Below, piece by piece: positions 1 through 64,000 of a stretch of DNA of 64,000 nt. The number at the start of each line of letters is the position of its first letter. Within the stretch, counting starts at the first letter, position 1. Position numbers and translations under genes: made by a program. The notes below the pieces were generated by a model. The model worked only from the letters and a program-made list of their open reading frames with translations, was not told the DNA's origin and searched no databases. Origin of the DNA: Piscinibacter gummiphilus (GTDB lineage: Bacteria > Pseudomonadota > Gammaproteobacteria > Burkholderiales > Burkholderiaceae_C); NCBI RefSeq assembly GCF_032681285.1, contig NZ_CP136336.1:1847001-1911000 (forward strand). The letters run 5' to 3'.

Positions 1-3000
1 GCGCGCGCACGTCGGCCGTCTCCAGGTGGGCGATCTGCTCGAGCGTGAGCGCGGCGATCTGCTGCGTGCCCAGGCGGCTGAACTGCAGCGTGCTCAGGGC
101 GTTGAGGTCTTGCGTCTCCAGCGTGGCGATCTGCCACGGCGTGAGCGCGTTGACCTGCGCGGAAGTGAGCGAGACGATCTGCTGCGTGGACAGCGCCCCC
201 AGGCTCTCGGGCGCGAGGCTCTCGATCTGGCTGGTGGTGAGCGCCACGATCTGCCCGGTGCTGAGGGCGGCGATGTGGTCGCTCGTGAGCCAGGCGAGCT
301 GGTCGGGTGCCATCGCACGCAGCGCGGTGGTGGTGATGGCCCGCAGGTCCTGCGTCTCCAGGTTGGCGATCTGGCCGCCGGTGAGGCCGGCGACCTGCGC
401 GCTCGTGAGCGAGGCGAACTGTTGGGTGCCGAAGCCGTTGAGGTCGGGGCTCGAGAGCGCGCCGATCTGGTCGGAGGTGAACGACGCGATCTGCTGCGTG
501 GTGAGCGCGGCGAAATGCTGCGAGCCGAGCGCGTCGATCTGCTCGGGCGAGAAGGCCCGCAGCGCGCCGGTGGTGAGCGCGGCCACGTCGGCCGTCTCCA
601 GGCTGGCCACCTGGTCGAGCGTGAGCGAGGCGATCTGCTGCGTGCCGAGTGCGCGGAACTGCGTCGTGCTGAGCGCGTTCAGGTCCTGCGTCTCCAGCGT
701 GACGATCTGCCACGGGGTGAGCGCGTTGAGCTGCGTGGTCGTGAGCGAGGCGATCTGAAGCGTCGAGAGGGCCGCCAGCGCCTCGGGTGCGAGGCTCTCG
801 ACCTGGCTGGTGGTGAGCGAGGCGATCTGCGCGGTGCCGAGCGCCTGCAGCAGGTCGCTCGTGAGGGCGGCCAGCTGCTCGGGCGCGAGTGCGCGCAGCG
901 CGGTGGTGGTGAGCGCGCGCAGGTCTTGCGTCTCGAGGTTCAGGAGCTGGTCGGCGGTGAGGCCCGTGACCTGCGTGCTCGTGAGCGAGGCGAACTGCTG
1001 CGTGCCGAAGCCGTTGAGGTCGCTCACCGACAGGGCGCCGATCTGCCCCGCGCTGAACGAGGCGATCTGGGTGGTGGTGAGTGCGCCGAAGTGCTGCGAG
1101 CCCAACGCATCGAGCTGCTCGGGCGAGAGTGCCTGCAGCGCGGTGGTCGACAAGGCCGCCACGTCGGCTGTCTCCAGGTTGGCGACCTGGTCGAGCGTGA
1201 GCGCGGCGATCTGCTGCGTGCCGAGTGCGCGGAATTGCAGCGTGCTCAGCGCGTTGAGGTCTTGCGTTTCGAGTGCGGCCACCTGCCCGGGCGTGAGGGC
1301 GGCCAGCTGGCTGCTGGTGAGCGAGACGATCTGCTGCGTGGAGAGCGCGCCCAGCGTCTCGGGCGGCAGGCCGGCGATCTGCGCGGTGGTGAGCTGCGCG
1401 ATCTGCGAGGTGGCGAGCGAGGCGAGGTGGTCGCTCGTGAAGGCGGCGAGCTGGTCGGGCGTGAGCGCGCGCAGGGCGACCGAGCTCAAGGCGCGCAGGT
1501 CGGCGGTCTCGAGCAGCGCGATCTGCTCGACGCGCAGCGCGGCGGCTTGCGCGCTCGTGAGCACCGCGAAGTGCGCGGTCTGCAGCGCGTTGAGGTCTTC
1601 GTTGGTGAGGTAGGAGACCTGCTCGGTGGTGAGTGCGGCCACCTGGGCGGTGCCGAACGACGCGTAGTGCTGCGAGCCCAGGGCTTCGAGTTGCCAGATG
1701 CTGAGCGCCTGCAAGGCGGCGCTGCCGAGGGCGCGCAGGTCGGCCGTCTCCAGCTGGCCCATCTGGTCGAGCGAGAGGGCGGAGATCTGGGCGGTGCCGA
1801 GCGCGGCGAACTGTGCGCTGCCCAGCGCGTTGAGGTCTTGCGTCTCCATCAGCGCCAGCTGCAGCGGCGTGAGGCTGGCGGCCTGGGCGGTGGTGAGCGC
1901 GGCGATCTGCGCCGTGCCGAAGGAGTTGAGCTGCTCGGGCGCGAGGCCGGCCACCTGGGCGGTGTTGAGCGCGGCGACCTGGGCGGTGCCGAGCGCGGCG
2001 AGATGGTCGGAATTGAGCACCGAGAGCTGGTCGGTCGAGAGCGCGCGCAACGCGGTGCTGCTGAGCGCGGCCACGTCGGCGGTTTCAAGGCCGGCGACCT
2101 GCTCGAAGGTGAGTGCCGAGGCCTGCGCCGTGCCGAAGGTGGCGAAGTGCTCGGTGCCCATCGCGTTGAGGTCTTCGCCCGACAGCGCGGCGATCTGGTC
2201 GGTGCGCAGCGCATTGGCCTGGGCGGTGGACAGGCTCGCGAAGTGCTGCGTGCCCAGCGCGTCGAGCTGCTCGGGCGAGAAGGCGCGCAGCGCCGCGCTG
2301 CTGAGGGCGCGCAGGTCAGCCGTCTCCAGCGCGGCCACCTGCTCCAGCGTGAACGCCGAGGCTTGCGCTGTGTTGAAGGCGGCGAACTGCTCGGTGCCCA
2401 GCGAGTTGAGCACGTCGGTCGACATGGCGGCGATCTGCGCGCCGCTGAACGAGGCCACCTGTGCGGTGGAAAACGCCGCGAAGTGCTGGCTGCCCAGCGC
2501 CTGGAACTGCTCGGGCGTCATCGACTGCAGCGCGGCCGGGCTCAAGGCGCGCAGGTCGGCCGTCTCGAGCTGTGCCACCTGGTCGGTGGTGAGTGCGGCG
2601 ATCTGGTGCGTGCCCAGCGCCTGGAACTGCGCGGTCGAGAAGGCGTTGAGGTCTTGCGTCTCGAGCGCGGCGATCTGCTCCGGCGTGAGCGCGGCCACCT
2701 GGGCGGTGCTGAAGAGCGGCATCTGCGCGGTGGTGAAGGCGGCCAGGTCTTCGCTGGAGAGGCTCGCGATCTGCGCGGTGCTGAGGGCGCCGAGCTGCGT
2801 GCTCGTGAGCGCGGGGAAGTGGTCGGAGCCGAGGGCGCCCAGCTGGTCGGACGACCACGCGCGCAGGCCGGCGGTGCCGATGGCGCGCAGGTCGGCCGTC
2901 TCCAGCATCGAGATCTGCTCGGTGGTGAGGGCGGCGATCTGCGCCGAGGTGAAGGCGGCGAAGTGCTGTGGCAGGAAGGAGTTGAGGTCGCGTGTGGACA

Positions 3001-4606
3001 TCGCCGCGAGCTGCTCGGGCGTGAACGCGAGCCCCGCCGAGAGCGACACACGCTGCAACGCCGTGAGTGCGGCCAGCTGCTCGGCCGTCATCGCGCTCAG
3101 CACGGCGGTGGGCAGCGCGTTGAGGTCTTCGGTCGAGATGGTGGGGATCTGGTCGGTGGTGAGCGCGACGATCTGCGTGCTGGTGATGGCGGCGAACTGC
3201 GTCGTGGTCAGCGCGTCGAGGTCGGCCGTGTCGAGGTGGGCGAGCTGGTCGGTGGTGAGCGCGCGCACCTGGCTGGTGGTGAGCGCGACGATCTGGCCGC
3301 TGGTCAACGCATTGAGCTGCGCGCTGCCAATCCCCTGCAGCGTGGCGGTGCCGATGGCGCGCAGGTCGATGGTCTCGATGGCAGCGATCTGGTCGCTGTT
3401 GAACCCATTGATCTGCGTGGCCGAGAGCCCGGCGAACTGCGCGGTGGTGAGGAGGCGCACGTCGGCCGTCTCGAGCCCCGCGAGCTGCTGCGGGGTGAGC
3501 GCGTTGAGCTGGTCGCTCGTGAACGAGGCGATGTGCGCGGTGGTGAGCGCGGCCATCTGGTCGGAGCTGAGCGTTTGCAGCATGTCGCTCGACAGCGCCC
3601 GCAGGTCCACCGTTTCCAGCACGGCGATCTGGTGCGAGCCGAGCGCGGCCACCTGGTCGACGGTGAGCGAGGCGACCTGCGCGGTGGTGAGCGCCACCAC
3701 GTCCTGCGTGGCGAGTTCGGCGATCTGCGTGGTGGTGAGCGCGCGCACCTGCCCGGTGGTGATCTGGGCGATCTGCGCGGTGCTGAAGGCCGCCATCTGG
3801 TCGGAGTTGAGCCCCGCCAGCGCGTCGACCGAGATGGCGCGCAGGTCGGCCGATTCGAGCGTGGCGAGCTGGTCGGTGCGCAGGGCCGCGACCTGGGCCA
3901 GGTTGAGGGCTGCGAACTGGGCAGTCCCCAGCGCCCGCAGGTCCTGCGTTTCGAGGGCGGCAATGCTGTCGAGCGTGAGCGAGGCCACCTGGGCCGGGGT
4001 GAGGGCAGCGAACTGCGCGGTCGTGAAGGCGTTGAGCTCGTCGGTGTCGAGCACGCGCAGCTGCTGCGTGGTGAGCTGCGACACCTGGCCCGTGGTGAGC
4101 GCGGCGAGCTGGGCGGTGGAGAGCTGCGCGATCATGGCCGTGCTGATCGACGGGATCACGTCGGTCGACAGGCCCACGATGCGCGAGGTGGCCAGGAGCG
4201 CGATCTGTTCGGTGGTGAAGGCGTTGATCTGCGCGCTGTTGTAGGCGCGCAGGTCGGCCGACTCGAGTGCGCGGAAGTCTGCCGTCTCGAGCGCGGCGAT
4301 CTGCACCGGCGTGATGGCGCTCGCCTGGGTGACGGTGAAGAGCGCGAACTGGGAGGCGGTGAGGGCGTTGAGCTGGTCGGTGCTCATCGCCGCGATCTGC
4401 GACGGCGTGAGCGCGCGCACCTGCTCATCGGTCAGGGCGTATTGCGACCCGCCGTTGTTGCCGTTGTTCCCGCCGTTGTTGCCATTGCCGTTGCCGCCAC
4501 CGTTGTTCGGGGTGGCAAAGGAGTTGTCGGACGAGAACCAGTCGCCGAAACGGATCTTCAGCTTGCTGAGCAGCGCCGTCCCGGTCAACCACTTGAAGAG
4601 CTTCAT
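1..4606 (-). CDS. Giant octapeptide-repeat protein, 3' end outside window
   Basis: Not a recognised family. The frame opens at an ATG (4604-4606) with GAAGG about 8 bases upstream and an in-frame stop just before that, and stays open to the left edge (1535 codons, C-terminus missing). The N-terminus (MKLFKWLTGTALLSKLKIRF) is not a convincing signal peptide. A Gly/Asn-rich linker follows (about residues 34-54), then from residue 58 unbroken octads of consensus L-x-T/S-x-Q/D-I/L/V-x-A, about 184 in the window. A marker octad (LETADV/L type) falls every 24 octads: its DNA anchor is at 9, 585, 1161, 1737, 2313, 2889, 3459 and 4035, all 576 bp apart except one 570-bp step, explained by one octad shortened to six residues (LSAGLA, near 3030-3050). 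Repeats are more diverged than in the next gene upstream. Role unknown; a large surface or secreted protein is inference from its neighbour. Confidence 0.8.
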   Translation of the reverse strand, partial: MKLFKWLTGTALLSKLKIRFGDWFSSDNSFATPNNGGGNGNGNNGGNNGNNGGSQYALTDEQVRALTPSQIAAMSTDQLNALTASQFALFTVTQASAITPVQIAALETADFRALESADLRAYNSAQINAFTTEQIALLATSRIVGLSTDVIPSISTAMIAQLSTAQLAALTTGQVSQLTTQQLRVLDTDELNAFTTAQFAALTPAQVASLTLDSIAALETQDLRALGTAQFAALNLAQVAALRTDQLATLESADLRAISVDALAGLNSDQMAAFSTAQIAQITTGQVRALTTTQIAELATQDVVALTTAQVASLTVDQVAALGSHQIAVLETVDLRALSSDMLQTLSSDQMAALTTAHIASFTSDQLNALTPQQLAGLETADVRLLTTAQFAGLSATQINGFNSDQIAAIETIDLRAIGTATLQGIGSAQLNALTSGQIVALTTSQVRALTTDQLAHLDTADLDALTTTQFAAITSTQIVALTTDQIPTISTEDLNALPTAVLSAMTAEQLAALTALQRVSLSAGLAFTPEQLAAMSTRDLNSFLPQHFAAFTSAQIAALTTEQISMLETADLRAIGTAGLRAWSSDQLGALGSDHFPALTSTQLGALSTAQIASLSSEDLAAFTTAQMPLFSTAQVAALTPEQIAALETQDLNAFSTAQFQALGTHQIAALTTDQVAQLETADLRALSPAALQSMTPEQFQALGSQHFAAFSTAQVASFSGAQIAAMSTDVLNSLGTEQFAAFNTAQASAFTLEQVAALETADLRALSSAALRAFSPEQLDALGTQHFASLSTAQANALRTDQIAALSGEDLNAMGTEHFATFGTAQASALTFEQVAGLETADVAALSSTALRALSTDQLSVLNSDHLAALGTAQVAALNTAQVAGLAPEQLNSFGTAQIAALTTAQAASLTPLQLALMETQDLNALGSAQFAALGTAQISALSLDQMGQLETADLRALGSAALQALSIWQLEALGSQHYASFGTAQVAALTTEQVSYLTNEDLNALQTAHFAVLTSAQAAALRVEQIALLETADLRALSSVALRALTPDQLAAFTSDHLASLATSQIAQLTTAQIAGLPPETLGALSTQQIVSLTSSQLAALTPGQVAALETQDLNALSTLQFRALGTQQIAALTLDQVANLETADVAALSTTALQALSPEQLDALGSQHFGALTTTQIASFSAGQIGALSVSDLNGFGTQQFASLTSTQVTGLTADQLLNLETQDLRALTTTALRALAPEQLAALTSDLLQALGTAQIASLTTSQVESLAPEALAALSTLQIASLTTTQLNALTPWQIVTLETQDLNALSTTQFRALGTQQIASLTLDQVASLETADVAALTTGALRAFSPEQIDALGSQHFAALTTQQIASFTSDQIGALSSPDLNGFGTQQFASLTSAQVAGLTGGQIANLETQDLRAITTTALRAMAPDQLAWLTSDHIAALSTGQIVALTTSQIESLAPESLGALSTQQIVSLTSAQVNALTPWQIATLETQDLNALSTLQFSRLGTQQIAALTLEQIAHLETADVRA

Positions 4607-4685
4607 GTCAGGGCCTTCGCGCCATTTTCATGACATGACCCCACGGTTGATCGGGGGAAACGGGCGCTATCCACGGCCCATCTGT

Positions 4686-4748
4686 GGCCGTGGCAACCGA
4701 CGGGCCGCAGCAACCGCCCCGGGGGAGGAGGTTGCTGCGCCACGGTCG
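4686..4748. other. Hairpin between the two giant repeat genes
   Basis: The 147-bp gap between the two minus-strand repeat genes contains a nested inverted repeat. The outer arms are CCGTGG (4688-4693) and CCACGG (4740-4745). The inner arms are GCAGCAACC (4707-4715) and GGTTGCTGC (4730-4738). No T-run follows on either strand, so a classic terminator is not supported; a processing or attenuation site is possible. Confidence 0.4.
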
Positions 4749-4753
4749 TTGCG

Positions 4754-7700
4754 TCAGATCAGCGGCGTGTTGTTGTCGGCGTCCGGCAGCAGGCGGTTGT
4801 CGATCGCCCCGGTCGAAGCGGCAGGTGCCGCGGCGGCCGGTGCGGCAGCCGTGCTGCCCGGCAACACCTCGCTCGGCGCGCTGGCGAGCAGCTCGTCAAG
4901 CTTCGGTGCGTCCTTCGAGAACCACACGTCGGCCATGTCGTGCGTGCTGCCGTCGGCCTTGCTGTAGCTGGACGTGATGCCCAGGAGGTTGCCGTTGTCG
5001 ACCGCGGTGCCGGTCACGCCGTGCAGGTCGAGCGACACGATGCCGAAGTCAGCCAGGCCGTGCAACTCGCCGGCGTCGGTCTTGCCGTCGGAGTTGGCGT
5101 CGACCCAGACACGCAGCTTGTCGAAGTTGGCGTCGCTCGCGTTGAGCACGCCGTCTCCGTTGCTGTCTTCCAGCTTCATGGCCTCGTAACCGTTGCCGGC
5201 GCGGGTGCCATCGGCGCGCTTCGTGGCCACACCGAAGAGTTCGGTGCCGTCATTGATCGAGCCGTCGCCGTTGCGGTCCATCGCGAGCAGGCCGTCGGTG
5301 GCGGAAGCCCAGCCCACGCGGTTGGCCGTGTTGCCCGTGCCGTTCAGGTCGAAGTGGACACCGTTGGCCGCAGCCAGGGTGCTCACGCCGTTGCCGTCGA
5401 GGTCGAGCACGATCGGCGAGGCCGCGAAGAACGCGTCGAGCTGCGCCGCCGACATCTGGCCGATGTCATCGGTGGCGAAGGCCGCGACTTGCGTCATGTC
5501 CATCGCTGCGATGTCCTGCGTCTGCAGGCCGGCGACCTGGTCGGTGGTCAGGGCCACGATCTGGTCGGTCGTCAGCGCCGTGATCTGCGCCGTGGTGAAG
5601 GCGGAGATCTGCGCGTTGGTCAGCGCGGCGAAGGCGTCGGTGCTGATCGCGGCGATCTGGTCGCTGTCGAGCGCCTGGATGCCTGCCGTGGTGATCGAAC
5701 GGATGTCGTTCGTCTCCAGGGCGTTCATCTGCTCGGTCGTCAACGCATGGATCTGGGCCGTGCTGAGCACCATGAACTGCGAGGTGCTCAGTGCGTTCAG
5801 GTCGTCGGTGTCGAGGCCGGCGATCTGCTGCGTGGTCAGCTGGTTGACCATGCCGCCGAGCTGCTGCATCTGCGTCGAGGTCAGCGCGCCGAGCTGCTCA
5901 TCGGTCAGCGAGCGCAGCGAGGCGACCGTCAGGGCGCGGATGTCCTGCGTGTCGAGCGACGGGATCTGGTCGCTCGTCAGGCCGGCCACCTGGTCGGTGG
6001 TGAGCGCGGCGTAGTGCGCCGTGCTCATCGCCACCAGGTCCTCGGTGGTCATGGTGCCGATCTGCGCGGAGCTCAGGGCATGCACCTGGGCCGTCGTCAT
6101 CGCGGCGAACTGGTCGCTGGTGAAGGCGTTGAGGTCGTTGCTGTTGAGCGCACCGATCTGCTGCGTGGCGAGCGTGGACACCTGTTGCGTCGTCAGGGCC
6201 CCGATCTGGTCGGAGTTGAGCGCCGCGAACTGGTCGCTGCCGAGTGCACGCAGGCCAGCCGAGGAGATCGCACGCAGGTCGTTGGTTTCGAGCGCGGCGA
6301 GCTGGTCGGTCGAGAGCGCATGCACCTGGTCGGAGTTCATCGCCGCGAACTGGGCGGAGCCGAGTGCGTTGAGCTTGTCCGTGGTCAGGGCATTGATCTG
6401 CTGCGTGGTGAACGCACCGACCTGGGCGGTGGTGAGCGCACCGAGCTGGTCGCTCGTCAGGGCGTTGAGCTGGTCAGACTTGAACGACTGGATCGACGCG
6501 GTGCCGATGGCGCGCAGGTCGTTGGTTTCCAGCGCGACCATGTGGTCGGTGCTGAAGGCCCCGAGCTGGGCGCTCGTCAGGCGGCCGACCTGGGCGGTCG
6601 ACAGCGCGGCGACGTCGGCCGTCTCCATCGTGGAGATCTGCGCGGTCGTCAGCGCCACGATCTGCGCCGTGCTCAGGCGCGAGATCTGGTCGGTGTTGAA
6701 CGCGTTCAGGTCATCGCTGTTGAGCGTGTGGATCTGGTCGGTCGTGAGCGACATCACCTGCGTGCTGGTGAGCGCGCCGATGTGGTCGGAGCTGAGCGCT
6801 GCCAGCTGGTCGCTGCCGAGGGCGCGCAGGCCGGCGGTGCTGAGGGCACGCAGGTCGTTCGTCTCGAGGGCACCGAGCTGGTCGCTGTTGAGACCCACCA
6901 CCTGGGCGCTCGAGAGCGTCGCGAAGTGCTGGGTGCCCAGAGCGTTCAGGTCCTCGGTGGTCATCGTGCCGAGCTGCGCCGAGGTCAGAGCCGAGGTCTG
7001 GGCCGTCGTGAGGGCGCCGATCTGGTCGCTGCTCAGCGCGCCGAGCTGGTCGCTGTTCAGGCCACGGATGGTGTTGCTCGAGATGGCACGGAGGTCGTTG
7101 GTCTCGATGGCACCGATGTGGTCGCTGTTGAAGGCACCGATCTGGGCGCTCGACAGGTTGGCCACTTGCGCAGTGGTCAGGGCCACGACGTCAGCCGTCT
7201 CCATGGTGGAGATCTGGCTGGTCGACAGGGCACCGATCTGCGTGGTCGTCAGACGCGGGATCTGGTCGCTGGTCAGCGCGTTCAGGTCGTCGCTGTTGAG
7301 GCTCTGGACCTGCTGCGTCGTGAGCGACACCACCTGGGCCGAGGTGAGGGCACCGATGTGATCCGAGTTCAGCGCGGCCAGTTGGTCGCTGCCGAGCGCG
7401 CGGATCGCCGCGCTGCTCAGGGCACGCAGGTCGTTGGTCTGCAGACCGCCGAGCTGGTCGCTGTTGAGGCCCACCACCTGGGCGCTCGAGAGCGTGGCGA
7501 AGTGCTGGGTGCCGAGGGCGTTGAGGTCCTCAGTGGTCATCGAGCCGAGCTGAGCCGAGGTCAGTGCGGCCGACTGAGCGGTCGTCAATGCGCCGATCTG
7601 GTCGCTGTTGAGGGCGGCCAGCTGGTCGCTGTTGAGGCCACGGATCGTGTTGCTCGAGATCGCACGCAGGTCGTTGGTCTCGATGGCGCCGATGTGGTCG

Positions 7701-10700
7701 CTGTTGAAGGCGCCGATCTGGGCGCTCGTCAGGTTGGCGACCTGGGCGGTGCTCAGGGCGACGACGTCAGCCGTTTCCATGGTGGAGATCTGGCTGGTCG
7801 ACAGGGCCCCGATCTGCGTGGTGGTCAGGCGCGGGATCTGGTCGCTGGTGAGCGCGTTCAGGTCATCGCTGTTGAGGCTGCGGATCTGCTGCGTGGTCAG
7901 CGACACGACTTGCGCCGAGGTCAGCGCGCCGATGTGGTCGGACGTGAGGGCGGCCAGCTGGTCGCTGCCGAGTGCACGGATCGCGGCGCTGCTCAGGGCA
8001 CGCAGGTCGTTGGTCTGCAGGCCGCCGAGCTGGTCGCTGTTGAGGCCCACCACCTGGCTGCTCGAGAGCGTCGCGAAGTGCTGGGTACCCAGGGCGTTCA
8101 GGTCCTCGGTGGTCATCGTGCCGAGCTGAGCCGAGGTCAGTGCGGCAGTCTGGGCGGTGGTCAGGGCACCGATCTGGTCGCTGTTGAGGGCGGCCAGCTG
8201 GTCGCTGTTGAGACCACGGATGGTGTTGGTCGAGATCGCACGCAGGTCGTTGGTCTCGATGGCACCGATGTGGTCGCTGTTGAAGGCACCGATCTGGGCG
8301 CTCGACAGGTTGGCCACTTGCGCGGTGGTCAGGGCCACCACGTCGGCGGTCGCCATGGTGGAGATCTGGCTGGTCGACAGGGCGCCGATCTGCGTGGTCG
8401 TCAGGCGCGGGATCTGGTCGCTCGTCAGCGCATTCAGGTCATCGCTGTTGAGGCTCTGGACCTGCTGCGTCGTGAGCGACACCACCTGGGCCGAGGTGAG
8501 GGCGCCGATGTGGTCGGAGTTCAGCGCGGCGAGCTGGTCGCTGCCGAGCGCGCGGATCGCGGCGCTGCTCAGGGCACGCAGGTCGTTGGTCTGCAGACCG
8601 CCGAGCTGGTCGCTGGTCAGGCCGGCGACTTGCACGCTGGTGAGCGTGGCGAAGTGCTGGGTGCCCAGGGCGTTCAGGTCCTCGGTGGTCATCGTGCCGA
8701 TCTGCGCCGAGGTCAGCGCAGCCGACTGTGCAGTGGTCAGCGCGCCGATCTGGTCGCTGTTGAGGGCGGCCAGCTGGTCGCTGTTGAGACCGCGGATGGT
8801 GTTGGTCGAGATCGCACGCAGGTCGTTGGTTTCGATCGCACCGATGTGGTCGCTGTTGAAGGCACCGATCTGGGCGCTCGTCAGGTTGGCGACCTGGGCG
8901 GTGCTCAGGGCCACGACGTCAGCCGTCTCCATGGTGGAGATCTGGGCGGTCGACAGGGCGCCGATCTGCGTGGTCGTCAGACGCGGGATCTGGTCGCTGG
9001 TGAGGGCGTTCAGGTCGTCGCTGTTGAGGCTCTGGATCTGCTGGGTGGTCAGCGAGACGACCTGGGCCGAGGTGAGGGCGCCGATGTGGTCGGAGGTCAG
9101 GGCGGCGAGCTGGTCGCTGCTCAGCGCACGGATCGCGGCGCTGCTCAGGGCGCGCAGGTCGTTGGTCTGCAGGCCGCCGAGCTGGTCACTGGTCAGGCCG
9201 GCGACTTGCACGCTGGTGAGCGTGGCGAAGTGCTGGGTGCCCAGGGCGTTCAGGTCTTCGGTGGCGAGCCAGCCGAGTTGCTGCGAGTTCATCGCAACGG
9301 TCTGCGCGGTGGTCAGCGCACCCATCTGGTCGGTGCTGAGGGCGATCAGCTGGTCGCTGGTCAGGCCCTGCATCGACAGGGTGGCGATGGCACGCAGGTC
9401 GTTGGTTTCGATGGCACCGATGTGGTCGGTGTTGAACGCGCCGACTTGCGAGCTTGCCAGGCGGTTGACCTGGGCGGTGCTCAGGGCCACGACGTCGGCC
9501 GTCTCCATGGTGGAGATCTGGGCCGTGGTCAGGGCGCCGATCTGGGCGGTCGTCAGGCGCGGGATCTGGTCGCTGGTCAGTGCATTCAGGTCATCGCTGT
9601 TGAGGCTCTGGACCTGCTGCGTGGTGAGCGAGACGATCTGCGCCGAGGTCAGCGCGCCGATGTGGTCGGAGTTCAGCGCGGCGAGCTGGTCGCTGCCGAG
9701 TGCGCGCACGGCGTTGCTGCCGAGGGCACGCAGGTCGTTGGTCTCGAGTGCGCCGAGCTGGTCGCTGTTGAGGCCCACCACCTGGGCGCTCGAGAGCGTC
9801 GCGAAGTGCTGGGTGCCCAGGGCGTTGAGGTCGTTGGTGGCCAGGGTGGCGATCTGCTGCGAGGTGAGGGCCGAGGTCTGGGCCGTCGTGAGTGCGCCGA
9901 TCTGGTCGCTATTGAGCGCGCCGAGCTGGTCGCTGTTCAGGCCACGGATGGTGTTGCTCGAGATCGCACGGAGGTCGTTGGTCTCGATGGCACCGATGTG
10001 GTCGCTGTTGAAGGCGCCGATCTGGTCGCTCGTGAGGTTGGCCACTTGCGCGGTGGTCAGGGCCACGACGTCGGCCGTCTCCATGGTGGAGATCTGGCTG
10101 GTCGACAAGGCGCCGATCTGCGTGGTCGTCAGACGCGGGATCTGGTCGCTGGTGAGCGCGTTCAGGTCGTCGCTGTTGAGGCTGCGGATCTGCTGCGTGG
10201 TGAGCGACACGACTTGCGCCGAGGTCAGCGCGCCAACGTGATCGGACGTGAGGGCCGCGAGCTGGTCGCTGCCGAGCGCACGGATCGCGCCGCTGCTCAG
10301 GGCGCGCAGGTCGTTGGTCTGCAGGCCGCCGAGCTGGTCGCTGTTGAGGCCGGCGACTTGCACGCTGGTGAGCGTGGCGAAGTTCTGGGTGCCCAGGGCG
10401 TTCAGGTCCTCGGTGGTCATCGAGCCGAGCTGAGCCGAGGTCAGGGCGGCGGTCTGGGCGGTGGTCAGGGCGCCGATCTGGTCGCTGTTGAGGGCGGCCA
10501 GCTGGTCGCTGTTCAAGCCACGGATCGTGTTGCTCGAGATCGCACGGAGGTCGTTGGTCTCGATGGCGCCGATGTGGTCGCTGTTGAAGGCGCCGATCTG
10601 GGCGCTCGACAGGCTGGCCACTTGTGCGGTGGTCAAGGCCACCACGTCGGCGGTCGCCATGGTGGAGATCTGGCTCGTCGACAGGGCGCCGATCTGCGTG

Positions 10701-13057
10701 GTCGTCAGACGCGGGATCTGGTCGCTGGTGAGGGCGTTCAGGTCATCGCTGTTGAGGCTGCGGATCTGGTCGGTCGTCAGCGAGACCACTTGCGCCGAGG
10801 TCAGGGCACCGATGTGGTCGGAGTTCAGCGCCGCCAGCTGATCGCTGTCGAGCGCACGGATCGCCGCGCTGCTCAGGGCACGCAGGTCGTTCGTCTCCAG
10901 GGCGCCGAGCTGGTCGCTGTTGAAGCCGGCGACCTGGGCGCTCGAGAGCGTCGCGAAGTGCTGGGTGCCCAGGGCATTCAGGTCGTTGGAGGCCAGGCCG
11001 GCGATCTGCTGCGAGGTCAGGGCAGAGGTCTGGGCCGTCGTGAGCGCGCCCATCTGGTCGCTGTTGAGCGCGCCAAGCTGGTCGCTGTTCAGGCCACGGA
11101 TGGTCGCGGTCGAGATCGCCCGCAGGTCGTTGGTCTCGATGGCGCCGATGTGGTCGCTGTTGAAGGCACCGATCTGGTCGCTGCTCAGGCGGGCGACTTG
11201 CGCGGTGGTCAGGGCCACGACGTCAGCCGTCTCCATGGTGGAGATCTGGGCGGTCGAGAGGGCGCCGATCTGCGTGGTCGTCAGACGCGGGATCTGGTCG
11301 CTGGTGAGGGCGTTCAGGTCGTCGCTGTTGAGGCCTTGAACCTGCTGCGTCGTGAGCGAGACGACCTGGGCCGAGGTGAGGGCACCGATGTGATCCGAGT
11401 TCAGGGCGGCCAGTTGGTCGCTGCCAAGTGCGCGGATCGCGGCGCTGCTCAGGGCGCGCAGGTCATTGGTCTGCAGGCCGCCGAGCTGGTCGCTGTTGAG
11501 GCCCACCACCTGGGCGCTGGACAGGCCCGCGAAGTGCTGGGTGCCCAGGGCGTTCAGGTCCTCGGTGGTCATCGAGCCAAGCTGCGCCGAGGTGAGAGCG
11601 GCCGTCTGGGCGGTGGTGAGGGCGCCGATCTGGTCGCTGTTGAGGGCGGCCAGCTGGTCGCTGTTCAAGCCACGGATGGTGTTGCTCGAGATCGCGCGGA
11701 GGTCGTTGGTCTCGATGGCGCCGATGTGGTCGCTGTTGAAGGCGCCGATCTGGGCGCTCGTCAGGTTGGCGACCTGGGCGGTGCTCAGGGCCACGACGTC
11801 AGCCGTCTCCATGGTGGAGATCTGGCTGGTCGAAAGGGCACCGATCTGCGTGGTCGTCAGACGGGGGATCTGGTCGCTGGTCAGCGCGTTCAGGTCGTCG
11901 CTGTTGAGGCTCTGAACCTGTTGGGTGGTCAGCGAGACGACCTGTGCCGAGGTGAGGGCGCCGATGTGGTCGGAGGTCAGGGCGGCCAGTTGGTCGCTGC
12001 CGAGCGCGCGGATCGCGGCGCTGCTCAGGGCACGCAGGTCATTGGTCTGCAGGCCGCCGAGCTGGTCGCTGTTGAGGCCCACCACTTGGGCGCTGGACAA
12101 GCCGGCGAAGTGGTGCGTGCCGAGGGCGTTCAAGTCCTCGGTGGTCATCGTGCCGAGCTGCGCCGAGGTGAGCGCGGCGGTCTGGGCGGTGGTGAGCGAG
12201 CCGATCTGGTCGCTGTTCAGCGCACCGAGCTGGTCGCTGTTGAGACCGCGGATGGTGTTGGTCGAGATCGCACGCAGGTCGTTGGTCTCGATGGCACCGA
12301 TTTGGTCGCTGTTGAAGGCGCCGATCTGGGCGCTCGTCAGGTTGGCCACTTGCGCGGTGCTCAGCGCCACGACGTCGGCCGTCTGCATCGTCGAGATCTG
12401 GTCGGTCGTCAGGGCGCCGATCTGGGCCGTGGTCAGGCGCGGGATCTGGTCGCTGGTGAGCGCATTCAGGTCATCGCTGTTGAGGCTGCGGATCTGGTCG
12501 GTGGTGAGCGACACCACTTGCGCCGAGGTCAGGGCACCGATGTGGTCGGAGTTCAGTGCGGCCAGCTGATCGCTGTTGAGCGCGCGGATGCCGGCGGTCG
12601 TGAGGGCGCGCAGGTCGTTGGTTTCGAGCGCACCGAGCTGATCGCTGTTGAGCGCGGCGACCTGCTGCGTCGACAGGGTCGCAAAGTGCTGCGTGCCCAG
12701 GGCGTTCAGGTCCTCGGTGGTCATGGTCGAGACCTGGGTGCTCGTCAGGTTGGCCACCTGCAAGGTGGTCAGGCCCTGCACCTGGTCGCTGCCGAGCGCA
12801 TTGAGCTGGTCGCTGTCGAGCGCACGCATCACCTGCGTGGTCATCGCGCGCAGGTCCTGCGTCTGGAACGCGATCATGTGGCTGCTGCTCAAGCCGGGGA
12901 CACCCGCCGTCGAGATCGCCGCAATCTGCGCCGTCGTCAGCGCCGCAATCTGGTCGCTGTTGAACGCTGCCCAGTCTTCGGTCGTCAGACCGGCGATCGT
13001 CCTGCTCGATAGGCCGGAGATCTGTGCGGTGCTGAGGGCTGCGATGATGGTGGCCAT
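4754..13057 (-). CDS. Giant octapeptide-repeat protein with C-terminal EF-hand-like calcium-binding domain
   Basis: A 2767-residue protein. The ATG at 13055-13057 has AAGGA 6 bases upstream. After seven residues it consists of about 318 consecutive octads (consensus L-T/S/N-T/S-x-Q/D-I/L/V-x-A) up to about residue 2545. The last 220 residues form a different domain with four DxDxDG-type loops (LDLDGNGVSTL, DRNGDGSINDGTE, DSNGDGVLNASD, DANSDGKTDAGE), the module found at the C-terminus of many large RTX-like secreted proteins, then an Ala/Pro-rich tail. There is no Sec or Tat signal, consistent with type I secretion (inference; no transporter lies in the window). Octads are ordered into a 24-octad, 192-residue super-repeat. 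Its marker METADVVA anchor (CCAT or GCAT) occurs at 6625, 7201, 7777, 8353, 8929, 9505, 10081, 10657, 11233, 11809 and 12385, each exactly 576 bp apart. Likely a surface or biofilm matrix protein; function unproven. Confidence 0.85.
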   Translation of the reverse strand: MATIIAALSTAQISGLSSRTIAGLTTEDWAAFNSDQIAALTTAQIAAISTAGVPGLSSSHMIAFQTQDLRAMTTQVMRALDSDQLNALGSDQVQGLTTLQVANLTSTQVSTMTTEDLNALGTQHFATLSTQQVAALNSDQLGALETNDLRALTTAGIRALNSDQLAALNSDHIGALTSAQVVSLTTDQIRSLNSDDLNALTSDQIPRLTTAQIGALTTDQISTMQTADVVALSTAQVANLTSAQIGAFNSDQIGAIETNDLRAISTNTIRGLNSDQLGALNSDQIGSLTTAQTAALTSAQLGTMTTEDLNALGTHHFAGLSSAQVVGLNSDQLGGLQTNDLRALSSAAIRALGSDQLAALTSDHIGALTSAQVVSLTTQQVQSLNSDDLNALTSDQIPRLTTTQIGALSTSQISTMETADVVALSTAQVANLTSAQIGAFNSDHIGAIETNDLRAISSNTIRGLNSDQLAALNSDQIGALTTAQTAALTSAQLGSMTTEDLNALGTQHFAGLSSAQVVGLNSDQLGGLQTNDLRALSSAAIRALGSDQLAALNSDHIGALTSAQVVSLTTQQVQGLNSDDLNALTSDQIPRLTTTQIGALSTAQISTMETADVVALTTAQVARLSSDQIGAFNSDHIGAIETNDLRAISTATIRGLNSDQLGALNSDQMGALTTAQTSALTSQQIAGLASNDLNALGTQHFATLSSAQVAGFNSDQLGALETNDLRALSSAAIRALDSDQLAALNSDHIGALTSAQVVSLTTDQIRSLNSDDLNALTSDQIPRLTTTQIGALSTSQISTMATADVVALTTAQVASLSSAQIGAFNSDHIGAIETNDLRAISSNTIRGLNSDQLAALNSDQIGALTTAQTAALTSAQLGSMTTEDLNALGTQNFATLTSVQVAGLNSDQLGGLQTNDLRALSSGAIRALGSDQLAALTSDHVGALTSAQVVSLTTQQIRSLNSDDLNALTSDQIPRLTTTQIGALSTSQISTMETADVVALTTAQVANLTSDQIGAFNSDHIGAIETNDLRAISSNTIRGLNSDQLGALNSDQIGALTTAQTSALTSQQIATLATNDLNALGTQHFATLSSAQVVGLNSDQLGALETNDLRALGSNAVRALGSDQLAALNSDHIGALTSAQIVSLTTQQVQSLNSDDLNALTSDQIPRLTTAQIGALTTAQISTMETADVVALSTAQVNRLASSQVGAFNTDHIGAIETNDLRAIATLSMQGLTSDQLIALSTDQMGALTTAQTVAMNSQQLGWLATEDLNALGTQHFATLTSVQVAGLTSDQLGGLQTNDLRALSSAAIRALSSDQLAALTSDHIGALTSAQVVSLTTQQIQSLNSDDLNALTSDQIPRLTTTQIGALSTAQISTMETADVVALSTAQVANLTSAQIGAFNSDHIGAIETNDLRAISTNTIRGLNSDQLAALNSDQIGALTTAQSAALTSAQIGTMTTEDLNALGTQHFATLTSVQVAGLTSDQLGGLQTNDLRALSSAAIRALGSDQLAALNSDHIGALTSAQVVSLTTQQVQSLNSDDLNALTSDQIPRLTTTQIGALSTSQISTMATADVVALTTAQVANLSSAQIGAFNSDHIGAIETNDLRAISTNTIRGLNSDQLAALNSDQIGALTTAQTAALTSAQLGTMTTEDLNALGTQHFATLSSSQVVGLNSDQLGGLQTNDLRALSSAAIRALGSDQLAALTSDHIGALTSAQVVSLTTQQIRSLNSDDLNALTSDQIPRLTTTQIGALSTSQISTMETADVVALSTAQVANLTSAQIGAFNSDHIGAIETNDLRAISSNTIRGLNSDQLAALNSDQIGALTTAQSAALTSAQLGSMTTEDLNALGTQHFATLSSAQVVGLNSDQLGGLQTNDLRALSSAAIRALGSDQLAALNSDHIGALTSAQVVSLTTQQVQSLNSDDLNALTSDQIPRLTTTQIGALSTSQISTMETADVVALTTAQVANLSSAQIGAFNSDHIGAIETNDLRAISSNTIRGLNSDQLGALSSDQIGALTTAQTSALTSAQLGTMTTEDLNALGTQHFATLSSAQVVGLNSDQLGALETNDLRALSTAGLRALGSDQLAALSSDHIGALTSTQVMSLTTDQIHTLNSDDLNAFNTDQISRLSTAQIVALTTAQISTMETADVAALSTAQVGRLTSAQLGAFSTDHMVALETNDLRAIGTASIQSFKSDQLNALTSDQLGALTTAQVGAFTTQQINALTTDKLNALGSAQFAAMNSDQVHALSTDQLAALETNDLRAISSAGLRALGSDQFAALNSDQIGALTTQQVSTLATQQIGALNSNDLNAFTSDQFAAMTTAQVHALSSAQIGTMTTEDLVAMSTAHYAALTTDQVAGLTSDQIPSLDTQDIRALTVASLRSLTDEQLGALTSTQMQQLGGMVNQLTTQQIAGLDTDDLNALSTSQFMVLSTAQIHALTTEQMNALETNDIRSITTAGIQALDSDQIAAISTDAFAALTNAQISAFTTAQITALTTDQIVALTTDQVAGLQTQDIAAMDMTQVAAFATDDIGQMSAAQLDAFFAASPIVLDLDGNGVSTLAAANGVHFDLNGTGNTANRVGWASATDGLLAMDRNGDGSINDGTELFGVATKRADGTRAGNGYEAMKLEDSNGDGVLNASDANFDKLRVWVDANSDGKTDAGELHGLADFGIVSLDLHGVTGTAVDNGNLLGITSSYSKADGSTHDMADVWFSKDAPKLDELLASAPSEVLPGSTAAAPAAAAPAASTGAIDNRLLPDADNNTPLI
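6300..12720 (-). repeat. Tandem 576-bp higher-order repeat (24 x 24 bp), about 11 near-identical copies
   Basis: Within the 2767-aa gene the 24-bp octad repeat is arranged into a 576-bp unit repeated about 11 times with no net indel; anchors at 6625 to 12385 all differ by exact multiples of 576. The same octad phase can be followed less clearly outward to 12961 (LTTEDWAA) and to 6049 and 5473 (MTTEDLVA, FATDDIGQ). Copies differ mainly by single codons. Unit edges are given approximately because the array is periodic. Confidence 0.9.
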
Positions 13058-13346
13058 GTGGATTCCTTGTTCGGTTGTCCGTCTGCGACTTGGAGCTGGG
13101 CGTTTGGGCCTGCTGTTGTCCTGTTAGGGCGGGATTGCGGTCACGTCTCTCGGAAGATCGGAGACCAGGGCATTCGGTTGAATGCGATGCCCACAGAACC
13201 TCGTTCCCTTCCCATTCCGTCGGAATATCGGTGGCCTGGGACTTGGACTTAAGGTGGATTTGCGGCACTTCGGCCGCGTTGTTCCCCATGCACGGCCGTG
13301 CTCGCAGCTGCGGCTGCGACATTCGTCACGAATTCGAGCGAGGACG
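13058..13346 (-). promoter_or_regulatory. Upstream region of the giant repeat gene, with 13-bp palindrome
   Basis: A non-coding stretch of about 290 bp between serC's terminator and the repeat gene start. It contains a perfect 13-bp palindrome, ATTCCGTCGGAAT, at 13214-13226, and related TCGGAA/CGGAATATCGG sequence nearby. This could be an operator for the downstream giant gene, which starts 157 bp away. No clear -35/-10 pair was identified. Confidence 0.3.
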
Positions 13347-13379
13347 AAAAAAAGGGCCTCGCCGCTGCCGGCGAGGCCC
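13347..13379 (-). terminator. Rho-independent terminator of serC
   Basis: A 10-bp perfect stem (GGGCCTCGCC at 13354-13363 with GGCGAGGCCC at 13370-13379) with a 6-nt loop is followed on the minus strand by seven T (A-run 13347-13353). It lies 39 bp past the serC stop. Confidence 0.9.
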
Positions 13380-13418
13380 TTGTTCGTTGGCGCTCTCTAT
13401 ATGGAGCAGCGCGAGCGG

Positions 13419-14501
13419 TCAGCCGTGGTGGGCCGCGAACTCCTTCATGTAGTCGGCCAGCGCCTGCACGCCCTCGATGGGCATGGCGTTGTAGATCGAG
13501 GCGCGGATGCCGCCCACCGAGCTGTGGCCCTTCAACTGCACCATCCCTCGCTCCTTGGCGCCCTGGAGGAAGGCAGTCGTGAGCTCTTCAGTGGGCAAGG
13601 TGAAGGGCACGTTCATCAGCGAACGGTCGCTGCGCGCCACCGGGCTCGTGTAGAAGGGCGTGGCATCGAGCAGGTCGTACAGCAGCGCGGCCTTCTTGCG
13701 GTTGTGCGCTTCCATCGCGGCGAGGCCACCTTGTTTCTTCAGCCACTGGTACACCAGGCCCGCGATGTAGATCGCGTAGGTGGGTGGCGTGTTGAGCATG
13801 GAGTCGTTGTCGGCCTGCTGCTTGAAGTCGAAGGCATTGGGTGTGATGGGGAGCGCACGGCCGAGCAGGTCGTCGCGGACGAGCACGAGGGTCATGCCCG
13901 AGGGGCCCATGTTCTTCTGCGCGCCGGCGAAGATGAGGCCGTAGCGGCTCACGTCGATGGGGCGCGAGAGGATGTCGGAGGACATGTCGGCCACGAGCGG
14001 CACGCTGCCGGTGTCGGGCACCCAGTGGTATTGCACGCCGCCGATGGTCTCGTTGCTGCAGATGTGCACGTAGGCGGCGTCGGGGTCGAGCTTCCAGGTG
14101 TCGCGCGGCGGAATGCAGGTGTAGTGCTGCGGCTCGCTGGTGGCCACCTCGTTGGCCTTCGCATACTTCTTCGCTTCCTTCAGCGACTTGCTGGCCCAGG
14201 AGCCGGTGTTGACGACGTCGATGCTCTTCTTGTTGCCGAGCAGGTTCATGGGGATGATGCCGTTCATGCCGACACCGCCGCCTTGCAGGAAGAGGATCTT
14301 GTAGTTGCTCGGGAGGTTCAGCAGCTCGGCAAGGTCGGCCTTGGCCTGGGCCAGGATCGACATGAACTCCTTGCCGCGGTGGCTCATCTCCATCACCGAC
14401 ATGCCCGAGCCATGCCAGTCGAGCATCTCGTCGGCGGCCTGGCGGAGCACGGATTCGGGGAGGACGGCGGGGCCGGCGCTGAAGTTGTAGGCGCGAGTCA
14501 T
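13419..14501 (-). CDS. serC: Phosphoserine aminotransferase
   Basis: Transfers an amino group from glutamate to 3-phosphohydroxypyruvate in serine biosynthesis (and acts in pyridoxal phosphate synthesis); cytosolic PLP enzyme. The 360-residue product begins [18 protein letters not shown], the usual SerC opening, so the ATG at 14499-14501 is preferred over an upstream extension that matches no known N-terminus. It contains the [11 protein letters not shown] segment with the PLP-binding lysine and the conserved [18 protein letters not shown]-terminal motif. Length matches the family (E. coli 362). Transcribed alone on the minus strand, ending in a strong terminator. The ribosome-binding site is weak. 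Confidence 0.95.
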
Positions 14502-14603
14502 GTCTTCGAATGCTTTCTGGGGGGCTGGATAGCTTAGCTGATGGTGTTCAACGTGCTGCGATACAGATTCTGAGGTTTTGCGGGGGCACAGACGACGGAG
14601 CGG

Positions 14604-14715
14604 CACATCGGGCCTGGGGTGAGGGGCTCCGTTCATGTCCCTCCTCGATGAACGCTCCCGCGTTCATCGATTCCTTCCTTTACTTCACTGCGCCCCTCAC
14701 CCCAGGCCCGATGTG
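14604..14715. repeat. Nested inverted-repeat element, copy A
   Basis: Outer arms 14604-14627 and 14692-14715 are a perfect 24-bp inverted repeat. Inside is a 10-bp hairpin, TCGATGAACG (14645-14654) and CGTTCATCGA (14661-14670), with loop ctcccg. The inner sequence, reverse-complemented, aligns with copy B (shared GAAGTAAAGGA, CGCGGGAGCG, GGGACATGA.CGGAG). This suggests two insertions of one small palindromic element in opposite orientation. No protein, no target duplication recognised. Confidence 0.75.
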
Positions 14716-14758
14716 CGAGAGACGCACTGCCCCATCGTGAAAGGGCTGGGTGGTGCTG

Positions 14759-14869
14759 GCGCGGGGAGTGGGGGTGTCGCACGGAGCGAAGTAAAGGAGG
14801 AGACGAAGGCCGCGGGAGCGGGCTTCGTCGGGGGACATGAGCGGAGTGCGACACCCCCACTCCCCGCGC
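14759..14869. repeat. Nested inverted-repeat element, copy B
   Basis: Outer arms 14759-14782 and 14846-14869 are a perfect 24-bp inverted repeat whose sequence differs from the arms of copy A. The centre (14783-14845) is homologous to the reverse complement of copy A's centre and contains an imperfect hairpin, GACGAAG...CTTCGTC. It resembles REP/MITE-like mobile repeats. It ends 39 bp before sbcB. With copy A it accounts for most of the 407-bp gap between serC and sbcB. Confidence 0.75.
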
Positions 14870-14908
14870 TCGCTCAGAACCCAACCCGCCCTGTTAGATT
14901 CCAAGCCC

Positions 14909-16342
14909 ATGAGCGACATGAGCTTCTTTTGGCACGACTACGAAACCTTCGGTCGTGTGCCGCGCCGCGACCGGCCTTCCCAGTTTGCCGGTGTGCGCAC
15001 CGACGCCGACCTGAACGAGATCGGCGAGCCGGTGATGGTCTATTGCAAGCCCACGCCAGACTACCTGCCCGACCCCGAGTCGTGCCTGCTCACGGGCATC
15101 CTGCCGCAGGTGTGCCTGGCCGAAGGCCTGCCCGAGCATGCGTTTGCCGACCTGATCGAGAAGCAGCTGGCGACGCCCGGCACCATCGGCGTGGGCTACA
15201 ACTCGATCCGCTTCGACGACGAGGTGACGCGCCACCTCTTCTGGCGCAACCTCATCGACCCCTATGCCCGCGAGTGGCAGAACGAATGCGGGCGGTGGGA
15301 CCTGCTCGATGTGGTGCGCATCACCTGGGCGCTGCGGCCCGAGGGCATCGAGTGGCCGAAGCACGACGACGGTCGGCCCTCGTTCAAGCTCGAGCACCTC
15401 ACCAAGGCGAATGGCTTGCTGCACGAAGCGGCGCACGATGCGCTCTCCGACGTGCGCGCCACGATTGCGGTGGCCAGGTTGATCAAGACGCGCCAGCCCA
15501 AGCTCTGGGACTTCTGCCTGCGCCTGCGCCGCAAAGACGAAGTGATCCGCGAGATGGGCGTGGGCAAGCCCTTTCTGCACGTCTCGGGCATGTACGGTGT
15601 GGAGCGTGGTTGCATGGCGCTCGTGTGGCCGCTCGCGCCCCACCCGACCAACAAGAACGAAGTCATCGTGTGGGACCTGGCGTCGGACCCGACCGAACTC
15701 TTCGAGCTCGATGTCGAGACCATGCGCCAGCGCATGTTCAGCCGCAGCGACGACCTCCCCGAAGGCGTGGCGCGGCTGCCGATCAAGACCATCCACATCA
15801 ACAAGTCGCCCATCGTGGTGGGCAACCTCAAGACGCTGAGCGACGCCGCCGCGGCGAAGTGGGGCGTGGACATCGCGCTCGGCCTGCGCCACGCCGAGCT
15901 GTGTGCGCAGAAGGGCCAGTTGCTTGCCGGCATGTGGCCCGCGGTGTTCGAGCGGCCCGCGCCCGAAGGCAAGCCCGATGTCGATGAAGACCTCTACGGC
16001 GGCTTCGTCGGCAACGACGACCGCCGCACGCTGCAGCGCCTGCGCGGCCTGACGCCCGAGCAGCTGGCCGAGAAGCGCCCGGCGTTTGCCGACAAGCGGC
16101 TCGACGAGATCCTCTTCCGCTACCGGGCGCGCAACTTCCCGCACACCCTGACCGAGGCCGAGCAAGCGCAATGGCAGGAGCACTGCGCGCACAAGCTGCA
16201 CGACGGCGCGGGCGGGGCGCTCACACTCGAAGCCTTCTTCGAGCGCATCGACCAGCTCGAGCCTGAGGCCGACGAGCGCGGCCAGGAGATCCTGGGCGCA
16301 CTGGTGGACTACGCGACCGAGATCGCGCCCGAGCGCGCTTGA
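14909..16342 (+). CDS. sbcB: Exodeoxyribonuclease I
   Basis: A 3'-5' single-strand DNA exonuclease used in mismatch repair and recombination; 477 residues against 475 in E. coli. Residues 5-15 (SFFWHDYETFG) carry the DEDD-family D10/E12 metal ligands. RFDDEVTR, PEGIEWP, LEHLTKANG and HDALSDVRATIA follow (third and fourth catalytic positions), and the C-terminal region has LLFNYRARNFP-like sequence (ILFRYRARNFPHTL). The ATG at 14909 is chosen (MSDMSFFWHDYE); the second ATG at 14918 is equally possible because no clear ribosome-binding site is visible. An upstream in-frame ATG at 14837 lies inside the inverted repeat and is unlikely. Confidence 0.95.
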   Translation: MSDMSFFWHDYETFGRVPRRDRPSQFAGVRTDADLNEIGEPVMVYCKPTPDYLPDPESCLLTGILPQVCLAEGLPEHAFADLIEKQLATPGTIGVGYNSIRFDDEVTRHLFWRNLIDPYAREWQNECGRWDLLDVVRITWALRPEGIEWPKHDDGRPSFKLEHLTKANGLLHEAAHDALSDVRATIAVARLIKTRQPKLWDFCLRLRRKDEVIREMGVGKPFLHVSGMYGVERGCMALVWPLAPHPTNKNEVIVWDLASDPTELFELDVETMRQRMFSRSDDLPEGVARLPIKTIHINKSPIVVGNLKTLSDAAAAKWGVDIALGLRHAELCAQKGQLLAGMWPAVFERPAPEGKPDVDEDLYGGFVGNDDRRTLQRLRGLTPEQLAEKRPAFADKRLDEILFRYRARNFPHTLTEAEQAQWQEHCAHKLHDGAGGALTLEAFFERIDQLEPEADERGQEILGALVDYATEIAPERA

Positions 16343-16360
16343 CCCTGACGGAGGTCTCTC

Positions 16361-17059
16361 ATGCGGCGACACATTCCCCTGACCCTCGGCCTCGCGCTGG
16401 CGATCACTCTCGCCGGCTGCGGCAGTGTGCAGAACGTGCCCATCCGCGACCGCGACTCACCCGCTGGCAGCGTGCGCGCCACCTTCCATGGCAAGACGGG
16501 CGCGCGGCCTTCGGGGCCCGGCATCGAGGTGGGCTACGAGCACTACACCGCGAAAGACGCGCAGACGCTCGCGTTGGGCGAATCGGTCGTGCTCGACAAC
16601 GCCAGCTTCGTCGGCCCGCAAACCTTGCAGCACAAGGCGCAGATGCAGTACGGCTACGTGGCCTACAACCACCGGCTGCGCTTTGGCGAGCATTTCGAGC
16701 TGGAGCCCTTCGTCGGCGTGGCGCGTGTGCATTTCAAGCTGCGCACCACGCCCGGCAGCGGCAGCACGGTCACGAGCTTGAGCGACCGGCGCACCGGCGC
16801 CATCGGCGGCGTGACGCCGCGCTGGCGCTTCAACGACTGGCTGGCGGTGGAAGGGCGTCTGAGCTACCTCAACGCGTCGGCCTGGGCCTCGGGGGCGACC
16901 TACGAAGCGGCGGTGGTCTTCAGCCCGGCGCCGCAGGTGGCCTTGCGGTTCGGGTATTCCGACCGGCGCCACGAGATCGAGCCGGTGTTGTCGGGCGCGG
17001 TGTCGGAGGTGACCGTGCGCGCGCGCGGGCCGATGGCCACGCTGCAGTTCGACTTCTGA
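16361..17059 (+). CDS. Putative outer-membrane beta-barrel-type lipoprotein
   Basis: A 232-residue protein of unknown function. The N-terminus has a lipoprotein signal with lipobox LAGC (Cys near residue 20). GGAGG lies 8-10 bases before the ATG. The mature part alternates polar and aromatic/hydrophobic residues (YGYVAYNHRLRFGEHFELEPFVGVARVHFKL style) and ends in Phe (LQFDF), typical of small outer-membrane beta-barrels. It starts 18 bp after sbcB, so the two may be co-transcribed, but no functional link is evident. No specific family was recognised. Confidence 0.7.
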   Translation: MRRHIPLTLGLALAITLAGCGSVQNVPIRDRDSPAGSVRATFHGKTGARPSGPGIEVGYEHYTAKDAQTLALGESVVLDNASFVGPQTLQHKAQMQYGYVAYNHRLRFGEHFELEPFVGVARVHFKLRTTPGSGSTVTSLSDRRTGAIGGVTPRWRFNDWLAVEGRLSYLNASAWASGATYEAAVVFSPAPQVALRFGYSDRRHEIEPVLSGAVSEVTVRARGPMATLQFDF

Positions 17060-17203
17060 ACGACGGCCTTTCGGCAGGCTTGTACCGAACGGCTCAGTTG
17101 AGCCCAACCGCGGGTATTCCATATCTGCACGTGCGTGCATAAATCTCAACATCCGCGTCCATCCCGCTGAATCCACGGCGAGGACGCTTGTTGAGGAGAC
17201 ACC

Positions 17204-18958
17204 ATGCACAAGACCCGAGCCCTGCGGCCGCTGCTGAGCGCGCTCGCGCTGGCTGCCCTGTCATCCGCCACCTTCGCCGGCAGTGCCGACCCGGCGTCTG
17301 CCCCGCCCGAGCTGCCGACTGATCGGCTGATCGTCAAATACCGCAGCGAGGCGAGCAGCACCGTGCTGGCCCGCGCAAAAGACGCTGCCACCCGCCGTGG
17401 CCACCGCCTGGAGCTGCTGCGCCGCGGCGGCCTGGGCACGCACGTGATGCGGCTCGAGCGACACCTGCCGCTCGCCGACATGCGCCAACTCGCTCGCGAG
17501 ATCGCCGCGACCGATGCCAACGTCGAATACGCCGAGCCCGACCGCATCCTGCAGGCGATGGCCACGCCCAACGACACGCAGTACGGCCAGCAATGGCACT
17601 ACTACGAAGCACGCGGCGGCATCAACCTGCCGGCCGCATGGGACCTCACCAACGGCAGCGGCGTGACCGTCGCCGTCATCGACACCGGCTACCGCCCGCA
17701 CGCCGACCTGGCCGCCAACATCGTGGGCGGCTACGACATGATCAAGGACACCGGCGGCAGCAACGACGGCAACGCCCGCGACACCGACGCCCGCGACCCC
17801 GGCGACTACGCCACCTACGGCCAGTGCGGCCTCTTCTCGCCCTCGCACAACAGCAGCTGGCATGGCACGCACGTGGCGGGCACCATCGCTGCCGTCACCA
17901 ACAACGGCAACGGCGTCTCGGGCATCGCCTACGGTGCGAAGGTCGTGCCGGTGCGAGTGCTCGGCGCTTGCGGCGGCTACACCTCCGACATCGCCGACGG
18001 CATCATCTGGGCCTCGGGCGGCAGCGTCTCGGGTTCGCCGGCCAACCCCAACCCGGCACGCGTGATCAACATGTCGCTTGGCGGCAGCGGCTCGTGCGAC
18101 AGCACCTCGCAGAATGCGATCAACTCGGCGCGCAGCCGGGGCACGGTGGTGGTGGTGGCGGCGGGCAACAGCAATGCCAACGCCTCGGGCTTCTCGCCCG
18201 CGAGCTGCTCGGGCGTGATCGCGGTCGCCGCGACCAACCGCAACGGCGGTCGGGCCTCGTATTCGAACTACGGCGCGATCGTGTCGGTGGCCGCGCCGGG
18301 GGGCGACACCGCCTCGGGTTCGGCCAACGGCATCCTCTCGACGCTCAACAGCGGCACCCGCGGACCGGGCAACGACAACTACGCGTACTACCAGGGCACC
18401 TCGATGGCCGCGCCGCACGTGGCGGGCGTGGCGGCGCTGGTGCTGTCGCGCAACCCCTCGCTCACACCTGACCAGGTGGCCTCGATCCTCAAGAGCACGG
18501 CGCGGGCGTTCCCGGCCACCTGCTCGCAGTGCGGCACCGGCATCGTCGACGCCTATGCGGCGGTGGTGGCGGCCGGGGGTGGCACCACGCCGCCGCCCAC
18601 CAACACGGTGGCCGAGATTGAGTCGAACAACACCGGCTCGACCGCGCAACTGGTGCGCGAGGGCTACACCGTCACTGGCTCGATTTCCAGCAGCAGTGAC
18701 GTCGACTACTACCGCGTGAACATCAACCCCGGCAGCACGCTCGGCGTGCGCCTCACGCCGGTGAGCACGGCGAACTACGACGTCTACATCTACAACAGTG
18801 CCGGTACGCAGCTGGCCAGCAGCACCCTCGGCACCGGCCAAGTCGACAGCACCTCGGTGCGCAACAACGGCACGACCGTGGCGACCTATTACGTGCGCGT
18901 GCGCTACGTGAGCGGCACCACTGGCTCGGGTGGCACGTATTCGCTGGCGCTCGACTGA
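17204..18958 (+). CDS. Secreted S8 (subtilisin-like) serine protease with PPC domain
   Basis: A 584-residue pre-pro-protease. A Sec signal peptide (about residues 1-25, ending TFA) is followed by an inhibitor-I9-like propeptide (RLIVKYRS...VEYAEPD, about 40-113). The peptidase S8 domain has catalytic Asp160 (VAVIDTG), His220 (WHGTHVAGT), oxyanion Asn322 (AAGNSN) and Ser400 (GTSMAAPH). After a Gly/Thr/Pro linker (about 566 bp before the stop) comes a bacterial pre-peptidase C-terminal (PPC) domain (about 480-584: EIESNNTGSTAQL, DVDYYRVNI, YYVRVRY), usually removed after secretion. The ATG has GGAGA upstream. Expected substrate is extracellular protein. Monocistronic, ending in a strong terminator. 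Confidence 0.93.
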   Translation: MHKTRALRPLLSALALAALSSATFAGSADPASAPPELPTDRLIVKYRSEASSTVLARAKDAATRRGHRLELLRRGGLGTHVMRLERHLPLADMRQLAREIAATDANVEYAEPDRILQAMATPNDTQYGQQWHYYEARGGINLPAAWDLTNGSGVTVAVIDTGYRPHADLAANIVGGYDMIKDTGGSNDGNARDTDARDPGDYATYGQCGLFSPSHNSSWHGTHVAGTIAAVTNNGNGVSGIAYGAKVVPVRVLGACGGYTSDIADGIIWASGGSVSGSPANPNPARVINMSLGGSGSCDSTSQNAINSARSRGTVVVVAAGNSNANASGFSPASCSGVIAVAATNRNGGRASYSNYGAIVSVAAPGGDTASGSANGILSTLNSGTRGPGNDNYAYYQGTSMAAPHVAGVAALVLSRNPSLTPDQVASILKSTARAFPATCSQCGTGIVDAYAAVVAAGGGTTPPPTNTVAEIESNNTGSTAQLVREGYTVTGSISSSSDVDYYRVNINPGSTLGVRLTPVSTANYDVYIYNSAGTQLASSTLGTGQVDSTSVRNNGTTVATYYVRVRYVSGTTGSGGTYSLALD

Positions 18959-18980
18959 TTGCTTTCAGTCAGCGCCAACA

Positions 18981-19012
18981 AAAAGGCCCGCGGTGTGAGC
19001 CGCGGGCCTTTT
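18981..19012. terminator. Bidirectional terminator between protease gene and acnB
   Basis: A 13-bp perfect stem, AAAAGGCCCGCGG (18981-18993) and CCGCGGGCCTTTT (19000-19012), with loop TGTGAG. The A/T ends give a U-run in either direction, so it can stop both the plus-strand protease transcript and the minus-strand acnB transcript. Confidence 0.9.
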
Positions 19013-19031
19013 GCCATTCAGCGCTGAACGA

Positions 19032-21626
19032 TCAGACCGTCGTCACCGTCTTCGCCGTCTCGACGTACTCGTCGATCTGGTTGAAGTTGAGGTAGCGGTA
19101 CACGCTCGCCTTGTCGGCGTCGATGATGCCCATCTCTTTCAGGTACTCGGCAGGCGAGGGCAGCTTGCCCAGGCGCGAGGCGATGGCGGCCAGCTCGGCC
19201 GAGCCGAGGAACACGTTGGTGTTCTTGCCCAGGCGGTTGGGAAAGTTGCGGGTCGAGGTGGAGATCACCGTCGCACCTTCACGCACCTGCGCCTGGTTGC
19301 CCATGCACAGCGAGCAGCCCGGCATCTCGGTGCGCGCACCGGCGGTGCCGAAGGCGGCGTAGTGGCCTTCCTTGATCAGCTCGTCCTGGTCCATCTTGGT
19401 CGGCGGGGCGACCCACAGCTTGACCGGGATGTCGCGCTGGCCGCCGAGCAGCTTGGCCGCGGCACGGAAGTGGCCGATGTTGGTCATGCACGAGCCGATG
19501 AAGGCTTCGTCGATCTTGGTGCCTTGCACTTCCGACAGGAACTTGGCGTCGTCCGGGTCGTTCGGGCAGCAGACGATCGGCTCCTTGATGTCGGCCAGGT
19601 CGATCTCGATGATGGCGGCGTACTCGGCGTCCTTGTCGGCTTCGAGCAGCTGCGGGTTGGCGAGCCAGGCTTCGACCTTCTCGATGCGGCGCTGCAGGGT
19701 GCGGGCGTCGGCATAACCGTTGGCGATCATGTTCTTCATCAGAACCACGTTCGACTTCAGGTACTCGGCGACCGGCTCCTTGTTGAGCTTGATCGTGCAA
19801 CCGGCGGCCGAGCGCTCGGCGGAGGCGTCGGAGAGCTCGAATGCTTGCTCGACCTTCAGGTCGGGCAGGCCTTCGATCTCGAGCACGCGGCCCGAGAAGA
19901 TGTTCTTCTTGCCGGCCTTGGCAACCGTCAGCAGGCCTTGCTTGATCGCGTAGAGCGGGATGGCATGCACGAGGTCACGCAGGGTGACGCCCGGCTGCAG
20001 GGTGCCCTTGAAGCGCACCAGCACCGATTCGGGCATGTCGAGCGGCATCACGCCGGTGGCCGCGGCGAAGGCCACGAGGCCCGAGCCGGCGGGGAAGGAG
20101 ATGCCGATCGGGAAGCGGGTGTGCGAGTCGCCGCCGGTGCCCACGGTGTCGGGCAGCAGCAGGCGGTTGAGCCAGCTGTGGATCACGCCGTCGCCCGGGC
20201 GCAGGGCCACGCCGCCACGGTTGCTGATGAAGGCCGGCAGCTCGCGGTGCATCTTCACGTCGACCGGCTTCGGGTAGGCCGCGGTGTGGCAGAAGGACTG
20301 CATCACCATGTCGGCACTGAAGCCGAGGCAGGCGAGGTCTTTCAGCTCGTCGCGGGTCATCGGGCCGGTGGTGTCTTGCGAGCCAACGGTGGTCATCTTG
20401 GGCTCGCAATACGTACCGGGGCGCACGCCCTGGCCTTCGGGCAGGCCGCAGGCGCGGCCGACCATCTTCTGCGCGAGCGTGAAGCCCTTGGTGCTGGCGG
20501 CAGGCGCCGTCGGCAGGCGGAACACGGTGGAGGCGGGCAGGCCGAGGAACTCGCGCGCGTTGGCGGTCAGCGAGCGGCCGATGATGAGGTTGATGCGGCC
20601 GCCGGCGCGCACTTCGTCGAGCAGCACGTCGCTCTTGAGCGCGAAGGTGGCGACCGTGGCGCCGTTCTTCTCGAGCTTGCCGTCATACGGGTAGACGTCG
20701 ATCACGTCGCCCATCTCGAGCTTCGACACGTCGACCTCGATCGGCAGCGCGCCGGAGTCTTCTTGCGTGTTGAAGAAGATCGGGGCGATCTTGCCGCCGA
20801 GGGTGACGCCACCGAAGCGCTTGTTCGGCACGAAGGGGATGTCTTCGCCCGTGGCCCAGATCACCGAGTTGGTGGCCGACTTGCGCGAAGAGCCGGTGCC
20901 GACCACGTCGCCCACGTAGGCCACGAGGTTGCCCTTCTTCTTCAGGTCTTCGATGAACTGCATCGGGCCGCGCTTGCCGTCTTCCTCGGGCTTGAAGGCC
21001 GCATCGGGGCGGGTGTTCTTCAGCATCGCGAGGTAGTGCAGCGGGATGTCGGGGCGGCTCCACGCATCGGGAGCCGGCGACAGGTCGTCGGTGTTGGTCT
21101 CGCCGGGCACCTTGAAGACGGTGACGGTGATCTTCTTCGCGACTTCGGGGCGCGAGGTGAACCACTCGGCGTTGGCCCACGACTGGATGACTTCCTTCGC
21201 CTTGGCGTTGCCAGCCTTTGCCTTGGTGGCGACATCGTTGAAGAAGTCGAACATCAGCAGCGTCTTCTTCAGCGCATCGGCGGCGACAGACGCGACGTCA
21301 GCGTGGTCGAGCAGGTCAACCAGCGGCTGCACGTTGTAGCCGCCGACCATGGTGCCGAGCAGCTCGGTGGCCTTGGCCTTGGAGATGAGCGCGACCGTCA
21401 CGTCGCCATGGGCGACGGCGGAGAGGAAGGAGGCCTTGACCTTGGCCGCGTCGTCCACGCCCGGAGGCACGCGGTGGGTCAAGAGGTCCAGCAGGAATTC
21501 GCCTTCGCCGGCCGGGGGGGCCTTGAGCAGCTCGATGACCTCGGCCGTCTGCTGGGCGGTCAGGGGCAGCGGCGGAATGCCGAGCGCGGCGCGGTCAGCA
21601 ACATGTTGGCGATAGGCTTGAAGCAT
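19032..21626 (-). CDS. acnB: Aconitate hydratase B
   Basis: Isomerises citrate to isocitrate via cis-aconitate in the TCA cycle (AcnB can also act on 2-methylaconitate-type substrates in some bacteria); cytosolic [4Fe-4S] enzyme. 864 residues, as expected for AcnB (E. coli 865), with the AcnB-specific N-terminal HEAT-like domain ([13 protein letters not shown]...) before the swivel and catalytic domains. Cluster ligands are in [11 protein letters not shown] (about residue 708) and CSLCMGNQ (about 769-772); substrate motifs include [13 protein letters not shown]. The ATG at 21624-21626 is supported by GGAG 8 bases upstream; an in-frame ATG 42 bases earlier is not. It shares the locus with mdh, sdh and gltA. 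Confidence 0.97.
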
Positions 21627-21746
21627 GGAGTTCTCCGGGTGGTGCAAAGCAAGGGAAAGGGGAAGCAAGATTCCTGCGCGCGGGGCGAACAGGAACTTGC
21701 CATGCGGTCATGTGGTTTGCGTGCGCACCCGGAGAAGCTCGTCGAA

Positions 21747-22190
21747 TCACGACTTCGACGCCTCCATGGCGGCACGCTGCTTCTCGTGCACACAAGCGTC
21801 GACCAGGCGCTGGCCGATCTTGGTGTCCATCAGCATCGACTTGTTGGCGATCTGCAGCAGGAGCGTGCGGCCCTTGACGTCTTCCAGGCGCAGCGCGCCG
21901 GTGGACGAGACGCTGGGCTTCATGGTCCAGGTGTCCTTCTTGAACTTGACGTCGACGTAGCCCGGGTACTTGGCATTCATCGAGACGTCGATGGTCTGCT
22001 TGAAGTCGCATTCGTAGACGCCGAAGTGCGTGCGCTCGGCGGCTTCGAGCTGGGCCTGGTCGGCCGGGGGCAGCGGCTTCTCTGCCGGAGCGGCCTTTTT
22101 CGCAGCGGGCTTGGCGGCCGTCTGGGCCATGGCGGCGCCGCCAGCGAGGGCGAAAGAAACGGCAACGGCAAGTGCGATGCGAGAGGTCAT
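21747..22190 (-). CDS. Conserved hypothetical periplasmic protein
   Basis: A 147-residue protein with a clear Sec signal peptide (cleavage after about residue 22, AMA-Q) and an Ala/Lys/Pro-rich stretch. The globular part contains YECDFKQTIDVSMN and YVDVKFKKDTWTMKPSVSSTGALRLED, with two cysteines (about 60 and 133) that could pair in the periplasm. AGGAG precedes the ATG by 8 bases. It lies between acnB and the CitE-like gene on the same strand, in a position often held by a small exported protein in related genomes. Function unknown. Confidence 0.75.
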   Translation of the reverse strand: MTSRIALAVAVSFALAGGAAMAQTAAKPAAKKAAPAEKPLPPADQAQLEAAERTHFGVYECDFKQTIDVSMNAKYPGYVDVKFKKDTWTMKPSVSSTGALRLEDVKGRTLLLQIANKSMLMDTKIGQRLVDACVHEKQRAAMEASKS

Positions 22191-22500
22191 GGATTCACTC
22201 CTGGGGTTGAGGGAGCACGAATTGTGAAGGGCCGCTCACATCGGCTTCCCAGGGCGGAATCCCTGATTGAAACAATTTGCAGGGCTGCATCGCGACGCGT
22301 CGCGCACCTGCGGTGCGCGCTGCCTCCGGCTGGTGCGGAAGGCAGCGCAAACGCGGTTCGGGTCGGCGTGTCTGAAGTCACGAACGCGGCATGTGCCGCC
22401 GCCCCACGGACGCCACCTGCCGTGCTAGCGCCGCGCGTGAGCGGCGCTGTCTCGCTGAAACATTTGTTCGCCAACCCGGCGAGCGCAGGTGTGAAGGAGT
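22191..22500. other. Intergenic stretch with a cluster of stem-loops
   Basis: 310 bp without a supported gene. It contains a 12-bp palindrome GCGACGCGTCGC (22292-22303), a hairpin CGCGCACC/GGTGCGCG (22301-22308/22312-22319), a hairpin GCGCTGCCT/AGGCAGCGC (22317-22325/22340-22348) and a hairpin AGCGCCGC/GCGGCGCT (22427-22434/22441-22448). None has a T-run. The density of stems suggests a dispersed intergenic repeat or a structured 3' end of the CitE-like transcript. A 105-codon minus-strand frame through it looks like repeat-derived noise. Confidence 0.5.
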
Positions 22501-23508
22501 TCACGCCGCCGCTCCCGGGGTGTCAGCAAAAAACACCTCTTCGACCTGCGCCGGCAAGGCTTGGCCGGTCTGCCGTGCACGCTCCAGCACATGCCAGAAG
22601 TAGCGGAAGCTCGCGCGGTCGTGCAGGGTCTGGTGGTGGCTGATAGGGGCCCAGTCGGCGGCCTGCGCGGCCATCAGGATCTCGATGGCCTGGTCGGTCT
22701 CGGCAACCGTGGGCGCGAAGCTTTCGACGATGGGCAGGATCTGGTCGGGGTGGATGCTCCACATGCGCAAGTAGCCAAGTTGGCGCGAAGCCTTCTTGGC
22801 GGCGTCGCGCAGCAGGTCGAGCTTCTTGAACTCGGTGACGACGCAGTGCGACGGGGTCTTGTTGTACGCGTGGCAGGCAGCCGAGATCTCGAGCTTGGCG
22901 CGCAGCACCAGCGGGTGCTCGAACTGGCCCTGTGCGCTCATCCCCGCCTGGGGGATGGCGCCGCGGTGGGCCGAGACGAAGTCCATCAACCCGAACGACA
23001 GGGAGTCGATGCGCGGATGCGCGGCGATGCGCTGCACGTCGCGCAGGCCGCCGTGGGTTTCGATCAGCACGTGCACCGGCAGCAGGCGCTTGTGGCCGTG
23101 TTCGACCATCGCGCGGTCGATCGCGGCGACGGCCGTCTGGGCCTGATCGAAGCTTTCGATCTTGGGCACCATCAGGTAGGCCAGCTGCGAGCCCGCGCGC
23201 TTGACGAGGGTGGCCACGTCGGCGTCGAAGCTCGGGTGATCGACCGGGTGCACGCGTGCGCCCACGCGCCCGTGCAGGTTGAGCGCCGAGCTTGCCATCT
23301 CGGCGACGAGCTGCGCATGCTCGGCCTCGCCACCCACCGGGGCACCGTCTTCGCAATCGAGCGTGACGTCGAAGATCGGGCCGAGTTCGGCCTGCAGCTG
23401 CAGGCTCTTTCGCATGCGCGCCTCGACACCGCAATAGTGGTCGCAGACGGGCAGCACCGGCGCGCTTTCATGCGCGTCGAAGAGTGCGAGGCGGGGATGG
23501 AGGGCCAT
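22501..23508 (-). CDS. HpcH/HpaI aldolase/citrate lyase family protein (CitE-like CoA-ester lyase)
   Basis: 335 residues. Family signatures are LDCEDGAP (about 50-57, metal and CoA region), VPKIES (about 114), LIETHGGL (about 148; the Glu is a Mg ligand) and the SFGLMDFVSAHRG segment. Known members cleave or hydrolyse malyl-, citramalyl- or beta-methylmalyl-CoA. Citrate lyase itself is unlikely because citD and citF are absent. Its position between mdh and acnB suggests a role near the TCA cycle, but the substrate cannot be read from sequence. It starts 10 bases downstream of the mdh terminator region; its ribosome-binding site is weak. Confidence 0.85.
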   Translation of the reverse strand: MALHPRLALFDAHESAPVLPVCDHYCGVEARMRKSLQLQAELGPIFDVTLDCEDGAPVGGEAEHAQLVAEMASSALNLHGRVGARVHPVDHPSFDADVATLVKRAGSQLAYLMVPKIESFDQAQTAVAAIDRAMVEHGHKRLLPVHVLIETHGGLRDVQRIAAHPRIDSLSFGLMDFVSAHRGAIPQAGMSAQGQFEHPLVLRAKLEISAACHAYNKTPSHCVVTEFKKLDLLRDAAKKASRQLGYLRMWSIHPDQILPIVESFAPTVAETDQAIEILMAAQAADWAPISHHQTLHDRASFRYFWHVLERARQTGQALPAQVEEVFFADTPGAAA

Positions 23509-23521
23509 TCAGGTCAGGGCG

Positions 23522-23555
23522 AAAAAAAGGCCAGCAGCGTGATGCACCGGCCTTT
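23522..23555 (-). terminator. Rho-independent terminator after mdh
   Basis: Stem AAAGGCC (23526-23532) with GGCCTTT (23549-23555), extended by an A-run 23522-23528, gives a T-run on the minus strand just past the mdh stop. It lies between mdh and the CitE-like gene, so read-through or a separate promoter would be needed for the latter. Confidence 0.8.
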
Positions 23556-23575
23556 GTTCTCTGCGCGTCGGGCGA

Positions 23576-24562
23576 TCAGAGCAGGTGCTTCACGCCGTCC
23601 TGCTCTTCCTGCAGTTCCTTGAGCGTCAGGTTGATGCGCTCCTGGCTGAAGGCGTCGATCGGCAGGCCTTCGACGATCTTGTACTTGCCGTTCTCGGTGG
23701 TGACCGGGTAGCCGAACATCACGTCCTTCGGGATGCCGTATTCGCCGTTCGACGGGATGCCCATCGTGACCCACTTGCCGTTGGTGCCCAGGGCCCAGTC
23801 GCGCATGTGGTCGATGGCGGCGTTGGCAGCCGAAGCAGCCGACGACAGGCCGCGGGCTTCGATGATGGCGGCGCCGCGCTTGCCGACGGTGGGCAGGAAG
23901 GTGTCCTTGTTCCACACGTCGTCGTTGATCATCTCCTTGACCGACTTGCCGTCGATGGTGGCGAAGCGGTAGTCGGCGTACATCGTCGGCGAGTGGTTGC
24001 CCCACACGGCCAGCTTCTCGATCGACGAGACCGGCTTGCCGGTCTTGGCGGCGATCTGCGAGGCGGCGCGGTTGTGGTCGAGGCGCAGCATGGCGGTGAA
24101 GTTCTCACGCGGCAGGCTGGGGGCGCTCTTCATCGCGATGTAGGCATTGGTGTTGGCGGGGTTGCCAACGACCAGCACCTTGACGTTGCGCGAAGCCACC
24201 TTGTCGAGAGCCTTGCCCTGGGCAGTGAAGATCTGGGCGTTGGCAGCGAGCAGGTCTTTGCGCTCCATGCCGGGGCCGCGGGGGCGGGCGCCGACGAGCA
24301 GGGCGTAGTCGGTGTCCTTGAAGGCGGTCATCGCGTCGCCGTGGGCTTCCATGCCGGCCAGCAGCGGGAAGGCGCAGTCGTCGAGTTCCATCATCACGCC
24401 CTTGAGCGCCTTCTGGGCCTTCTCGTCGGGGATCTCCAGCAGTTGCAGGATGACCGGCTGGTCCTTGCCCAGCATCTCGCCCGAGGCGATACGGAACAGC
24501 AGGGCATAGCCGATCTGGCCAGCAGCGCCGGTGACGGCAACACGGACGGGTTTCTTGCTCAT
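23576..24562 (-). CDS. mdh: Malate dehydrogenase
   Basis: Oxidises malate to oxaloacetate with NAD+ in the TCA cycle. 328 residues, the cytosolic-type MDH usual in Burkholderiales. It has the dinucleotide loop [14 protein letters not shown] (11-24), the substrate loop with [25 protein letters not shown], and catalytic His in [12 protein letters not shown] (about residue 188). The ATG at 24560-24562 has GGAG 7-8 bases upstream; a longer in-frame extension lacks homology. It is divergent from gntR-sdh, sharing a 187-bp promoter region with an operator-like palindrome. Confidence 0.97.
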
Positions 24563-24680
24563 GGAAGGCTCCGGAAGGTTCAGGGGAATGGTGGGAATTC
24601 GGGCCGCGGCGGGCGCTTTTCTGGTGAGCCGGGGAGTGTAGGCGAGTCTAGGTGGCAACCCGGGGTGTGTCAACGCTCTT

Positions 24681-24698
24681 ATGTCTTATATAAGACAT
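24681..24698. promoter_or_regulatory. Perfect 18-bp palindrome, probable GntR operator
   Basis: ATGTCTTATATAAGACAT is a perfect palindrome between the divergent starts of mdh (24562) and gntR (24750). Its TGTC..GACA ends and AT-rich centre fit the GT-N-AC pattern typical of GntR-family operators. It contains TATATA, so it may overlap a -10 element. Inference: the adjacent GntR protein binds here and controls itself, the sdh genes and mdh. Confidence 0.65.
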
Positions 24699-24749
24699 CT
24701 TTCAAATGGGCGTGGACGCAAACCGGGCGCCTGTGTTGCAATTCCGGAC

Positions 24750-25523
24750 ATGGCCACGTCGACGTCCGCCCCTGTTGCTGTCCGCCCTGCGGAAGGCGAG
24801 GCCGACGGCCCGGCGTTCAGCCCCCTCTACCAGCAGATCAAGTCGCTCCTGACCCGCAGCCTTCAGAGCGGCGAGTGGAAGCCGGGCGAGGCCATCCCGA
24901 GCGAGATGGAGCTGGCGGCCCGCTTCAAGGTGAGCCAGGGCACGGTGCGCAAGGCCATCGACGCCTTGGCCGACGAAAACCTCGTGGTGCGGCGCCAGGG
25001 CAAGGGGACTTTCGTGGCCACGCACGCCGAGGAGAAGATCCAGTACCGCTTCCTGCGGCTGATGCCCGACGATGGCCAGCCCGGTGGCGCGCAGCGGCGC
25101 TTCATCGACTGCCGCCGCATGCGTGCGCCAGCCGACGTGGCCCGTGCGCTCGAGTTGAAGGCGGGCGACATGGCCGTGCAGGTGCGTCGCGTTCTGCACT
25201 TCCACGGCTCGCCGGTGGTGCTGGACGACATCTGGCTCAACGGCACCCTCTTCAAGGGCCTCACCGCCGAACGCCTGAGCGAATACCAGGGGCCGATGTA
25301 TGGCCTCTTCGAGACGGAATTCGGCGTGCGCATGATCCGCGCCGAAGAGCAGTTGCGTGCGGTGGCCGCCGATGCCGGCGCCGCCGAGCTGTTGCAAGTC
25401 CCGCTGGGCGCACCCTTGCTCAGCGTGGAGCGGCTGTCGCGCACCTATGGCGACAAGCCGGTGGAGCTGCGCCGTGGGCTGTACAACACCCAGGCGCATT
25501 ACTACCGGAATGAATTGAGCTAG
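24750..25523 (+). CDS. GntR-family (HutC/UTRA-type) transcriptional regulator
   Basis: 257 residues from the ATG at 24750 (MATSTSAPVAV). The winged helix-turn-helix covers about residues 30-95 (YQQIKSLLTRSLQSGEW, SEMELAARFKVSQGTVRKAID, VVRRQGKGTFV). A UTRA ligand-binding domain follows (about 110-250; YGLFETEFGVRM, LLQVPLGAPLLSVERLS, HYYRNEL end). Upstream in-frame ATG at 24681 is rejected because translation would then run through the palindrome. It lies 104 bp upstream of sdhC in the same direction and divergent from mdh, so it is a likely TCA-cycle gene regulator; the effector is unknown. Confidence 0.88.
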   Translation: MATSTSAPVAVRPAEGEADGPAFSPLYQQIKSLLTRSLQSGEWKPGEAIPSEMELAARFKVSQGTVRKAIDALADENLVVRRQGKGTFVATHAEEKIQYRFLRLMPDDGQPGGAQRRFIDCRRMRAPADVARALELKAGDMAVQVRRVLHFHGSPVVLDDIWLNGTLFKGLTAERLSEYQGPMYGLFETEFGVRMIRAEEQLRAVAADAGAAELLQVPLGAPLLSVERLSRTYGDKPVELRRGLYNTQAHYYRNELS

Positions 25524-25627
25524 GACCGAAGGCAGGGCGATCCGCGACGCAGAAATCATGCCGCTTGGGTGAAACCCTGCTGCGTTGCAATAAACTCCGA
25601 AAGTTTCTACAGGATTACAGGTTGGGT

Positions 25628-26050
25628 ATGGCAGAGACCACAGCGAAGCAAAGACCCGGCGCCAACATGCGCCTCATCGAAGCCACGCAGTACCGGCTTC
25701 CCCCGGCGGCCGTGGTGTCGATCCTTCATCGCGTGAGCGGCATTCTGATGTTCGTGCTGCTGCCGTTCGTCATCTGGCTGCTCGACAAGAGCCTCACCTC
25801 CGAAGTGAGCTACAGCGCGTTCACGAGCGTCTTCGTGAGCGGCTTGTGGGTCTTCCCGGCCATCCTCGTCAAGCTCGTTGTGCTGGCCCTGATCTGGGCT
25901 TACCTGCACCACTTCATCGCCGGCCTGCGCCATCTGTGGATGGACGCCACGCACTCGGTGTCGAAGGAATTCGGCCGCAGTTCCGCGCTCGTGACGCTGG
26001 GCGTGAGCATCGTGCTCACACTGGCCCTCGGTTTCAAGCTCTTTTTCTGA
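25628..26050 (+). CDS. sdhC: Succinate dehydrogenase cytochrome b556 subunit
   Basis: Membrane anchor of succinate:quinone oxidoreductase (complex II). 140 residues from the ATG at 25628 (MAETTAKQRP). Quinone-site motif SILHRVSG (31-38), three predicted transmembrane helices (about 36-55, 72-96, 118-138), and the heme region HHFIAGLRHLWMD (from His94/95). The frame extends upstream to 25565 without family similarity, so the shorter start is preferred. First gene of sdhCDAB-sdhE; the 104 bp before it contain no obvious terminator, so gntR read-through is possible. Confidence 0.93.
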   Translation: MAETTAKQRPGANMRLIEATQYRLPPAAVVSILHRVSGILMFVLLPFVIWLLDKSLTSEVSYSAFTSVFVSGLWVFPAILVKLVVLALIWAYLHHFIAGLRHLWMDATHSVSKEFGRSSALVTLGVSIVLTLALGFKLFF

Positions 26051-26058
26051 TCAAGAAC

Positions 26059-26424
26059 ATGACGACTCCGAACTACGGTTCCAAGCGCACGGTGGTCGGT
26101 GCGCACTATGGCTTGCGCGACTGGCTCGCGCAGCGCGTCACCGCCGTGCTGATGGCGCTCTTCACGCTGGTGTTGATCGTCCAGGTGCTGCTGCCGGGCC
26201 GCATGGGCTACGACAAGTGGGCCGGCATCTTCTCCAGCCAGTGGATGAAGTTCCTGACCTTCGTGACCATCGTCGCGTTGGCCTACCACGTGTGGGTGGG
26301 CATCCGTGACGTGCTGATGGACTACGTGAAGCCTGTGGGCGTGAAGCTCGCGTTGCAAGTGGCCACACTGGTGTGGCTGGTGGGCTGTGCCGGCTGGGCC
26401 ATCCAAGTGCTGTGGAGACTGTGA
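26059..26424 (+). CDS. sdhD: Succinate dehydrogenase hydrophobic membrane anchor subunit
   Basis: 121 residues, starting 8 bp after sdhC (MTTPNYGSKRTVVGAHYG). It has three transmembrane helices and the heme-b ligand region AYHVWVGIRDVLMDYVKP, the counterpart of E. coli SdhD His71. With SdhC it binds heme and ubiquinone. The gene ends just before sdhA, with a 2-bp gap. Confidence 0.93.
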   Translation: MTTPNYGSKRTVVGAHYGLRDWLAQRVTAVLMALFTLVLIVQVLLPGRMGYDKWAGIFSSQWMKFLTFVTIVALAYHVWVGIRDVLMDYVKPVGVKLALQVATLVWLVGCAGWAIQVLWRL

Positions 26425-26426
26425 AC

Positions 26427-28217
26427 GTGAGCGCATCGATTGCAAAGAGAAAGTTCGACGTCGTGATCGTCGGGGCCGGTGGCTCCGGCATGCGCGCGTC
26501 GCTGCAGCTGGCCCAGGCCGGCCTGAACGTGGCCGTGCTGTCCAAGGTCTTCCCGACCCGCTCGCACACCGTCGCCGCGCAAGGCGGCATCGGCGCCTCG
26601 CTCGGCAACATGAGCGAAGACAACTGGCACTACCACTTCTTCGACACGGTGAAGGGCTCCGACTGGCTCGGCGACCAGGACGCCATCGAGTTCATGTGCC
26701 GTGAAGCGCCGAAGGTCGTCTACGAGCTCGAGCACTTTGGCATGCCGTTCGACCGCAACCCCGACGGCACCATCTACCAGCGCCCGTTCGGCGGCCACAC
26801 CGCCAACTACGGAGAGAAGCCCGTGCAGCGCGCCTGCGCCGCGGCCGATCGCACCGGCCACGCGATGCTGCACACGCTTTACCAGCAGAACGTCAAGGCC
26901 CGCACCCACTTCTTCGTGGAGTGGATGGCGCTCGACCTGATCCGCGACGCCGAGGGCGACGTGGTGGGCGTCACCGCGCTCGAGATGGAAACCGGCGACC
27001 TGCACATCCTGGAAGCCAAGACCGTGCTGCTCGCCACGGGCGGAGCAGGGCGCATCTTCGCGGCCAGCACCAATGCCTTCATCAACACCGGCGACGGCCT
27101 GGGCATGGCGGCGCGCGCCGGCATCCCGCTGGAAGACATGGAGTTCTGGCAGTTCCACCCGACCGGCGTGGCCGGCGCGGGCGTGCTGCTGACCGAAGGT
27201 TGCCGCGGGGAAGGCGCGATCCTGCGCAACAGCAACGGCGAGCGCTTCATGGAGCGTTATGCCCCGACGCTGAAGGACCTGGCACCGCGCGACTTCGTCT
27301 CGCGCTGCATGGACCAGGAGATCAAGGAAGGCCGCGGCTGTGGTCCCAACAAGGACTACGTGGTGCTCGACATGACCCATCTGGGCGCCGAGACCATCAT
27401 GAAGCGCCTGCCGTCGGTCTTCGAGATCGGCCACAACTTCGCCAACGTCGACATCACCAAGGAACCGATCCCGGTGGTGCCGACCATCCACTACCAGATG
27501 GGCGGCATCCCGACCAACATTCACGGCCAGGTCGTGGTGCCGAAGGATGGCAACCCCAACGCGGTGGTCAACGGCCTGTACGCGGTGGGCGAATGCTCCT
27601 GCGTGAGCGTGCACGGCGCCAACCGGCTCGGCACCAACTCGCTCCTCGACCTGCTGGTGTTCGGCCGCGCGGCCGGCAACCACATCGTCGAGAGCGGCCT
27701 CAAGGCCAAGTCGCACAAGCCGCTGCCGGCCGATGCGGCCGACTACACGCGCTCGCGCCTGTCCAAGTTCGAAAGCAGCACCTCCGGCGAATACGCCCAG
27801 GACGTCGCCAACGACATCCGCGCGGCCATGCAGCAGCATGCCGGGGTGTTCCGCACCCAGTCGTCGATGGACGAGGGTGTCGTGAAGATCAAGGCCATCG
27901 CCGAGCGTGTGAAGGGCATCCACCTGGCCGACAAGTCCAAGGTGTTCAACACCGCCCGCATCGAGGCGCTGGAAGTCGAGAACCTGATCGAGGCGGCGCT
28001 GGCCACCATGGTCTCGGCCGCTGCCCGCAAGGAGAGCCGCGGCGCCCACACCGTGAACGACTACGGTGACTCCACCGAATTCCCGAACGGCCGCAACGAC
28101 AAGGTGTGGATGAAGCACACCCTCTGGTATTCGGATGGCAACCGCCTCGACTACAAGCCGGTGAACCTGAAGCCGCTCACCGCCGAATCGATCCCGCCCA
28201 AGGTCCGCTCGTTCTGA
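26427..28217 (+). CDS. sdhA: Succinate dehydrogenase flavoprotein subunit
   Basis: Oxidises succinate to fumarate with covalently bound FAD. 596 residues from a GTG start at 26427 (V/M-SASIAKRKFDVVIVGAGG); GGAG lies 9 bases upstream. An alternative GTG at 26421 would overlap the sdhD stop and leave a spacing of 3. FAD-binding GAGGSG (16-21), covalent-FAD His47 in RSHTVAAQGG, active-site regions HPTGVAGAGVLLTEGCRGEG and HYQMGGIPTN, and GANRLGTNSLLDLLVFGRAAG are all present. Non-ATG start is worth noting for start-site annotation. Confidence 0.97.
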   Translation: MSASIAKRKFDVVIVGAGGSGMRASLQLAQAGLNVAVLSKVFPTRSHTVAAQGGIGASLGNMSEDNWHYHFFDTVKGSDWLGDQDAIEFMCREAPKVVYELEHFGMPFDRNPDGTIYQRPFGGHTANYGEKPVQRACAAADRTGHAMLHTLYQQNVKARTHFFVEWMALDLIRDAEGDVVGVTALEMETGDLHILEAKTVLLATGGAGRIFAASTNAFINTGDGLGMAARAGIPLEDMEFWQFHPTGVAGAGVLLTEGCRGEGAILRNSNGERFMERYAPTLKDLAPRDFVSRCMDQEIKEGRGCGPNKDYVVLDMTHLGAETIMKRLPSVFEIGHNFANVDITKEPIPVVPTIHYQMGGIPTNIHGQVVVPKDGNPNAVVNGLYAVGECSCVSVHGANRLGTNSLLDLLVFGRAAGNHIVESGLKAKSHKPLPADAADYTRSRLSKFESSTSGEYAQDVANDIRAAMQQHAGVFRTQSSMDEGVVKIKAIAERVKGIHLADKSKVFNTARIEALEVENLIEAALATMVSAAARKESRGAHTVNDYGDSTEFPNGRNDKVWMKHTLWYSDGNRLDYKPVNLKPLTAESIPPKVRSF

Positions 28218-28236
28218 GCCCGCCGCAGGAACAGAC

Positions 28237-28941
28237 ATGACGAAGAGAACTTTCCAGATCTACCGCTACGACCCCGACACCGACGCAAAGCCGCGCATGC
28301 AGACGATCGAGGTCGAACTCGACGGCTCCGAGCGCATGCTGCTCGACGCGCTGATGAAGCTGAAGGCAGTCGACCCGTCGTTGAGCTTCCGCCGCTCGTG
28401 CCGCGAAGGCGTGTGCGGGTCCGACGCGATGAACATCAATGGCAAGAACGGCCTGGCCTGCCTGACCAACATGCGCACGCTGCCGGATGTCGTGATCCTT
28501 AAGCCGCTGCCCGGCCTGCCGGTCATCCGTGACCTGATCGTCGACATGACGCAGTTCTTCACCCAGTACAACTCGATCAAGCCGTACCTGGTGAACGACA
28601 CCATGCCGCCCGAGAAGGAGCGCCTGCAGTCGCCGGAAGAGCGCGAAGAGCTCAACGGCCTCTATGAGTGCATCCTGTGCGCGAGCTGCTCCACCAGTTG
28701 CCCGAGTTTCTGGTGGAACCCCGACAAGTTCGTGGGCCCGGCCGGCCTGCTGCAGGCCTACCGCTTCATCGCCGACAGCCGCGACCAGGCCACAGGCGAG
28801 CGTCTCGACAACCTTGAAGACCCGTACCGCCTGTTCCGCTGCCACACCATCATGAACTGCGTCGACGTCTGCCCCAAGGGCCTGAACCCGACCAAGGCGA
28901 TCGGCAAGATCAAGGAATTGATGGTTCGCCGCGCCGTTTGA
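28237..28941 (+). CDS. sdhB: Succinate dehydrogenase iron-sulfur subunit
   Basis: Carries electrons from FAD to quinone through three Fe-S clusters. 234 residues. [2Fe-2S] ligands: Cys55, Cys60, Asp63 and Cys75 (SCREGVCGSDAMNINGKNGLAC pattern). The [4Fe-4S] and [3Fe-4S] clusters use CILCASCSTSCP and CHTIMNCVDVCPKGLNP. AGGA precedes the ATG. All cluster ligands are intact. Confidence 0.97.
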   Translation: MTKRTFQIYRYDPDTDAKPRMQTIEVELDGSERMLLDALMKLKAVDPSLSFRRSCREGVCGSDAMNINGKNGLACLTNMRTLPDVVILKPLPGLPVIRDLIVDMTQFFTQYNSIKPYLVNDTMPPEKERLQSPEEREELNGLYECILCASCSTSCPSFWWNPDKFVGPAGLLQAYRFIADSRDQATGERLDNLEDPYRLFRCHTIMNCVDVCPKGLNPTKAIGKIKELMVRRAV

Positions 28942-28957
28942 TCCACACTGATCCGAC

Positions 28958-29242
28958 ATGCAGACCCTGATCGACGAACGGGCCCTCTCCAAGCTGCGCT
29001 GGCGCTGCCGCCGCGGCTTGCTGGAGAACGACCTCTTCGTCGAGCGCTTCTTCAAGCGCCAAGGGGCGGCCATCACCGAAGGGCAGGCCCAGGGCTTGCT
29101 CGCGCTGATGGACCTATCGGACAACGACCTGCTGGACCTGCTGCTGGCCCGCAAGGAGCCCGAAGGCGAGTTGCAGCGAGATGAAGTATTCGAAGTGCTC
29201 AGGCTGATGCGTGCCCCAACGCAAGGCATTGGCAACCACTGA
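28958..29242 (+). CDS. sdhE: FAD assembly factor SdhE
   Basis: A 94-residue protein of the SdhE/YgfY family that promotes covalent attachment of FAD to SdhA. It contains the signature RGLLE (Arg19-Gly20-x-x-Glu23) in [18 protein letters not shown] and the downstream [14 protein letters not shown] helix. It lies 16 bp after sdhB and 37 bp before gltA, consistent with one sdh-gltA transcript. Confidence 0.93.
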
Positions 29243-29279
29243 GCCGTGTGATTTCCAAGACTCTCAAGAAGGAACGCCC

Positions 29280-30593
<1,314 letters not shown>

Positions 30594-30623
30594 CGCCGGA
30601 AAAGCGCTCGCTTTGCACGCAGA

Positions 30624-30648
30624 CCCCGGCCTTAGCGCCGGGGTTTTT
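30624..30648 (+). terminator. Rho-independent terminator after gltA
   Basis: Stem CCCCGGC (30624-30630) with GCCGGGG (30637-30643), loop cttagc, followed by TTTTT (30644-30648). It separates the TCA block from the leucine block. Confidence 0.85.
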
Positions 30649-30702
30649 GCATCTGAACGCCTAAAATCTCACTCTTTTCGCCCGAACGCCAACTAGGTAG
30701 CC

Positions 30703-32112
30703 ATGGGACGCACGCTGTACGACAAGATCTGGGACGAGCACGTCGTCCACACCGAGGAAGACGGCACCGCCGTCCTCTACATCGACCGCCATCTCGTGCA
30801 TGAAGTGACGAGCCCGCAGGCGTTCGAGGGCCTGGACCTGGCCAACCGCAAGGTCTGGCGCATCTCGGCCAACCTGGCGGTCAGCGACCACAACGTGCCG
30901 ACCACCGACCGCTCGCACGGCATCGCCGACCCGATCTCGCGCCTGCAGGTCGAGACGCTCGACAAAAACTGCGACCGTGTCGGCATCACGCAGTTCAAGA
31001 TGAACGACAAGCGCCAGGGCATCGTCCACGTGATCGGCCCGGAGCAGGGCGCCACGCTGCCGGGCATGACGGTCGTCTGCGGTGATTCCCACACCTCCAC
31101 GCACGGTGCCTTCGGCGCGCTGGCGCACGGCATCGGCACCAGCGAAGTCGAGCACGTGCTGGCCACGCAGACGCTTCTTGCGCGCAAGGCGAAGAACCTG
31201 CTCATCAAGGTGGAAGGCACGCTGCCCAAGGGTTGCGGCGCCAAGGACATCGTGCTGGCCATCATCGGCAAGATCGGCACGGCCGGCGGCACGGGTTACA
31301 CGATTGAGTTCGCAGGCTCCGCCATCCGTGCGCTCAGCATGGAAGGCCGCATGACGGTGTGCAACATGGCCATCGAGGCGGGTGCGCGCGCCGGCCTAAT
31401 CGCCGTCGACGACACGACCATCAACTACGTGCAGGGCCGCCCGTTCTCACCCACCGGCGTGGTGCTGGAGCAGGCGATTGCCTACTGGCGCACGCTGCAT
31501 TCCGATGCCGATGCGAAGTTCGACCGTGTGGTCGAGCTGGACGCCAGCGAGATCCGCCCGCAGGTCACCTGGGGCACCTCGCCGGAGATGGTGCTGTCGA
31601 TCGAAGACCGCGTGCCCGATCCCGACCGCGAGAAGGACGCGAACAAGCGCGGCGCGATAGAACGTGCGCTGACCTACATGGCGCTCGAGCCCAACAAGCC
31701 GATCGCCGACATCCGCATCGACAAGGTCTTCATCGGCTCGTGCACCAACTCGCGCATCGAAGACATGCGCGAAGCGGCGGCCGTGGTGAAGCGCCTGGGC
31801 AAGCGCATCGCGTCGAACGTGAAGCTTGCGCTCGTGGTGCCGGGTTCGGGCCTCGTGAAGGAACAGGCCGAAAAGGAAGGGCTGGACAAGGTCTTCACCG
31901 CCGCCGGCTTCGAATGGCGCGAGCCGGGCTGCTCGATGTGCTTGGCCATGAACGCCGACCGGCTGGAGCCGGGCGAGCGCTGCGCGTCCACCTCCAACCG
32001 AAACTTCGAAGGGCGCCAGGGCGCGGGTGGCCGCACCCACCTCGTGAGCCCGGCGATGGCCGCCGCGGCCGCGATCGAAGGCCACTTCGTCGACGTGCGT
32101 CGCATCGCTTAA
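30703..32112 (+). CDS. leuC: 3-isopropylmalate dehydratase large subunit
   Basis: With LeuD isomerises 2-isopropylmalate to 3-isopropylmalate in leucine biosynthesis. 469 residues. [4Fe-4S] ligands are Cys347 ([11 protein letters not shown]), Cys410 and Cys413 (CSMCLAMN); substrate motif [13 protein letters not shown] is present. First gene of leuC-leuD-leuB-asd; leuA is not in the window. Confidence 0.97.
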
Positions 32113-32123
32113 GGACCGAGACC

Positions 32124-32768
32124 ATGCAAGCCTTCAAGCTCCACAAGGGTCTCGTCGCTCCGCTCGACCGCGAGAACGTCGACACCGACGCGATCATTCC
32201 GAAGCAGTTCCTGAAGTCGATCAAGAAGTCGGGCTTCGGTCCGAACCTCTTCGACGAATGGCGCTATCTGGACCATGGGGAGCCGGGTCAGGACCCAAGC
32301 ACCCGCAAGCCGAACCCCGACTTCGTGCTGAATCAGCCGCGTTACCAGGGGGCCTCGATCCTGCTGACGCGTCAGAACTTCGGCTGCGGCTCGTCGCGTG
32401 AGCATGCGCCGTGGGCGCTCGACCAGTACGGCTTCCGCGCCATCCTCGCGCCGAGCTACGCCGACATCTTCTTCAACAACAGCTTCAAGAACGGCCTCTT
32501 GCCGATCGTGCTGCCCGAGTCGGCGATCAACCAGCTCTTCGACGAGGTGAACGCCTTCGTCGGCTACCAGCTCACGATCGACCTGGAGCGCCAGGTCGTG
32601 GCCAAGCCCGATGGCGCTGAGATTCCGTTCGAGATCGCCTCGTTTCGCAAGTACTGCCTCATCAACGGCTTCGATGACATCGGCCTCACGCTGCGCCATG
32701 CCGACAAGATCAAGGCGTTCGAGGCCGAGCGCCTGCTGACCAAGCCTTGGCTCGCCAAGACCATCTGA
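32124..32768 (+). CDS. leuD: 3-isopropylmalate dehydratase small subunit
   Basis: Swivel-domain partner of LeuC. 214 residues from the ATG at 32124 ([22 protein letters not shown]), with AAGGA upstream. It has [12 protein letters not shown], the [15 protein letters not shown] substrate motif and the [13 protein letters not shown] segment. Starts 11 bp after leuC. Confidence 0.96.
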
Positions 32769-32784
32769 CCCTGACGACGACAAC

Positions 32785-33864
32785 ATGAAGATCGCGATCC
32801 TGCCCGGCGACGGCATCGGCACCGAAATCGTGGCCGAGGCCCTGAAGGCGCTTGCCTGCCTCGACCTCAAGTTCGAGATGGAAGAGGCCAAGGTCGGCGG
32901 TGCGGCCTACGAGGCACACGGCCACCCGTTGCCGGAGCACACGCTGAAGCTGGCCAAGGAGGCCGACGCGGTGCTGTTCGGCGCCGTAGGCGACTGGAAG
33001 TACGACAAGCTCGACCGGCCGCTGAGACCCGAGCAGGCCATCCTCGGACTGCGCAAGAACCTCGAGCTCTTCGCCAACTTCCGCCCCGCGATCTGCTACG
33101 AAGAGCTGACGCATGCGTCCTCGCTCAAGCCCGAAATCGTGGCGGGCCTGGACATTCTCATCATCCGTGAGCTCACCGGCGACATCTACTTCGGCCAGCC
33201 GCGCGGCCGCCGCTCGTCGCCCGATGGCGCGTTCAAGGGCGCCGACGAAGCCTTCGACACCATGCGCTACTCGCGCCCGGAGATCGAGCGCATCGCACAC
33301 GTCGCCTTCCAGGCCGCACGCAAGCGCAACAAGAAGGTGCTGAGCGTCGACAAGGCCAACGTGCTGGAAACCTTCCAGTTCTGGCGTGACGTGGTGACCG
33401 AGGTGCATGCCCAGTACCCCGACGTGGAGCTGGAGCACATGTACGTCGACAACGCCGCGATGCAGCTCGTGAAGCAGCCGAAGCGCCTCGACGTGATCGT
33501 CACCGGCAACATGTTCGGCGACATCCTGAGCGATGAAGCGGCGATGCTCACGGGCTCGATCGGCATGCTGCCCTCGGCCTCGCTCAATGCGAAGAACCAG
33601 GGCCTGTACGAGCCCAGCCATGGCTCGGCACCCGACATCGCGGGCAAGGGGATCGCGAACCCGCTCGCCACGATTCTTTCGGCCGCGATGATGCTGCGCT
33701 TCAGCCTGAACCAGGAAGGCGCAGCGCAGCGCATCGAGGCTGCCGTCAAGGCGGTGCTGGCGAAAGGCCTGCGCACCGCCGATATTTACAGCGCCGGCAC
33801 CACCAAGGTCGGCACCAAGGAGATGGGCGACGCTGTGGTCGCCCATCTGAAAGCGCAGGGCTGA
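32785..33864 (+). CDS. leuB: 3-isopropylmalate dehydrogenase
   Basis: Oxidatively decarboxylates 3-isopropylmalate to 2-oxoisocaproate with NAD+. 359 residues. Motifs: [10 protein letters not shown] (5-14), [14 protein letters not shown], the YVDNAAMQL and [27 protein letters not shown] metal/substrate region, and [19 protein letters not shown] (adenine loop; Asp/Ile pattern fits NAD). Starts 16 bp after leuD. Confidence 0.96.
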
Positions 33865-33916
33865 TCCCTGTCCCGCGTTTTCAGATCAAACACTTTCACA
33901 GACGATAGGAATCAAG

Positions 33917-35050
33917 ATGGCTACGAGATTGGTCGGCCTGGTGGGCTGGCGAGGCATGGTGGGTTCGGTCCTGATGGACCGCATGCAGGCGGAGAACGAC
34001 TTCGCGCTGATCGAGCCGGTGTTCTTCAGCACCAGCAACGTCGGCGGCAAGGCGCCTGCGCAAGCGAAGAACGAGACCACGCTCCAAGACGGCTTCAACA
34101 TCGACGCGCTCAAGCGCTGCGACATCATCATCACCGCCCAGGGCGGTGACTACACCACTGAGGTCTACCCGAAGCTGCGCGCCGCCGGCTGGAACGGCCA
34201 CTGGATCGACGCCGCCTCCACGCTGCGCATGAAGGATGACGCGGTCATCATCCTCGACCCGGTCAACATGCCGGTGATCAAGAACTCACTCGCCAAGGGC
34301 GGCAAGAACTGGATCGGCGGCAACTGCACCGTGAGTTGCATGCTGATGGGCGTGGGCGCGCTGTACAAGGCCGGCCTCGTCGAGTGGATGAGCACGCAGA
34401 CCTACCAGGCCGCATCGGGCGGCGGTGCGCAGCACATGCGCGAGTTGCTCACGCAGTACGGCACGCTCAACGCCGAAGTGAAGGCTCTGCTCGACGACCC
34501 GAAGAGCGCCATCCTCGAGATCGACCGCAAGGTCATCGCCAAGCAGCGCAGCCTGACCGAAGCCGAGACGGCCAACTTCGGCGTGCCGCTCGGCGGCAGC
34601 CTGATTCCCTGGATCGACAAGGACCTGGGCAACGGCATGTCCAAGGAAGAGTGGAAGGGCATGGCCGAGACCAACAAGATCATGGGCATGGGCGAAGGCT
34701 TCGGCACGCCCGCGGTGCCGGTCGATGGCTTCTGTGTGCGTGTGGGCGCGATGCGCTGCCACAGCCAGGCCCTGACCTTCAAGCTGAAGAAGGATGTGCC
34801 GCTCGCCGACATCGAGCAGATGATCGCCAACGACAACGCCTGGGTGAAATATGTGCCCAACACCCGCGAAGACACGTTGCGTGATCTCACGCCGGTGGCG
34901 GTGACTGGCACGATGACCATTCCGGTCGGCCGCGTGCGCAAGCTCGCGATGGGGCCGGAGTACCTCGGCGCCTTCACCATCGGCGACCAGCTCTTGTGGG
35001 GCGCTGCCGAGCCGCTGCGCCGCATGCTGCGCATCCTGCTCGACGCGTGA
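33917..35050 (+). CDS. asd: Aspartate-semialdehyde dehydrogenase
   Basis: Reduces aspartyl phosphate to aspartate semialdehyde, the branch point to lysine/diaminopimelate, threonine and methionine. 377 residues, proteobacterial type. NADP loop [11 protein letters not shown] (9-19), catalytic Cys137 (IGGNCTVS), and the conserved [16 protein letters not shown] region with the active-site His. AGGA precedes the ATG. It follows leuB by 52 bp. Confidence 0.96.
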
Positions 35051-35296
35051 CCAGATGGACGCAGGCCCTTGTCCCGCGTTGCGGAACCGCCACAAGGACC
35101 TGCTCCTGAACCCTTTGATCGGCTTTGCCGGCGAATGTCAGGCAAAGCATGAGCTTGTCTTTGTATCTCGTTGATGTTATTGTGATTTCTACCTTTATCG
35201 GTTGAAAGCGCCCTAAAAGCCCGTGGCTCGCGTCAACAACAACTCCGAAAGCAGTGGGGCTCGCTCGGTTCCACCCCCTTCCTACTGGGAGACGCC
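35051..35296 (+). promoter_or_regulatory. AT-rich upstream region of fimV
   Basis: A 246-bp gap clearly richer in A/T than its surroundings at 35150-35215. A candidate promoter is TTGATG (35172-35177), 17-bp spacer, TTTATC (35195-35200), about 100 bp before the fimV start. The -10 match is weak. No terminator for asd was seen. Confidence 0.35.
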
Positions 35297-37993
35297 TTGA
35301 AAAGAAACTCGCTGTACACAGGGCGATTCGCTCTGACCGGAGCGGCCTTCGCCGCGATGTGCCTCATTGCCTCGAACGCGCAAGCGCTCGGCTTGGGGCG
35401 CCTGAACGTGCAGTCGGCGTTGGGCGAAACCCTGAAGGCCGAGATCGAGGTGACGAGCCTCACGCCCGAGGAGGCGTCGAACTTCAACGTTCGCGTGGCG
35501 CCGCCCGAGTCGTACCGCGCCGCAGGCGTCGACTACAACGCCGTGCTTCCTGGCACGCAGGTCGTGCTGCAGCGCCGGCCCGACGGGCGCTCGGTGCTCA
35601 CGCTGTCGAGCGACCGCGCGGTGCAGGAGCCCTTCGTGGATGTGATCCTCGAGATCACCTGGTCCACCGGCCGCTTGGTGCGCGAGTACACCTTGCTGCT
35701 GGACCCGCCGTCCACACGCGTGGCGGCAGCCCCGGTGCCCCCGGCCGCGCCCACGACGGCCCCGGTCATCACGCCGGCTCCTGCGGCGCCTGCCACTGCT
35801 CCCTCGTCCGAGCCAGTGCGCCGCACATCGCCGACGCCGCGCGCCACGGCGCCGGCACCGTCGGCCGAGCCCGCTGAACCTCGCAAACCTGCCGTCGCCC
35901 GCGCCCCCGCCGCAGCAGTGCCGTCCGGCGAAGCGCTTGGTGTCGACGAGTACAAGGTAAAGCCGGGCGACACCCTCTCGCGCATTGCGGGTCGCACGCA
36001 ACGACCGGGTGTCTCGCTCGACCAGATGCTGGCCTCGTTGTACCAGGCCAACCCCGACGCGTTCGTCAACAGCAACATGAACCGGCTGAAGTCGGGCGTG
36101 GTGCTGAGCGTGCCGTCTGCCGACAGCGCAAAGGCCATCACCCCGGCCGAAGCTCGCCAGATGATCCAGGCGCAGAGCGCCGACTTCGGAACCTACCGTC
36201 AGCGTCTCGCCTCGGCGGCGCCCGCCGCACCCGCCGACGCGCCGTCGCGTCAGGCGGGTGGCAAGGTGCAGTCGTCGGTCGAAGACCGCAAGGCTTCTGC
36301 GGCGCCCACGCCTGACAAGCTCACGCTCAGCAAGGGCACGGCCGGCAAGGCATCGGGCCCTGAAGATCGCCTGTCTAAAGAGCGCGAGAAGAAGGACGCC
36401 AGCGCGCGCGTGGCCGAACTCTCGAAGAACGTCGAGGAACTGAGGAAGCTGTCGAGCGCTTCGGCAGCAGCCGGTGGCAAGGCACCTGCACCGGCGCCTG
36501 CTGTGACGGCTCAAGCGCCTGCGGTGAAGCCTCCGGTGGCTCTGCCGACTCCGCCCGTGGCGCCGGCCAAGCCGGTTGCGCCGCCCCCGCCGCCGCCTCC
36601 ACCTCCCCCCCCGCCGCCTCCACCGCCGCCGCCCCCGGTTGCACCGCCGCCACCCGCTCCGGCTCCTGCTCCCGCGGTCGTCGCAGCGCCGGCCTCCGCA
36701 CCCGAGGTAACAGCGTCGGCTCCAGCCGTGGTGGCCGCGGCATCTGCTGCGAGTGTGGCTGCGGCCAGCGCGCCGATGGTGGCTGCGTCGCGCCCCACAC
36801 CTCGCCCGCCCGTGGCCGCCCCGGCTGCTGAGCCGCAGGGGCTGTTCGCATCGCTGCTCGAAGACAACCCACTGGTGCTGGCCGCAGGTGCTGCGCTCAT
36901 CGCGCTGCTGGCTGGCTTCGGCATCTACCGCTTCACCAAGCGCGCGAAGAAGGACAGCGGCGAGACCTCGTTCCTCGAAAGCCGCCTGCAGCCTGACTCG
37001 TTCTTCGGCGCCAGCGGTGGCCAGCGCATCGACACACGCGATGCGGGTGGCGCCTCGTCGTCGATGAGCTACTCGCTGAGCCAACTCGACGCCATCGGTG
37101 ACGTAGACCCGGTCGCCGAGGCCGACGTCTACCTCGCCTATGGCCGCGACCTGCAGGCCGAGGAAATCCTCAAGGAGGCGATGCGCGCGAGCCCCGAGCG
37201 CCTGGCCATCCGCACCAAGTTGCTGGAGGTCTACGCCAAGCGCCGTGACACCAAGGGCTTCGAGCTCCTGGCCACGCAGCTCTACGGTTTGACTGGCGGC
37301 CAGGGCGAGGATTGGAGCAAGGCCCAGGAAATCGGCCTGCAGATCGACCCCGAGAATCCGCTCTACCAGCCGGGTGGCAAGCCCGCCGCGGTGGAAGGTG
37401 AAGGTCGTCCGTCTGCCGAGCTGCTGGGTGCGAGCACGATGCCGCAGTCGGTGCTGCCGTCGCCCTCGGAGTTCGGCGCCAGCGGAAATTCGGGCAGCGG
37501 TTTCGACACCACGGGTGGTGGCGGGCTCGACCTCGATCTCGACCTGGGAGGGGCTGCCGAGGCCGCTCCCGCGCCGGCCGCGCGTCTCGATGAGCGCACG
37601 CAGCCCGTGCCCGTGCCGCCGCCGGCCCCGGCCGCGGCGCCGGCCTTCGACGCCATGAGCTTCAACCTGCCCCCGGTGCCCGCGCCGCCTCCTGCCCCGG
37701 CTTCGCAGTCGATGGACTTCGACCTCGGCAGCATCTCGCTCGACCTCGGCGACGAGAGCACGATTGCCCAGCCCAAGGCCGCACAACCCGCTGGTGACGA
37801 TTTCGCCACCATCGACCTTGGCGAACCCGCTGACGACGGCGCCGACCCGATCGCACGGAAGCTCGAACTGGCGGAGGAGTTCCGCCAGATCGGCGACATG
37901 GAAGGTGCGCGCGATCTGCTGCAGGAAGTGGTGGCCAAGTCCAGCGGCGCGGTGAAGAACCGTGCCCAGGCCATGCTCAACGAACTGGGTTGA
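35297..37993 (+). CDS. fimV: FimV-like polar hub protein with LysM and TPR domains
   Basis: 898 residues from a TTG start at 35297 with GGGAGA upstream; the signal peptide (MKRNSLYTGR..SNAQA, cleavage after about Ala30) supports that start. The mature N-terminus GLGRLNVQSALGETLKAEIE is the FimV N-terminal motif. A LysM peptidoglycan-binding domain follows at about 215-275 (YKVKPGDTLSRIA), then a coiled-coil-like segment (about 355-395), a run of 19 prolines (429-447), a transmembrane helix (about 524-545), an acidic cytoplasmic part and a C-terminal TPR-like FimV domain (about 850-898, LELAEEFRQIGDMEGARDLLQEV). Family members organise the cell pole and support type IV pili and twitching. Usually adjacent to asd and truA in this order. 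Confidence 0.93.
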   Translation: MKRNSLYTGRFALTGAAFAAMCLIASNAQALGLGRLNVQSALGETLKAEIEVTSLTPEEASNFNVRVAPPESYRAAGVDYNAVLPGTQVVLQRRPDGRSVLTLSSDRAVQEPFVDVILEITWSTGRLVREYTLLLDPPSTRVAAAPVPPAAPTTAPVITPAPAAPATAPSSEPVRRTSPTPRATAPAPSAEPAEPRKPAVARAPAAAVPSGEALGVDEYKVKPGDTLSRIAGRTQRPGVSLDQMLASLYQANPDAFVNSNMNRLKSGVVLSVPSADSAKAITPAEARQMIQAQSADFGTYRQRLASAAPAAPADAPSRQAGGKVQSSVEDRKASAAPTPDKLTLSKGTAGKASGPEDRLSKEREKKDASARVAELSKNVEELRKLSSASAAAGGKAPAPAPAVTAQAPAVKPPVALPTPPVAPAKPVAPPPPPPPPPPPPPPPPPPPVAPPPPAPAPAPAVVAAPASAPEVTASAPAVVAAASAASVAAASAPMVAASRPTPRPPVAAPAAEPQGLFASLLEDNPLVLAAGAALIALLAGFGIYRFTKRAKKDSGETSFLESRLQPDSFFGASGGQRIDTRDAGGASSSMSYSLSQLDAIGDVDPVAEADVYLAYGRDLQAEEILKEAMRASPERLAIRTKLLEVYAKRRDTKGFELLATQLYGLTGGQGEDWSKAQEIGLQIDPENPLYQPGGKPAAVEGEGRPSAELLGASTMPQSVLPSPSEFGASGNSGSGFDTTGGGGLDLDLDLGGAAEAAPAPAARLDERTQPVPVPPPAPAAAPAFDAMSFNLPPVPAPPPAPASQSMDFDLGSISLDLGDESTIAQPKAAQPAGDDFATIDLGEPADDGADPIARKLELAEEFRQIGDMEGARDLLQEVVAKSSGAVKNRAQAMLNELG

Positions 37994-38039
37994 TCCGTTC
38001 GAGAGGGCGTGCCGCTTTGCAGTGGCACGCTGACGTGAC

Positions 38040-38828
38040 ATGAGGCTGGCTCTGGGCGTTGCGTACCGGGGCCAGGCCTATGCCGGGTGGCAAAGCCAGC
38101 CGGGCGGGAACACGGTGCAAGACCACCTCGAATCGGCGCTGTCGCAGTTCGCGGCCGTGTCGATTCGCACTTTGTGCGCGGGCCGCACCGATGCGGGCGT
38201 GCACGGGCTCAACCAGGTCGTGCACCTGGACGCTCCGGTCGATCGCGAGCAGTTCTCCTGGGTCCGCGGGACCAACCGCTACCTGCCTCCCGACATCGCG
38301 GTGCAGTGGTGTCGCGCGGTCGGCGACGATTTCCACGCCCGCAACAGCGCGCGGGGCCGGCGTTATGCCTACGTGCTGCTCGAATCGCCGGTGCGGCCTG
38401 CCATTGAGCAGGGCGCCGCTGGGTGGGTGTTCCGGCCGCTGCAAGCGGAGTCCATGCGAGAAGCGGCGCAGGTGCTGATCGGTGAACACGACTTCAGCAG
38501 CTTCCGATCGGCCGAATGCCAGGCGGCGTCGCCGGTCAAGGAGCTTCGATCGATCGACATCACCCGGCGCGGTGCCTATTGGCGCTTCGACTTCGACGGT
38601 TCAGCCTTTCTTCACCACATGGTGCGCAACATCATGGGCTGCCTGATCGCCGTCGGTTCGGGCCAGCGCCCGGCAGACTGGATGAGCGACGTGCTTGCGG
38701 CGCGCTCGCGCGACGCTGCGGCGCCCACCTTTGCCGCCGCGGGCTTGTACTTCGTCGGGCCGTACTACGATGCCACTCTCGACCTCCCGGCCCACACGCC
38801 GGCGATCGACTGGCTTCCTCACGCTTGA
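38040..38828 (+). CDS. truA: tRNA pseudouridine(38-40) synthase
   Basis: Converts uridines 38-40 in the tRNA anticodon arm to pseudouridine. 262 residues. Catalytic Asp51 sits in [11 protein letters not shown]; other TruA motifs are [28 protein letters not shown] and [17 protein letters not shown]. It starts 46 bp after fimV and ends 7 bp before trpF. Confidence 0.96.
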
Positions 38829-38835
38829 GCCACGC

Positions 38836-39483
38836 ATGAGCACTCGCACCCGAATCAAGATCTGCGGCCTGACCCGCGAAGCCGACCTCGACGCTGCCGT
38901 CGCAGCGGGCGCCGACGCCGTCGGCTTCGTGCTGTATGCCAAGAGCCCGCGCCATGTGAGCACCGACCGCGCAGCGGCTCTCGCCGCCCGTTTGCCGCCC
39001 TTCGTCACGCCGGTGGTCTTGCTCGTCAATGCGGCGCCAGACGAGATCGAGCGGGCGGTAGAGGCCATCCCCAACCTCATGCTGCAGTTCCACGGCGACG
39101 AAACCCCGGGCCAATGCCGCGAAGCCGGCAGGCCTTTCCTGCGGGCGGCGCGCATGGCGCCAGGCTTCGATTTGTTAGACTTCGCAGCCCAGTATCCCCA
39201 CGCCCAAGGCCTGTTGCTCGACGCCCATGTCGAAGGCTATGGCGGCAGCGGAAAGGTTTTCGATTGGTCTCAAATTCCACCAAACGTGCCCCGTCCAGTC
39301 GTTTTGTCTGGTGGGTTGCATGCCGGAAATGTGGCCCAAGGGATTCTTCAGGTACGGCCCTCGGCCGTTGACGTCAGTTCCGGCGTCGAGGCTGCCAAAG
39401 GCATCAAGGATGCCGCGGCGATACGCCGGTTTTGCGAGGCCGTCCGCGATGCGGATGCGCGCATCGCAGACTCAGCCACCTGA
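38836..39483 (+). CDS. trpF: Phosphoribosylanthranilate isomerase
   Basis: Amadori rearrangement step of tryptophan biosynthesis; TIM barrel. 215 residues from the ATG at 38836 ([18 protein letters not shown]). The catalytic Cys is in KICGLT; a catalytic Asp lies in [28 protein letters not shown] and VDVSSGVE form the phosphate site. First of trpF-trpB-trpA-accD; trpE/G/D/C are not in the window. Confidence 0.95.
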
Positions 39484-39497
39484 AAGCGAGACACATC

Positions 39498-40742
39498 ATG
39501 TTGAAGTACGACCAGCCCGATGCCCGCGGGCATTTCGGACCCTATGGCGGCACCTTCGTCGCCGAAACCCTGATCCACGCGCTCGACGAACTCAACGCCG
39601 CCTATGAAGCGGCGCGCAAGGACCCGGCATTCATCGCCGAGTTCGAATACGAGCTCAAGCACTTCGTCGGCCGCCCGAGCCCGGTCTACCACGCGGCCCG
39701 CCTGAGCCGCGAACTCGGTGGCGCGCAGATCTACCTCAAGCGCGAAGACCTGAACCACACCGGTGCGCACAAGGTCAACAACACCATTGGGCAGGCCTTG
39801 CTCGCCCGGCGCATGGGCAAGCCGCGTGTGATCGCCGAGACAGGCGCCGGCCAGCACGGCGTGGCCACGGCCACCATCTGCGCACGCTACGGCATGGAAT
39901 GCGTGGTCTACATGGGCAGCGAGGACGTGAAGCGCCAGTCGCCCAACGTGTACCGCATGCACCTGCTCGGCGCCCGCGTGGTGCCGGTCGAAAGCGGCTC
40001 CAAGACCTTGAAAGATGCGCTCAACGAAGCGATGCGCGACTGGGTCACCAACATCGAAAACACGTTCTACATCATCGGCACCGTGGCCGGCCCGCACCCG
40101 TATCCGGCGATGGTCCGCGACTTCCAGCGTGTGATCGGCGACGAATGCCTGGTGCAGATGCCCGAGATGGCAGGCCGCCAGCCCGACGCGGTGATCGCAG
40201 CCGTCGGCGGCGGCTCCAATGCGATGGGCATCTTCTACCCCTACATCCCGCACGAGGAAACGCGGCTGATCGGCGTCGAAGCCGCAGGGCAGGGGCTCGA
40301 CTCGGGCAAGCACTCGGCCAGCCTGTCGAAGGGCTCGCCCGGCGTCCTCCACGGCAACCGCACCTACCTCCTGCAAGATGACAACGGCCAGATCACCGAG
40401 ACGCACTCCATCTCGGCCGGCCTCGACTACCCCGGCGTCGGCCCCGAGCATGCGTACCTGAAGGACATCGGCCGTGCCGAGTACGTCGGTATCACCGATG
40501 AGGAAGCGCTCCAGGCCTTCCACCGCCTGTGCCGCACCGAAGGCATCATCCCGGCGCTTGAGTCGTCGCACGCCGTGGCGCAGGCCATCAAGATGGCGCC
40601 GACGATGCAGCCGGACCAGCACCTTCTCGTGAACCTCTCTGGGCGTGGCGACAAGGACATCGGCACGGTGGCCGACCTCTCCGGCGCCGAATACTTCGAC
40701 CGCCCCTCGCAGGCCGGTCGCACGGTGAAGGGGGCCAAATGA
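39498..40742 (+). CDS. trpB: Tryptophan synthase beta chain
   Basis: Joins indole and serine to tryptophan using PLP. 414 residues from the ATG at 39498 ([20 protein letters not shown]). PLP-binding Lys92 in [17 protein letters not shown] phosphate loop; [12 protein letters not shown]. Its stop overlaps the trpA start by 4 bases (ATGA), implying translational coupling. Confidence 0.97.
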
Positions 40743-41562
40743 GCCGCATCCAGAGCGTGTTCGCCGCGCTGAAGGCGCAAGGCCGCAAGGCGCTGATCCC
40801 CTACGTGATGGCAGGCGACCCGTACCCCGATGCCACCGTCGAGGTGTTGCTCGCGATGGCCAAGGCGGGCGCCGACGTCATCGAATTCGGCGTGCCGTTC
40901 TCCGACCCGATGGCCGACGGTCCGGTGATCCAGGCGGCGGGTGAGCGTGCCTTGGCCAAGGGCATCGGCCTGCCACAGGTGCTCGAGTTCGTGCGCCAGT
41001 TCCGCCGCAGCAACGACACCACGCCCATCGTGCTGATGGGCTACGCCAACCCGATCGAACGCTACAACCAGCGCCTGGGCGAGGGCGCCTTCGTGCGTGA
41101 CGTCAAGGCGGCAGGCGTCGACGGCGTGCTGGTGGTCGACTACCCGCCCGAGGAATGCGAAGCCTTCGCCGCGCAGATGCGGGCCGCCGAGCTCGACCCG
41201 ATCTTCCTGCTCGCGCCCACCTCCACCGAAGCGCGCATCAAGGACGTCGCCCGCATCGCCACCGGCTTCGTCTACTACGTGTCGCTGAAGGGCGTGACCG
41301 GTTCCGGCGCGATCGACACGCGCTCCGTTGCCGACAACCTGCCCCGCATCCGTGAGCATGTGAAAGTGCCCGTCGGCGTGGGTTTCGGTATACGAGACGC
41401 CGAGACGGCCAAGGTGGTCGGAGCCGTTTCGGATGCCGTCGTGATCGGCGCCCGCATCGTGAGCCTGCTTGAAACTCAAACGCGCGACAATGTCGCTTCT
41501 GCCGGCGCGGCGTTCATCGCCGAAATCCGCGCGGCCCTCGATTCCCTGAAAGGAGTTCCCGC

Positions 41563-41566
<4 letters not shown>
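40739..41566 (+). CDS. trpA: Tryptophan synthase alpha chain
   Basis: Cleaves indole-3-glycerol phosphate to indole and glyceraldehyde 3-phosphate. 275 residues, TIM barrel. The catalytic Glu is in [21 protein letters not shown], the Asp in [22 protein letters not shown] and [11 protein letters not shown] make the phosphate site. ATGA overlaps at both ends with trpB and accD. Confidence 0.97.
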
Positions 41567-42435
<869 letters not shown>

Positions 42436-42456
42436 GCGTCCAAGCGTCACAACGAC

Positions 42457-42478
42457 AAGGGCGGCCTCGGCCGCCCTT
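42457..42478 (+). terminator. Hairpin after accD, possible terminator
   Basis: AAGGGCGGCC (42457-42466) and GGCCGCCCTT (42469-42478) form a GC-rich stem 22 bp after the accD stop. Only TT follows, so termination strength is uncertain. Confidence 0.5.
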
Positions 42479-42504
42479 GTGCATTCCAAACCTTCCTTCA
42501 TCCC

Positions 42505-43806
42505 ATGACCCTGCCCACCACGCTGGCCGAATGGCTCGACCACTGCGAGCGACTGCACCCCAAGAACATCGACATGGGCCTCGCGCGCAGCGAGGAGATG
42601 AAGCGCCGCCTCGCGCTCGAGTTCAAGGTGCCGGTCATCACCGTTGCGGGGACGAACGGCAAAGGCTCCACCTGCACGATGATCGAGTCGATCGGCCTGC
42701 ACGCGGGCTACAAGGTCGGTCTCTACATCAAGCCGCACTTCGTGCACTTCGAGGAACGCTGCCGCGTGAACGGGTCGATGGTGTCGGCAGACGATCTGCT
42801 GCCGCATTTCGAAGCGGTGGAAAAGGCCCGCGGTGACATGCCGCTGACCTATTTCGAGTTCACGAGCCTCGCCATCTTCCGGCTGCTTTCGATGGCCGAG
42901 CTCGACCTGGTGATCCTCGAGGTCGGCCTGGGTGGCCGGCTCGACACGGTGAACGTGATCGACACTGATTGCGCCGTCATCACGAGCATCGCACTCGACC
43001 ACATGGAATACCTCGGCCCCGACCGCGAGGCGATCGGCCGCGAGAAGGCCGCGATCATGCGGCCGGGCAAGCCGGCGATCTTCAGCGACCCGGTGCCACC
43101 GGCCAGCGTGGGCGAGTACGCGAAGAGCATCGGTGCCGACCTGTGGCAGATCGGTGTCGACTTCAACTTCGCTGGCGACAAGCAGCAATGGGGTTGGGCC
43201 GGCCGTGGGCGTCGTTACGCGGGGCTCGCGTATCCATCGCTCCGCGGTGCCAACCAGTTGCTGAACGCATCGGGTGCCATCGCCGCATTCGAAGCCTTGC
43301 GCGATCGTTTGCCGATCAACGCGCAGGCCATTCGCAGTGGCTTGGCCACGCTCGAGTTGCCGGGCCGCTTCCAGATCGTGCCGGGCCAGCCCACGCTGGT
43401 GCTCGACGTGGCCCACAACCCGCATGCGGTGGGCGCACTTTTCGAGAATCTCGACCAGATGGGCTTCTTCCCGCGCACCCACGCGGTGTTCGGTGTGATG
43501 GCCGACAAGGACATGGCGGCCATCCTCACGCGCATGGCGCCGTTGGTCGACCGCTGGTACTTCTGCGACCTGCCGATTCCGCGCGCAGCCCCTGCGCAGC
43601 AGCTCGCTGACCTGTACCGTGCGCTGGCGCTCAAGGGCCCGGGCCCGGTCACGACGTCCATGCATGCGAACCCGTCGGAGGCGTTGCGTGCGGCCGTCGC
43701 CGCAGCAGACCCCACTGATAGAATCGTGGCCTTCGGCTCGTTCTACACCGTGGGCGGCGTGCTCAAAGATGGCCTGCCTCGGTTGTCTGCCAAGCACCTC
43801 AGCTGA
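42505..43806 (+). CDS. folC: Bifunctional folylpolyglutamate synthase/dihydrofolate synthase
   Basis: Adds glutamate to dihydropteroate and to folates. 433 residues, Mur-ligase family: P-loop GTNGKGST (about 50-57), FTSLAIFRLL, EVGLGGRLDTVNVID, and the C-terminal LDVAHNPHAVGALFENL motif. Upstream of the SPOR-domain gene, with a 69-bp gap. Confidence 0.94.
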   Translation: MTLPTTLAEWLDHCERLHPKNIDMGLARSEEMKRRLALEFKVPVITVAGTNGKGSTCTMIESIGLHAGYKVGLYIKPHFVHFEERCRVNGSMVSADDLLPHFEAVEKARGDMPLTYFEFTSLAIFRLLSMAELDLVILEVGLGGRLDTVNVIDTDCAVITSIALDHMEYLGPDREAIGREKAAIMRPGKPAIFSDPVPPASVGEYAKSIGADLWQIGVDFNFAGDKQQWGWAGRGRRYAGLAYPSLRGANQLLNASGAIAAFEALRDRLPINAQAIRSGLATLELPGRFQIVPGQPTLVLDVAHNPHAVGALFENLDQMGFFPRTHAVFGVMADKDMAAILTRMAPLVDRWYFCDLPIPRAAPAQQLADLYRALALKGPGPVTTSMHANPSEALRAAVAAADPTDRIVAFGSFYTVGGVLKDGLPRLSAKHLS

Positions 43807-43875
43807 TCTGCATCCGTCAGGCCCTCGTGGCCTCCGAAGCTCGACCTCCATCGAGCCACTTCGAACCAGCACTGC

Positions 43876-44640
43876 ATGGGTCTGCTGTCATTTCTGAAGC
43901 GCAAGTCTGGTGAACCCACCGCGAGGCCGGTGGGTGTGCCCGAGTCGACCGATTCGGTGCAACAAGCCCGCACACGGGCGCGCCAACGGCTCGTCGGGGC
44001 GGTGGTCCTCGTGGCCGCGGGGGTGATCGGGTTCCCGTTGCTCTTCGAGACGCAGCCGCGGCCCTTGCCGGGCGACACGCCGATCGAGATCGCTCGCAAC
44101 GGCGGCACATCCGCCGCAGCACCGACACGCACCACGCCGGCCCCTCGGGCGACAACTGCGTTGCCGCCGCCTGCCGTCATCACCGAGACGCCGGCAGAAG
44201 CGGGCCGTGAGGTGGCTGCGGCCTCCGCAGTGCCGCCGCCAGTTCCTGCGCCCCAGCCTGAACCGAAGCCCGAGCCCAAGCCGGTGGAGCCGAAGCCGGC
44301 TCCGGAGCCCAAACCAGCACCCAAGCCGGAAGCCAAGCCCGCGGAAAGCGCCCGCGCACAGGCGCTGCTCGAGGGCAAGGCGGCGGCCCCCAAGCCCGCC
44401 ACTGCGGCCGATGGCCGTTTCATCGTGCAGGTCGGCGCCTTCTCCGAAGTCACGGCCGCGCGTGAAGCCCGCCAGAAGGTCGAAAAGCTCGGCCTCAAGA
44501 CTTACACGCAAGTGGTCGAGACCTCCAGCGGCAAGCGCATCCGCGTGCGTGTCGGGCCGTTCGCCACGCGCGACGAAGCGGAGAAAGCGTCCGCCAGGAT
44601 CAAGTCGGCCGGACTTGGCTCGGCGGTCTACACCCTCTGA
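43876..44640 (+). CDS. SPOR-domain inner-membrane protein (DedD-like)
   Basis: 254 residues. Short cytoplasmic N-terminus, one transmembrane helix (about 38-56, LVGAVVLVAAGVIGFPLLF), a long Pro/Lys/Glu/Ala-rich periplasmic linker (about 75-165) and a C-terminal SPOR domain (about 178-254: GRFIVQVGAFSEVTAAREARQKVEKLG, RIRVRVGPFATRDEAEKA). SPOR domains bind denuded septal peptidoglycan, and DedD helps cell division. The folC-dedD-cvpA-purF order matches E. coli and supports the call. Confidence 0.88.
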   Translation: MGLLSFLKRKSGEPTARPVGVPESTDSVQQARTRARQRLVGAVVLVAAGVIGFPLLFETQPRPLPGDTPIEIARNGGTSAAAPTRTTPAPRATTALPPPAVITETPAEAGREVAAASAVPPPVPAPQPEPKPEPKPVEPKPAPEPKPAPKPEAKPAESARAQALLEGKAAAPKPATAADGRFIVQVGAFSEVTAAREARQKVEKLGLKTYTQVVETSSGKRIRVRVGPFATRDEAEKASARIKSAGLGSAVYTL

Positions 44641-44651
44641 CACCACAGGCC

Positions 44652-45170
44652 ATGCAATGGGTGGATCTCGCCATGCTGGGCATCCTGGCGATCTCGGTGA
44701 TCGTGGGGTTGGTGCGGGGCTTCGTGTTCGAGGTGCTGTCGCTCGTGGGCTGGCTCGTGGCCTATCTGGTGGCGCGCTGGTTCGCGGTCGACGTGGCGGT
44801 GCACATTCCCATCGGCAAGCCGGGCGCGGCCACCAATCATGCGGTGGGCTTCGTGCTCCTGTTCATCGCGGCGCTGCTGCTGTGGGCCATTGCCTCGCGC
44901 TTGCTGCGCTTCCTGATCCATGCGTCGCCGTTGAGCATTCCCGACCGTGGGCTGGGCGCCGCCTTCGGCCTCTTGCGCGGCCTGGTGCTGCTCATGGCGG
45001 CGGCGACCGTGATCACCGTCACGCCCCTGGCGAAAACACCTGCCTGGCGGGCCTCGCGAGGTGCACAGTGGCTGCATTCGGCCGTGGACGGCTTGCGTCC
45101 ACTGCTTCCGTCCCAACTTTCGAACCATCTCCCGAACCACGTGCCAGCCTCGTCGGGCAGGTCACGTTGA
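44652..45170 (+). CDS. cvpA: CvpA family membrane protein
   Basis: 172 residues with four hydrophobic segments (about 5-25, 28-48, 66-88, 105-125); begins [23 protein letters not shown]. CvpA family (colicin V production protein), an inner-membrane protein linked to envelope homeostasis in enterobacteria. Conserved position before purF; starts 11 bp after dedD. Confidence 0.9.
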
Positions 45171-45189
45171 CTCCCAAGGATTTCTGATC

Positions 45190-46713
45190 ATGTGCGGCAT
45201 CGTCGGTGTCATCTCCAAGAGCCCGGTCAACCAGCTGATCTATGACGCGCTGCTGCTGCTGCAGCACCGTGGGCAAGACGCCGCCGGCATCGTCACGATG
45301 CAGGGCACCAAGTGCTTCATGCACAAGGCGCGCGGCATGGTGCGCGACGTGTTCCGCACCCGCAACATGCGGGCGTTGCCAGGCCCGGTGGGCCTCGGCC
45401 AGGTGCGCTACCCGACGGCGGGCAACGCCTACAGCGAAGAAGAAGCGCAGCCCTTCTACGTGAATGCGCCCTTCGGCATCGTGCTCGTGCACAACGGCAA
45501 CCTGACCAACGCCCTGGCGCTGAAGGAGGAGCTCTTCGCCATCGACCGCCGCCACATCAACACCACCAGCGACACCGAGGTGCTGATCAACGTGCTGGCC
45601 CATGAGCTGGAGCGCGCCGCACGCAATCTGCCGCTCACGCCTGATGAGATCTTCAAGGCCGTGAGTGCGGTTCACAAGCGCATCAAGGGTTCGTATGCGG
45701 TGGTGGCGTTGATCGCCGGGCATGGCCTCCTGGCCTTCCGCGACCCATTTGGCATCCGCCCGCTGGTCTTCGGCGAGAGCGTGACGGCCGATGGCCGCGA
45801 AGTGATGGTCGCGAGCGAATCGGTCGCCATCGAAGGCACCGGGCATACCGTTACGCGCGATGTGGCCCCCGGCGAGGCGATCTTCATCGACCTCGAAGGC
45901 CAGGTGCATGCGAAGCAGTGCGCCGATGCGCCCACGCTCAACCCCTGCATGTTCGAGTTCGTCTACCTCGCGCGGCCCGATTCGGTGATGGATGGCATCT
46001 CGGTCTACCAGGCCCGCCTCAACATGGGCGAGACGCTGGCACAGCGTGTGATTTCCACCATCAGGCCTAACGAGATCGATGTGGTGATCCCGATTCCGGA
46101 GTCGAGCCGTCCTTCGGCGATGCAATTGGCACAGAAGCTCGGCAAGCCCTACCGCGAAGGTTTCGTGAAGAACCGCTACGTGGGCCGCACCTTCATCATG
46201 CCGGGGCAGGGCATGCGCAAGAAGTCGGTGCGCCAGAAGCTCAACACCATCGGCATGGAGTTCAAGGGCCGCAACGTGCTGCTGGTCGACGACTCCATCG
46301 TGCGCGGCACCACCTCGAAGGAGATTGTGCAGATGGCGCGCGATGCCGGCGCCCGCAAGGTCTACATGGCCTCGGCCGCACCGCCGGTGCGCTTCCCCAA
46401 CGTGTACGGCATAGACATGCCGACGAAGGAAGAGCTGATCGCCCACAACCGCAGCATCGAAGAGATTCGCGAGTTCATTGGCGCCGATGCGCTGATCTAC
46501 CAGGACGTGGATGCGATGAAGAAGGTCGTGGGTGCGCTCAACGGCAAGCTCAGCGGCTTCGAGGCTTCCTGCTTCGATGGCCACTACGTGACGGGTGATG
46601 TGTCCAGCGCCGATTTCGATGCGATGGCCGCACAGCGCTCGTCGCAACCTGAAGAAGAAGAGGGCAACGACCGCACGCGGCTGGCCCTGCAAAGCGCTAA
46701 CGAGCGCTCGTGA
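45190..46713 (+). CDS. purF: Amidophosphoribosyltransferase
   Basis: First committed step of purine synthesis: PRPP plus glutamine to phosphoribosylamine. 507 residues from the ATG at 45190. Cys2 (MCGIVGVI) becomes the N-terminal nucleophile after Met removal, so no propeptide is needed. Glutaminase motifs RYPTAG and HNGNLTN; PRPP motif [17 protein letters not shown] (about 363-379). Starts 19 bp after cvpA. Confidence 0.97.
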
Positions 46714-46720
46714 ACGACGC

Positions 46721-48112
46721 ATGACCCAAAAGATCCGCACCCGCATCGCCCCGTCGCCCACCGGCTTCCTGCACCTGGGCACGGCCCGCACCGCGCTCTA
46801 TTCATGGGGCTACGCACGCCATCACGGCGGGGAGTTCGTCTTGCGCATCGAAGACACCGATGTCGCACGCTCCACGCAAGATTCGGTCGACCAGATCCTC
46901 GCTTCGATGAAGTGGCTGGGCCTCGAATACGACGAGGGCCCGGTCTACCAGATGCAGCGGCTCGACCGCTATCGCGAAGTCGTCGACCAGCTGATCGCGA
47001 AGGGCCGCGCCTATCGCTGCTACACCACGCCCGCCGAGCTTGATGCGATGCGCGAGGCTCAGAAGGCCCGTGGCGAGAAGACCCACTACGACGGCCGCTG
47101 GCGCCCCGAGCCTGGCAAGGTGCTGCCCACACCGCCGGCCGGTGTGCAGCCCGTGATCCGCTTCGCCAACCCCAAGGATGGCGCCGTCACCTGGGACGAC
47201 CTCTGCAAAGGTCCGATCACCATCTCGAACCACGAGATCGACGACCTCATCATCATGCGCGCCGACGGTGTGCCCACCTACAACTTCGCCGTGGTGGTCG
47301 ACGACTGGGACATGCAGATCAGCCACGTGTTCCGCGGCGACGAGCACGTCAACAACACGCCCTGGCAAATCAACATCTTCAATGCGCTGGGCGCGCCGCT
47401 GCCGCGGTTTGGCCACGTGCCGGTGATCCTCGGCGACGACGGGCAGAAGCTCTCGAAGCGCCGCGGTGCGGTCAGCGTCACCGCCTACGAGGAAGCGGGC
47501 TTCCTGCCCGAAGGCATGCTCAACTACCTTGCGCGCCTCGGCTGGAGCCACGGCGACGAAGAGCTCTTCACGCGCGAGCAGTTCATTGCCTGGTTCGACG
47601 GCTCGCACCTGTCGAAGAGCCCCGCGCAATGGGATGCAGCCAAGTTGGCTTGGGTCAATGCGCACTACATCAAGACCATCGACGAGCAGCGCCTGGCATC
47701 GCTCGTGGTCGATCAACTGAAGCGCCGTGGCATCGACTCCTCGGTGGCGTCCGTCGCTCGAACCGTGCCACTCTTCAAAGACCGCTGTAGCACCACCGTC
47801 GAGCTCGCTGATTGGGTGGCGATGTACTTCGCCGATGTGTCTCCCACTTCGGAAGACCTGTCAGCCCATGTCACCGACGTGGTGAAGCCAGCGCTCCCGA
47901 CGCTGCGTGCCAAGCTCGAAGCCGCCGAGTGGGTCAAGCCCGCCATCGGGGCTGCGATCAAGGAAACGCTGGCGGCCCACAGCCTCAAGATGCCGCAGCT
48001 GGCGCATGCGGTGCGCGTGCTCGTGTGCGGGCGCGCTCAGACGCCTTCGCTCGACGCTGTCCTGGAACTGTTCTCCAAAGAGACCGTTCTTTCGCGTTTG
48101 CAGGTCGCTTGA
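46721..48112 (+). CDS. gltX: Glutamate--tRNA ligase
   Basis: 463 residues, class I aminoacyl-tRNA synthetase. HIGH-type motif in [14 protein letters not shown] (about 11-24), RIEDTD, KMSKS-type motif KLSKR (about 243-247). Starts 7 bp after purF. It is followed at once by a tRNA operon that includes tRNA-Glu, the substrate of this enzyme. Confidence 0.96.
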
Positions 48113-48127
48113 AATTCTGTCTATAAT
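48098..48127 (+). promoter_or_regulatory. Promoter of the tRNA cluster
   Basis: TTGCAG (48098-48103), 18-bp spacer, perfect TATAAT (48122-48127), followed by a GC-rich discriminator (CGCGGTC) typical of growth-rate-controlled stable-RNA promoters. The -35 box lies inside the last codons of gltX. Expected start is near 48134, giving a leader of about 40 nt. Confidence 0.8.
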
Positions 48128-48174
48128 CGCGGTCTCGCTTGAACAGTGTGACTCGTTGAAGTAGTTCAAACAAC

Positions 48175-48250
<76 letters not shown>

Positions 48251-48304
48251 AAAACGGTGGCGCACAGTTCAAGAGATTCTCGAAAGAGGATCGCGAAGGA
48301 TTAA

Positions 48305-48380
48305 GTCCCCTTCGTCTAGAGGCCTAGGACACCACCCTTTCACGGTGATTACAGGGGTTCGAATCCCCTAGGGGACGCCA
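48305..48380 (+). tRNA. tRNA-Glu (TTC)
   Basis: 76 nt. Acceptor GTCCCCT/AGGGGAC; anticodon loop CTTTCAC (anticodon TTC); T-arm AGGGGTTCGAATCCCCT; encoded GCCA end. The outermost anticodon-stem pair is a C-A mismatch. Confidence 0.97.
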
Positions 48381-48418
48381 AGTTTGATGGCGCTTGTGCA
48401 GAGATGCAGAAGCCATCT

Positions 48419-48495
48419 GGAGTGGTAGTTCAGTTGGTTAGAATACCGGCCTGTCACGCCGGGGGTCGCGGGTTCGAGCCCCGTCCACTCCGCCA
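48419..48495 (+). tRNA. tRNA-Asp (GTC)
   Basis: 77 nt. Acceptor GGAGTGG/CCACTCC; anticodon stem CCGGC/GCCGG with loop CTGTCAC (anticodon GTC); T-arm CGGGTTCGAGCCCCG; encoded GCCA end. Confidence 0.97.
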
Positions 48496-48503
48496 GACAA
48501 ATC

Positions 48504-48538
48504 AACGGGTTAGCTTGGAAACGAGCTAACCCGTTTTT
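48504..48538 (+). terminator. Terminator of the tRNA cluster
   Basis: Perfect 12-bp stem, AACGGGTTAGCT (48504-48515) and AGCTAACCCGTT (48524-48535), 8-nt loop, followed by further T residues. Confidence 0.9.
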
Positions 48539-48767
48539 CTTTGCCTGCGTCGCTTGGCAACTCTGTGTCGATCGCATTCCCATGGGCGACATGGGGCACA
48601 AAAGTCTTCATTCTTCCAGGCCTCTCTCGACGAGATTGGCCAAGTTTCGGGCTTTCAGTGATCGCTTGGCACGACTGTGTCGACAAGCGTCAGTTAGCGC
48701 CTTTAAGCACCGCTGAAGTGTCTGTGGCGACGAGTCCTGCCGGCGCATAGGAGCGCTCTAGCGCAAG
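48539..48767. other. Gene-free stretch after the tRNA cluster
   Basis: About 230 bp with no supported gene. Two imperfect copies of CGCTTGGCA..CTGTGTCGA occur near 48551 and 48663. Base composition is less GC-rich than neighbouring genes. Possibly a remnant of an element inserted next to tRNA-Asp, but no integrase or att duplication is visible. Confidence 0.35.
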
Positions 48768-48791
48768 AGAGGCCGCCCGAAGGCGGCCTCT
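48768..48791 (-). terminator. Hairpin downstream of the TRAP receptor gene
   Basis: 10-bp stem AGAGGCCGCC (48768-48777) and GGCGGCCTCT (48782-48791), which on the minus strand has a stable TTCG tetraloop. It lies about 45 bp past the stop of the minus-strand TRAP receptor gene. The T-run is poor. Confidence 0.65.
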
Positions 48792-48834
48792 ATCGGCGCG
48801 ACCCCGGGGGCCCAGGGCCGGGCAGTGCTGCAGT

Positions 48835-49917
48835 TCAGAACTTAAGCGCGGCCATGTAGCTGTCGAAGCGGAACTCCGAAAAGCGGGCCCACAGCAACTG
48901 GTCGCGCTGGAAGGCGCGCATGTCTTGGTGGATCTTCTTGAACTCGGGTGACTTCGCTTCGTGGGCGGCGAACACCTCCATGGAGGCCTTGAAGCCGGCA
49001 TCCATGAGTTCCTTCGAAAAGGCCTTCAGCTGGGTCTTCGCGGTCACCAGGCGCTTCAGGGCGACGGGGTTCAGCGCGTCGTACTTGGCGGTCATGTCGC
49101 GTGCCGCGACCTTGGTGGCGGCATCGACGATCGCCTTGTTCTCGGCGGACAGCGCGGCGTAGGCCTTGGTGTTGATGAAGAACTCGAGCTCGGCGCCGCC
49201 TTCCCACCAGCCGGGGTAGTAGTAGAACGGGGCAACCTTGTTGAAACCGAGCTTCTCGTCGTCGTAGGGTCCGACGAACTCGGTGGCGTCCAGCGCGCCT
49301 TTCTCCAGGGCCTGGTAGACCTCGCCGGCCGGCATGTTCTGCGCGACCACGCCCAGCTTCTGCATGGCTTCGCCGAACAGGCCGCCGCCCATGCGCATCT
49401 TCAGGCCCTTGAGGTTGGCGACGGTCTTGATCTCCTTGCGGAACCAGCCGCCCATCTGGGTGCCGGTGTTGCCCGCGCTGGCGCTCTTGATGTTGTACTG
49501 CGCGTAGAACGCATCCATCAGCTTGCGGCCGTTGCCGTGCTCCATCCAGGCGTCCATCTGGCGCGCGTTCAGGCCGAAAGGCACGGCGCAGCCGAGGGCG
49601 AAGATGGAGTTCTTGCCGGTGAAGTAGTAGGGCGCGGTCTGCGCCATTTCGATGGTGCCGCTCTGGATGCTGTCGACCACGCCGAACGCGGGCACCAGCT
49701 CGCCGGCGGCGTGCACCGACACTTCGAACTTGCCGCCGGACAGTTCCTTCACCGTGCGCGAGAAGGTCTCGGCACTGCCGAAGATCGTGTCGAGCGATTT
49801 GGGGAAGGACGAAGCGAGGCGCCAGCGCAAGGCTGCTTGCGCGTGCACGGCGGGGGCGATGCCCGTGGCGAGCACGCCGGCGATGCCAGCGCGCTGGAGG
49901 GCGGAACGACGATCCAT
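48835..49917 (-). CDS. TRAP transporter solute-binding protein (DctP/TakP-like)
   Basis: 360 residues from the ATG at 49915-49917 with AGGAG upstream. The N-terminus MDRRSALQRAGIAGVLATGIAPAVHA is a signal peptide with twin-arginine-like start, ending at about residue 26. The mature protein has the DctP-family pattern (ALRWRLASSFPKSLDTIFGSAETFSRTVKELSGGKFEV, LKGLKMRMGGGLFGEAMQKLG, GALDATEFVGPYDD, YYPGWWEGG), closest in style to TakP-type 2-oxoacid or related carboxylate receptors. No DctQ or DctM gene is in the window, so its membrane partner must be elsewhere. Confidence 0.88.
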   Translation of the reverse strand: MDRRSALQRAGIAGVLATGIAPAVHAQAALRWRLASSFPKSLDTIFGSAETFSRTVKELSGGKFEVSVHAAGELVPAFGVVDSIQSGTIEMAQTAPYYFTGKNSIFALGCAVPFGLNARQMDAWMEHGNGRKLMDAFYAQYNIKSASAGNTGTQMGGWFRKEIKTVANLKGLKMRMGGGLFGEAMQKLGVVAQNMPAGEVYQALEKGALDATEFVGPYDDEKLGFNKVAPFYYYPGWWEGGAELEFFINTKAYAALSAENKAIVDAATKVAARDMTAKYDALNPVALKRLVTAKTQLKAFSKELMDAGFKASMEVFAAHEAKSPEFKKIHQDMRAFQRDQLLWARFSEFRFDSYMAALKF

Positions 49918-50446
49918 GTAGAAAGACTCCTGGGGAATGCTCGGGAGAGCGTGGAAGTGAGCCGAAGATGGTAATGCCGCCAACAGCGCAAGCTGTCAGG
50001 CGGCTGGCTTCACGGCGGAGGTGATGCGGAGACCTCCCGACACGGGAAAAGTTCCCGTCGAGTCAGAGCTTCTGCCACTGCAGGCAGCGGTGGGCGGCAA
50101 CAACGGTGACGTAGCTCGATTCGTTGGAGTACGAAATGCGTAGCCCGCGCTAGACGGCACCGATCGATGCAGGCTTTTGGAATACGAATCCGCCGCAAAC
50201 CCGCATGGATGCTCGCTCCGTCCTCCGGCCATGCGGTTGATGAGCCCGCGCGCTGGATGGACTACTCCTGGTAGCCGATCAGAAGCCGGTGCCGTTGCTG
50301 GACGCGCCATCGAGCGCTGACGGCGTTGCACTTCAATCATGAGGCGGCCCGTAAGACTAACGACTGATATGAGCGGCAACTTGTGGGCGGTAGGCGCGAT
50401 GGCTCCCAAGCTTGCGCTGTGGACCGATTGAAGAGGCGGCGCGCCA
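49918..50446. other. Gene-free stretch upstream of the TRAP receptor
   Basis: About 530 bp with no credible gene. It contains a 7-bp hairpin ACGGGAA/TTCCCGT (50042-50048/50052-50058) and a GGAGGT/ACCTCC inverted pair (50017-50022/50032-50037). The rest, less GC-biased at third positions in every frame, could be a decayed gene, but no protein similarity was recognised. Confidence 0.4.
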
Positions 50447-51673
50447 CTAGACGCCTCGGCGACGGTCCAGGATGTGGCTCGCAAGGTATGCGGCGTCCTC
50501 ACCGACACCCCAGAGAAACGCGGATTTCACCTTGTGGAGGCGCGGCAGGCCGAGGAAGTACAGGCCAGGCGTCGGGCTCAGGCCGCGGCTGTGGACGGGG
50601 TGGCCGTGCGTGTTGAAGGGCGCACAGTGGATCCACCCGAAGTCGGGCTGGTAACCGACGGCCCAGATGATCGAGGTGATCCCGGTGGCTGCGAGGTCGA
50701 TCACGCCGGGCTGCACCGCCCGCTCCATTGGACCGGTCGCCTGCGGTGCGGCCGGCGCTCTTGGTGCTGCCAAGTGATGACGCTGAACATGCGCGTCGAC
50801 CGACCGACAGAAGTGTTCGAAGCCTGCGTCGCCCTTGGCCAGGTTCTCTTCCAGGTCGGAGACGAAGCGCAAGCGGGTGCCCTCGACCGCCCCGAGGCTG
50901 CCCAGCAGCGTCGCCCCTCTGCGTTGCAGGTCGCGCAGGTCGGCATCGTGGCCGCCGTCGATGCCTGTCAGCAGGGGCGGCGGCATGCTGCGAGGAACGT
51001 TGCCCACCACCTGGTCCGCCGTGCCCAGCGCTTCCTGCCACCAACCGAAGTCCTGTCCTCGGTAGCGGCGCGGGACGCGGAGGTGGCGTCCGACTGAGAG
51101 GTAAACCCGTCGCCCGTTCCTGACGAGGTCTTCGGCGATCTGCCAGCCGGATCCACCCGAACCCACCACCAGGACCGCTCCCGGCGGCAACTGCTGCGCC
51201 CTGGTGTAGCAGTTGGCGGTGATCTGCCACGTAGCCGCCGGCAGCGACTGGGAAAGCGCCGGGACGATGGGTCGCTGATACGGGCCCGTCGCCACCACCA
51301 CATGGAGCGCTTCGAGGCTCAGCGAATCGGCTTCGACCCGCAGGTGGCCCGAAGGCGACTGGTACAGGCCCGTGACGCGCACGCCGCAGCGCACCGGGGG
51401 CATCGTCCGCCGGGCGTACTCTTCGAGGAACTCCACGATGCCGTCTCTCGGCATGAAGTCGTCCGGTCGAGGCCCCTCATAGGCGAAACCAGGCAGCCGA
51501 AGCATCCAGTTGGGGAACTGGAACACCAGCGAGTCCCAGCGTTCGCTGCGCCAGCGCTCTGCGATCCGCGCGCGTTCGAGGACCAGGTGTTCGATTCCCA
51601 GTCGGCTCAAGTGGTAACTCATGCACAAGCCGGCCTGACCCGCACCGATGACCACGGCCTCGACACGTTCCAC
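50447..51673 (-). CDS. Flavin-containing monooxygenase (CzcO-type NAD(P)/FAD oxidoreductase)
   Basis: 408 residues. FAD-binding GAGQAG (10-15) near the N-terminus, a second Rossmann motif GSGGSGWQIAEDL (about 172) for NAD(P)H, and an ATGPYQRP linker between them; the C-terminal IIWAVGYQPDFGW matches the ATG/GY-type motif of this family. Members oxygenate small N-, S- or carbonyl compounds (FMO or Baeyer-Villiger type); substrate not deducible. It lies 32 bp downstream of the Bug receptor gene on the same strand, so likely co-transcribed. Confidence 0.85.
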   Translation of the reverse strand: MERVEAVVIGAGQAGLCMSYHLSRLGIEHLVLERARIAERWRSERWDSLVFQFPNWMLRLPGFAYEGPRPDDFMPRDGIVEFLEEYARRTMPPVRCGVRVTGLYQSPSGHLRVEADSLSLEALHVVVATGPYQRPIVPALSQSLPAATWQITANCYTRAQQLPPGAVLVVGSGGSGWQIAEDLVRNGRRVYLSVGRHLRVPRRYRGQDFGWWQEALGTADQVVGNVPRSMPPPLLTGIDGGHDADLRDLQRRGATLLGSLGAVEGTRLRFVSDLEENLAKGDAGFEHFCRSVDAHVQRHHLAAPRAPAAPQATGPMERAVQPGVIDLAATGITSIIWAVGYQPDFGWIHCAPFNTHGHPVHSRGLSPTPGLYFLGLPRLHKVKSAFLWGVGEDAAYLASHILDRRRGV

Positions 51674-51705
51674 GAAGCACCCGCAGGATGACGTGGTTGA
51701 AGGGC

Positions 51706-52656
51706 CTATTCGGGCTTGAGCCCGGCCTCGCGGGCCGCCTGGGCCCAGTCGGCCAGCTGCCCTTTCAGGAAGGTGCTGAACTCTGCCGGCGTGGATCCCG
51801 ACGGTTCAACGCCCTGCAGCTGAAGCTGTTCCCTCACGTCGGGCCGCTTGAGGATGGTGTTCACCTCGCGGGAGATCAGCTCGACGCGTTCCACCGGCAT
51901 CCTGGCCGGGCCGAACAGGCCTCCCCAGATCAGCACCGACAACTGCGGCATGCCGGCCTCCGCGGCTGTCGGCACATCGGGCAGCAGTGCGCTGCGGGTG
52001 GGCAGGAGCGTGGCCAAAGCGCGGAGCTTGCCCTGCTTGACCAGCGGCGCAACGACGGCACCGCTTGCGAACATCAAATGCACACGCCCATCGACAAGAT
52101 CGGGAACGGCCAACGGTTCGCCCTTGTAGGGCACATGGACCATCTGAACCTTGGCCGCGGACGCCAGCTGCGCGGCCGCCAGCACCCCGTTGACGTTGCC
52201 GGACGCGTAGTTCAGCTTGCCGGGGTGGGCCCGGGCATGTTCGATGAGCTGGCCGAGCGTCTGTGCGGGCGTGTCGGGATGCACCACGAGGAAGAAGGCG
52301 AAGCGCACGACGGGGGTGATCGCCACGAAGTCATTCAGCGGGTCGTAGGGCGGGCTCTTGCGCAGGGTGGGAACGCCAAGCATCTGCGTGTTGCCGGCGA
52401 ACAGGAGCGTCTGGCCATCTGCGGGAGATCTGGCGGCTTGTTCCGCAGCGATGGCGCCATCGGCGCCGGTGCGGTTGTCGACCACCACCGGTTGGCCCAA
52501 GGCCTTGGACAGCGGGGCGGCAATGATGCGAGCGACGCTGTCTGCGGCGGCCCCGGGTGGGAAGGGCATGACGATCCGTACGGGCGTCTGTGCCAGGGCC
52601 GCCATGCCGAGGCAGCAGCCGCTCACCAAGGTGCACGCGAGAAGCAAGGGTTTCAT
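51706..52656 (-). CDS. Tripartite tricarboxylate transporter receptor (Bug family)
   Basis: 316 residues from the ATG at 52654-52656 with GGAGG 6 bases upstream. Signal peptide (1-22, AALA-Q). Bug motifs: PVRIVMPFPPGAAADSVARIIA, VVVDNRTGADGAIAAEQAARSPADG, LNYASGN, VPYKGEPLAVPDLVDGRVHLMF, PDVPTAAEAG. Bug proteins bind carboxylates or aromatic acids in the periplasm. No tctA/tctB is nearby, as is usual for the large orphan Bug sets of Burkholderiales. Probably paired with the downstream flavin monooxygenase. Confidence 0.93.
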   Translation of the reverse strand: MKPLLLACTLVSGCCLGMAALAQTPVRIVMPFPPGAAADSVARIIAAPLSKALGQPVVVDNRTGADGAIAAEQAARSPADGQTLLFAGNTQMLGVPTLRKSPPYDPLNDFVAITPVVRFAFFLVVHPDTPAQTLGQLIEHARAHPGKLNYASGNVNGVLAAAQLASAAKVQMVHVPYKGEPLAVPDLVDGRVHLMFASGAVVAPLVKQGKLRALATLLPTRSALLPDVPTAAEAGMPQLSVLIWGGLFGPARMPVERVELISREVNTILKRPDVREQLQLQGVEPSGSTPAEFSTFLKGQLADWAQAAREAGLKPE

Positions 52657-52803
52657 GTTGGCCTCCATGGAATGTGTGGTCGCCATGCTCTCCCTGTGCG
52701 ATCGACCCGTCACGAGGCTGGCGTCCCGCGGCGTTGCGGCGTTCGTCGCGGCCGCGCGGAAATCCGGGACCGGTGTCCCGCTTCCTCTCACACGCTCAGT
52801 CGC

Positions 52804-53877
52804 TCAGTCGCCGAGCCCGGCCTTGCGAGCGACCACCACAGCCTGCGCCCGGCTGCGGACAGAGAGCTTGTCGAAGATGTGCGACACGGTGTTGCGCACG
52901 GTCTTCTCCGAGATCGCCAGCTGGCCTGCGATGCCCGTGTTGTCGAGTCCGCGTGCGACGAGATCCAGGACTTCGCGTTCTCGTCGTGTCAGGCAGGCCA
53001 GCGCTTCCCGGTCCGATGGGCCCTGGTGTTTCGGCAGGAAGCTCCTGAACTCTTCGATCATCTGGGTGAATGCAGGCTCGCCCTCGATCGGCATGTAGTT
53101 GCCGGCCTCGAGCTGGACGAATCGTGCCTGGGGGAGGGAAGAGGCGACGAAGCGCGCTTCTTCAACCGGCGCCAAGGCCGCGCCCCGCACGTGGAGCACC
53201 AGCGCCGGGCAGGTGACACGCGGCAGCAGGGCGGACACGTCAGACTCACCCGTCGCCATCACGGTGCGGGCCGCCAGCGGCGCGGGGGCGGCGACGCGGA
53301 ACAGCTCGTTCAACTCGGCGATCTGCTCCGGGGAGGCGCGGGGAAACATCTGCGTGGTCTCGACCTGCCGGAATGCCGGGCTCTCCGCATCCCAGCCGAG
53401 CTCGACGAGCTTGACGAAGGCCTTGAATCGTTCCTTCTCGGCGTGCGTGGCGCTCGGGCGAAGGAGTGTTCCCCGGGCGATGGGTGCCGACAGGACGAGG
53501 TGGCTGACGCGGTCCGGATGGCGTGCCGCGTAGGCGATCGCCGTGAGCGAGCCGGCCGACGTGGCGCCCCACAAGGCGAACCGCGCCAGCTTCGCATGCC
53601 GCACGACAGAATCCAGGTCGGCGATGAATGTCTCGAGCGACACCTCGCCTCCGCCCTCGGACAAGCCGAACCCGCGCGGGTTGTAGCGGTAGAGCGTGCA
53701 GTGCTTGCTCAGTTCGTGAAAGGTCGGCCCGAGGATCGCGGTGCGCCAGTCGCGCTCGACGTTGGACATCCACGTCGCCGCCCGGACCAGCGGGTATCCG
53801 TGCCCCGACACGGCGTACGCGATGCTCGGCGCATCGGACGCCTTGGCGAACCGAATGTCCTGGGAGAACGCAGCCAT
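52804..53877 (-). CDS. LuxR-type regulator with N-terminal alpha/beta-hydrolase-like domain
   Basis: 357 residues. Residues 15-285 form an alpha/beta-hydrolase fold (YRYNPRGFGLSEG, ALWGATSAGSLTAIAYAARHPDRV) with Ser107 at the nucleophile elbow. The canonical acid position (VLHVRGAALAP, about 228-237) has no Asp, and the canonical His position is Tyr261 (LEAGNYMPIEG). Residues 295-357 are a LuxR/GerE helix-turn-helix (LTRREREVLDLVARGLDNTGIAGQLAISEKTVRNTVSHIFDKL). The hydrolase part is therefore more likely a ligand sensor than an enzyme (inference). It sits 147 bp upstream of, and in line with, the Bug-monooxygenase pair. Confidence 0.85.
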   Translation of the reverse strand: MAAFSQDIRFAKASDAPSIAYAVSGHGYPLVRAATWMSNVERDWRTAILGPTFHELSKHCTLYRYNPRGFGLSEGGGEVSLETFIADLDSVVRHAKLARFALWGATSAGSLTAIAYAARHPDRVSHLVLSAPIARGTLLRPSATHAEKERFKAFVKLVELGWDAESPAFRQVETTQMFPRASPEQIAELNELFRVAAPAPLAARTVMATGESDVSALLPRVTCPALVLHVRGAALAPVEEARFVASSLPQARFVQLEAGNYMPIEGEPAFTQMIEEFRSFLPKHQGPSDREALACLTRREREVLDLVARGLDNTGIAGQLAISEKTVRNTVSHIFDKLSVRSRAQAVVVARKAGLGD

Positions 53878-53990
53878 GCATCGAGCGCTGGAGTGGAATC
53901 ACGATTCTGCACTCTTCGACCAAGCGGCCAAGGTCAGGCAGGCCATTCGACGGCATCGCCGTGGCACAGCAAGGCCGACCCGACGTTCTG

Positions 53991-55499
53991 TCAGGACTGC
54001 GTGAAGGTCGCGTGCAGGCCCAAGGGCAGCGCGTAGGGCAGCTTCGCTAGCGCGACCGGGCCGTCGGACAGGTGATCGGCCCGAAAGCAGGCCAGCACCG
54101 TGCAGCGTTGCTTCAGGTCGAGCGCAGTGCCCAGCACCCAGCCCGCCCCGCCAGGCGCGGTGCCGGGCTCCGGAATGAACAGGTGCTCCTCCACCATGTG
54201 GTCCGCGCCGTACGAGTACATGTCCGTGTGGCCAGTCTCCACCGCCGTGCGCGCGACTGCGCTGAAGCCTGGGTGGGTGGCTTGGCTCTGCGAGGCATGC
54301 AGAAGGTGGCAGTGCCTTCGCCCCGTCAGCCGTGGATCGATGCGGGGGAACTCCGCCTGCACCTTCAACAACTCCTGCGAAGCTTTCCCACGGGCGGGGT
54401 CGAGCCGGGCGATCGCGATGTGGTACTCCGGGCGCGGCGACATCTGGCCGCGCATCAGTGCACGGTCGGTGCCGTACAGGACGCCTGGCGTCGCGGCATG
54501 CACGTAGTCGACCCGGATGATGCCCTGCGCGTCCTCCCACGCGTTGCCCAGGTGGAACATGAAGCCGGCCGGCAGCTCCAGCCACTGCTGGCGCGAGAGG
54601 TCCGCCTTGTCGACCACCAGCACGCGCATGCCGAGCTCGGGCCGCCAGCGATGGCTGTCGACGAAGCTGTGGCCTTCGTGCATGCGGCTGCGCTCCAGCA
54701 CCAGTGGCGGCATCAGGAACACCAGGTGTCGCTCGGTGATGGCGAAATCGTGCACGTACGAGGTGTGGGGCGTGCGCACGGGCTGCGCGCGCCGAAGCTT
54801 CGCGTCCGGCCCGATCTCGTACAGCACCAGCATGTCCGAGAGGGCGCTGACACCGAAGTTCCACACGGTGCCGTCGGAGTCCACGCGCGGGTGAGCCGAA
54901 AACGGCACGCCACGGGTCTCCTGGCTCCACACCTTGGCGCCGCGTGTTTCCAGCGTCACCGGATCGATGGCGAAGGCAGAGCCACCCTCCCACAGGGCCA
55001 GCAGTTCACCGTTGACGGAGAGCACGCTGGTGTTGGCTGCGTTGAACGCATCGGGGCCCGTCACCTGCTGCAGGCCCGGCCACTTGGAACCAAAGCCCTC
55101 CAGCAGCCGCTTGCCAGCCGCCTTTTCCGCCACGAACTTCGGCGTGCGCACGACCTTGCCGCTGTGGGCGACGCCTGTTGCCGTGATGGCGTAGCGCTGA
55201 ACCATGCCGTCGCCGTCGAACCAGTGCTGGTAGCGCTGGCCGCCCATGTCATGGATGGCCGGGCCATTGCGGAAGAGCACACCCTGCACGGCGGCCGGAA
55301 AGCGGCCGGTCACCTGGGCGGACGCGCCGCCGAAGTCCCCGGCGGGGGTGCGATAGCCGAGCGTCCAGGGCAGCGCGGCTTCGGCTTTCAGGAAGTCAGC
55401 CATCCAGGGATCGGCGGCGGCCTCGGCAAAGAGGGGCGGCGCGAAGGCCGCGCCGGCCGCGTAGGCGCTGGCGAGGCGTAGGAGATTGCGTCTTTGCAT
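53991..55499 (-). CDS. Carotenoid oxygenase (RPE65) family dioxygenase, Tat-exported
   Basis: 502 residues. The N-terminus MQRRNLLRLASAYAAGAAFA has a twin-arginine motif, so periplasmic export after folding is likely. Four conserved Fe(II)-ligand histidines are visible: His203 (SAHPRVD), His250 (YVHDFAIT), His316 (MFHLGNAWED) and His496 (GLHATF). GVLFRNGPAIH and WFDGDGMV are family motifs. Members cleave carbon-carbon double bonds of carotenoids, apocarotenoids or stilbenes; substrate here unknown. It follows a DUF2141 gene by 15 bp on the same strand. Confidence 0.9.
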   Translation of the reverse strand: MQRRNLLRLASAYAAGAAFAPPLFAEAAADPWMADFLKAEAALPWTLGYRTPAGDFGGASAQVTGRFPAAVQGVLFRNGPAIHDMGGQRYQHWFDGDGMVQRYAITATGVAHSGKVVRTPKFVAEKAAGKRLLEGFGSKWPGLQQVTGPDAFNAANTSVLSVNGELLALWEGGSAFAIDPVTLETRGAKVWSQETRGVPFSAHPRVDSDGTVWNFGVSALSDMLVLYEIGPDAKLRRAQPVRTPHTSYVHDFAITERHLVFLMPPLVLERSRMHEGHSFVDSHRWRPELGMRVLVVDKADLSRQQWLELPAGFMFHLGNAWEDAQGIIRVDYVHAATPGVLYGTDRALMRGQMSPRPEYHIAIARLDPARGKASQELLKVQAEFPRIDPRLTGRRHCHLLHASQSQATHPGFSAVARTAVETGHTDMYSYGADHMVEEHLFIPEPGTAPGGAGWVLGTALDLKQRCTVLACFRADHLSDGPVALAKLPYALPLGLHATFTQS

Positions 55500-55514
55500 G
55501 TTGGGCTCCTTGGC

Positions 55515-55964
55515 TCAGCGCAGCTGGACGGTGATGGCTGCATCGGCCGTCAGGTCGATGACGGCCTTGTCGAAGGCCGGCGCAGCAGCGACGCCGAAAG
55601 CGTCGTTGCTGAAGCCGAGTGCTTCCACCGGCGAACCCGTCAGGTTGAAGTCGAGCTTGCCGTTGGTGTTCTCGTCGTGGAAGGTGGTGATCGCATAGCG
55701 GCCGGCCGGGAGATTGCGAAAGACGACGGTCACGGCTTCGACATCTGCTGGCGCCATTTGGACGCCAGCGTGCTTGCCAGGCTTGAGGAACGTCTCAGGA
55801 CCGTCGTACAGGGCTACCAGCACGAGGCCTTGCGCCGAGCGCGCGCCCTTGACAGTGACAGCCAGATCCGCCGCGTGCACTTGCGCCAGCGCGCTGGTGG
55901 TGGCGAGGATGCAGGTCGCGAGCCAGCGGGCCGCGGCGCGTGAGGTAGGTTGAATTGCAGACAC
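55515..55964 (-). CDS. DUF2141 family secreted protein
   Basis: 149 residues from a GTG start (55962-55964) with GGAG 8 bases upstream; an N-terminal signal peptide (VSAIQPTSRAAARWLATCI..VHA) follows that start directly, which no in-frame ATG would allow. The mature 115 residues match DUF2141 (LAVTVKGARSAQGLVLVALYDGPETFLKPG, VVFRNLPAGRYAITTFHDENTNGKLDFNLTGSPVEALGFSNDA). Such proteins are exported beta-sandwich proteins often next to carotenoid or hopanoid-type genes. Likely operon with the carotenoid oxygenase. Confidence 0.85.
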   Translation of the reverse strand: MSAIQPTSRAAARWLATCILATTSALAQVHAADLAVTVKGARSAQGLVLVALYDGPETFLKPGKHAGVQMAPADVEAVTVVFRNLPAGRYAITTFHDENTNGKLDFNLTGSPVEALGFSNDAFGVAAAPAFDKAVIDLTADAAITVQLR

Positions 55965-56158
55965 GAGCTTGCTCCAAAGAATGAGGGATGACGGGTCCAC
56001 GGAAGAAGGACATGCCGTCGAGGAAGCAAACTGTGGCCGCCAGGGCCGGATGGCGCGAGACGAACGAGATGGAATGCAGCACGACGTCGCGAAGCGGCGC
56101 GCTGCTGGTGCGAATCGCAGCCGGCCCCGATCAGGACCTTGGCGCCAAGCCCGGACGC

Positions 56159-57007
56159 TTACGCTGCCTCGCGCAGGGCCGTCTGCAGCGCGCCAATCTT
56201 CACGGGCATGGTGCCCTTGGGCCACACGAGGAACGTCTTGAACGCCGCATACCGACCCGGCAGTCGCTGCACGAACAGCAAGTCCCTGTGAGGGAACACG
56301 TCCAGCACGATCTTGGGAACGATGGACACGCCCATGCCGGCCGAGACACATGCCAGCAGCGCGTGGTAGGAGCCGATCTCCGACGTCTGGCCCACACGCA
56401 GGCTGCGCTCGGCCGCCAATTGCTCAAGGCGTTGCCGATGCGGGCAGCCCTGCTCGAAAACCACCAGGTCCACCTCGGTGGCTCTGACCAACCTCACCTT
56501 GCGTGACGAGACGAGCACCAGCGGTTCGGAGAATGCCACCTCCGCGCAGAACGGCCTCATGTCTGGCTGCTCCGTGACGAACGCGCAGTCAAGCGACCCA
56601 TCGAGCACGGCCGCTGCGAGCTCGCCCGGATTGCCCGTGCGCAAGGCAACGTTCAGCAGAGGGTGGGTGCTCGCAAGATGGTGCAGTGCCTTCGGCAGGC
56701 GCGCGGCGGCGGTGCTTTCCATCGCACCGACACGAAGCTGCCCGCTGGGAACATTCGGCGCCGCAGCCTCGCGCGCTTCCTGCGCTAAAGCCAGCAGGCG
56801 ACGCGCATACGGCAGCAGGTTTTGCCCGGCCTCGGCCAGGACCACGCGGCGGCCGCGCCGTGTGAAGAGCTGCGCTCCGAGCTTCTCCTCCAGCTGCCTG
56901 ATGCGCGTCGTGACGTTGGATTGCACGCGGTGGAGCCGGTCGGCCGCTTTGGACACGCCGCCCGCATCGACCACGGCGACAAAGATGCGCAGGTCTGACA
57001 GTTCCAT
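56159..57007 (-). CDS. LysR-type transcriptional regulator
   Basis: 282 residues from the ATG at 57005-57007. Helix-turn-helix at about 1-60 (LRIFVAVVDAGGVSKAADRLHRVQSNVTTRIRQLEEKLGAQLF); effector domain 88-280. It lies 194 bp upstream of the DUF2141-oxygenase pair on the same strand and is divergent from the DUF1330 gene, 102 bp away. By LysR habit it may control either neighbour. Confidence 0.92.
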   Translation of the reverse strand: MELSDLRIFVAVVDAGGVSKAADRLHRVQSNVTTRIRQLEEKLGAQLFTRRGRRVVLAEAGQNLLPYARRLLALAQEAREAAAPNVPSGQLRVGAMESTAAARLPKALHHLASTHPLLNVALRTGNPGELAAAVLDGSLDCAFVTEQPDMRPFCAEVAFSEPLVLVSSRKVRLVRATEVDLVVFEQGCPHRQRLEQLAAERSLRVGQTSEIGSYHALLACVSAGMGVSIVPKIVLDVFPHRDLLFVQRLPGRYAAFKTFLVWPKGTMPVKIGALQTALREAA

Positions 57008-57109
57008 CCTCGCCCCTTTATCTCGAATCAAGATGGACAGCCACAAGATTATTCATTATTCGGCGGCGGCGACCGGGCCTACGCTGTGCTCCTTGTTTCA
57101 GGAGAAGTG

Positions 57110-57397
57110 ATGGCAAAGGGCTACTGGATCGTTCGTGTCTCCGTGCACGATGCAGACAACTATCCGGCGTATCTCGCTGCGGCCAAGCCGGCGTTCGAGA
57201 AATACGGCGCACGGTTCCTCGTTCGGGGCGGGGCATGCAAGGGCATGGAGGGCGTCACCCGCGAGCGCAACGTCGTCGTCGAATTCGCGGACTTCGCGAC
57301 CGCGCAAGCCTGCTACGACTCACCAGAGTACCGGGCAGCGAGGGCCTTGCGGCAGCAGTACGCCGAAGCCGACTTCCTGATCGCCGAAGGAGCCTGA
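57110..57397 (+). CDS. DUF1330 family protein
   Basis: 95 residues from the ATG at 57110 with GGAGA upstream (MAKGYWIVRVSVHDADNYPAY). Compact ferredoxin-like/dimeric alpha-beta barrel family: AAKPAFEKYGARFLVRGG, RNVVVEFADFATAQACYDSPEYRAA. Function of the family is unknown; divergently transcribed from the LysR gene, so a likely target of it. Confidence 0.9.
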   Translation: MAKGYWIVRVSVHDADNYPAYLAAAKPAFEKYGARFLVRGGACKGMEGVTRERNVVVEFADFATAQACYDSPEYRAARALRQQYAEADFLIAEGA

Positions 57398-57535
57398 ATG
57401 CAGCCGGGCCGACTCGGGATGCGGAGCACGGCGCCAGCGGCGAGCAGCCGGCATCGTGCTGCTCGGCCAGAACCCGCCGTCCACCACCGGGTCACTGCGA
57501 GCGGGCGCCCGACTACCGGGCACCGCCCCGGCCGG

Positions 57536-59500
57536 TCACGCCGGCGAGCCCAGGTCCCAGAGCCGCAGCGCGATGTGGAGCTCGAGCGCGCGGGTGGCGC
57601 TGCCCCAGTGGCCGATCAGGTCTTCGAGGGTCGCCAGGCGCTGGCGCACCGTGTTGACGTGGATGCCGAGCTTCTGCGCCGTCGTCTTGGCGTTCTGGTT
57701 GCAGTCGAAGTAACACAGCAGCGTTGCGGCGAGCTCGGTGCCGCGCTTGCGGTCGTGCGAGGTCACGGCGCCGATCGTTGCGTCGAGAAATGTCTGCAGG
57801 CTCGCGCGGTCGTGCGTTTCGAAGAGGGTCGAGTACAGGGCCAGTTCGTTCTGTCCGATCACGTGGCCCTGCACGCCCATGCGCCCGAGCACGCCCAGCG
57901 CGCGGCGCAACGTCGCGTACACCGCCGGGATCTCCGCCACCGCCGAGATCGGCCGTGACACCACGCCGCGGTGCACGGCCGCCATCTCGCTGCGGGCCCA
58001 TTGGGTGGCGAGCAGGCGCAGCTCGGGCGCACGGCTTGCAGTGCACAGCATCACGAGCACGCCGTCGATGTCGTCGACCAGCACGTCGTCCTGCGGCGGG
58101 AAGGCGCGGAAGCGGCGCGCCGCGTAGCCCGCGCTCGGGCTGTCCATCTCGATCAGCAGCAAGGCGAGCGGCTGCGCGAGGTCGACGCCCAGGCGCGCGG
58201 CGCGGTCGGCCATCAGCGCGGCTTCGTCCTGGCGGGGTGATACCAGCGCGCGCAGCAGCGCGGCGACAGCGCGGCTCTTGTTCGCCTCCATGCGCTCCTG
58301 CGACAGCAGCACGATGCCGATGACGCTGGAGCTGCGCTCGAGCGTGCGCACGGCGACCTCTTCGAGTTCGCCGCGGTGGAAGAGGGCGACCGAGCCGAGG
58401 ATGTCGTCGCCGCCGATCACGGGCATCACGCGGCAGCGTTCGTCGCCCACCTCGTAGGCCTGCACGGAGCGCCCCGTCTGCCGGCTCAGGCGCAAGGCGC
58501 GCGCGACGTCGGTGCTGTGCTCGCCGTGCGGCGCGTAGCGCTGGGCCGCATCGCCCACATACGACTCGGCACTGCCTCGGGCGATGACCTGGGCGGCTTC
58601 GTCCAGCACCAGCAGGCTTCCGCCGAGCAGCTGCGCCACCGCGCCACACAACGTGGAGAGCGAGGCCCCGCGTGACAACAGCGAGGTCATCTGCTCGTGG
58701 GCATCGGCGGCCGCCTGGATGCTGCGCAGGTGCCGCTCGAGTTCGGCGCGTGCGGCATCGGCCTTCGCCAGTGCATCGCTCGCGCGCTCGAAGTCGCGTG
58801 CGTTGCGCAGCGCGACGGCGGCATGCGTGGCAAGCGTGCACAGGATCGAGATGCTCTGCGCGGTGTGCACCCGGTGGTAGCGGTCGGCCACGAAGAGCAG
58901 GCCAATCACCTCGCCGTCCCAGATCAGCGGCACGCCCACCAGCGCGGTGATGCCTTCGTCGCGGAAGGTGTCGTCGAGCCGGCCGTCGTGCGGGAAGCGC
59001 CGGTCGTGCAGGTAGTCGGGTGTGGTGAAGGGCAGGCGCGTGCTCATCACGACGCTCACCACCCCGCGGTCGCTGCGCGCGGCCATGTCGGTCACGCTGC
59101 GCGAGAGCGCACCTTCGGCCACCACCACATGGAACTCGCCGCGTTCGGCGTCGTGGGTCGTGAGCCACGCCAGGTCGGAGCCGAGCAGGTTGCGCGCCTT
59201 CGAGACGATCGCTCGCAGCAGGCTGGTGTGGTTGAGGCGGCTCGACAGGTCCTGTGCCGACTCGATCACCGCGAGCATGCCCTGCTCACGCTGCTGCAGC
59301 AGCTCGAGACGGTTGCGCACCGCCATCGCCATGCGCACGAGCTCGGTCTGGGCCGACTTGCCCGGCGTGCCCTCGGGCAGCGCCTCCGTCTGCGCCAGGA
59401 CCTGCGCGAAGACCTCGGCCGATGCATCCTGATGCAGCAGCTGCACCAGCCGGCCATCGAGCGGCTCGACACATTCGGGAGTGAGGGCTGCGGCGTCCAT
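57536..59500 (-). CDS. PucR/CdaR-type transcriptional regulator with GAF domain
   Basis: 654 residues from the ATG at 59498-59500 (MDAAALTPECVEPLDG). A GAF-type sensor domain (about 80-230: SSRLNHTSLLRAIVSKARNLLGSDLAWL, GVPLIWDGEVIGLLFVADRYHR), a short coiled coil (about 235-265), a central domain, and the C-terminal PucR helix-turn-helix (about 590-650: LLCYFDCNQNAKTTAQKLGIHVNTVRQRLATLEDLIG). PucR-type regulators usually activate catabolic genes in response to a substrate. It is divergent from the esterase fusion gene and probably controls it. Much longer upstream in-frame extension overlaps the esterase gene and is rejected. Confidence 0.9.
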   Translation of the reverse strand: MDAAALTPECVEPLDGRLVQLLHQDASAEVFAQVLAQTEALPEGTPGKSAQTELVRMAMAVRNRLELLQQREQGMLAVIESAQDLSSRLNHTSLLRAIVSKARNLLGSDLAWLTTHDAERGEFHVVVAEGALSRSVTDMAARSDRGVVSVVMSTRLPFTTPDYLHDRRFPHDGRLDDTFRDEGITALVGVPLIWDGEVIGLLFVADRYHRVHTAQSISILCTLATHAAVALRNARDFERASDALAKADAARAELERHLRSIQAAADAHEQMTSLLSRGASLSTLCGAVAQLLGGSLLVLDEAAQVIARGSAESYVGDAAQRYAPHGEHSTDVARALRLSRQTGRSVQAYEVGDERCRVMPVIGGDDILGSVALFHRGELEEVAVRTLERSSSVIGIVLLSQERMEANKSRAVAALLRALVSPRQDEAALMADRAARLGVDLAQPLALLLIEMDSPSAGYAARRFRAFPPQDDVLVDDIDGVLVMLCTASRAPELRLLATQWARSEMAAVHRGVVSRPISAVAEIPAVYATLRRALGVLGRMGVQGHVIGQNELALYSTLFETHDRASLQTFLDATIGAVTSHDRKRGTELAATLLCYFDCNQNAKTTAQKLGIHVNTVRQRLATLEDLIGHWGSATRALELHIALRLWDLGSPA

Positions 59501-59752
59501 CGTTCGATCTCGGCCGCAGAGGCTAGCAGAGGCATGGCGCCATGGCGCGCCGATACGGCCAAAACCTTCTTCGGGTTTTCGCGGTGGCCCGCGCGCACAT
59601 CGCGCACCGGCTGCGTATGTGTCGCTCACACATTGAGCCGGCCACGCCCCGAGCCGAGACTGCGTCGCGTGCCGACAGCCCGTGGACCGTGTGTGCGTCT
59701 GCGCAAGAGAGCACCGCTGGGTCGCCCCAGCCACACAAGACCAGGAGACACC
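59501..59752. promoter_or_regulatory. Divergent promoter region, PucR regulator / esterase fusion
   Basis: 252 bp between two divergent starts. It contains two palindromes: CATGGCGCCATG (59533-59544) and ATGTGT-CGCTC-ACACAT (59617-59633, perfect 6-bp arms). Either could be the operator of the PucR-type regulator. No clear -35/-10 pair was assigned. Confidence 0.4.
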
Positions 59753-62700
59753 ATGAGACCCCACTATCAAGCGCTTCGCCTCGCGTTCGCCACGATTGCC
59801 GTCACCGCCCTCAGTGCCTGCGGCGGTGGAGACGGCGACGCCTCGGCCCCGCCGCCGCCCGCGCCGCTGGCGTGCACGGCGCTCGCGGGCATGACGATCC
59901 CCGCCGCCGCCATCGGCCTGCCCACCACGGGCGGCACGGTGACCACGGCCACCGTGGTGGCGGCCTCCGGCACGGGGGCAAGTGCGGTGCCCGAGCACTG
60001 CCTCGTGAATGGCCAGATCGCACCGGTCGACTCGGCGGCCCAGGCCATCCAGTTCCGCGTCGCATTGCCGACCGTCTGGAACGGCAAGGCCATGATGTAC
60101 GGCGGCGGCGGCTTCGACGGCAGCATTCCCAACGTCGTCGGCAACGTGCCCGCCGGCTCGCCCAACCAGGCGCTGCCGATCGGGCGCGGCTATGCCGTGT
60201 TTGCCAGCAATGGCGGCCATCAGGCCGGCGCCCTCGGCTCGCTCGACGGCACCTTCCTGCTCAACGAGGAGATGCTGCGCAACTGGGCCGGCGAGGCGCT
60301 GAAGAAGACGCGCGATGCGTCGGCCTTCCTGATCAGGGCGCGCTACGGCGTGTCGACCATCCAGCAGTCGTACTTCGCGGGCGGCTCCACCGGCGGCCGC
60401 GAGGCGCTCGAAGTCGCCACGCGCTGGCCCGACGACTGGACCGGCATCATCGCGTGGTACCCGGCGTGGAAGCAGATGTCGGCCATGCTCGCCGGCCACC
60501 GCGCCAGCCGGGCGCTCGCCCAGCCCGGCGCCTACCCCAGCACGCCGAAGCGCAAGCTGATCCAGGACGCAGCGCTCGAAGCCTGCGACGGCCTCGATGG
60601 CCTGGCCGACGGCCTCATCAGCAACCAGAACCGCTGCAACGCCGTCTTCGACCCGTCGACCGCCACGCTCAACGGCACACCGCTGCGCTGCCCCGACGGT
60701 GCGGACACCGGCGACACCTGCCTGTCGGACGTGCAGATCGCCACGCTGAAGGCGATGAACGCCTCGACGCGCTTCAACTTCACGCTGGCCAGCGGCGAGA
60801 CCGGCTACCCCGGCTACAACGTGTGGGGCGCCGACCTCGGCATCACGAGCAACCCGAGCCCGCTGCAGCCGACGATCACCTTCCTCAACCTCAACACCTC
60901 GCAGCCGGTGCATCCGATGCCGGCCACGGCGCCCTACATCAGCCGGCAGCTCGACGCGATGATCCGCTACGGCGTCACCCGCGATCTCGGCTACGACTCG
61001 CTCTCGCTCGACCCCGAGAACCCCGGCCCCTGGGGCCCGCGCCTGAGCGAGCTGTCGACCCTGCTCGACGTGCCGGTCGACCTCGACGCCTTCGCGGCCA
61101 AGGGCGGCAAGCTGTTGCTCGCGCACGGCCTGTCGGACGTGCTCGTCAGCTCGCGCGGCACCGAGGAGTACTACCAGCGCCTGCAGGCCCGCATGGGCCC
61201 GGCCGAGGTCGACAAGTTCGTGCGCTATTACGAAGCGCCGGGCTACGGCCACGCCTTGAGCACCTCGTTCAACGTCGCGTGGGACTCGCTCACCGCGCTC
61301 GAGAACTGGGTGGAGCAGGGCACCGTGCCGCCGCTGCAGGTGATGGGCGACACCGCCTCGGGCAGCATCGCCCGCACCCGGCCGCTGTGCGAGTACCCCA
61401 AGTGGGCGCGCTACAACGGCAGCGGTGACGTGAATGCCGCGGCCTCGTTCACCTGCGTGCCCTACGAAGACGTGCCGCCCACCCAGCGCAGCACAACCCT
61501 GGGCACGGTGATCGGCAGCGACCTGTCGGCCACCAGCGGCACCTACGCCTGGAAGGGCATCCCCTACGCCAAGGCGCCCGTCGGCGACCTGCGCTGGCGC
61601 GCGCCGGCCGAGGCCGATGCGTGGACCACGCCGCGCTACACCCAGACCTTCGGCAACGCCTGCAGCTCCGCCGGGCGGCTCTACGGGCCGGGCCTCAACA
61701 ACCGATACGACGCGACCATCGGCACGTCGCTCGGCCAGACCGTGGGCTCGGAAGACTGCCTCTACCTGAACGTGTGGCGCCCGGCGAGTGCCGCCACCAA
61801 CTTGCCGGTGATCGTGTGGGTGCACGGCGGCAGCAACATCACCGGCTACACCGCCGACCCGATGTACGACGGCGCCAACCTCGCACGCACGGCCAATGCC
61901 GTGGTGGTGTCGGTGAACTACCGGCTCGGCCTGCTCGGCTTCTTCAACCTCGGGCAGCTCAAGAGCGGCACCAACGCGCTCGACGACTCCGGCAACTTCG
62001 CCATCCTCGACATCATCAAGGCGCTGCAGTTCGTCAACCGCAACGTCGCGAGCTTCGGCGGCAACGCCGGCAACGTCACGCTGATGGGCCAGTCGGCCGG
62101 CGCGGTGAACGTGTTCGCGGTGATGACTTCGCCGCTCGTCGCGGCCGCCAACCCGGCGCTCGTGCACAAGTGGCTGCCGATCAGCGGCGGGCTCTCGCCG
62201 GCGAGCGAGCTGCCGGCCGGCAGCATCGCGACCATGGCTGCGCCGTCTGACTTCCGCGGCCAGGCCGACTACTTCCTCGCCCGCCTCGTGATCGCCGATG
62301 GCCTCGCGACCGACATCCCGTCGGCCTCGGCCTACATCGCGGGCCAGACCGCCGAGCAGATCGCCACCTATGTGCGGGCCAAGAGCGCCGACACCATCTG
62401 GCAGACGGTCGTGACCCAGCTCGCCCCCATCGGCGCCGGCGGCTCCGGCCCCATCGGCGACGGCAACGTCGTGCCGCTGAACCCGATCGCCGCCATCCGT
62501 GCCGGCCAGTACGCGAGGGGCCCGGTGCTCATGGGCAACACGCGCGACGAGGGCAAGCTCTTCCCCACCTTGCTGCCGCTCGTGGGCGGTGCGGTGGGGC
62601 GCCTCATCAACGACGCGACGGTGTTCTCGATCGCCTACGGCTACCAGCCCAACGCTGCGCCGCAGACGACGCTGGAGCAGTGGATCCCGGCGTCGTACCT

Positions 62701-63127
62701 GCCGGTCACCACGCCGACGACGGGCTGGAACGCGCGCACCGAGCAGCTCAACCGCATCTTCTTCCTCAACAGCCGCGACAGCATGATCGCCGCGCTGCAG
62801 ACGCAGCAGAGCAACATCTGGCACTACCGCTTCGACTGGGACGAACTGCCCACGCCGTTCAACGACATCTTCGGCGCGGCGCACGCGTTCGACCTGCCGT
62901 TCGCGTTCGGCAACTTCGGGCCGTCGCTCTACGCCGGCATCTCGTACACCACCGCCAACCGCCCGGGCCGCCTTGCGCTGTCGGACGCCATGATGCGCAG
63001 CATCGGCGCCTTCGCTCGCAACGGCGACCCGAACAACGCCGCACTCGGCGTCACCTGGCCGGTCTGGCCGGCATCGCTGCGCTTCGATGCCACGGCCACG
63101 GCCAAGGCCATCTCCGTGCAGCCCTGA
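59753..63127 (+). CDS. Lipoprotein fusing a tannase/feruloyl-esterase domain to a type-B carboxylesterase
   Basis: 1124 residues; GGAG precedes the ATG at 59753. Signal with lipobox LSAC (Cys23) predicts a lipid-anchored protein. Residues about 40-560 are a tannase/feruloyl esterase family domain: nucleophile Ser212 (AGGSTGGREAL), Asp462 (LLLAHGLSDVLVSS) and His500 (GYGHALS). The two cysteines normally next to Ser and His in this family (CS...HC) are Gly and Ala here. Residues about 570-1120 are a type-B carboxylesterase: FKGIPYA-like WKGIPYAKAP, EDCLYLNVW, WVHGGS oxyanion loop, Ser781 (GQSAGA), Glu933 (TRDEGKLF), His1044 (GAAHAFDLPF). Both active sites look complete. Likely hydrolyses plant-derived phenolic or other esters at the cell surface; substrate not proven. 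Confidence 0.9.
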   Translation: MRPHYQALRLAFATIAVTALSACGGGDGDASAPPPPAPLACTALAGMTIPAAAIGLPTTGGTVTTATVVAASGTGASAVPEHCLVNGQIAPVDSAAQAIQFRVALPTVWNGKAMMYGGGGFDGSIPNVVGNVPAGSPNQALPIGRGYAVFASNGGHQAGALGSLDGTFLLNEEMLRNWAGEALKKTRDASAFLIRARYGVSTIQQSYFAGGSTGGREALEVATRWPDDWTGIIAWYPAWKQMSAMLAGHRASRALAQPGAYPSTPKRKLIQDAALEACDGLDGLADGLISNQNRCNAVFDPSTATLNGTPLRCPDGADTGDTCLSDVQIATLKAMNASTRFNFTLASGETGYPGYNVWGADLGITSNPSPLQPTITFLNLNTSQPVHPMPATAPYISRQLDAMIRYGVTRDLGYDSLSLDPENPGPWGPRLSELSTLLDVPVDLDAFAAKGGKLLLAHGLSDVLVSSRGTEEYYQRLQARMGPAEVDKFVRYYEAPGYGHALSTSFNVAWDSLTALENWVEQGTVPPLQVMGDTASGSIARTRPLCEYPKWARYNGSGDVNAAASFTCVPYEDVPPTQRSTTLGTVIGSDLSATSGTYAWKGIPYAKAPVGDLRWRAPAEADAWTTPRYTQTFGNACSSAGRLYGPGLNNRYDATIGTSLGQTVGSEDCLYLNVWRPASAATNLPVIVWVHGGSNITGYTADPMYDGANLARTANAVVVSVNYRLGLLGFFNLGQLKSGTNALDDSGNFAILDIIKALQFVNRNVASFGGNAGNVTLMGQSAGAVNVFAVMTSPLVAAANPALVHKWLPISGGLSPASELPAGSIATMAAPSDFRGQADYFLARLVIADGLATDIPSASAYIAGQTAEQIATYVRAKSADTIWQTVVTQLAPIGAGGSGPIGDGNVVPLNPIAAIRAGQYARGPVLMGNTRDEGKLFPTLLPLVGGAVGRLINDATVFSIAYGYQPNAAPQTTLEQWIPASYLPVTTPTTGWNARTEQLNRIFFLNSRDSMIAALQTQQSNIWHYRFDWDELPTPFNDIFGAAHAFDLPFAFGNFGPSLYAGISYTTANRPGRLALSDAMMRSIGAFARNGDPNNAALGVTWPVWPASLRFDATATAKAISVQP

Positions 63128-63145
63128 GCCCCAAGGAACTGGTCC

Positions 63146-63934
63146 ATGTCGATCGTTGAATCACTGCGGCCGTGTGCCGGCCTGCGCGTCCTCGTCACCG
63201 CGGGGGCGAGCGGGATCGGCGCGTCGATCGCACGCGCCTTCCACGATGCCGGCTCGCAGGTGCATGTGTGCGACATCGACCGTGCGGCGCTCGACCGCCT
63301 CGTGGTCGCCGCACCCGGCATCACCGGCAGCATGGCCGATGCGTCCGTCGCCACCGATGTCGACCTCGTCTTCGACGACGTGCAGGGCACGCTCGGCGGG
63401 CTGGACGTGCTGGTCAACAACGCCGGCATCGCCGGCCCCACGGGCCCGATCGAGGGCATCGACGCGGGCGAGTGGGAACGCACGATCGCCGTCAACCTCA
63501 ACAGCCAGTACTACTTCGCCCGCCGCGCGGTGCCGCTGCTCAAGCGCTCGGAAGTGCCGAGCCTGATCGCGATGGGCTCGGTGGCGGGGCGCCTGGGCTA
63601 CGCCTACCGCACGCCCTACGCGTCGAGCAAGTGGGCGATCGTGGGCATGACCAAGTCGCTGGCCATCGAGTTGGGGCCGCAGGGCATTCGTGTCAACGCG
63701 ATCCTGCCCGGCACGGTGGAAGGCGATCGCATGCGTGGGGTGATCGCAGCGCGTGCTGCCGCCACCGGCGTGAGCGTCGACGCGATGCGCGAGCAGTACC
63801 TCAACAAGATCTCGTTGCGCCGCATGGTGACGGCCGACGACGTGGCGGCCCTGGCGCTGTTCCTCTGCTCACCCGCGGCCCGCAACCTGACCGGCCAGGC
63901 GATCAGCGTGGACGGCAACCTCGAGTACCTCTGA
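63146..63934 (+). CDS. Short-chain dehydrogenase/reductase
   Basis: 262 residues, classical SDR. Cofactor motif TAGASGIG (18-25), Asp43 after the second strand (favours NAD), NNAG (91-94), catalytic Ser145, Tyr158 and Lys162 (YASSK). C-terminus NLTGQAISVDGN. Starts 18 bp after the esterase fusion gene with AAGGA upstream, so likely the same operon and acting on an alcohol or ketone released by it (inference). Confidence 0.93.
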   Translation: MSIVESLRPCAGLRVLVTAGASGIGASIARAFHDAGSQVHVCDIDRAALDRLVVAAPGITGSMADASVATDVDLVFDDVQGTLGGLDVLVNNAGIAGPTGPIEGIDAGEWERTIAVNLNSQYYFARRAVPLLKRSEVPSLIAMGSVAGRLGYAYRTPYASSKWAIVGMTKSLAIELGPQGIRVNAILPGTVEGDRMRGVIAARAAATGVSVDAMREQYLNKISLRRMVTADDVAALALFLCSPAARNLTGQAISVDGNLEYL

Positions 63935-63980
63935 CGGCGTCTGACCTCTGACATCGATTCCACAAACCAAGGAGACAAAC

Positions 63981-64000
63981 ATGCGTGATTCCCTCTGCAC
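63981..64000 (+). CDS. Start of another gene, cut by window edge
   Basis: ATG at 63981 with a strong AAGGAGA ribosome-binding site 6-8 bases upstream, reading MRDSLC before the edge, 46 bp after the SDR gene. Too short to identify; probably the next gene of the same operon. Confidence 0.6.

Follow-up and report, generated by a model that had tools for sequence, protein, structure and literature searches.

The two giant minus-strand genes at the start of the 64,000-nucleotide stretch of Piscinibacter gummiphilus DNA analysed here (the window; positions are counted from its first letter) are built of octapeptide repeats that resemble one another with a period of about 3.4 octads, and their 24-octad (576-bp) higher-order repeat (HOR) is close to seven such periods long. 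The HORs of relatives likewise prefer lengths close to whole numbers of this period, and the units are homogenised within genes and show purifying selection between one another. The explanation we favour, with a probability of roughly 0.7, is that an octad is a short helix, that about 3.4 octads make one turn of a screw, and that HORs of whole turns are the ones that persist.

The two octapeptide genes and their parts

Octapeptide (24-bp) arrays make up both genes, 4754-13057 (upstream) and 2-4606 (downstream), and the commonest residues at the eight octad positions are L T T A Q L/V/I A A. Both belong to PF20080, the ALTTAQ repeat, with 2229.6 and 1151.1 bits against a curated cut-off of 26.4 and with 92 matching stretches in the upstream and 52 in the downstream gene; the 120 PF20080 matches listed for the host genome (150 of 196 candidates scored) all lie inside these two genes. 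The minus strand is the coding one: third-position GC in the upstream gene is 0.927 on this strand and 0.612 in the plus-strand shadow ORF. The plus-strand ORFs over both genes were rejected as shadows, from this measurement for the upstream gene and by analogy for the downstream gene. Matches to CAAP1, Phage_TAC_7, LRR_EndoS, DUF7936 and DUF1861 above cut-off, and to lanmodulin below it, were set aside as compositional because all of them fall inside octads. The parts of the two genes are as follows.

4754..13057, minus strand: upstream gene, 2767 aa, an octad array (octads from residue 8) and a C-terminal domain like a self-processing module
5885..13036, minus strand: upstream octad array, 298 octads in a single register, with the 24-octad HOR (lag-24 z 42.6)
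12461..13036, minus strand: divergent N-terminal edge unit of the upstream gene
6701..12460, minus strand: ten core 576-bp units of the upstream gene, 200-2119 aa
11885-12460, 11309-11884, 10733-11308, 10157-10732 and 9581-10156, minus strand: core units 1-5
9005-9580, 8429-9004, 7853-8428, 7277-7852 and 6701-7276, minus strand: core units 6-10
9650..10369, minus strand: 30-octad stretch of the upstream gene modelled with AlphaFold2
5549..6700, minus strand: two divergent C-terminal edge units of the upstream gene, the octad register being lost within the last one
4757..5419, minus strand: C-terminal homologue of the FrpC self-processing module, upstream gene (PDB 6sjw, E 4e-36), chain end PLI
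2..4606, minus strand: downstream gene, the N-terminal part of 1927 aa, the remainder lying past the window edge, to C1:1845823
3041..4435, minus strand: first octad run of the downstream gene, 58 octads
3026..3040, minus strand: register break of the downstream gene, non-octad residues, source of a 570-bp step
2..3025, minus strand: second octad run of the downstream gene, with the 24-octad HOR

The preliminary description had read a 24-octad HOR in both genes from the recurrence of marker octads, and both autocorrelation and octad shuffles confirm it. Across 1-13057 no lag is stronger than 576 bp, whose identity is 0.68 against a mean of 0.29 over lags. Taken separately, 6300-13057 gives 0.835 at 576 bp and 0.561 at 24 bp, and 1-6000 gives 0.537 and 0.490; elsewhere in the window, three stretches reach only 0.28-0.30 at lag 576. 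Against shuffled octads the 24-octad lag has z = 42.6 in the upstream and 18.8 in the downstream gene. Eighteen of the 19 anchors that had been listed hold, but the last downstream one, at 4035, is weak, with 12 of 24 bases. The 11 upstream anchors each read TxQISTM[EAQ] with 19-24 of 24 bases kept, and the seven downstream anchors from 9 to 3459 read LETAD[VL] with 18-24 of 24 bases. The single 6-bp loss described in the downstream gene is real: the 570-bp step between 2889 and 3459 reflects a 14-residue non-octad piece where 16 residues would hold the register. Further autocorrelation peaks lie at lags of 240 and 336 bp, and marker octads [E/Q][ST]xD recur mostly in steps of 10, 10 and 4 octads in both genes.

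The C-terminal domain of the upstream gene matches the FrpC self-processing module over 169 aligned residues of 6sjw, and that of the downstream gene is tied to the module through its 62% identity to the upstream domain. The FrpC module folds on calcium and cuts the preceding Asp-Pro bond (PMC7078468). By homology, the domains of the two genes may be assigned to its EF-hand-like calcium-binding type, but the scissile Asp-Pro is absent, being replaced by Ser-Pro in the upstream and Thr-Pro in the downstream gene. Among octad-linked copies of the domain, which were found with a pattern that required the Pro and left the residue preceding it free, all 37 distinct ones carry Thr (26) or Ser (11) before the Pro, so that clip-and-link chemistry of the FrpC kind is not expected. 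The chain ends in PLI in 11 of 15 same-family proteins with this domain.

A Pfam scan of the flanking ORFs found no secretion operon beside the pair, the matches being to HipA, an ArsA-like ATPase, a histidine kinase, an aminotransferase, exonuclease I and a subtilase, and RTX nonapeptide repeats (PF00353) are absent at E <= 1 from the upstream gene and from the 1535-aa part of the downstream gene. Type I secretion substrates leave through an ABC exporter and carry an uncleaved C-terminal signal. An HlyB-type exporter scores above cut-off elsewhere in the genome, at C1:2840462, not adjoining the pair, which makes type I export of both proteins plausible. We infer that both proteins leave the cell, probably through type I secretion, and form long rods with a calcium-binding cap like the self-processing module.

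A period of about 3.4 octads and the lengths of higher-order repeats

PF20080 was found in 32 of 120 sampled same-family genomes, in 5 of 276 genomes of a class sample and in 24 of 397 of a phylum sample, the window's own genome being counted in each. A protein search (8000 candidates scored, 141 matches) gave further members among the 120 matches listed, some of which also contain filamentous-haemagglutinin, RTX, LysM, G8 or calpain domains, several of these being named from accessions. Discovery used 14 of the 31 matching same-family relatives, and a forecast used 7. From the discovery set L047 and L066 were dropped as duplicates of L067 and L052 and L009 as overlapping the window, and L050 has no ORF long enough. 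A total of 7011 octads were parsed in the discovery loci, with a minimum array length of 60, 40 or 30 octads, depending on the analysis. One array runs to 729 octads in a single register, single off-consensus octads being bridged.

In the average of 27 arrays, the resemblance between octads is highest near multiples of 3.405 octads (27.2 residues) and lowest about halfway from one main peak to the next. The lags above expectation are 4, 6, 7, 10, 11 (barely), 14, 17, 20, 24, 27, 28, 34, 38, 41, 44, 47, 48, 51, 54 and 58. A cosine fit over these arrays gives a mean best period of 3.405 octads; all 27 exceed their own shuffles, the best period is 3.38-3.43 in 22 of them, and the remaining five have 24/5 or 17/3, harmonics of their own HOR. 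Tracks of residue features have their strongest period at 3.395-3.425 in 15 of 19 cases, led by Asp4 and Asp5. Glu2, Asp4 and Asp5 lie opposite Gln5, Gly8 and Ala5 (67-92 arrays): with the period fitted per array within 3.33-3.48, and angles counted from the Asp5 side, Glu2 and Asp4 are no more than 45 degrees away and Gln5, Gly8 and Ala5 some 140-180 degrees away.

In 37 runs from other families the mean spectrum peaks likewise at 3.405. The period is also present in single consensus units, to which no duplicates contribute: the predicted harmonic is the strongest one in 21 of the 29 discovery units and in 8 of the 24 further ones, where 2.7 are expected in each, and has significant power in 23 and 11 of them, which leaves 6 of 29 discovery and 13 of 24 out-of-sample units with no significant power there. 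A wider homologue set counts against generality, since its 38 runs, from 31 of 120 proteins, have their main peak at 5.485 octads and a minor one at 3.36. The other 89 of these 120 proteins yielded no run of 30 octads with a parser tuned on the focal family, which makes this a weak negative.

An HOR was scored as a whole number of turns when its length, divided by 3.405 octads per turn, differed from an integer by no more than 0.15, for which the chance rate is 0.30. Both genes of the window qualify, 24/3.405 being 7.05 turns, and both are in the discovery set that gave 3.405. The HORs of relatives are mostly 7, 10, 17, 24, 27, 31, 34, 41, 44 or 58 octads long, and the strongest lags of at least 7 octads in the discovery set are 10, 17, 24, 27, 34, 41, 44, 48 and 58. 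All 29 discovery ORFs lie within 0.10 turn of an integer, and all 19 discovery genomes, counted once each, within 0.15 turn; because the same data supplied the period, neither figure is an independent test.

A forecast made beforehand for seven same-family genomes held for HOR length in five of the six with a significant lag (G030 with 24 octads, G011 with 17, G012 with 44, G052 with 17 and G084 with 7); G055, with 53, failed, and G034 has no significant lag. The forecast period of 3.36-3.45 for the longest run was found in only four of the seven. Among 11 genomes taken from other families, for which no forecast was made, 10 have usable arrays and 8 of these have whole-turn HORs; G217 (22 octads) and G486 (12) miss a whole turn, and G550 has no run of 30 octads. 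Combining the further genomes with a significant lag, 13 of 16 have whole-turn HORs (p 3e-5), a per-genome count that avoids the several ORFs contributed by one region of G030, as the per-ORF count (23 of 25) does not. In all 17 further genomes with a usable array (18 taken), whole-turn similarity exceeds half-turn similarity when averaged over runs. In G478, G486 and G449 a 2-octad (16-residue) alternation was seen, and their even lags could be owed to that alternation alone.

Evolution of the units within and between genes

The origin that had been proposed for the HOR was one ancestral 24-octad module, multiplied, then duplicated with its gene and afterwards homogenised in one copy only. 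In a unit tree, biased by windows that were chosen for their likeness to the upstream consensus, the units do cluster by gene, the 12 upstream units forming one clade (support 0.985) and five of the eight downstream windows another (0.996). Units from one gene resemble each other more closely than do units from the upstream genes of two congeneric species, and these comparisons point to concerted evolution of the units within genes. Homogenisation within genes thus stands, but its restriction to one copy is inexact, as the downstream gene is partly homogenised too: DNA identity to the next unit is 79-83% in its C-terminal-proximal part and falls to 40-60% toward the N-terminus. The ten core upstream units have a mean pairwise Ka of 0.072 and Ks of 0.419, and the Ka/Ks of 0.17 indicates that the amino acid pattern is being kept, that is, that the units are under purifying selection.

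The two genes are paralogues, with C-terminal domains 62% identical, and they share the HOR, but descent from a single 24-octad ancestor is doubtful when the congener G119 is compared. There a like pair of genes has an exonuclease I gene nearby, as in the window. The upstream gene of G119 has an HOR of 24 octads with the 10-10-4 marker spacing, and the adjoining downstream gene one of 17 octads with a spacing of 10-7. Over its first 12 octads the downstream gene of the window is 54% identical to that of G119 at the matching place, the best of eight genes compared, and 9 of 12 of its 10-octad blocks are nearest to the same gene. By position, first octads and 10-octad blocks, then, sequence comparison identifies the two downstream genes as orthologues. 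Their HORs differ by 7 octads (17 against 24), which is 2.06 turns, and the 17-octad unit of G119 matches the window's 24-octad unit minus seven octads with 57% identity, the median of the alternatives being 40%. A search for the unit in other genomes showed that relatives do carry 24-octad HORs (the upstream-type genes of G119, G062 and G007, and also G030 and G430, the last from another class) but other lengths as well, such as 17, the top lag in the downstream genes of G007, G062 and G056.

An ancestral 24-octad module that was multiplied, with one gene copy arising by duplication or conversion and one being homogenised more, would fit the 24 octads and 10-10-4 spacing common to both genes and the G119 upstream gene, the kinship of the C-terminal domains, and the match of 0.505 between the consensus units of the two genes at the best of 24 phases, the highest other value being 0.474. 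That match is also a ground for doubt, as displacement by 10 or 14 octads still gives 0.474 and 0.464. The tree of C-terminal domains also joins the window's downstream gene to upstream genes (support 0.581), apart from the G119 downstream gene, so that conversion of the downstream gene from the upstream gene is possible. We nevertheless consider this history quite unlikely, given the 17-octad HORs of the downstream genes of G119, G007, G062 and G056, the resemblance of the window's downstream gene to that of G119, and the rise of 24 elsewhere too, in G430. For the downstream gene taken singly, gene conversion and common descent of the 24-octad unit are both possible. We prefer to read the 24-octad repeat as one of several allowed lengths, and not as a singular ancestral module.

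Predicted fold and meaning of the proposed whole-turn rule

The AlphaFold2 model of 30 octads of the upstream gene has 29 helices of at least 4 residues, with a pLDDT of 94.0 and a pTM of 0.83; AlphaFold2 can show over-confidence on repeats (PMC11795689). Octads per turn were taken indirectly, from loose superpositions (rmsd about 5-9 Å) on armadillo (ARM) proteins, whose unit has 42 residues and three helices (PMC11514114). For each ARM coil of 42 residues, the model has 27.8 (sd 0.4) residues against 25 importin-alpha chains, 28.2 against 8 designed ARM chains, 26.3-29.9 (mean 28.9) over 11 rows for beta-catenin, 28.2 for SmgGDS and 22.3 for p120 catenin. The prediction is thus of a single helix for every octad and of coils of about 28 residues, close to the 27.2 residues of the sequence period. 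Taken together, the period, the whole-turn HOR lengths and the comparison of the model with ARM proteins indicate that the 24 octads probably amount to seven turns in a helical screw.

In the explanation we favour, each octad would be one short alpha-helix, and consecutive octads would wind into a screw-like solenoid with a turn of about 3.4 octads (27 residues). Octads whole turns apart would face the same side and so come to look alike, with Glu2, Asp4 and Asp5 lining one side of the screw and Gln5, Gly8 and Ala5 the other. Recombination between look-alike octads would lead to segments being gained, lost and homogenised within a gene, and the faces would stay in register only if close to a whole number of turns were added or removed. 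HOR lengths would therefore be drawn from a whole-turn set of 7 octads (2 turns), 10 (3), 17 (5), 24 (7), 27 (8), 31 (9), 34 (10), 41 (12), 44 (13) and 58 (17), with the 576-bp unit as the seven-turn case. Such a grammar would resemble that of the heptad one level up, with units, not residues, counted per turn. Selection on the facing sides may be why whole-turn lengths persist, and the acidic stripe may bind calcium or neighbouring rods. The stronger form of this proposal, that long-repeat length is quantised to whole turns since only those keep the acidic stripe continuous over a rod of hundreds of octads, so that geometry alone predicts the HOR, we hold tentatively, at close to even odds.

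The same numbers could arise from recombination alone, by unequal crossing-over of ancestral blocks of 7 and 10 octads with no structural turn count. The discovery lags of 10, 17, 24, 27, 34, 41, 44, 48 and 58 are all sums of 7 and 10, the marker octads step mostly by 4, 6, 7, 10 and 14, the units are homogenised within genes, and recombination of such blocks yields identical arithmetic with no constraint needed. This history would leave several results to be accounted for, however, namely that 3.405 recurs in other bacterial families and inside single units, with minima at half turns, that the units are alike at the protein level (Ka/Ks 0.17), and that the comparison of the AlphaFold2 model with ARM proteins gives about 28 residues per coil independently of the HOR. 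We judge it unlikely. Far less probable still is that the HOR serves as a ruler, with one binding or docking site per 24-octad unit and a length dictated by how a ligand or lattice is spaced. The exact unit length over 11 upstream anchors and the purifying selection on units would be expected of a ruler, but the unit lengths of relatives differ (17, 24, 27, 34, 41, 44), most of them near whole turns, and a fixed external lattice would not permit such variation.

The reading as a screw sets the family beside several known systems. The PF20080 model describes the same octapeptide array, but it is only 38 residues long, too short to reveal either the period of 3.4 octads or the rule of HOR lengths. 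PDB 9zem, 'HeliScrew4', is a 120-residue chain of octapeptide repeats, apparently a designed protein, judging by name and sequence, and it is too short for a long HOR; its match to the 192-aa unit (E 1.1e-13) speaks for the screw. ARM alpha-solenoids are built of 42-residue units of three helices, whereas the unit here has 8 residues, one predicted helix and about 3.4 copies per predicted coil; no ARM model is among the Pfam hits of the genes, which we do not class as ARM proteins. Mesothelin shows weak similarity. The ice-nucleation protein InaZ has nested longer periods. It is likewise a large bacterial octapeptide-repeat protein (PMC6400192), but with the consensus GSTXT(A/S) and a proposed beta-helical or solenoid fold, whereas the arrays here are predicted to be all-alpha; GSTXT(A/S) octapeptides of the ice-nucleation kind were found in neither gene. 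Our literature searches found no study of ALTTAQ, the papers with the string pf20080 concerning other topics by their titles, and nothing under HeliScrew or under octapeptide combined with higher-order repeat.

The usual reading of HORs, in DNA as in protein arrays, is that recombination left them behind, and here their lengths follow a numerical rule. As the rule matches a predicted structural period, it allows a test of whether the geometry of a protein decides what products of recombination survive. A figure of 3.4 octads per turn gives a simple handle on a giant bacterial protein family for which the literature searches found no study, and a design rule for octad screws could be drawn from it. 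If the stronger form of the proposal is true, the repeat genetics of these genes would be filtered by three-dimensional phase.

Octad arrays in related genomes

In four loci from relatives (L112, L113, L114 and L120), whose genomes belong to the phylum of the window and to another class, a 2-octad (16-residue) alternation marks a distinct style of octad, the eight-residue unit of ALTTAQ arrays. The octad runs of L055, L059, L060, L065 and L069 are repeatedly parted by short non-octad gaps of 1, 2, 3 or 11 residues as parsed here; in L055, a 2-residue gap occurs once per 48 octads. The L103 array (genome G011, contig 22) has 729 octads in one register, with isolated octads that depart from the consensus bridged, within a 6123-aa open frame, and contains a 17-octad repeat. 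On contig 12 of genome G030 (769-799 kb, L101/L102), about 26 kb of ALTTAQ sequence is broken into at least nine ORFs, which may represent decayed arrays or assembly errors.

Other open reading frames of the window

Both octad-repeat genes are faced by very long antisense shadow ORFs, uninterrupted across the arrays, which probably stay open because of codon bias. ORF calling and Pfam domains gave:

26-4633, plus strand, shadow ORF opposite the downstream repeat gene
4940-13012, plus strand, shadow ORF opposite the upstream repeat gene
58697-63127, plus strand, single ORF carrying a tannase/feruloyl esterase domain (PF07519) and a carboxylesterase domain (PF00135) one after the other

C-terminal module and tail

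4757-5419, minus strand, FrpC-like self-processing module of the upstream gene
4757-4765, minus strand, its C-terminal PLI tail

This module is one of 37 octad-linked copies from the window and related loci, in all of which (37/37) the residue before Pro is Ser or Thr and never Asp. PLI closes 11 of the 15 compared same-family proteins with the FrpC-like domain (from the window, from L009, which contains the remainder of the downstream gene, and from relatives), the other four ending in TMI, VLI, VLI and PII; such a tail is a possible export or anchoring signal. The Ser/Thr-Pro module would be either a putative non-cutting calcium cap or one with altered chemistry.
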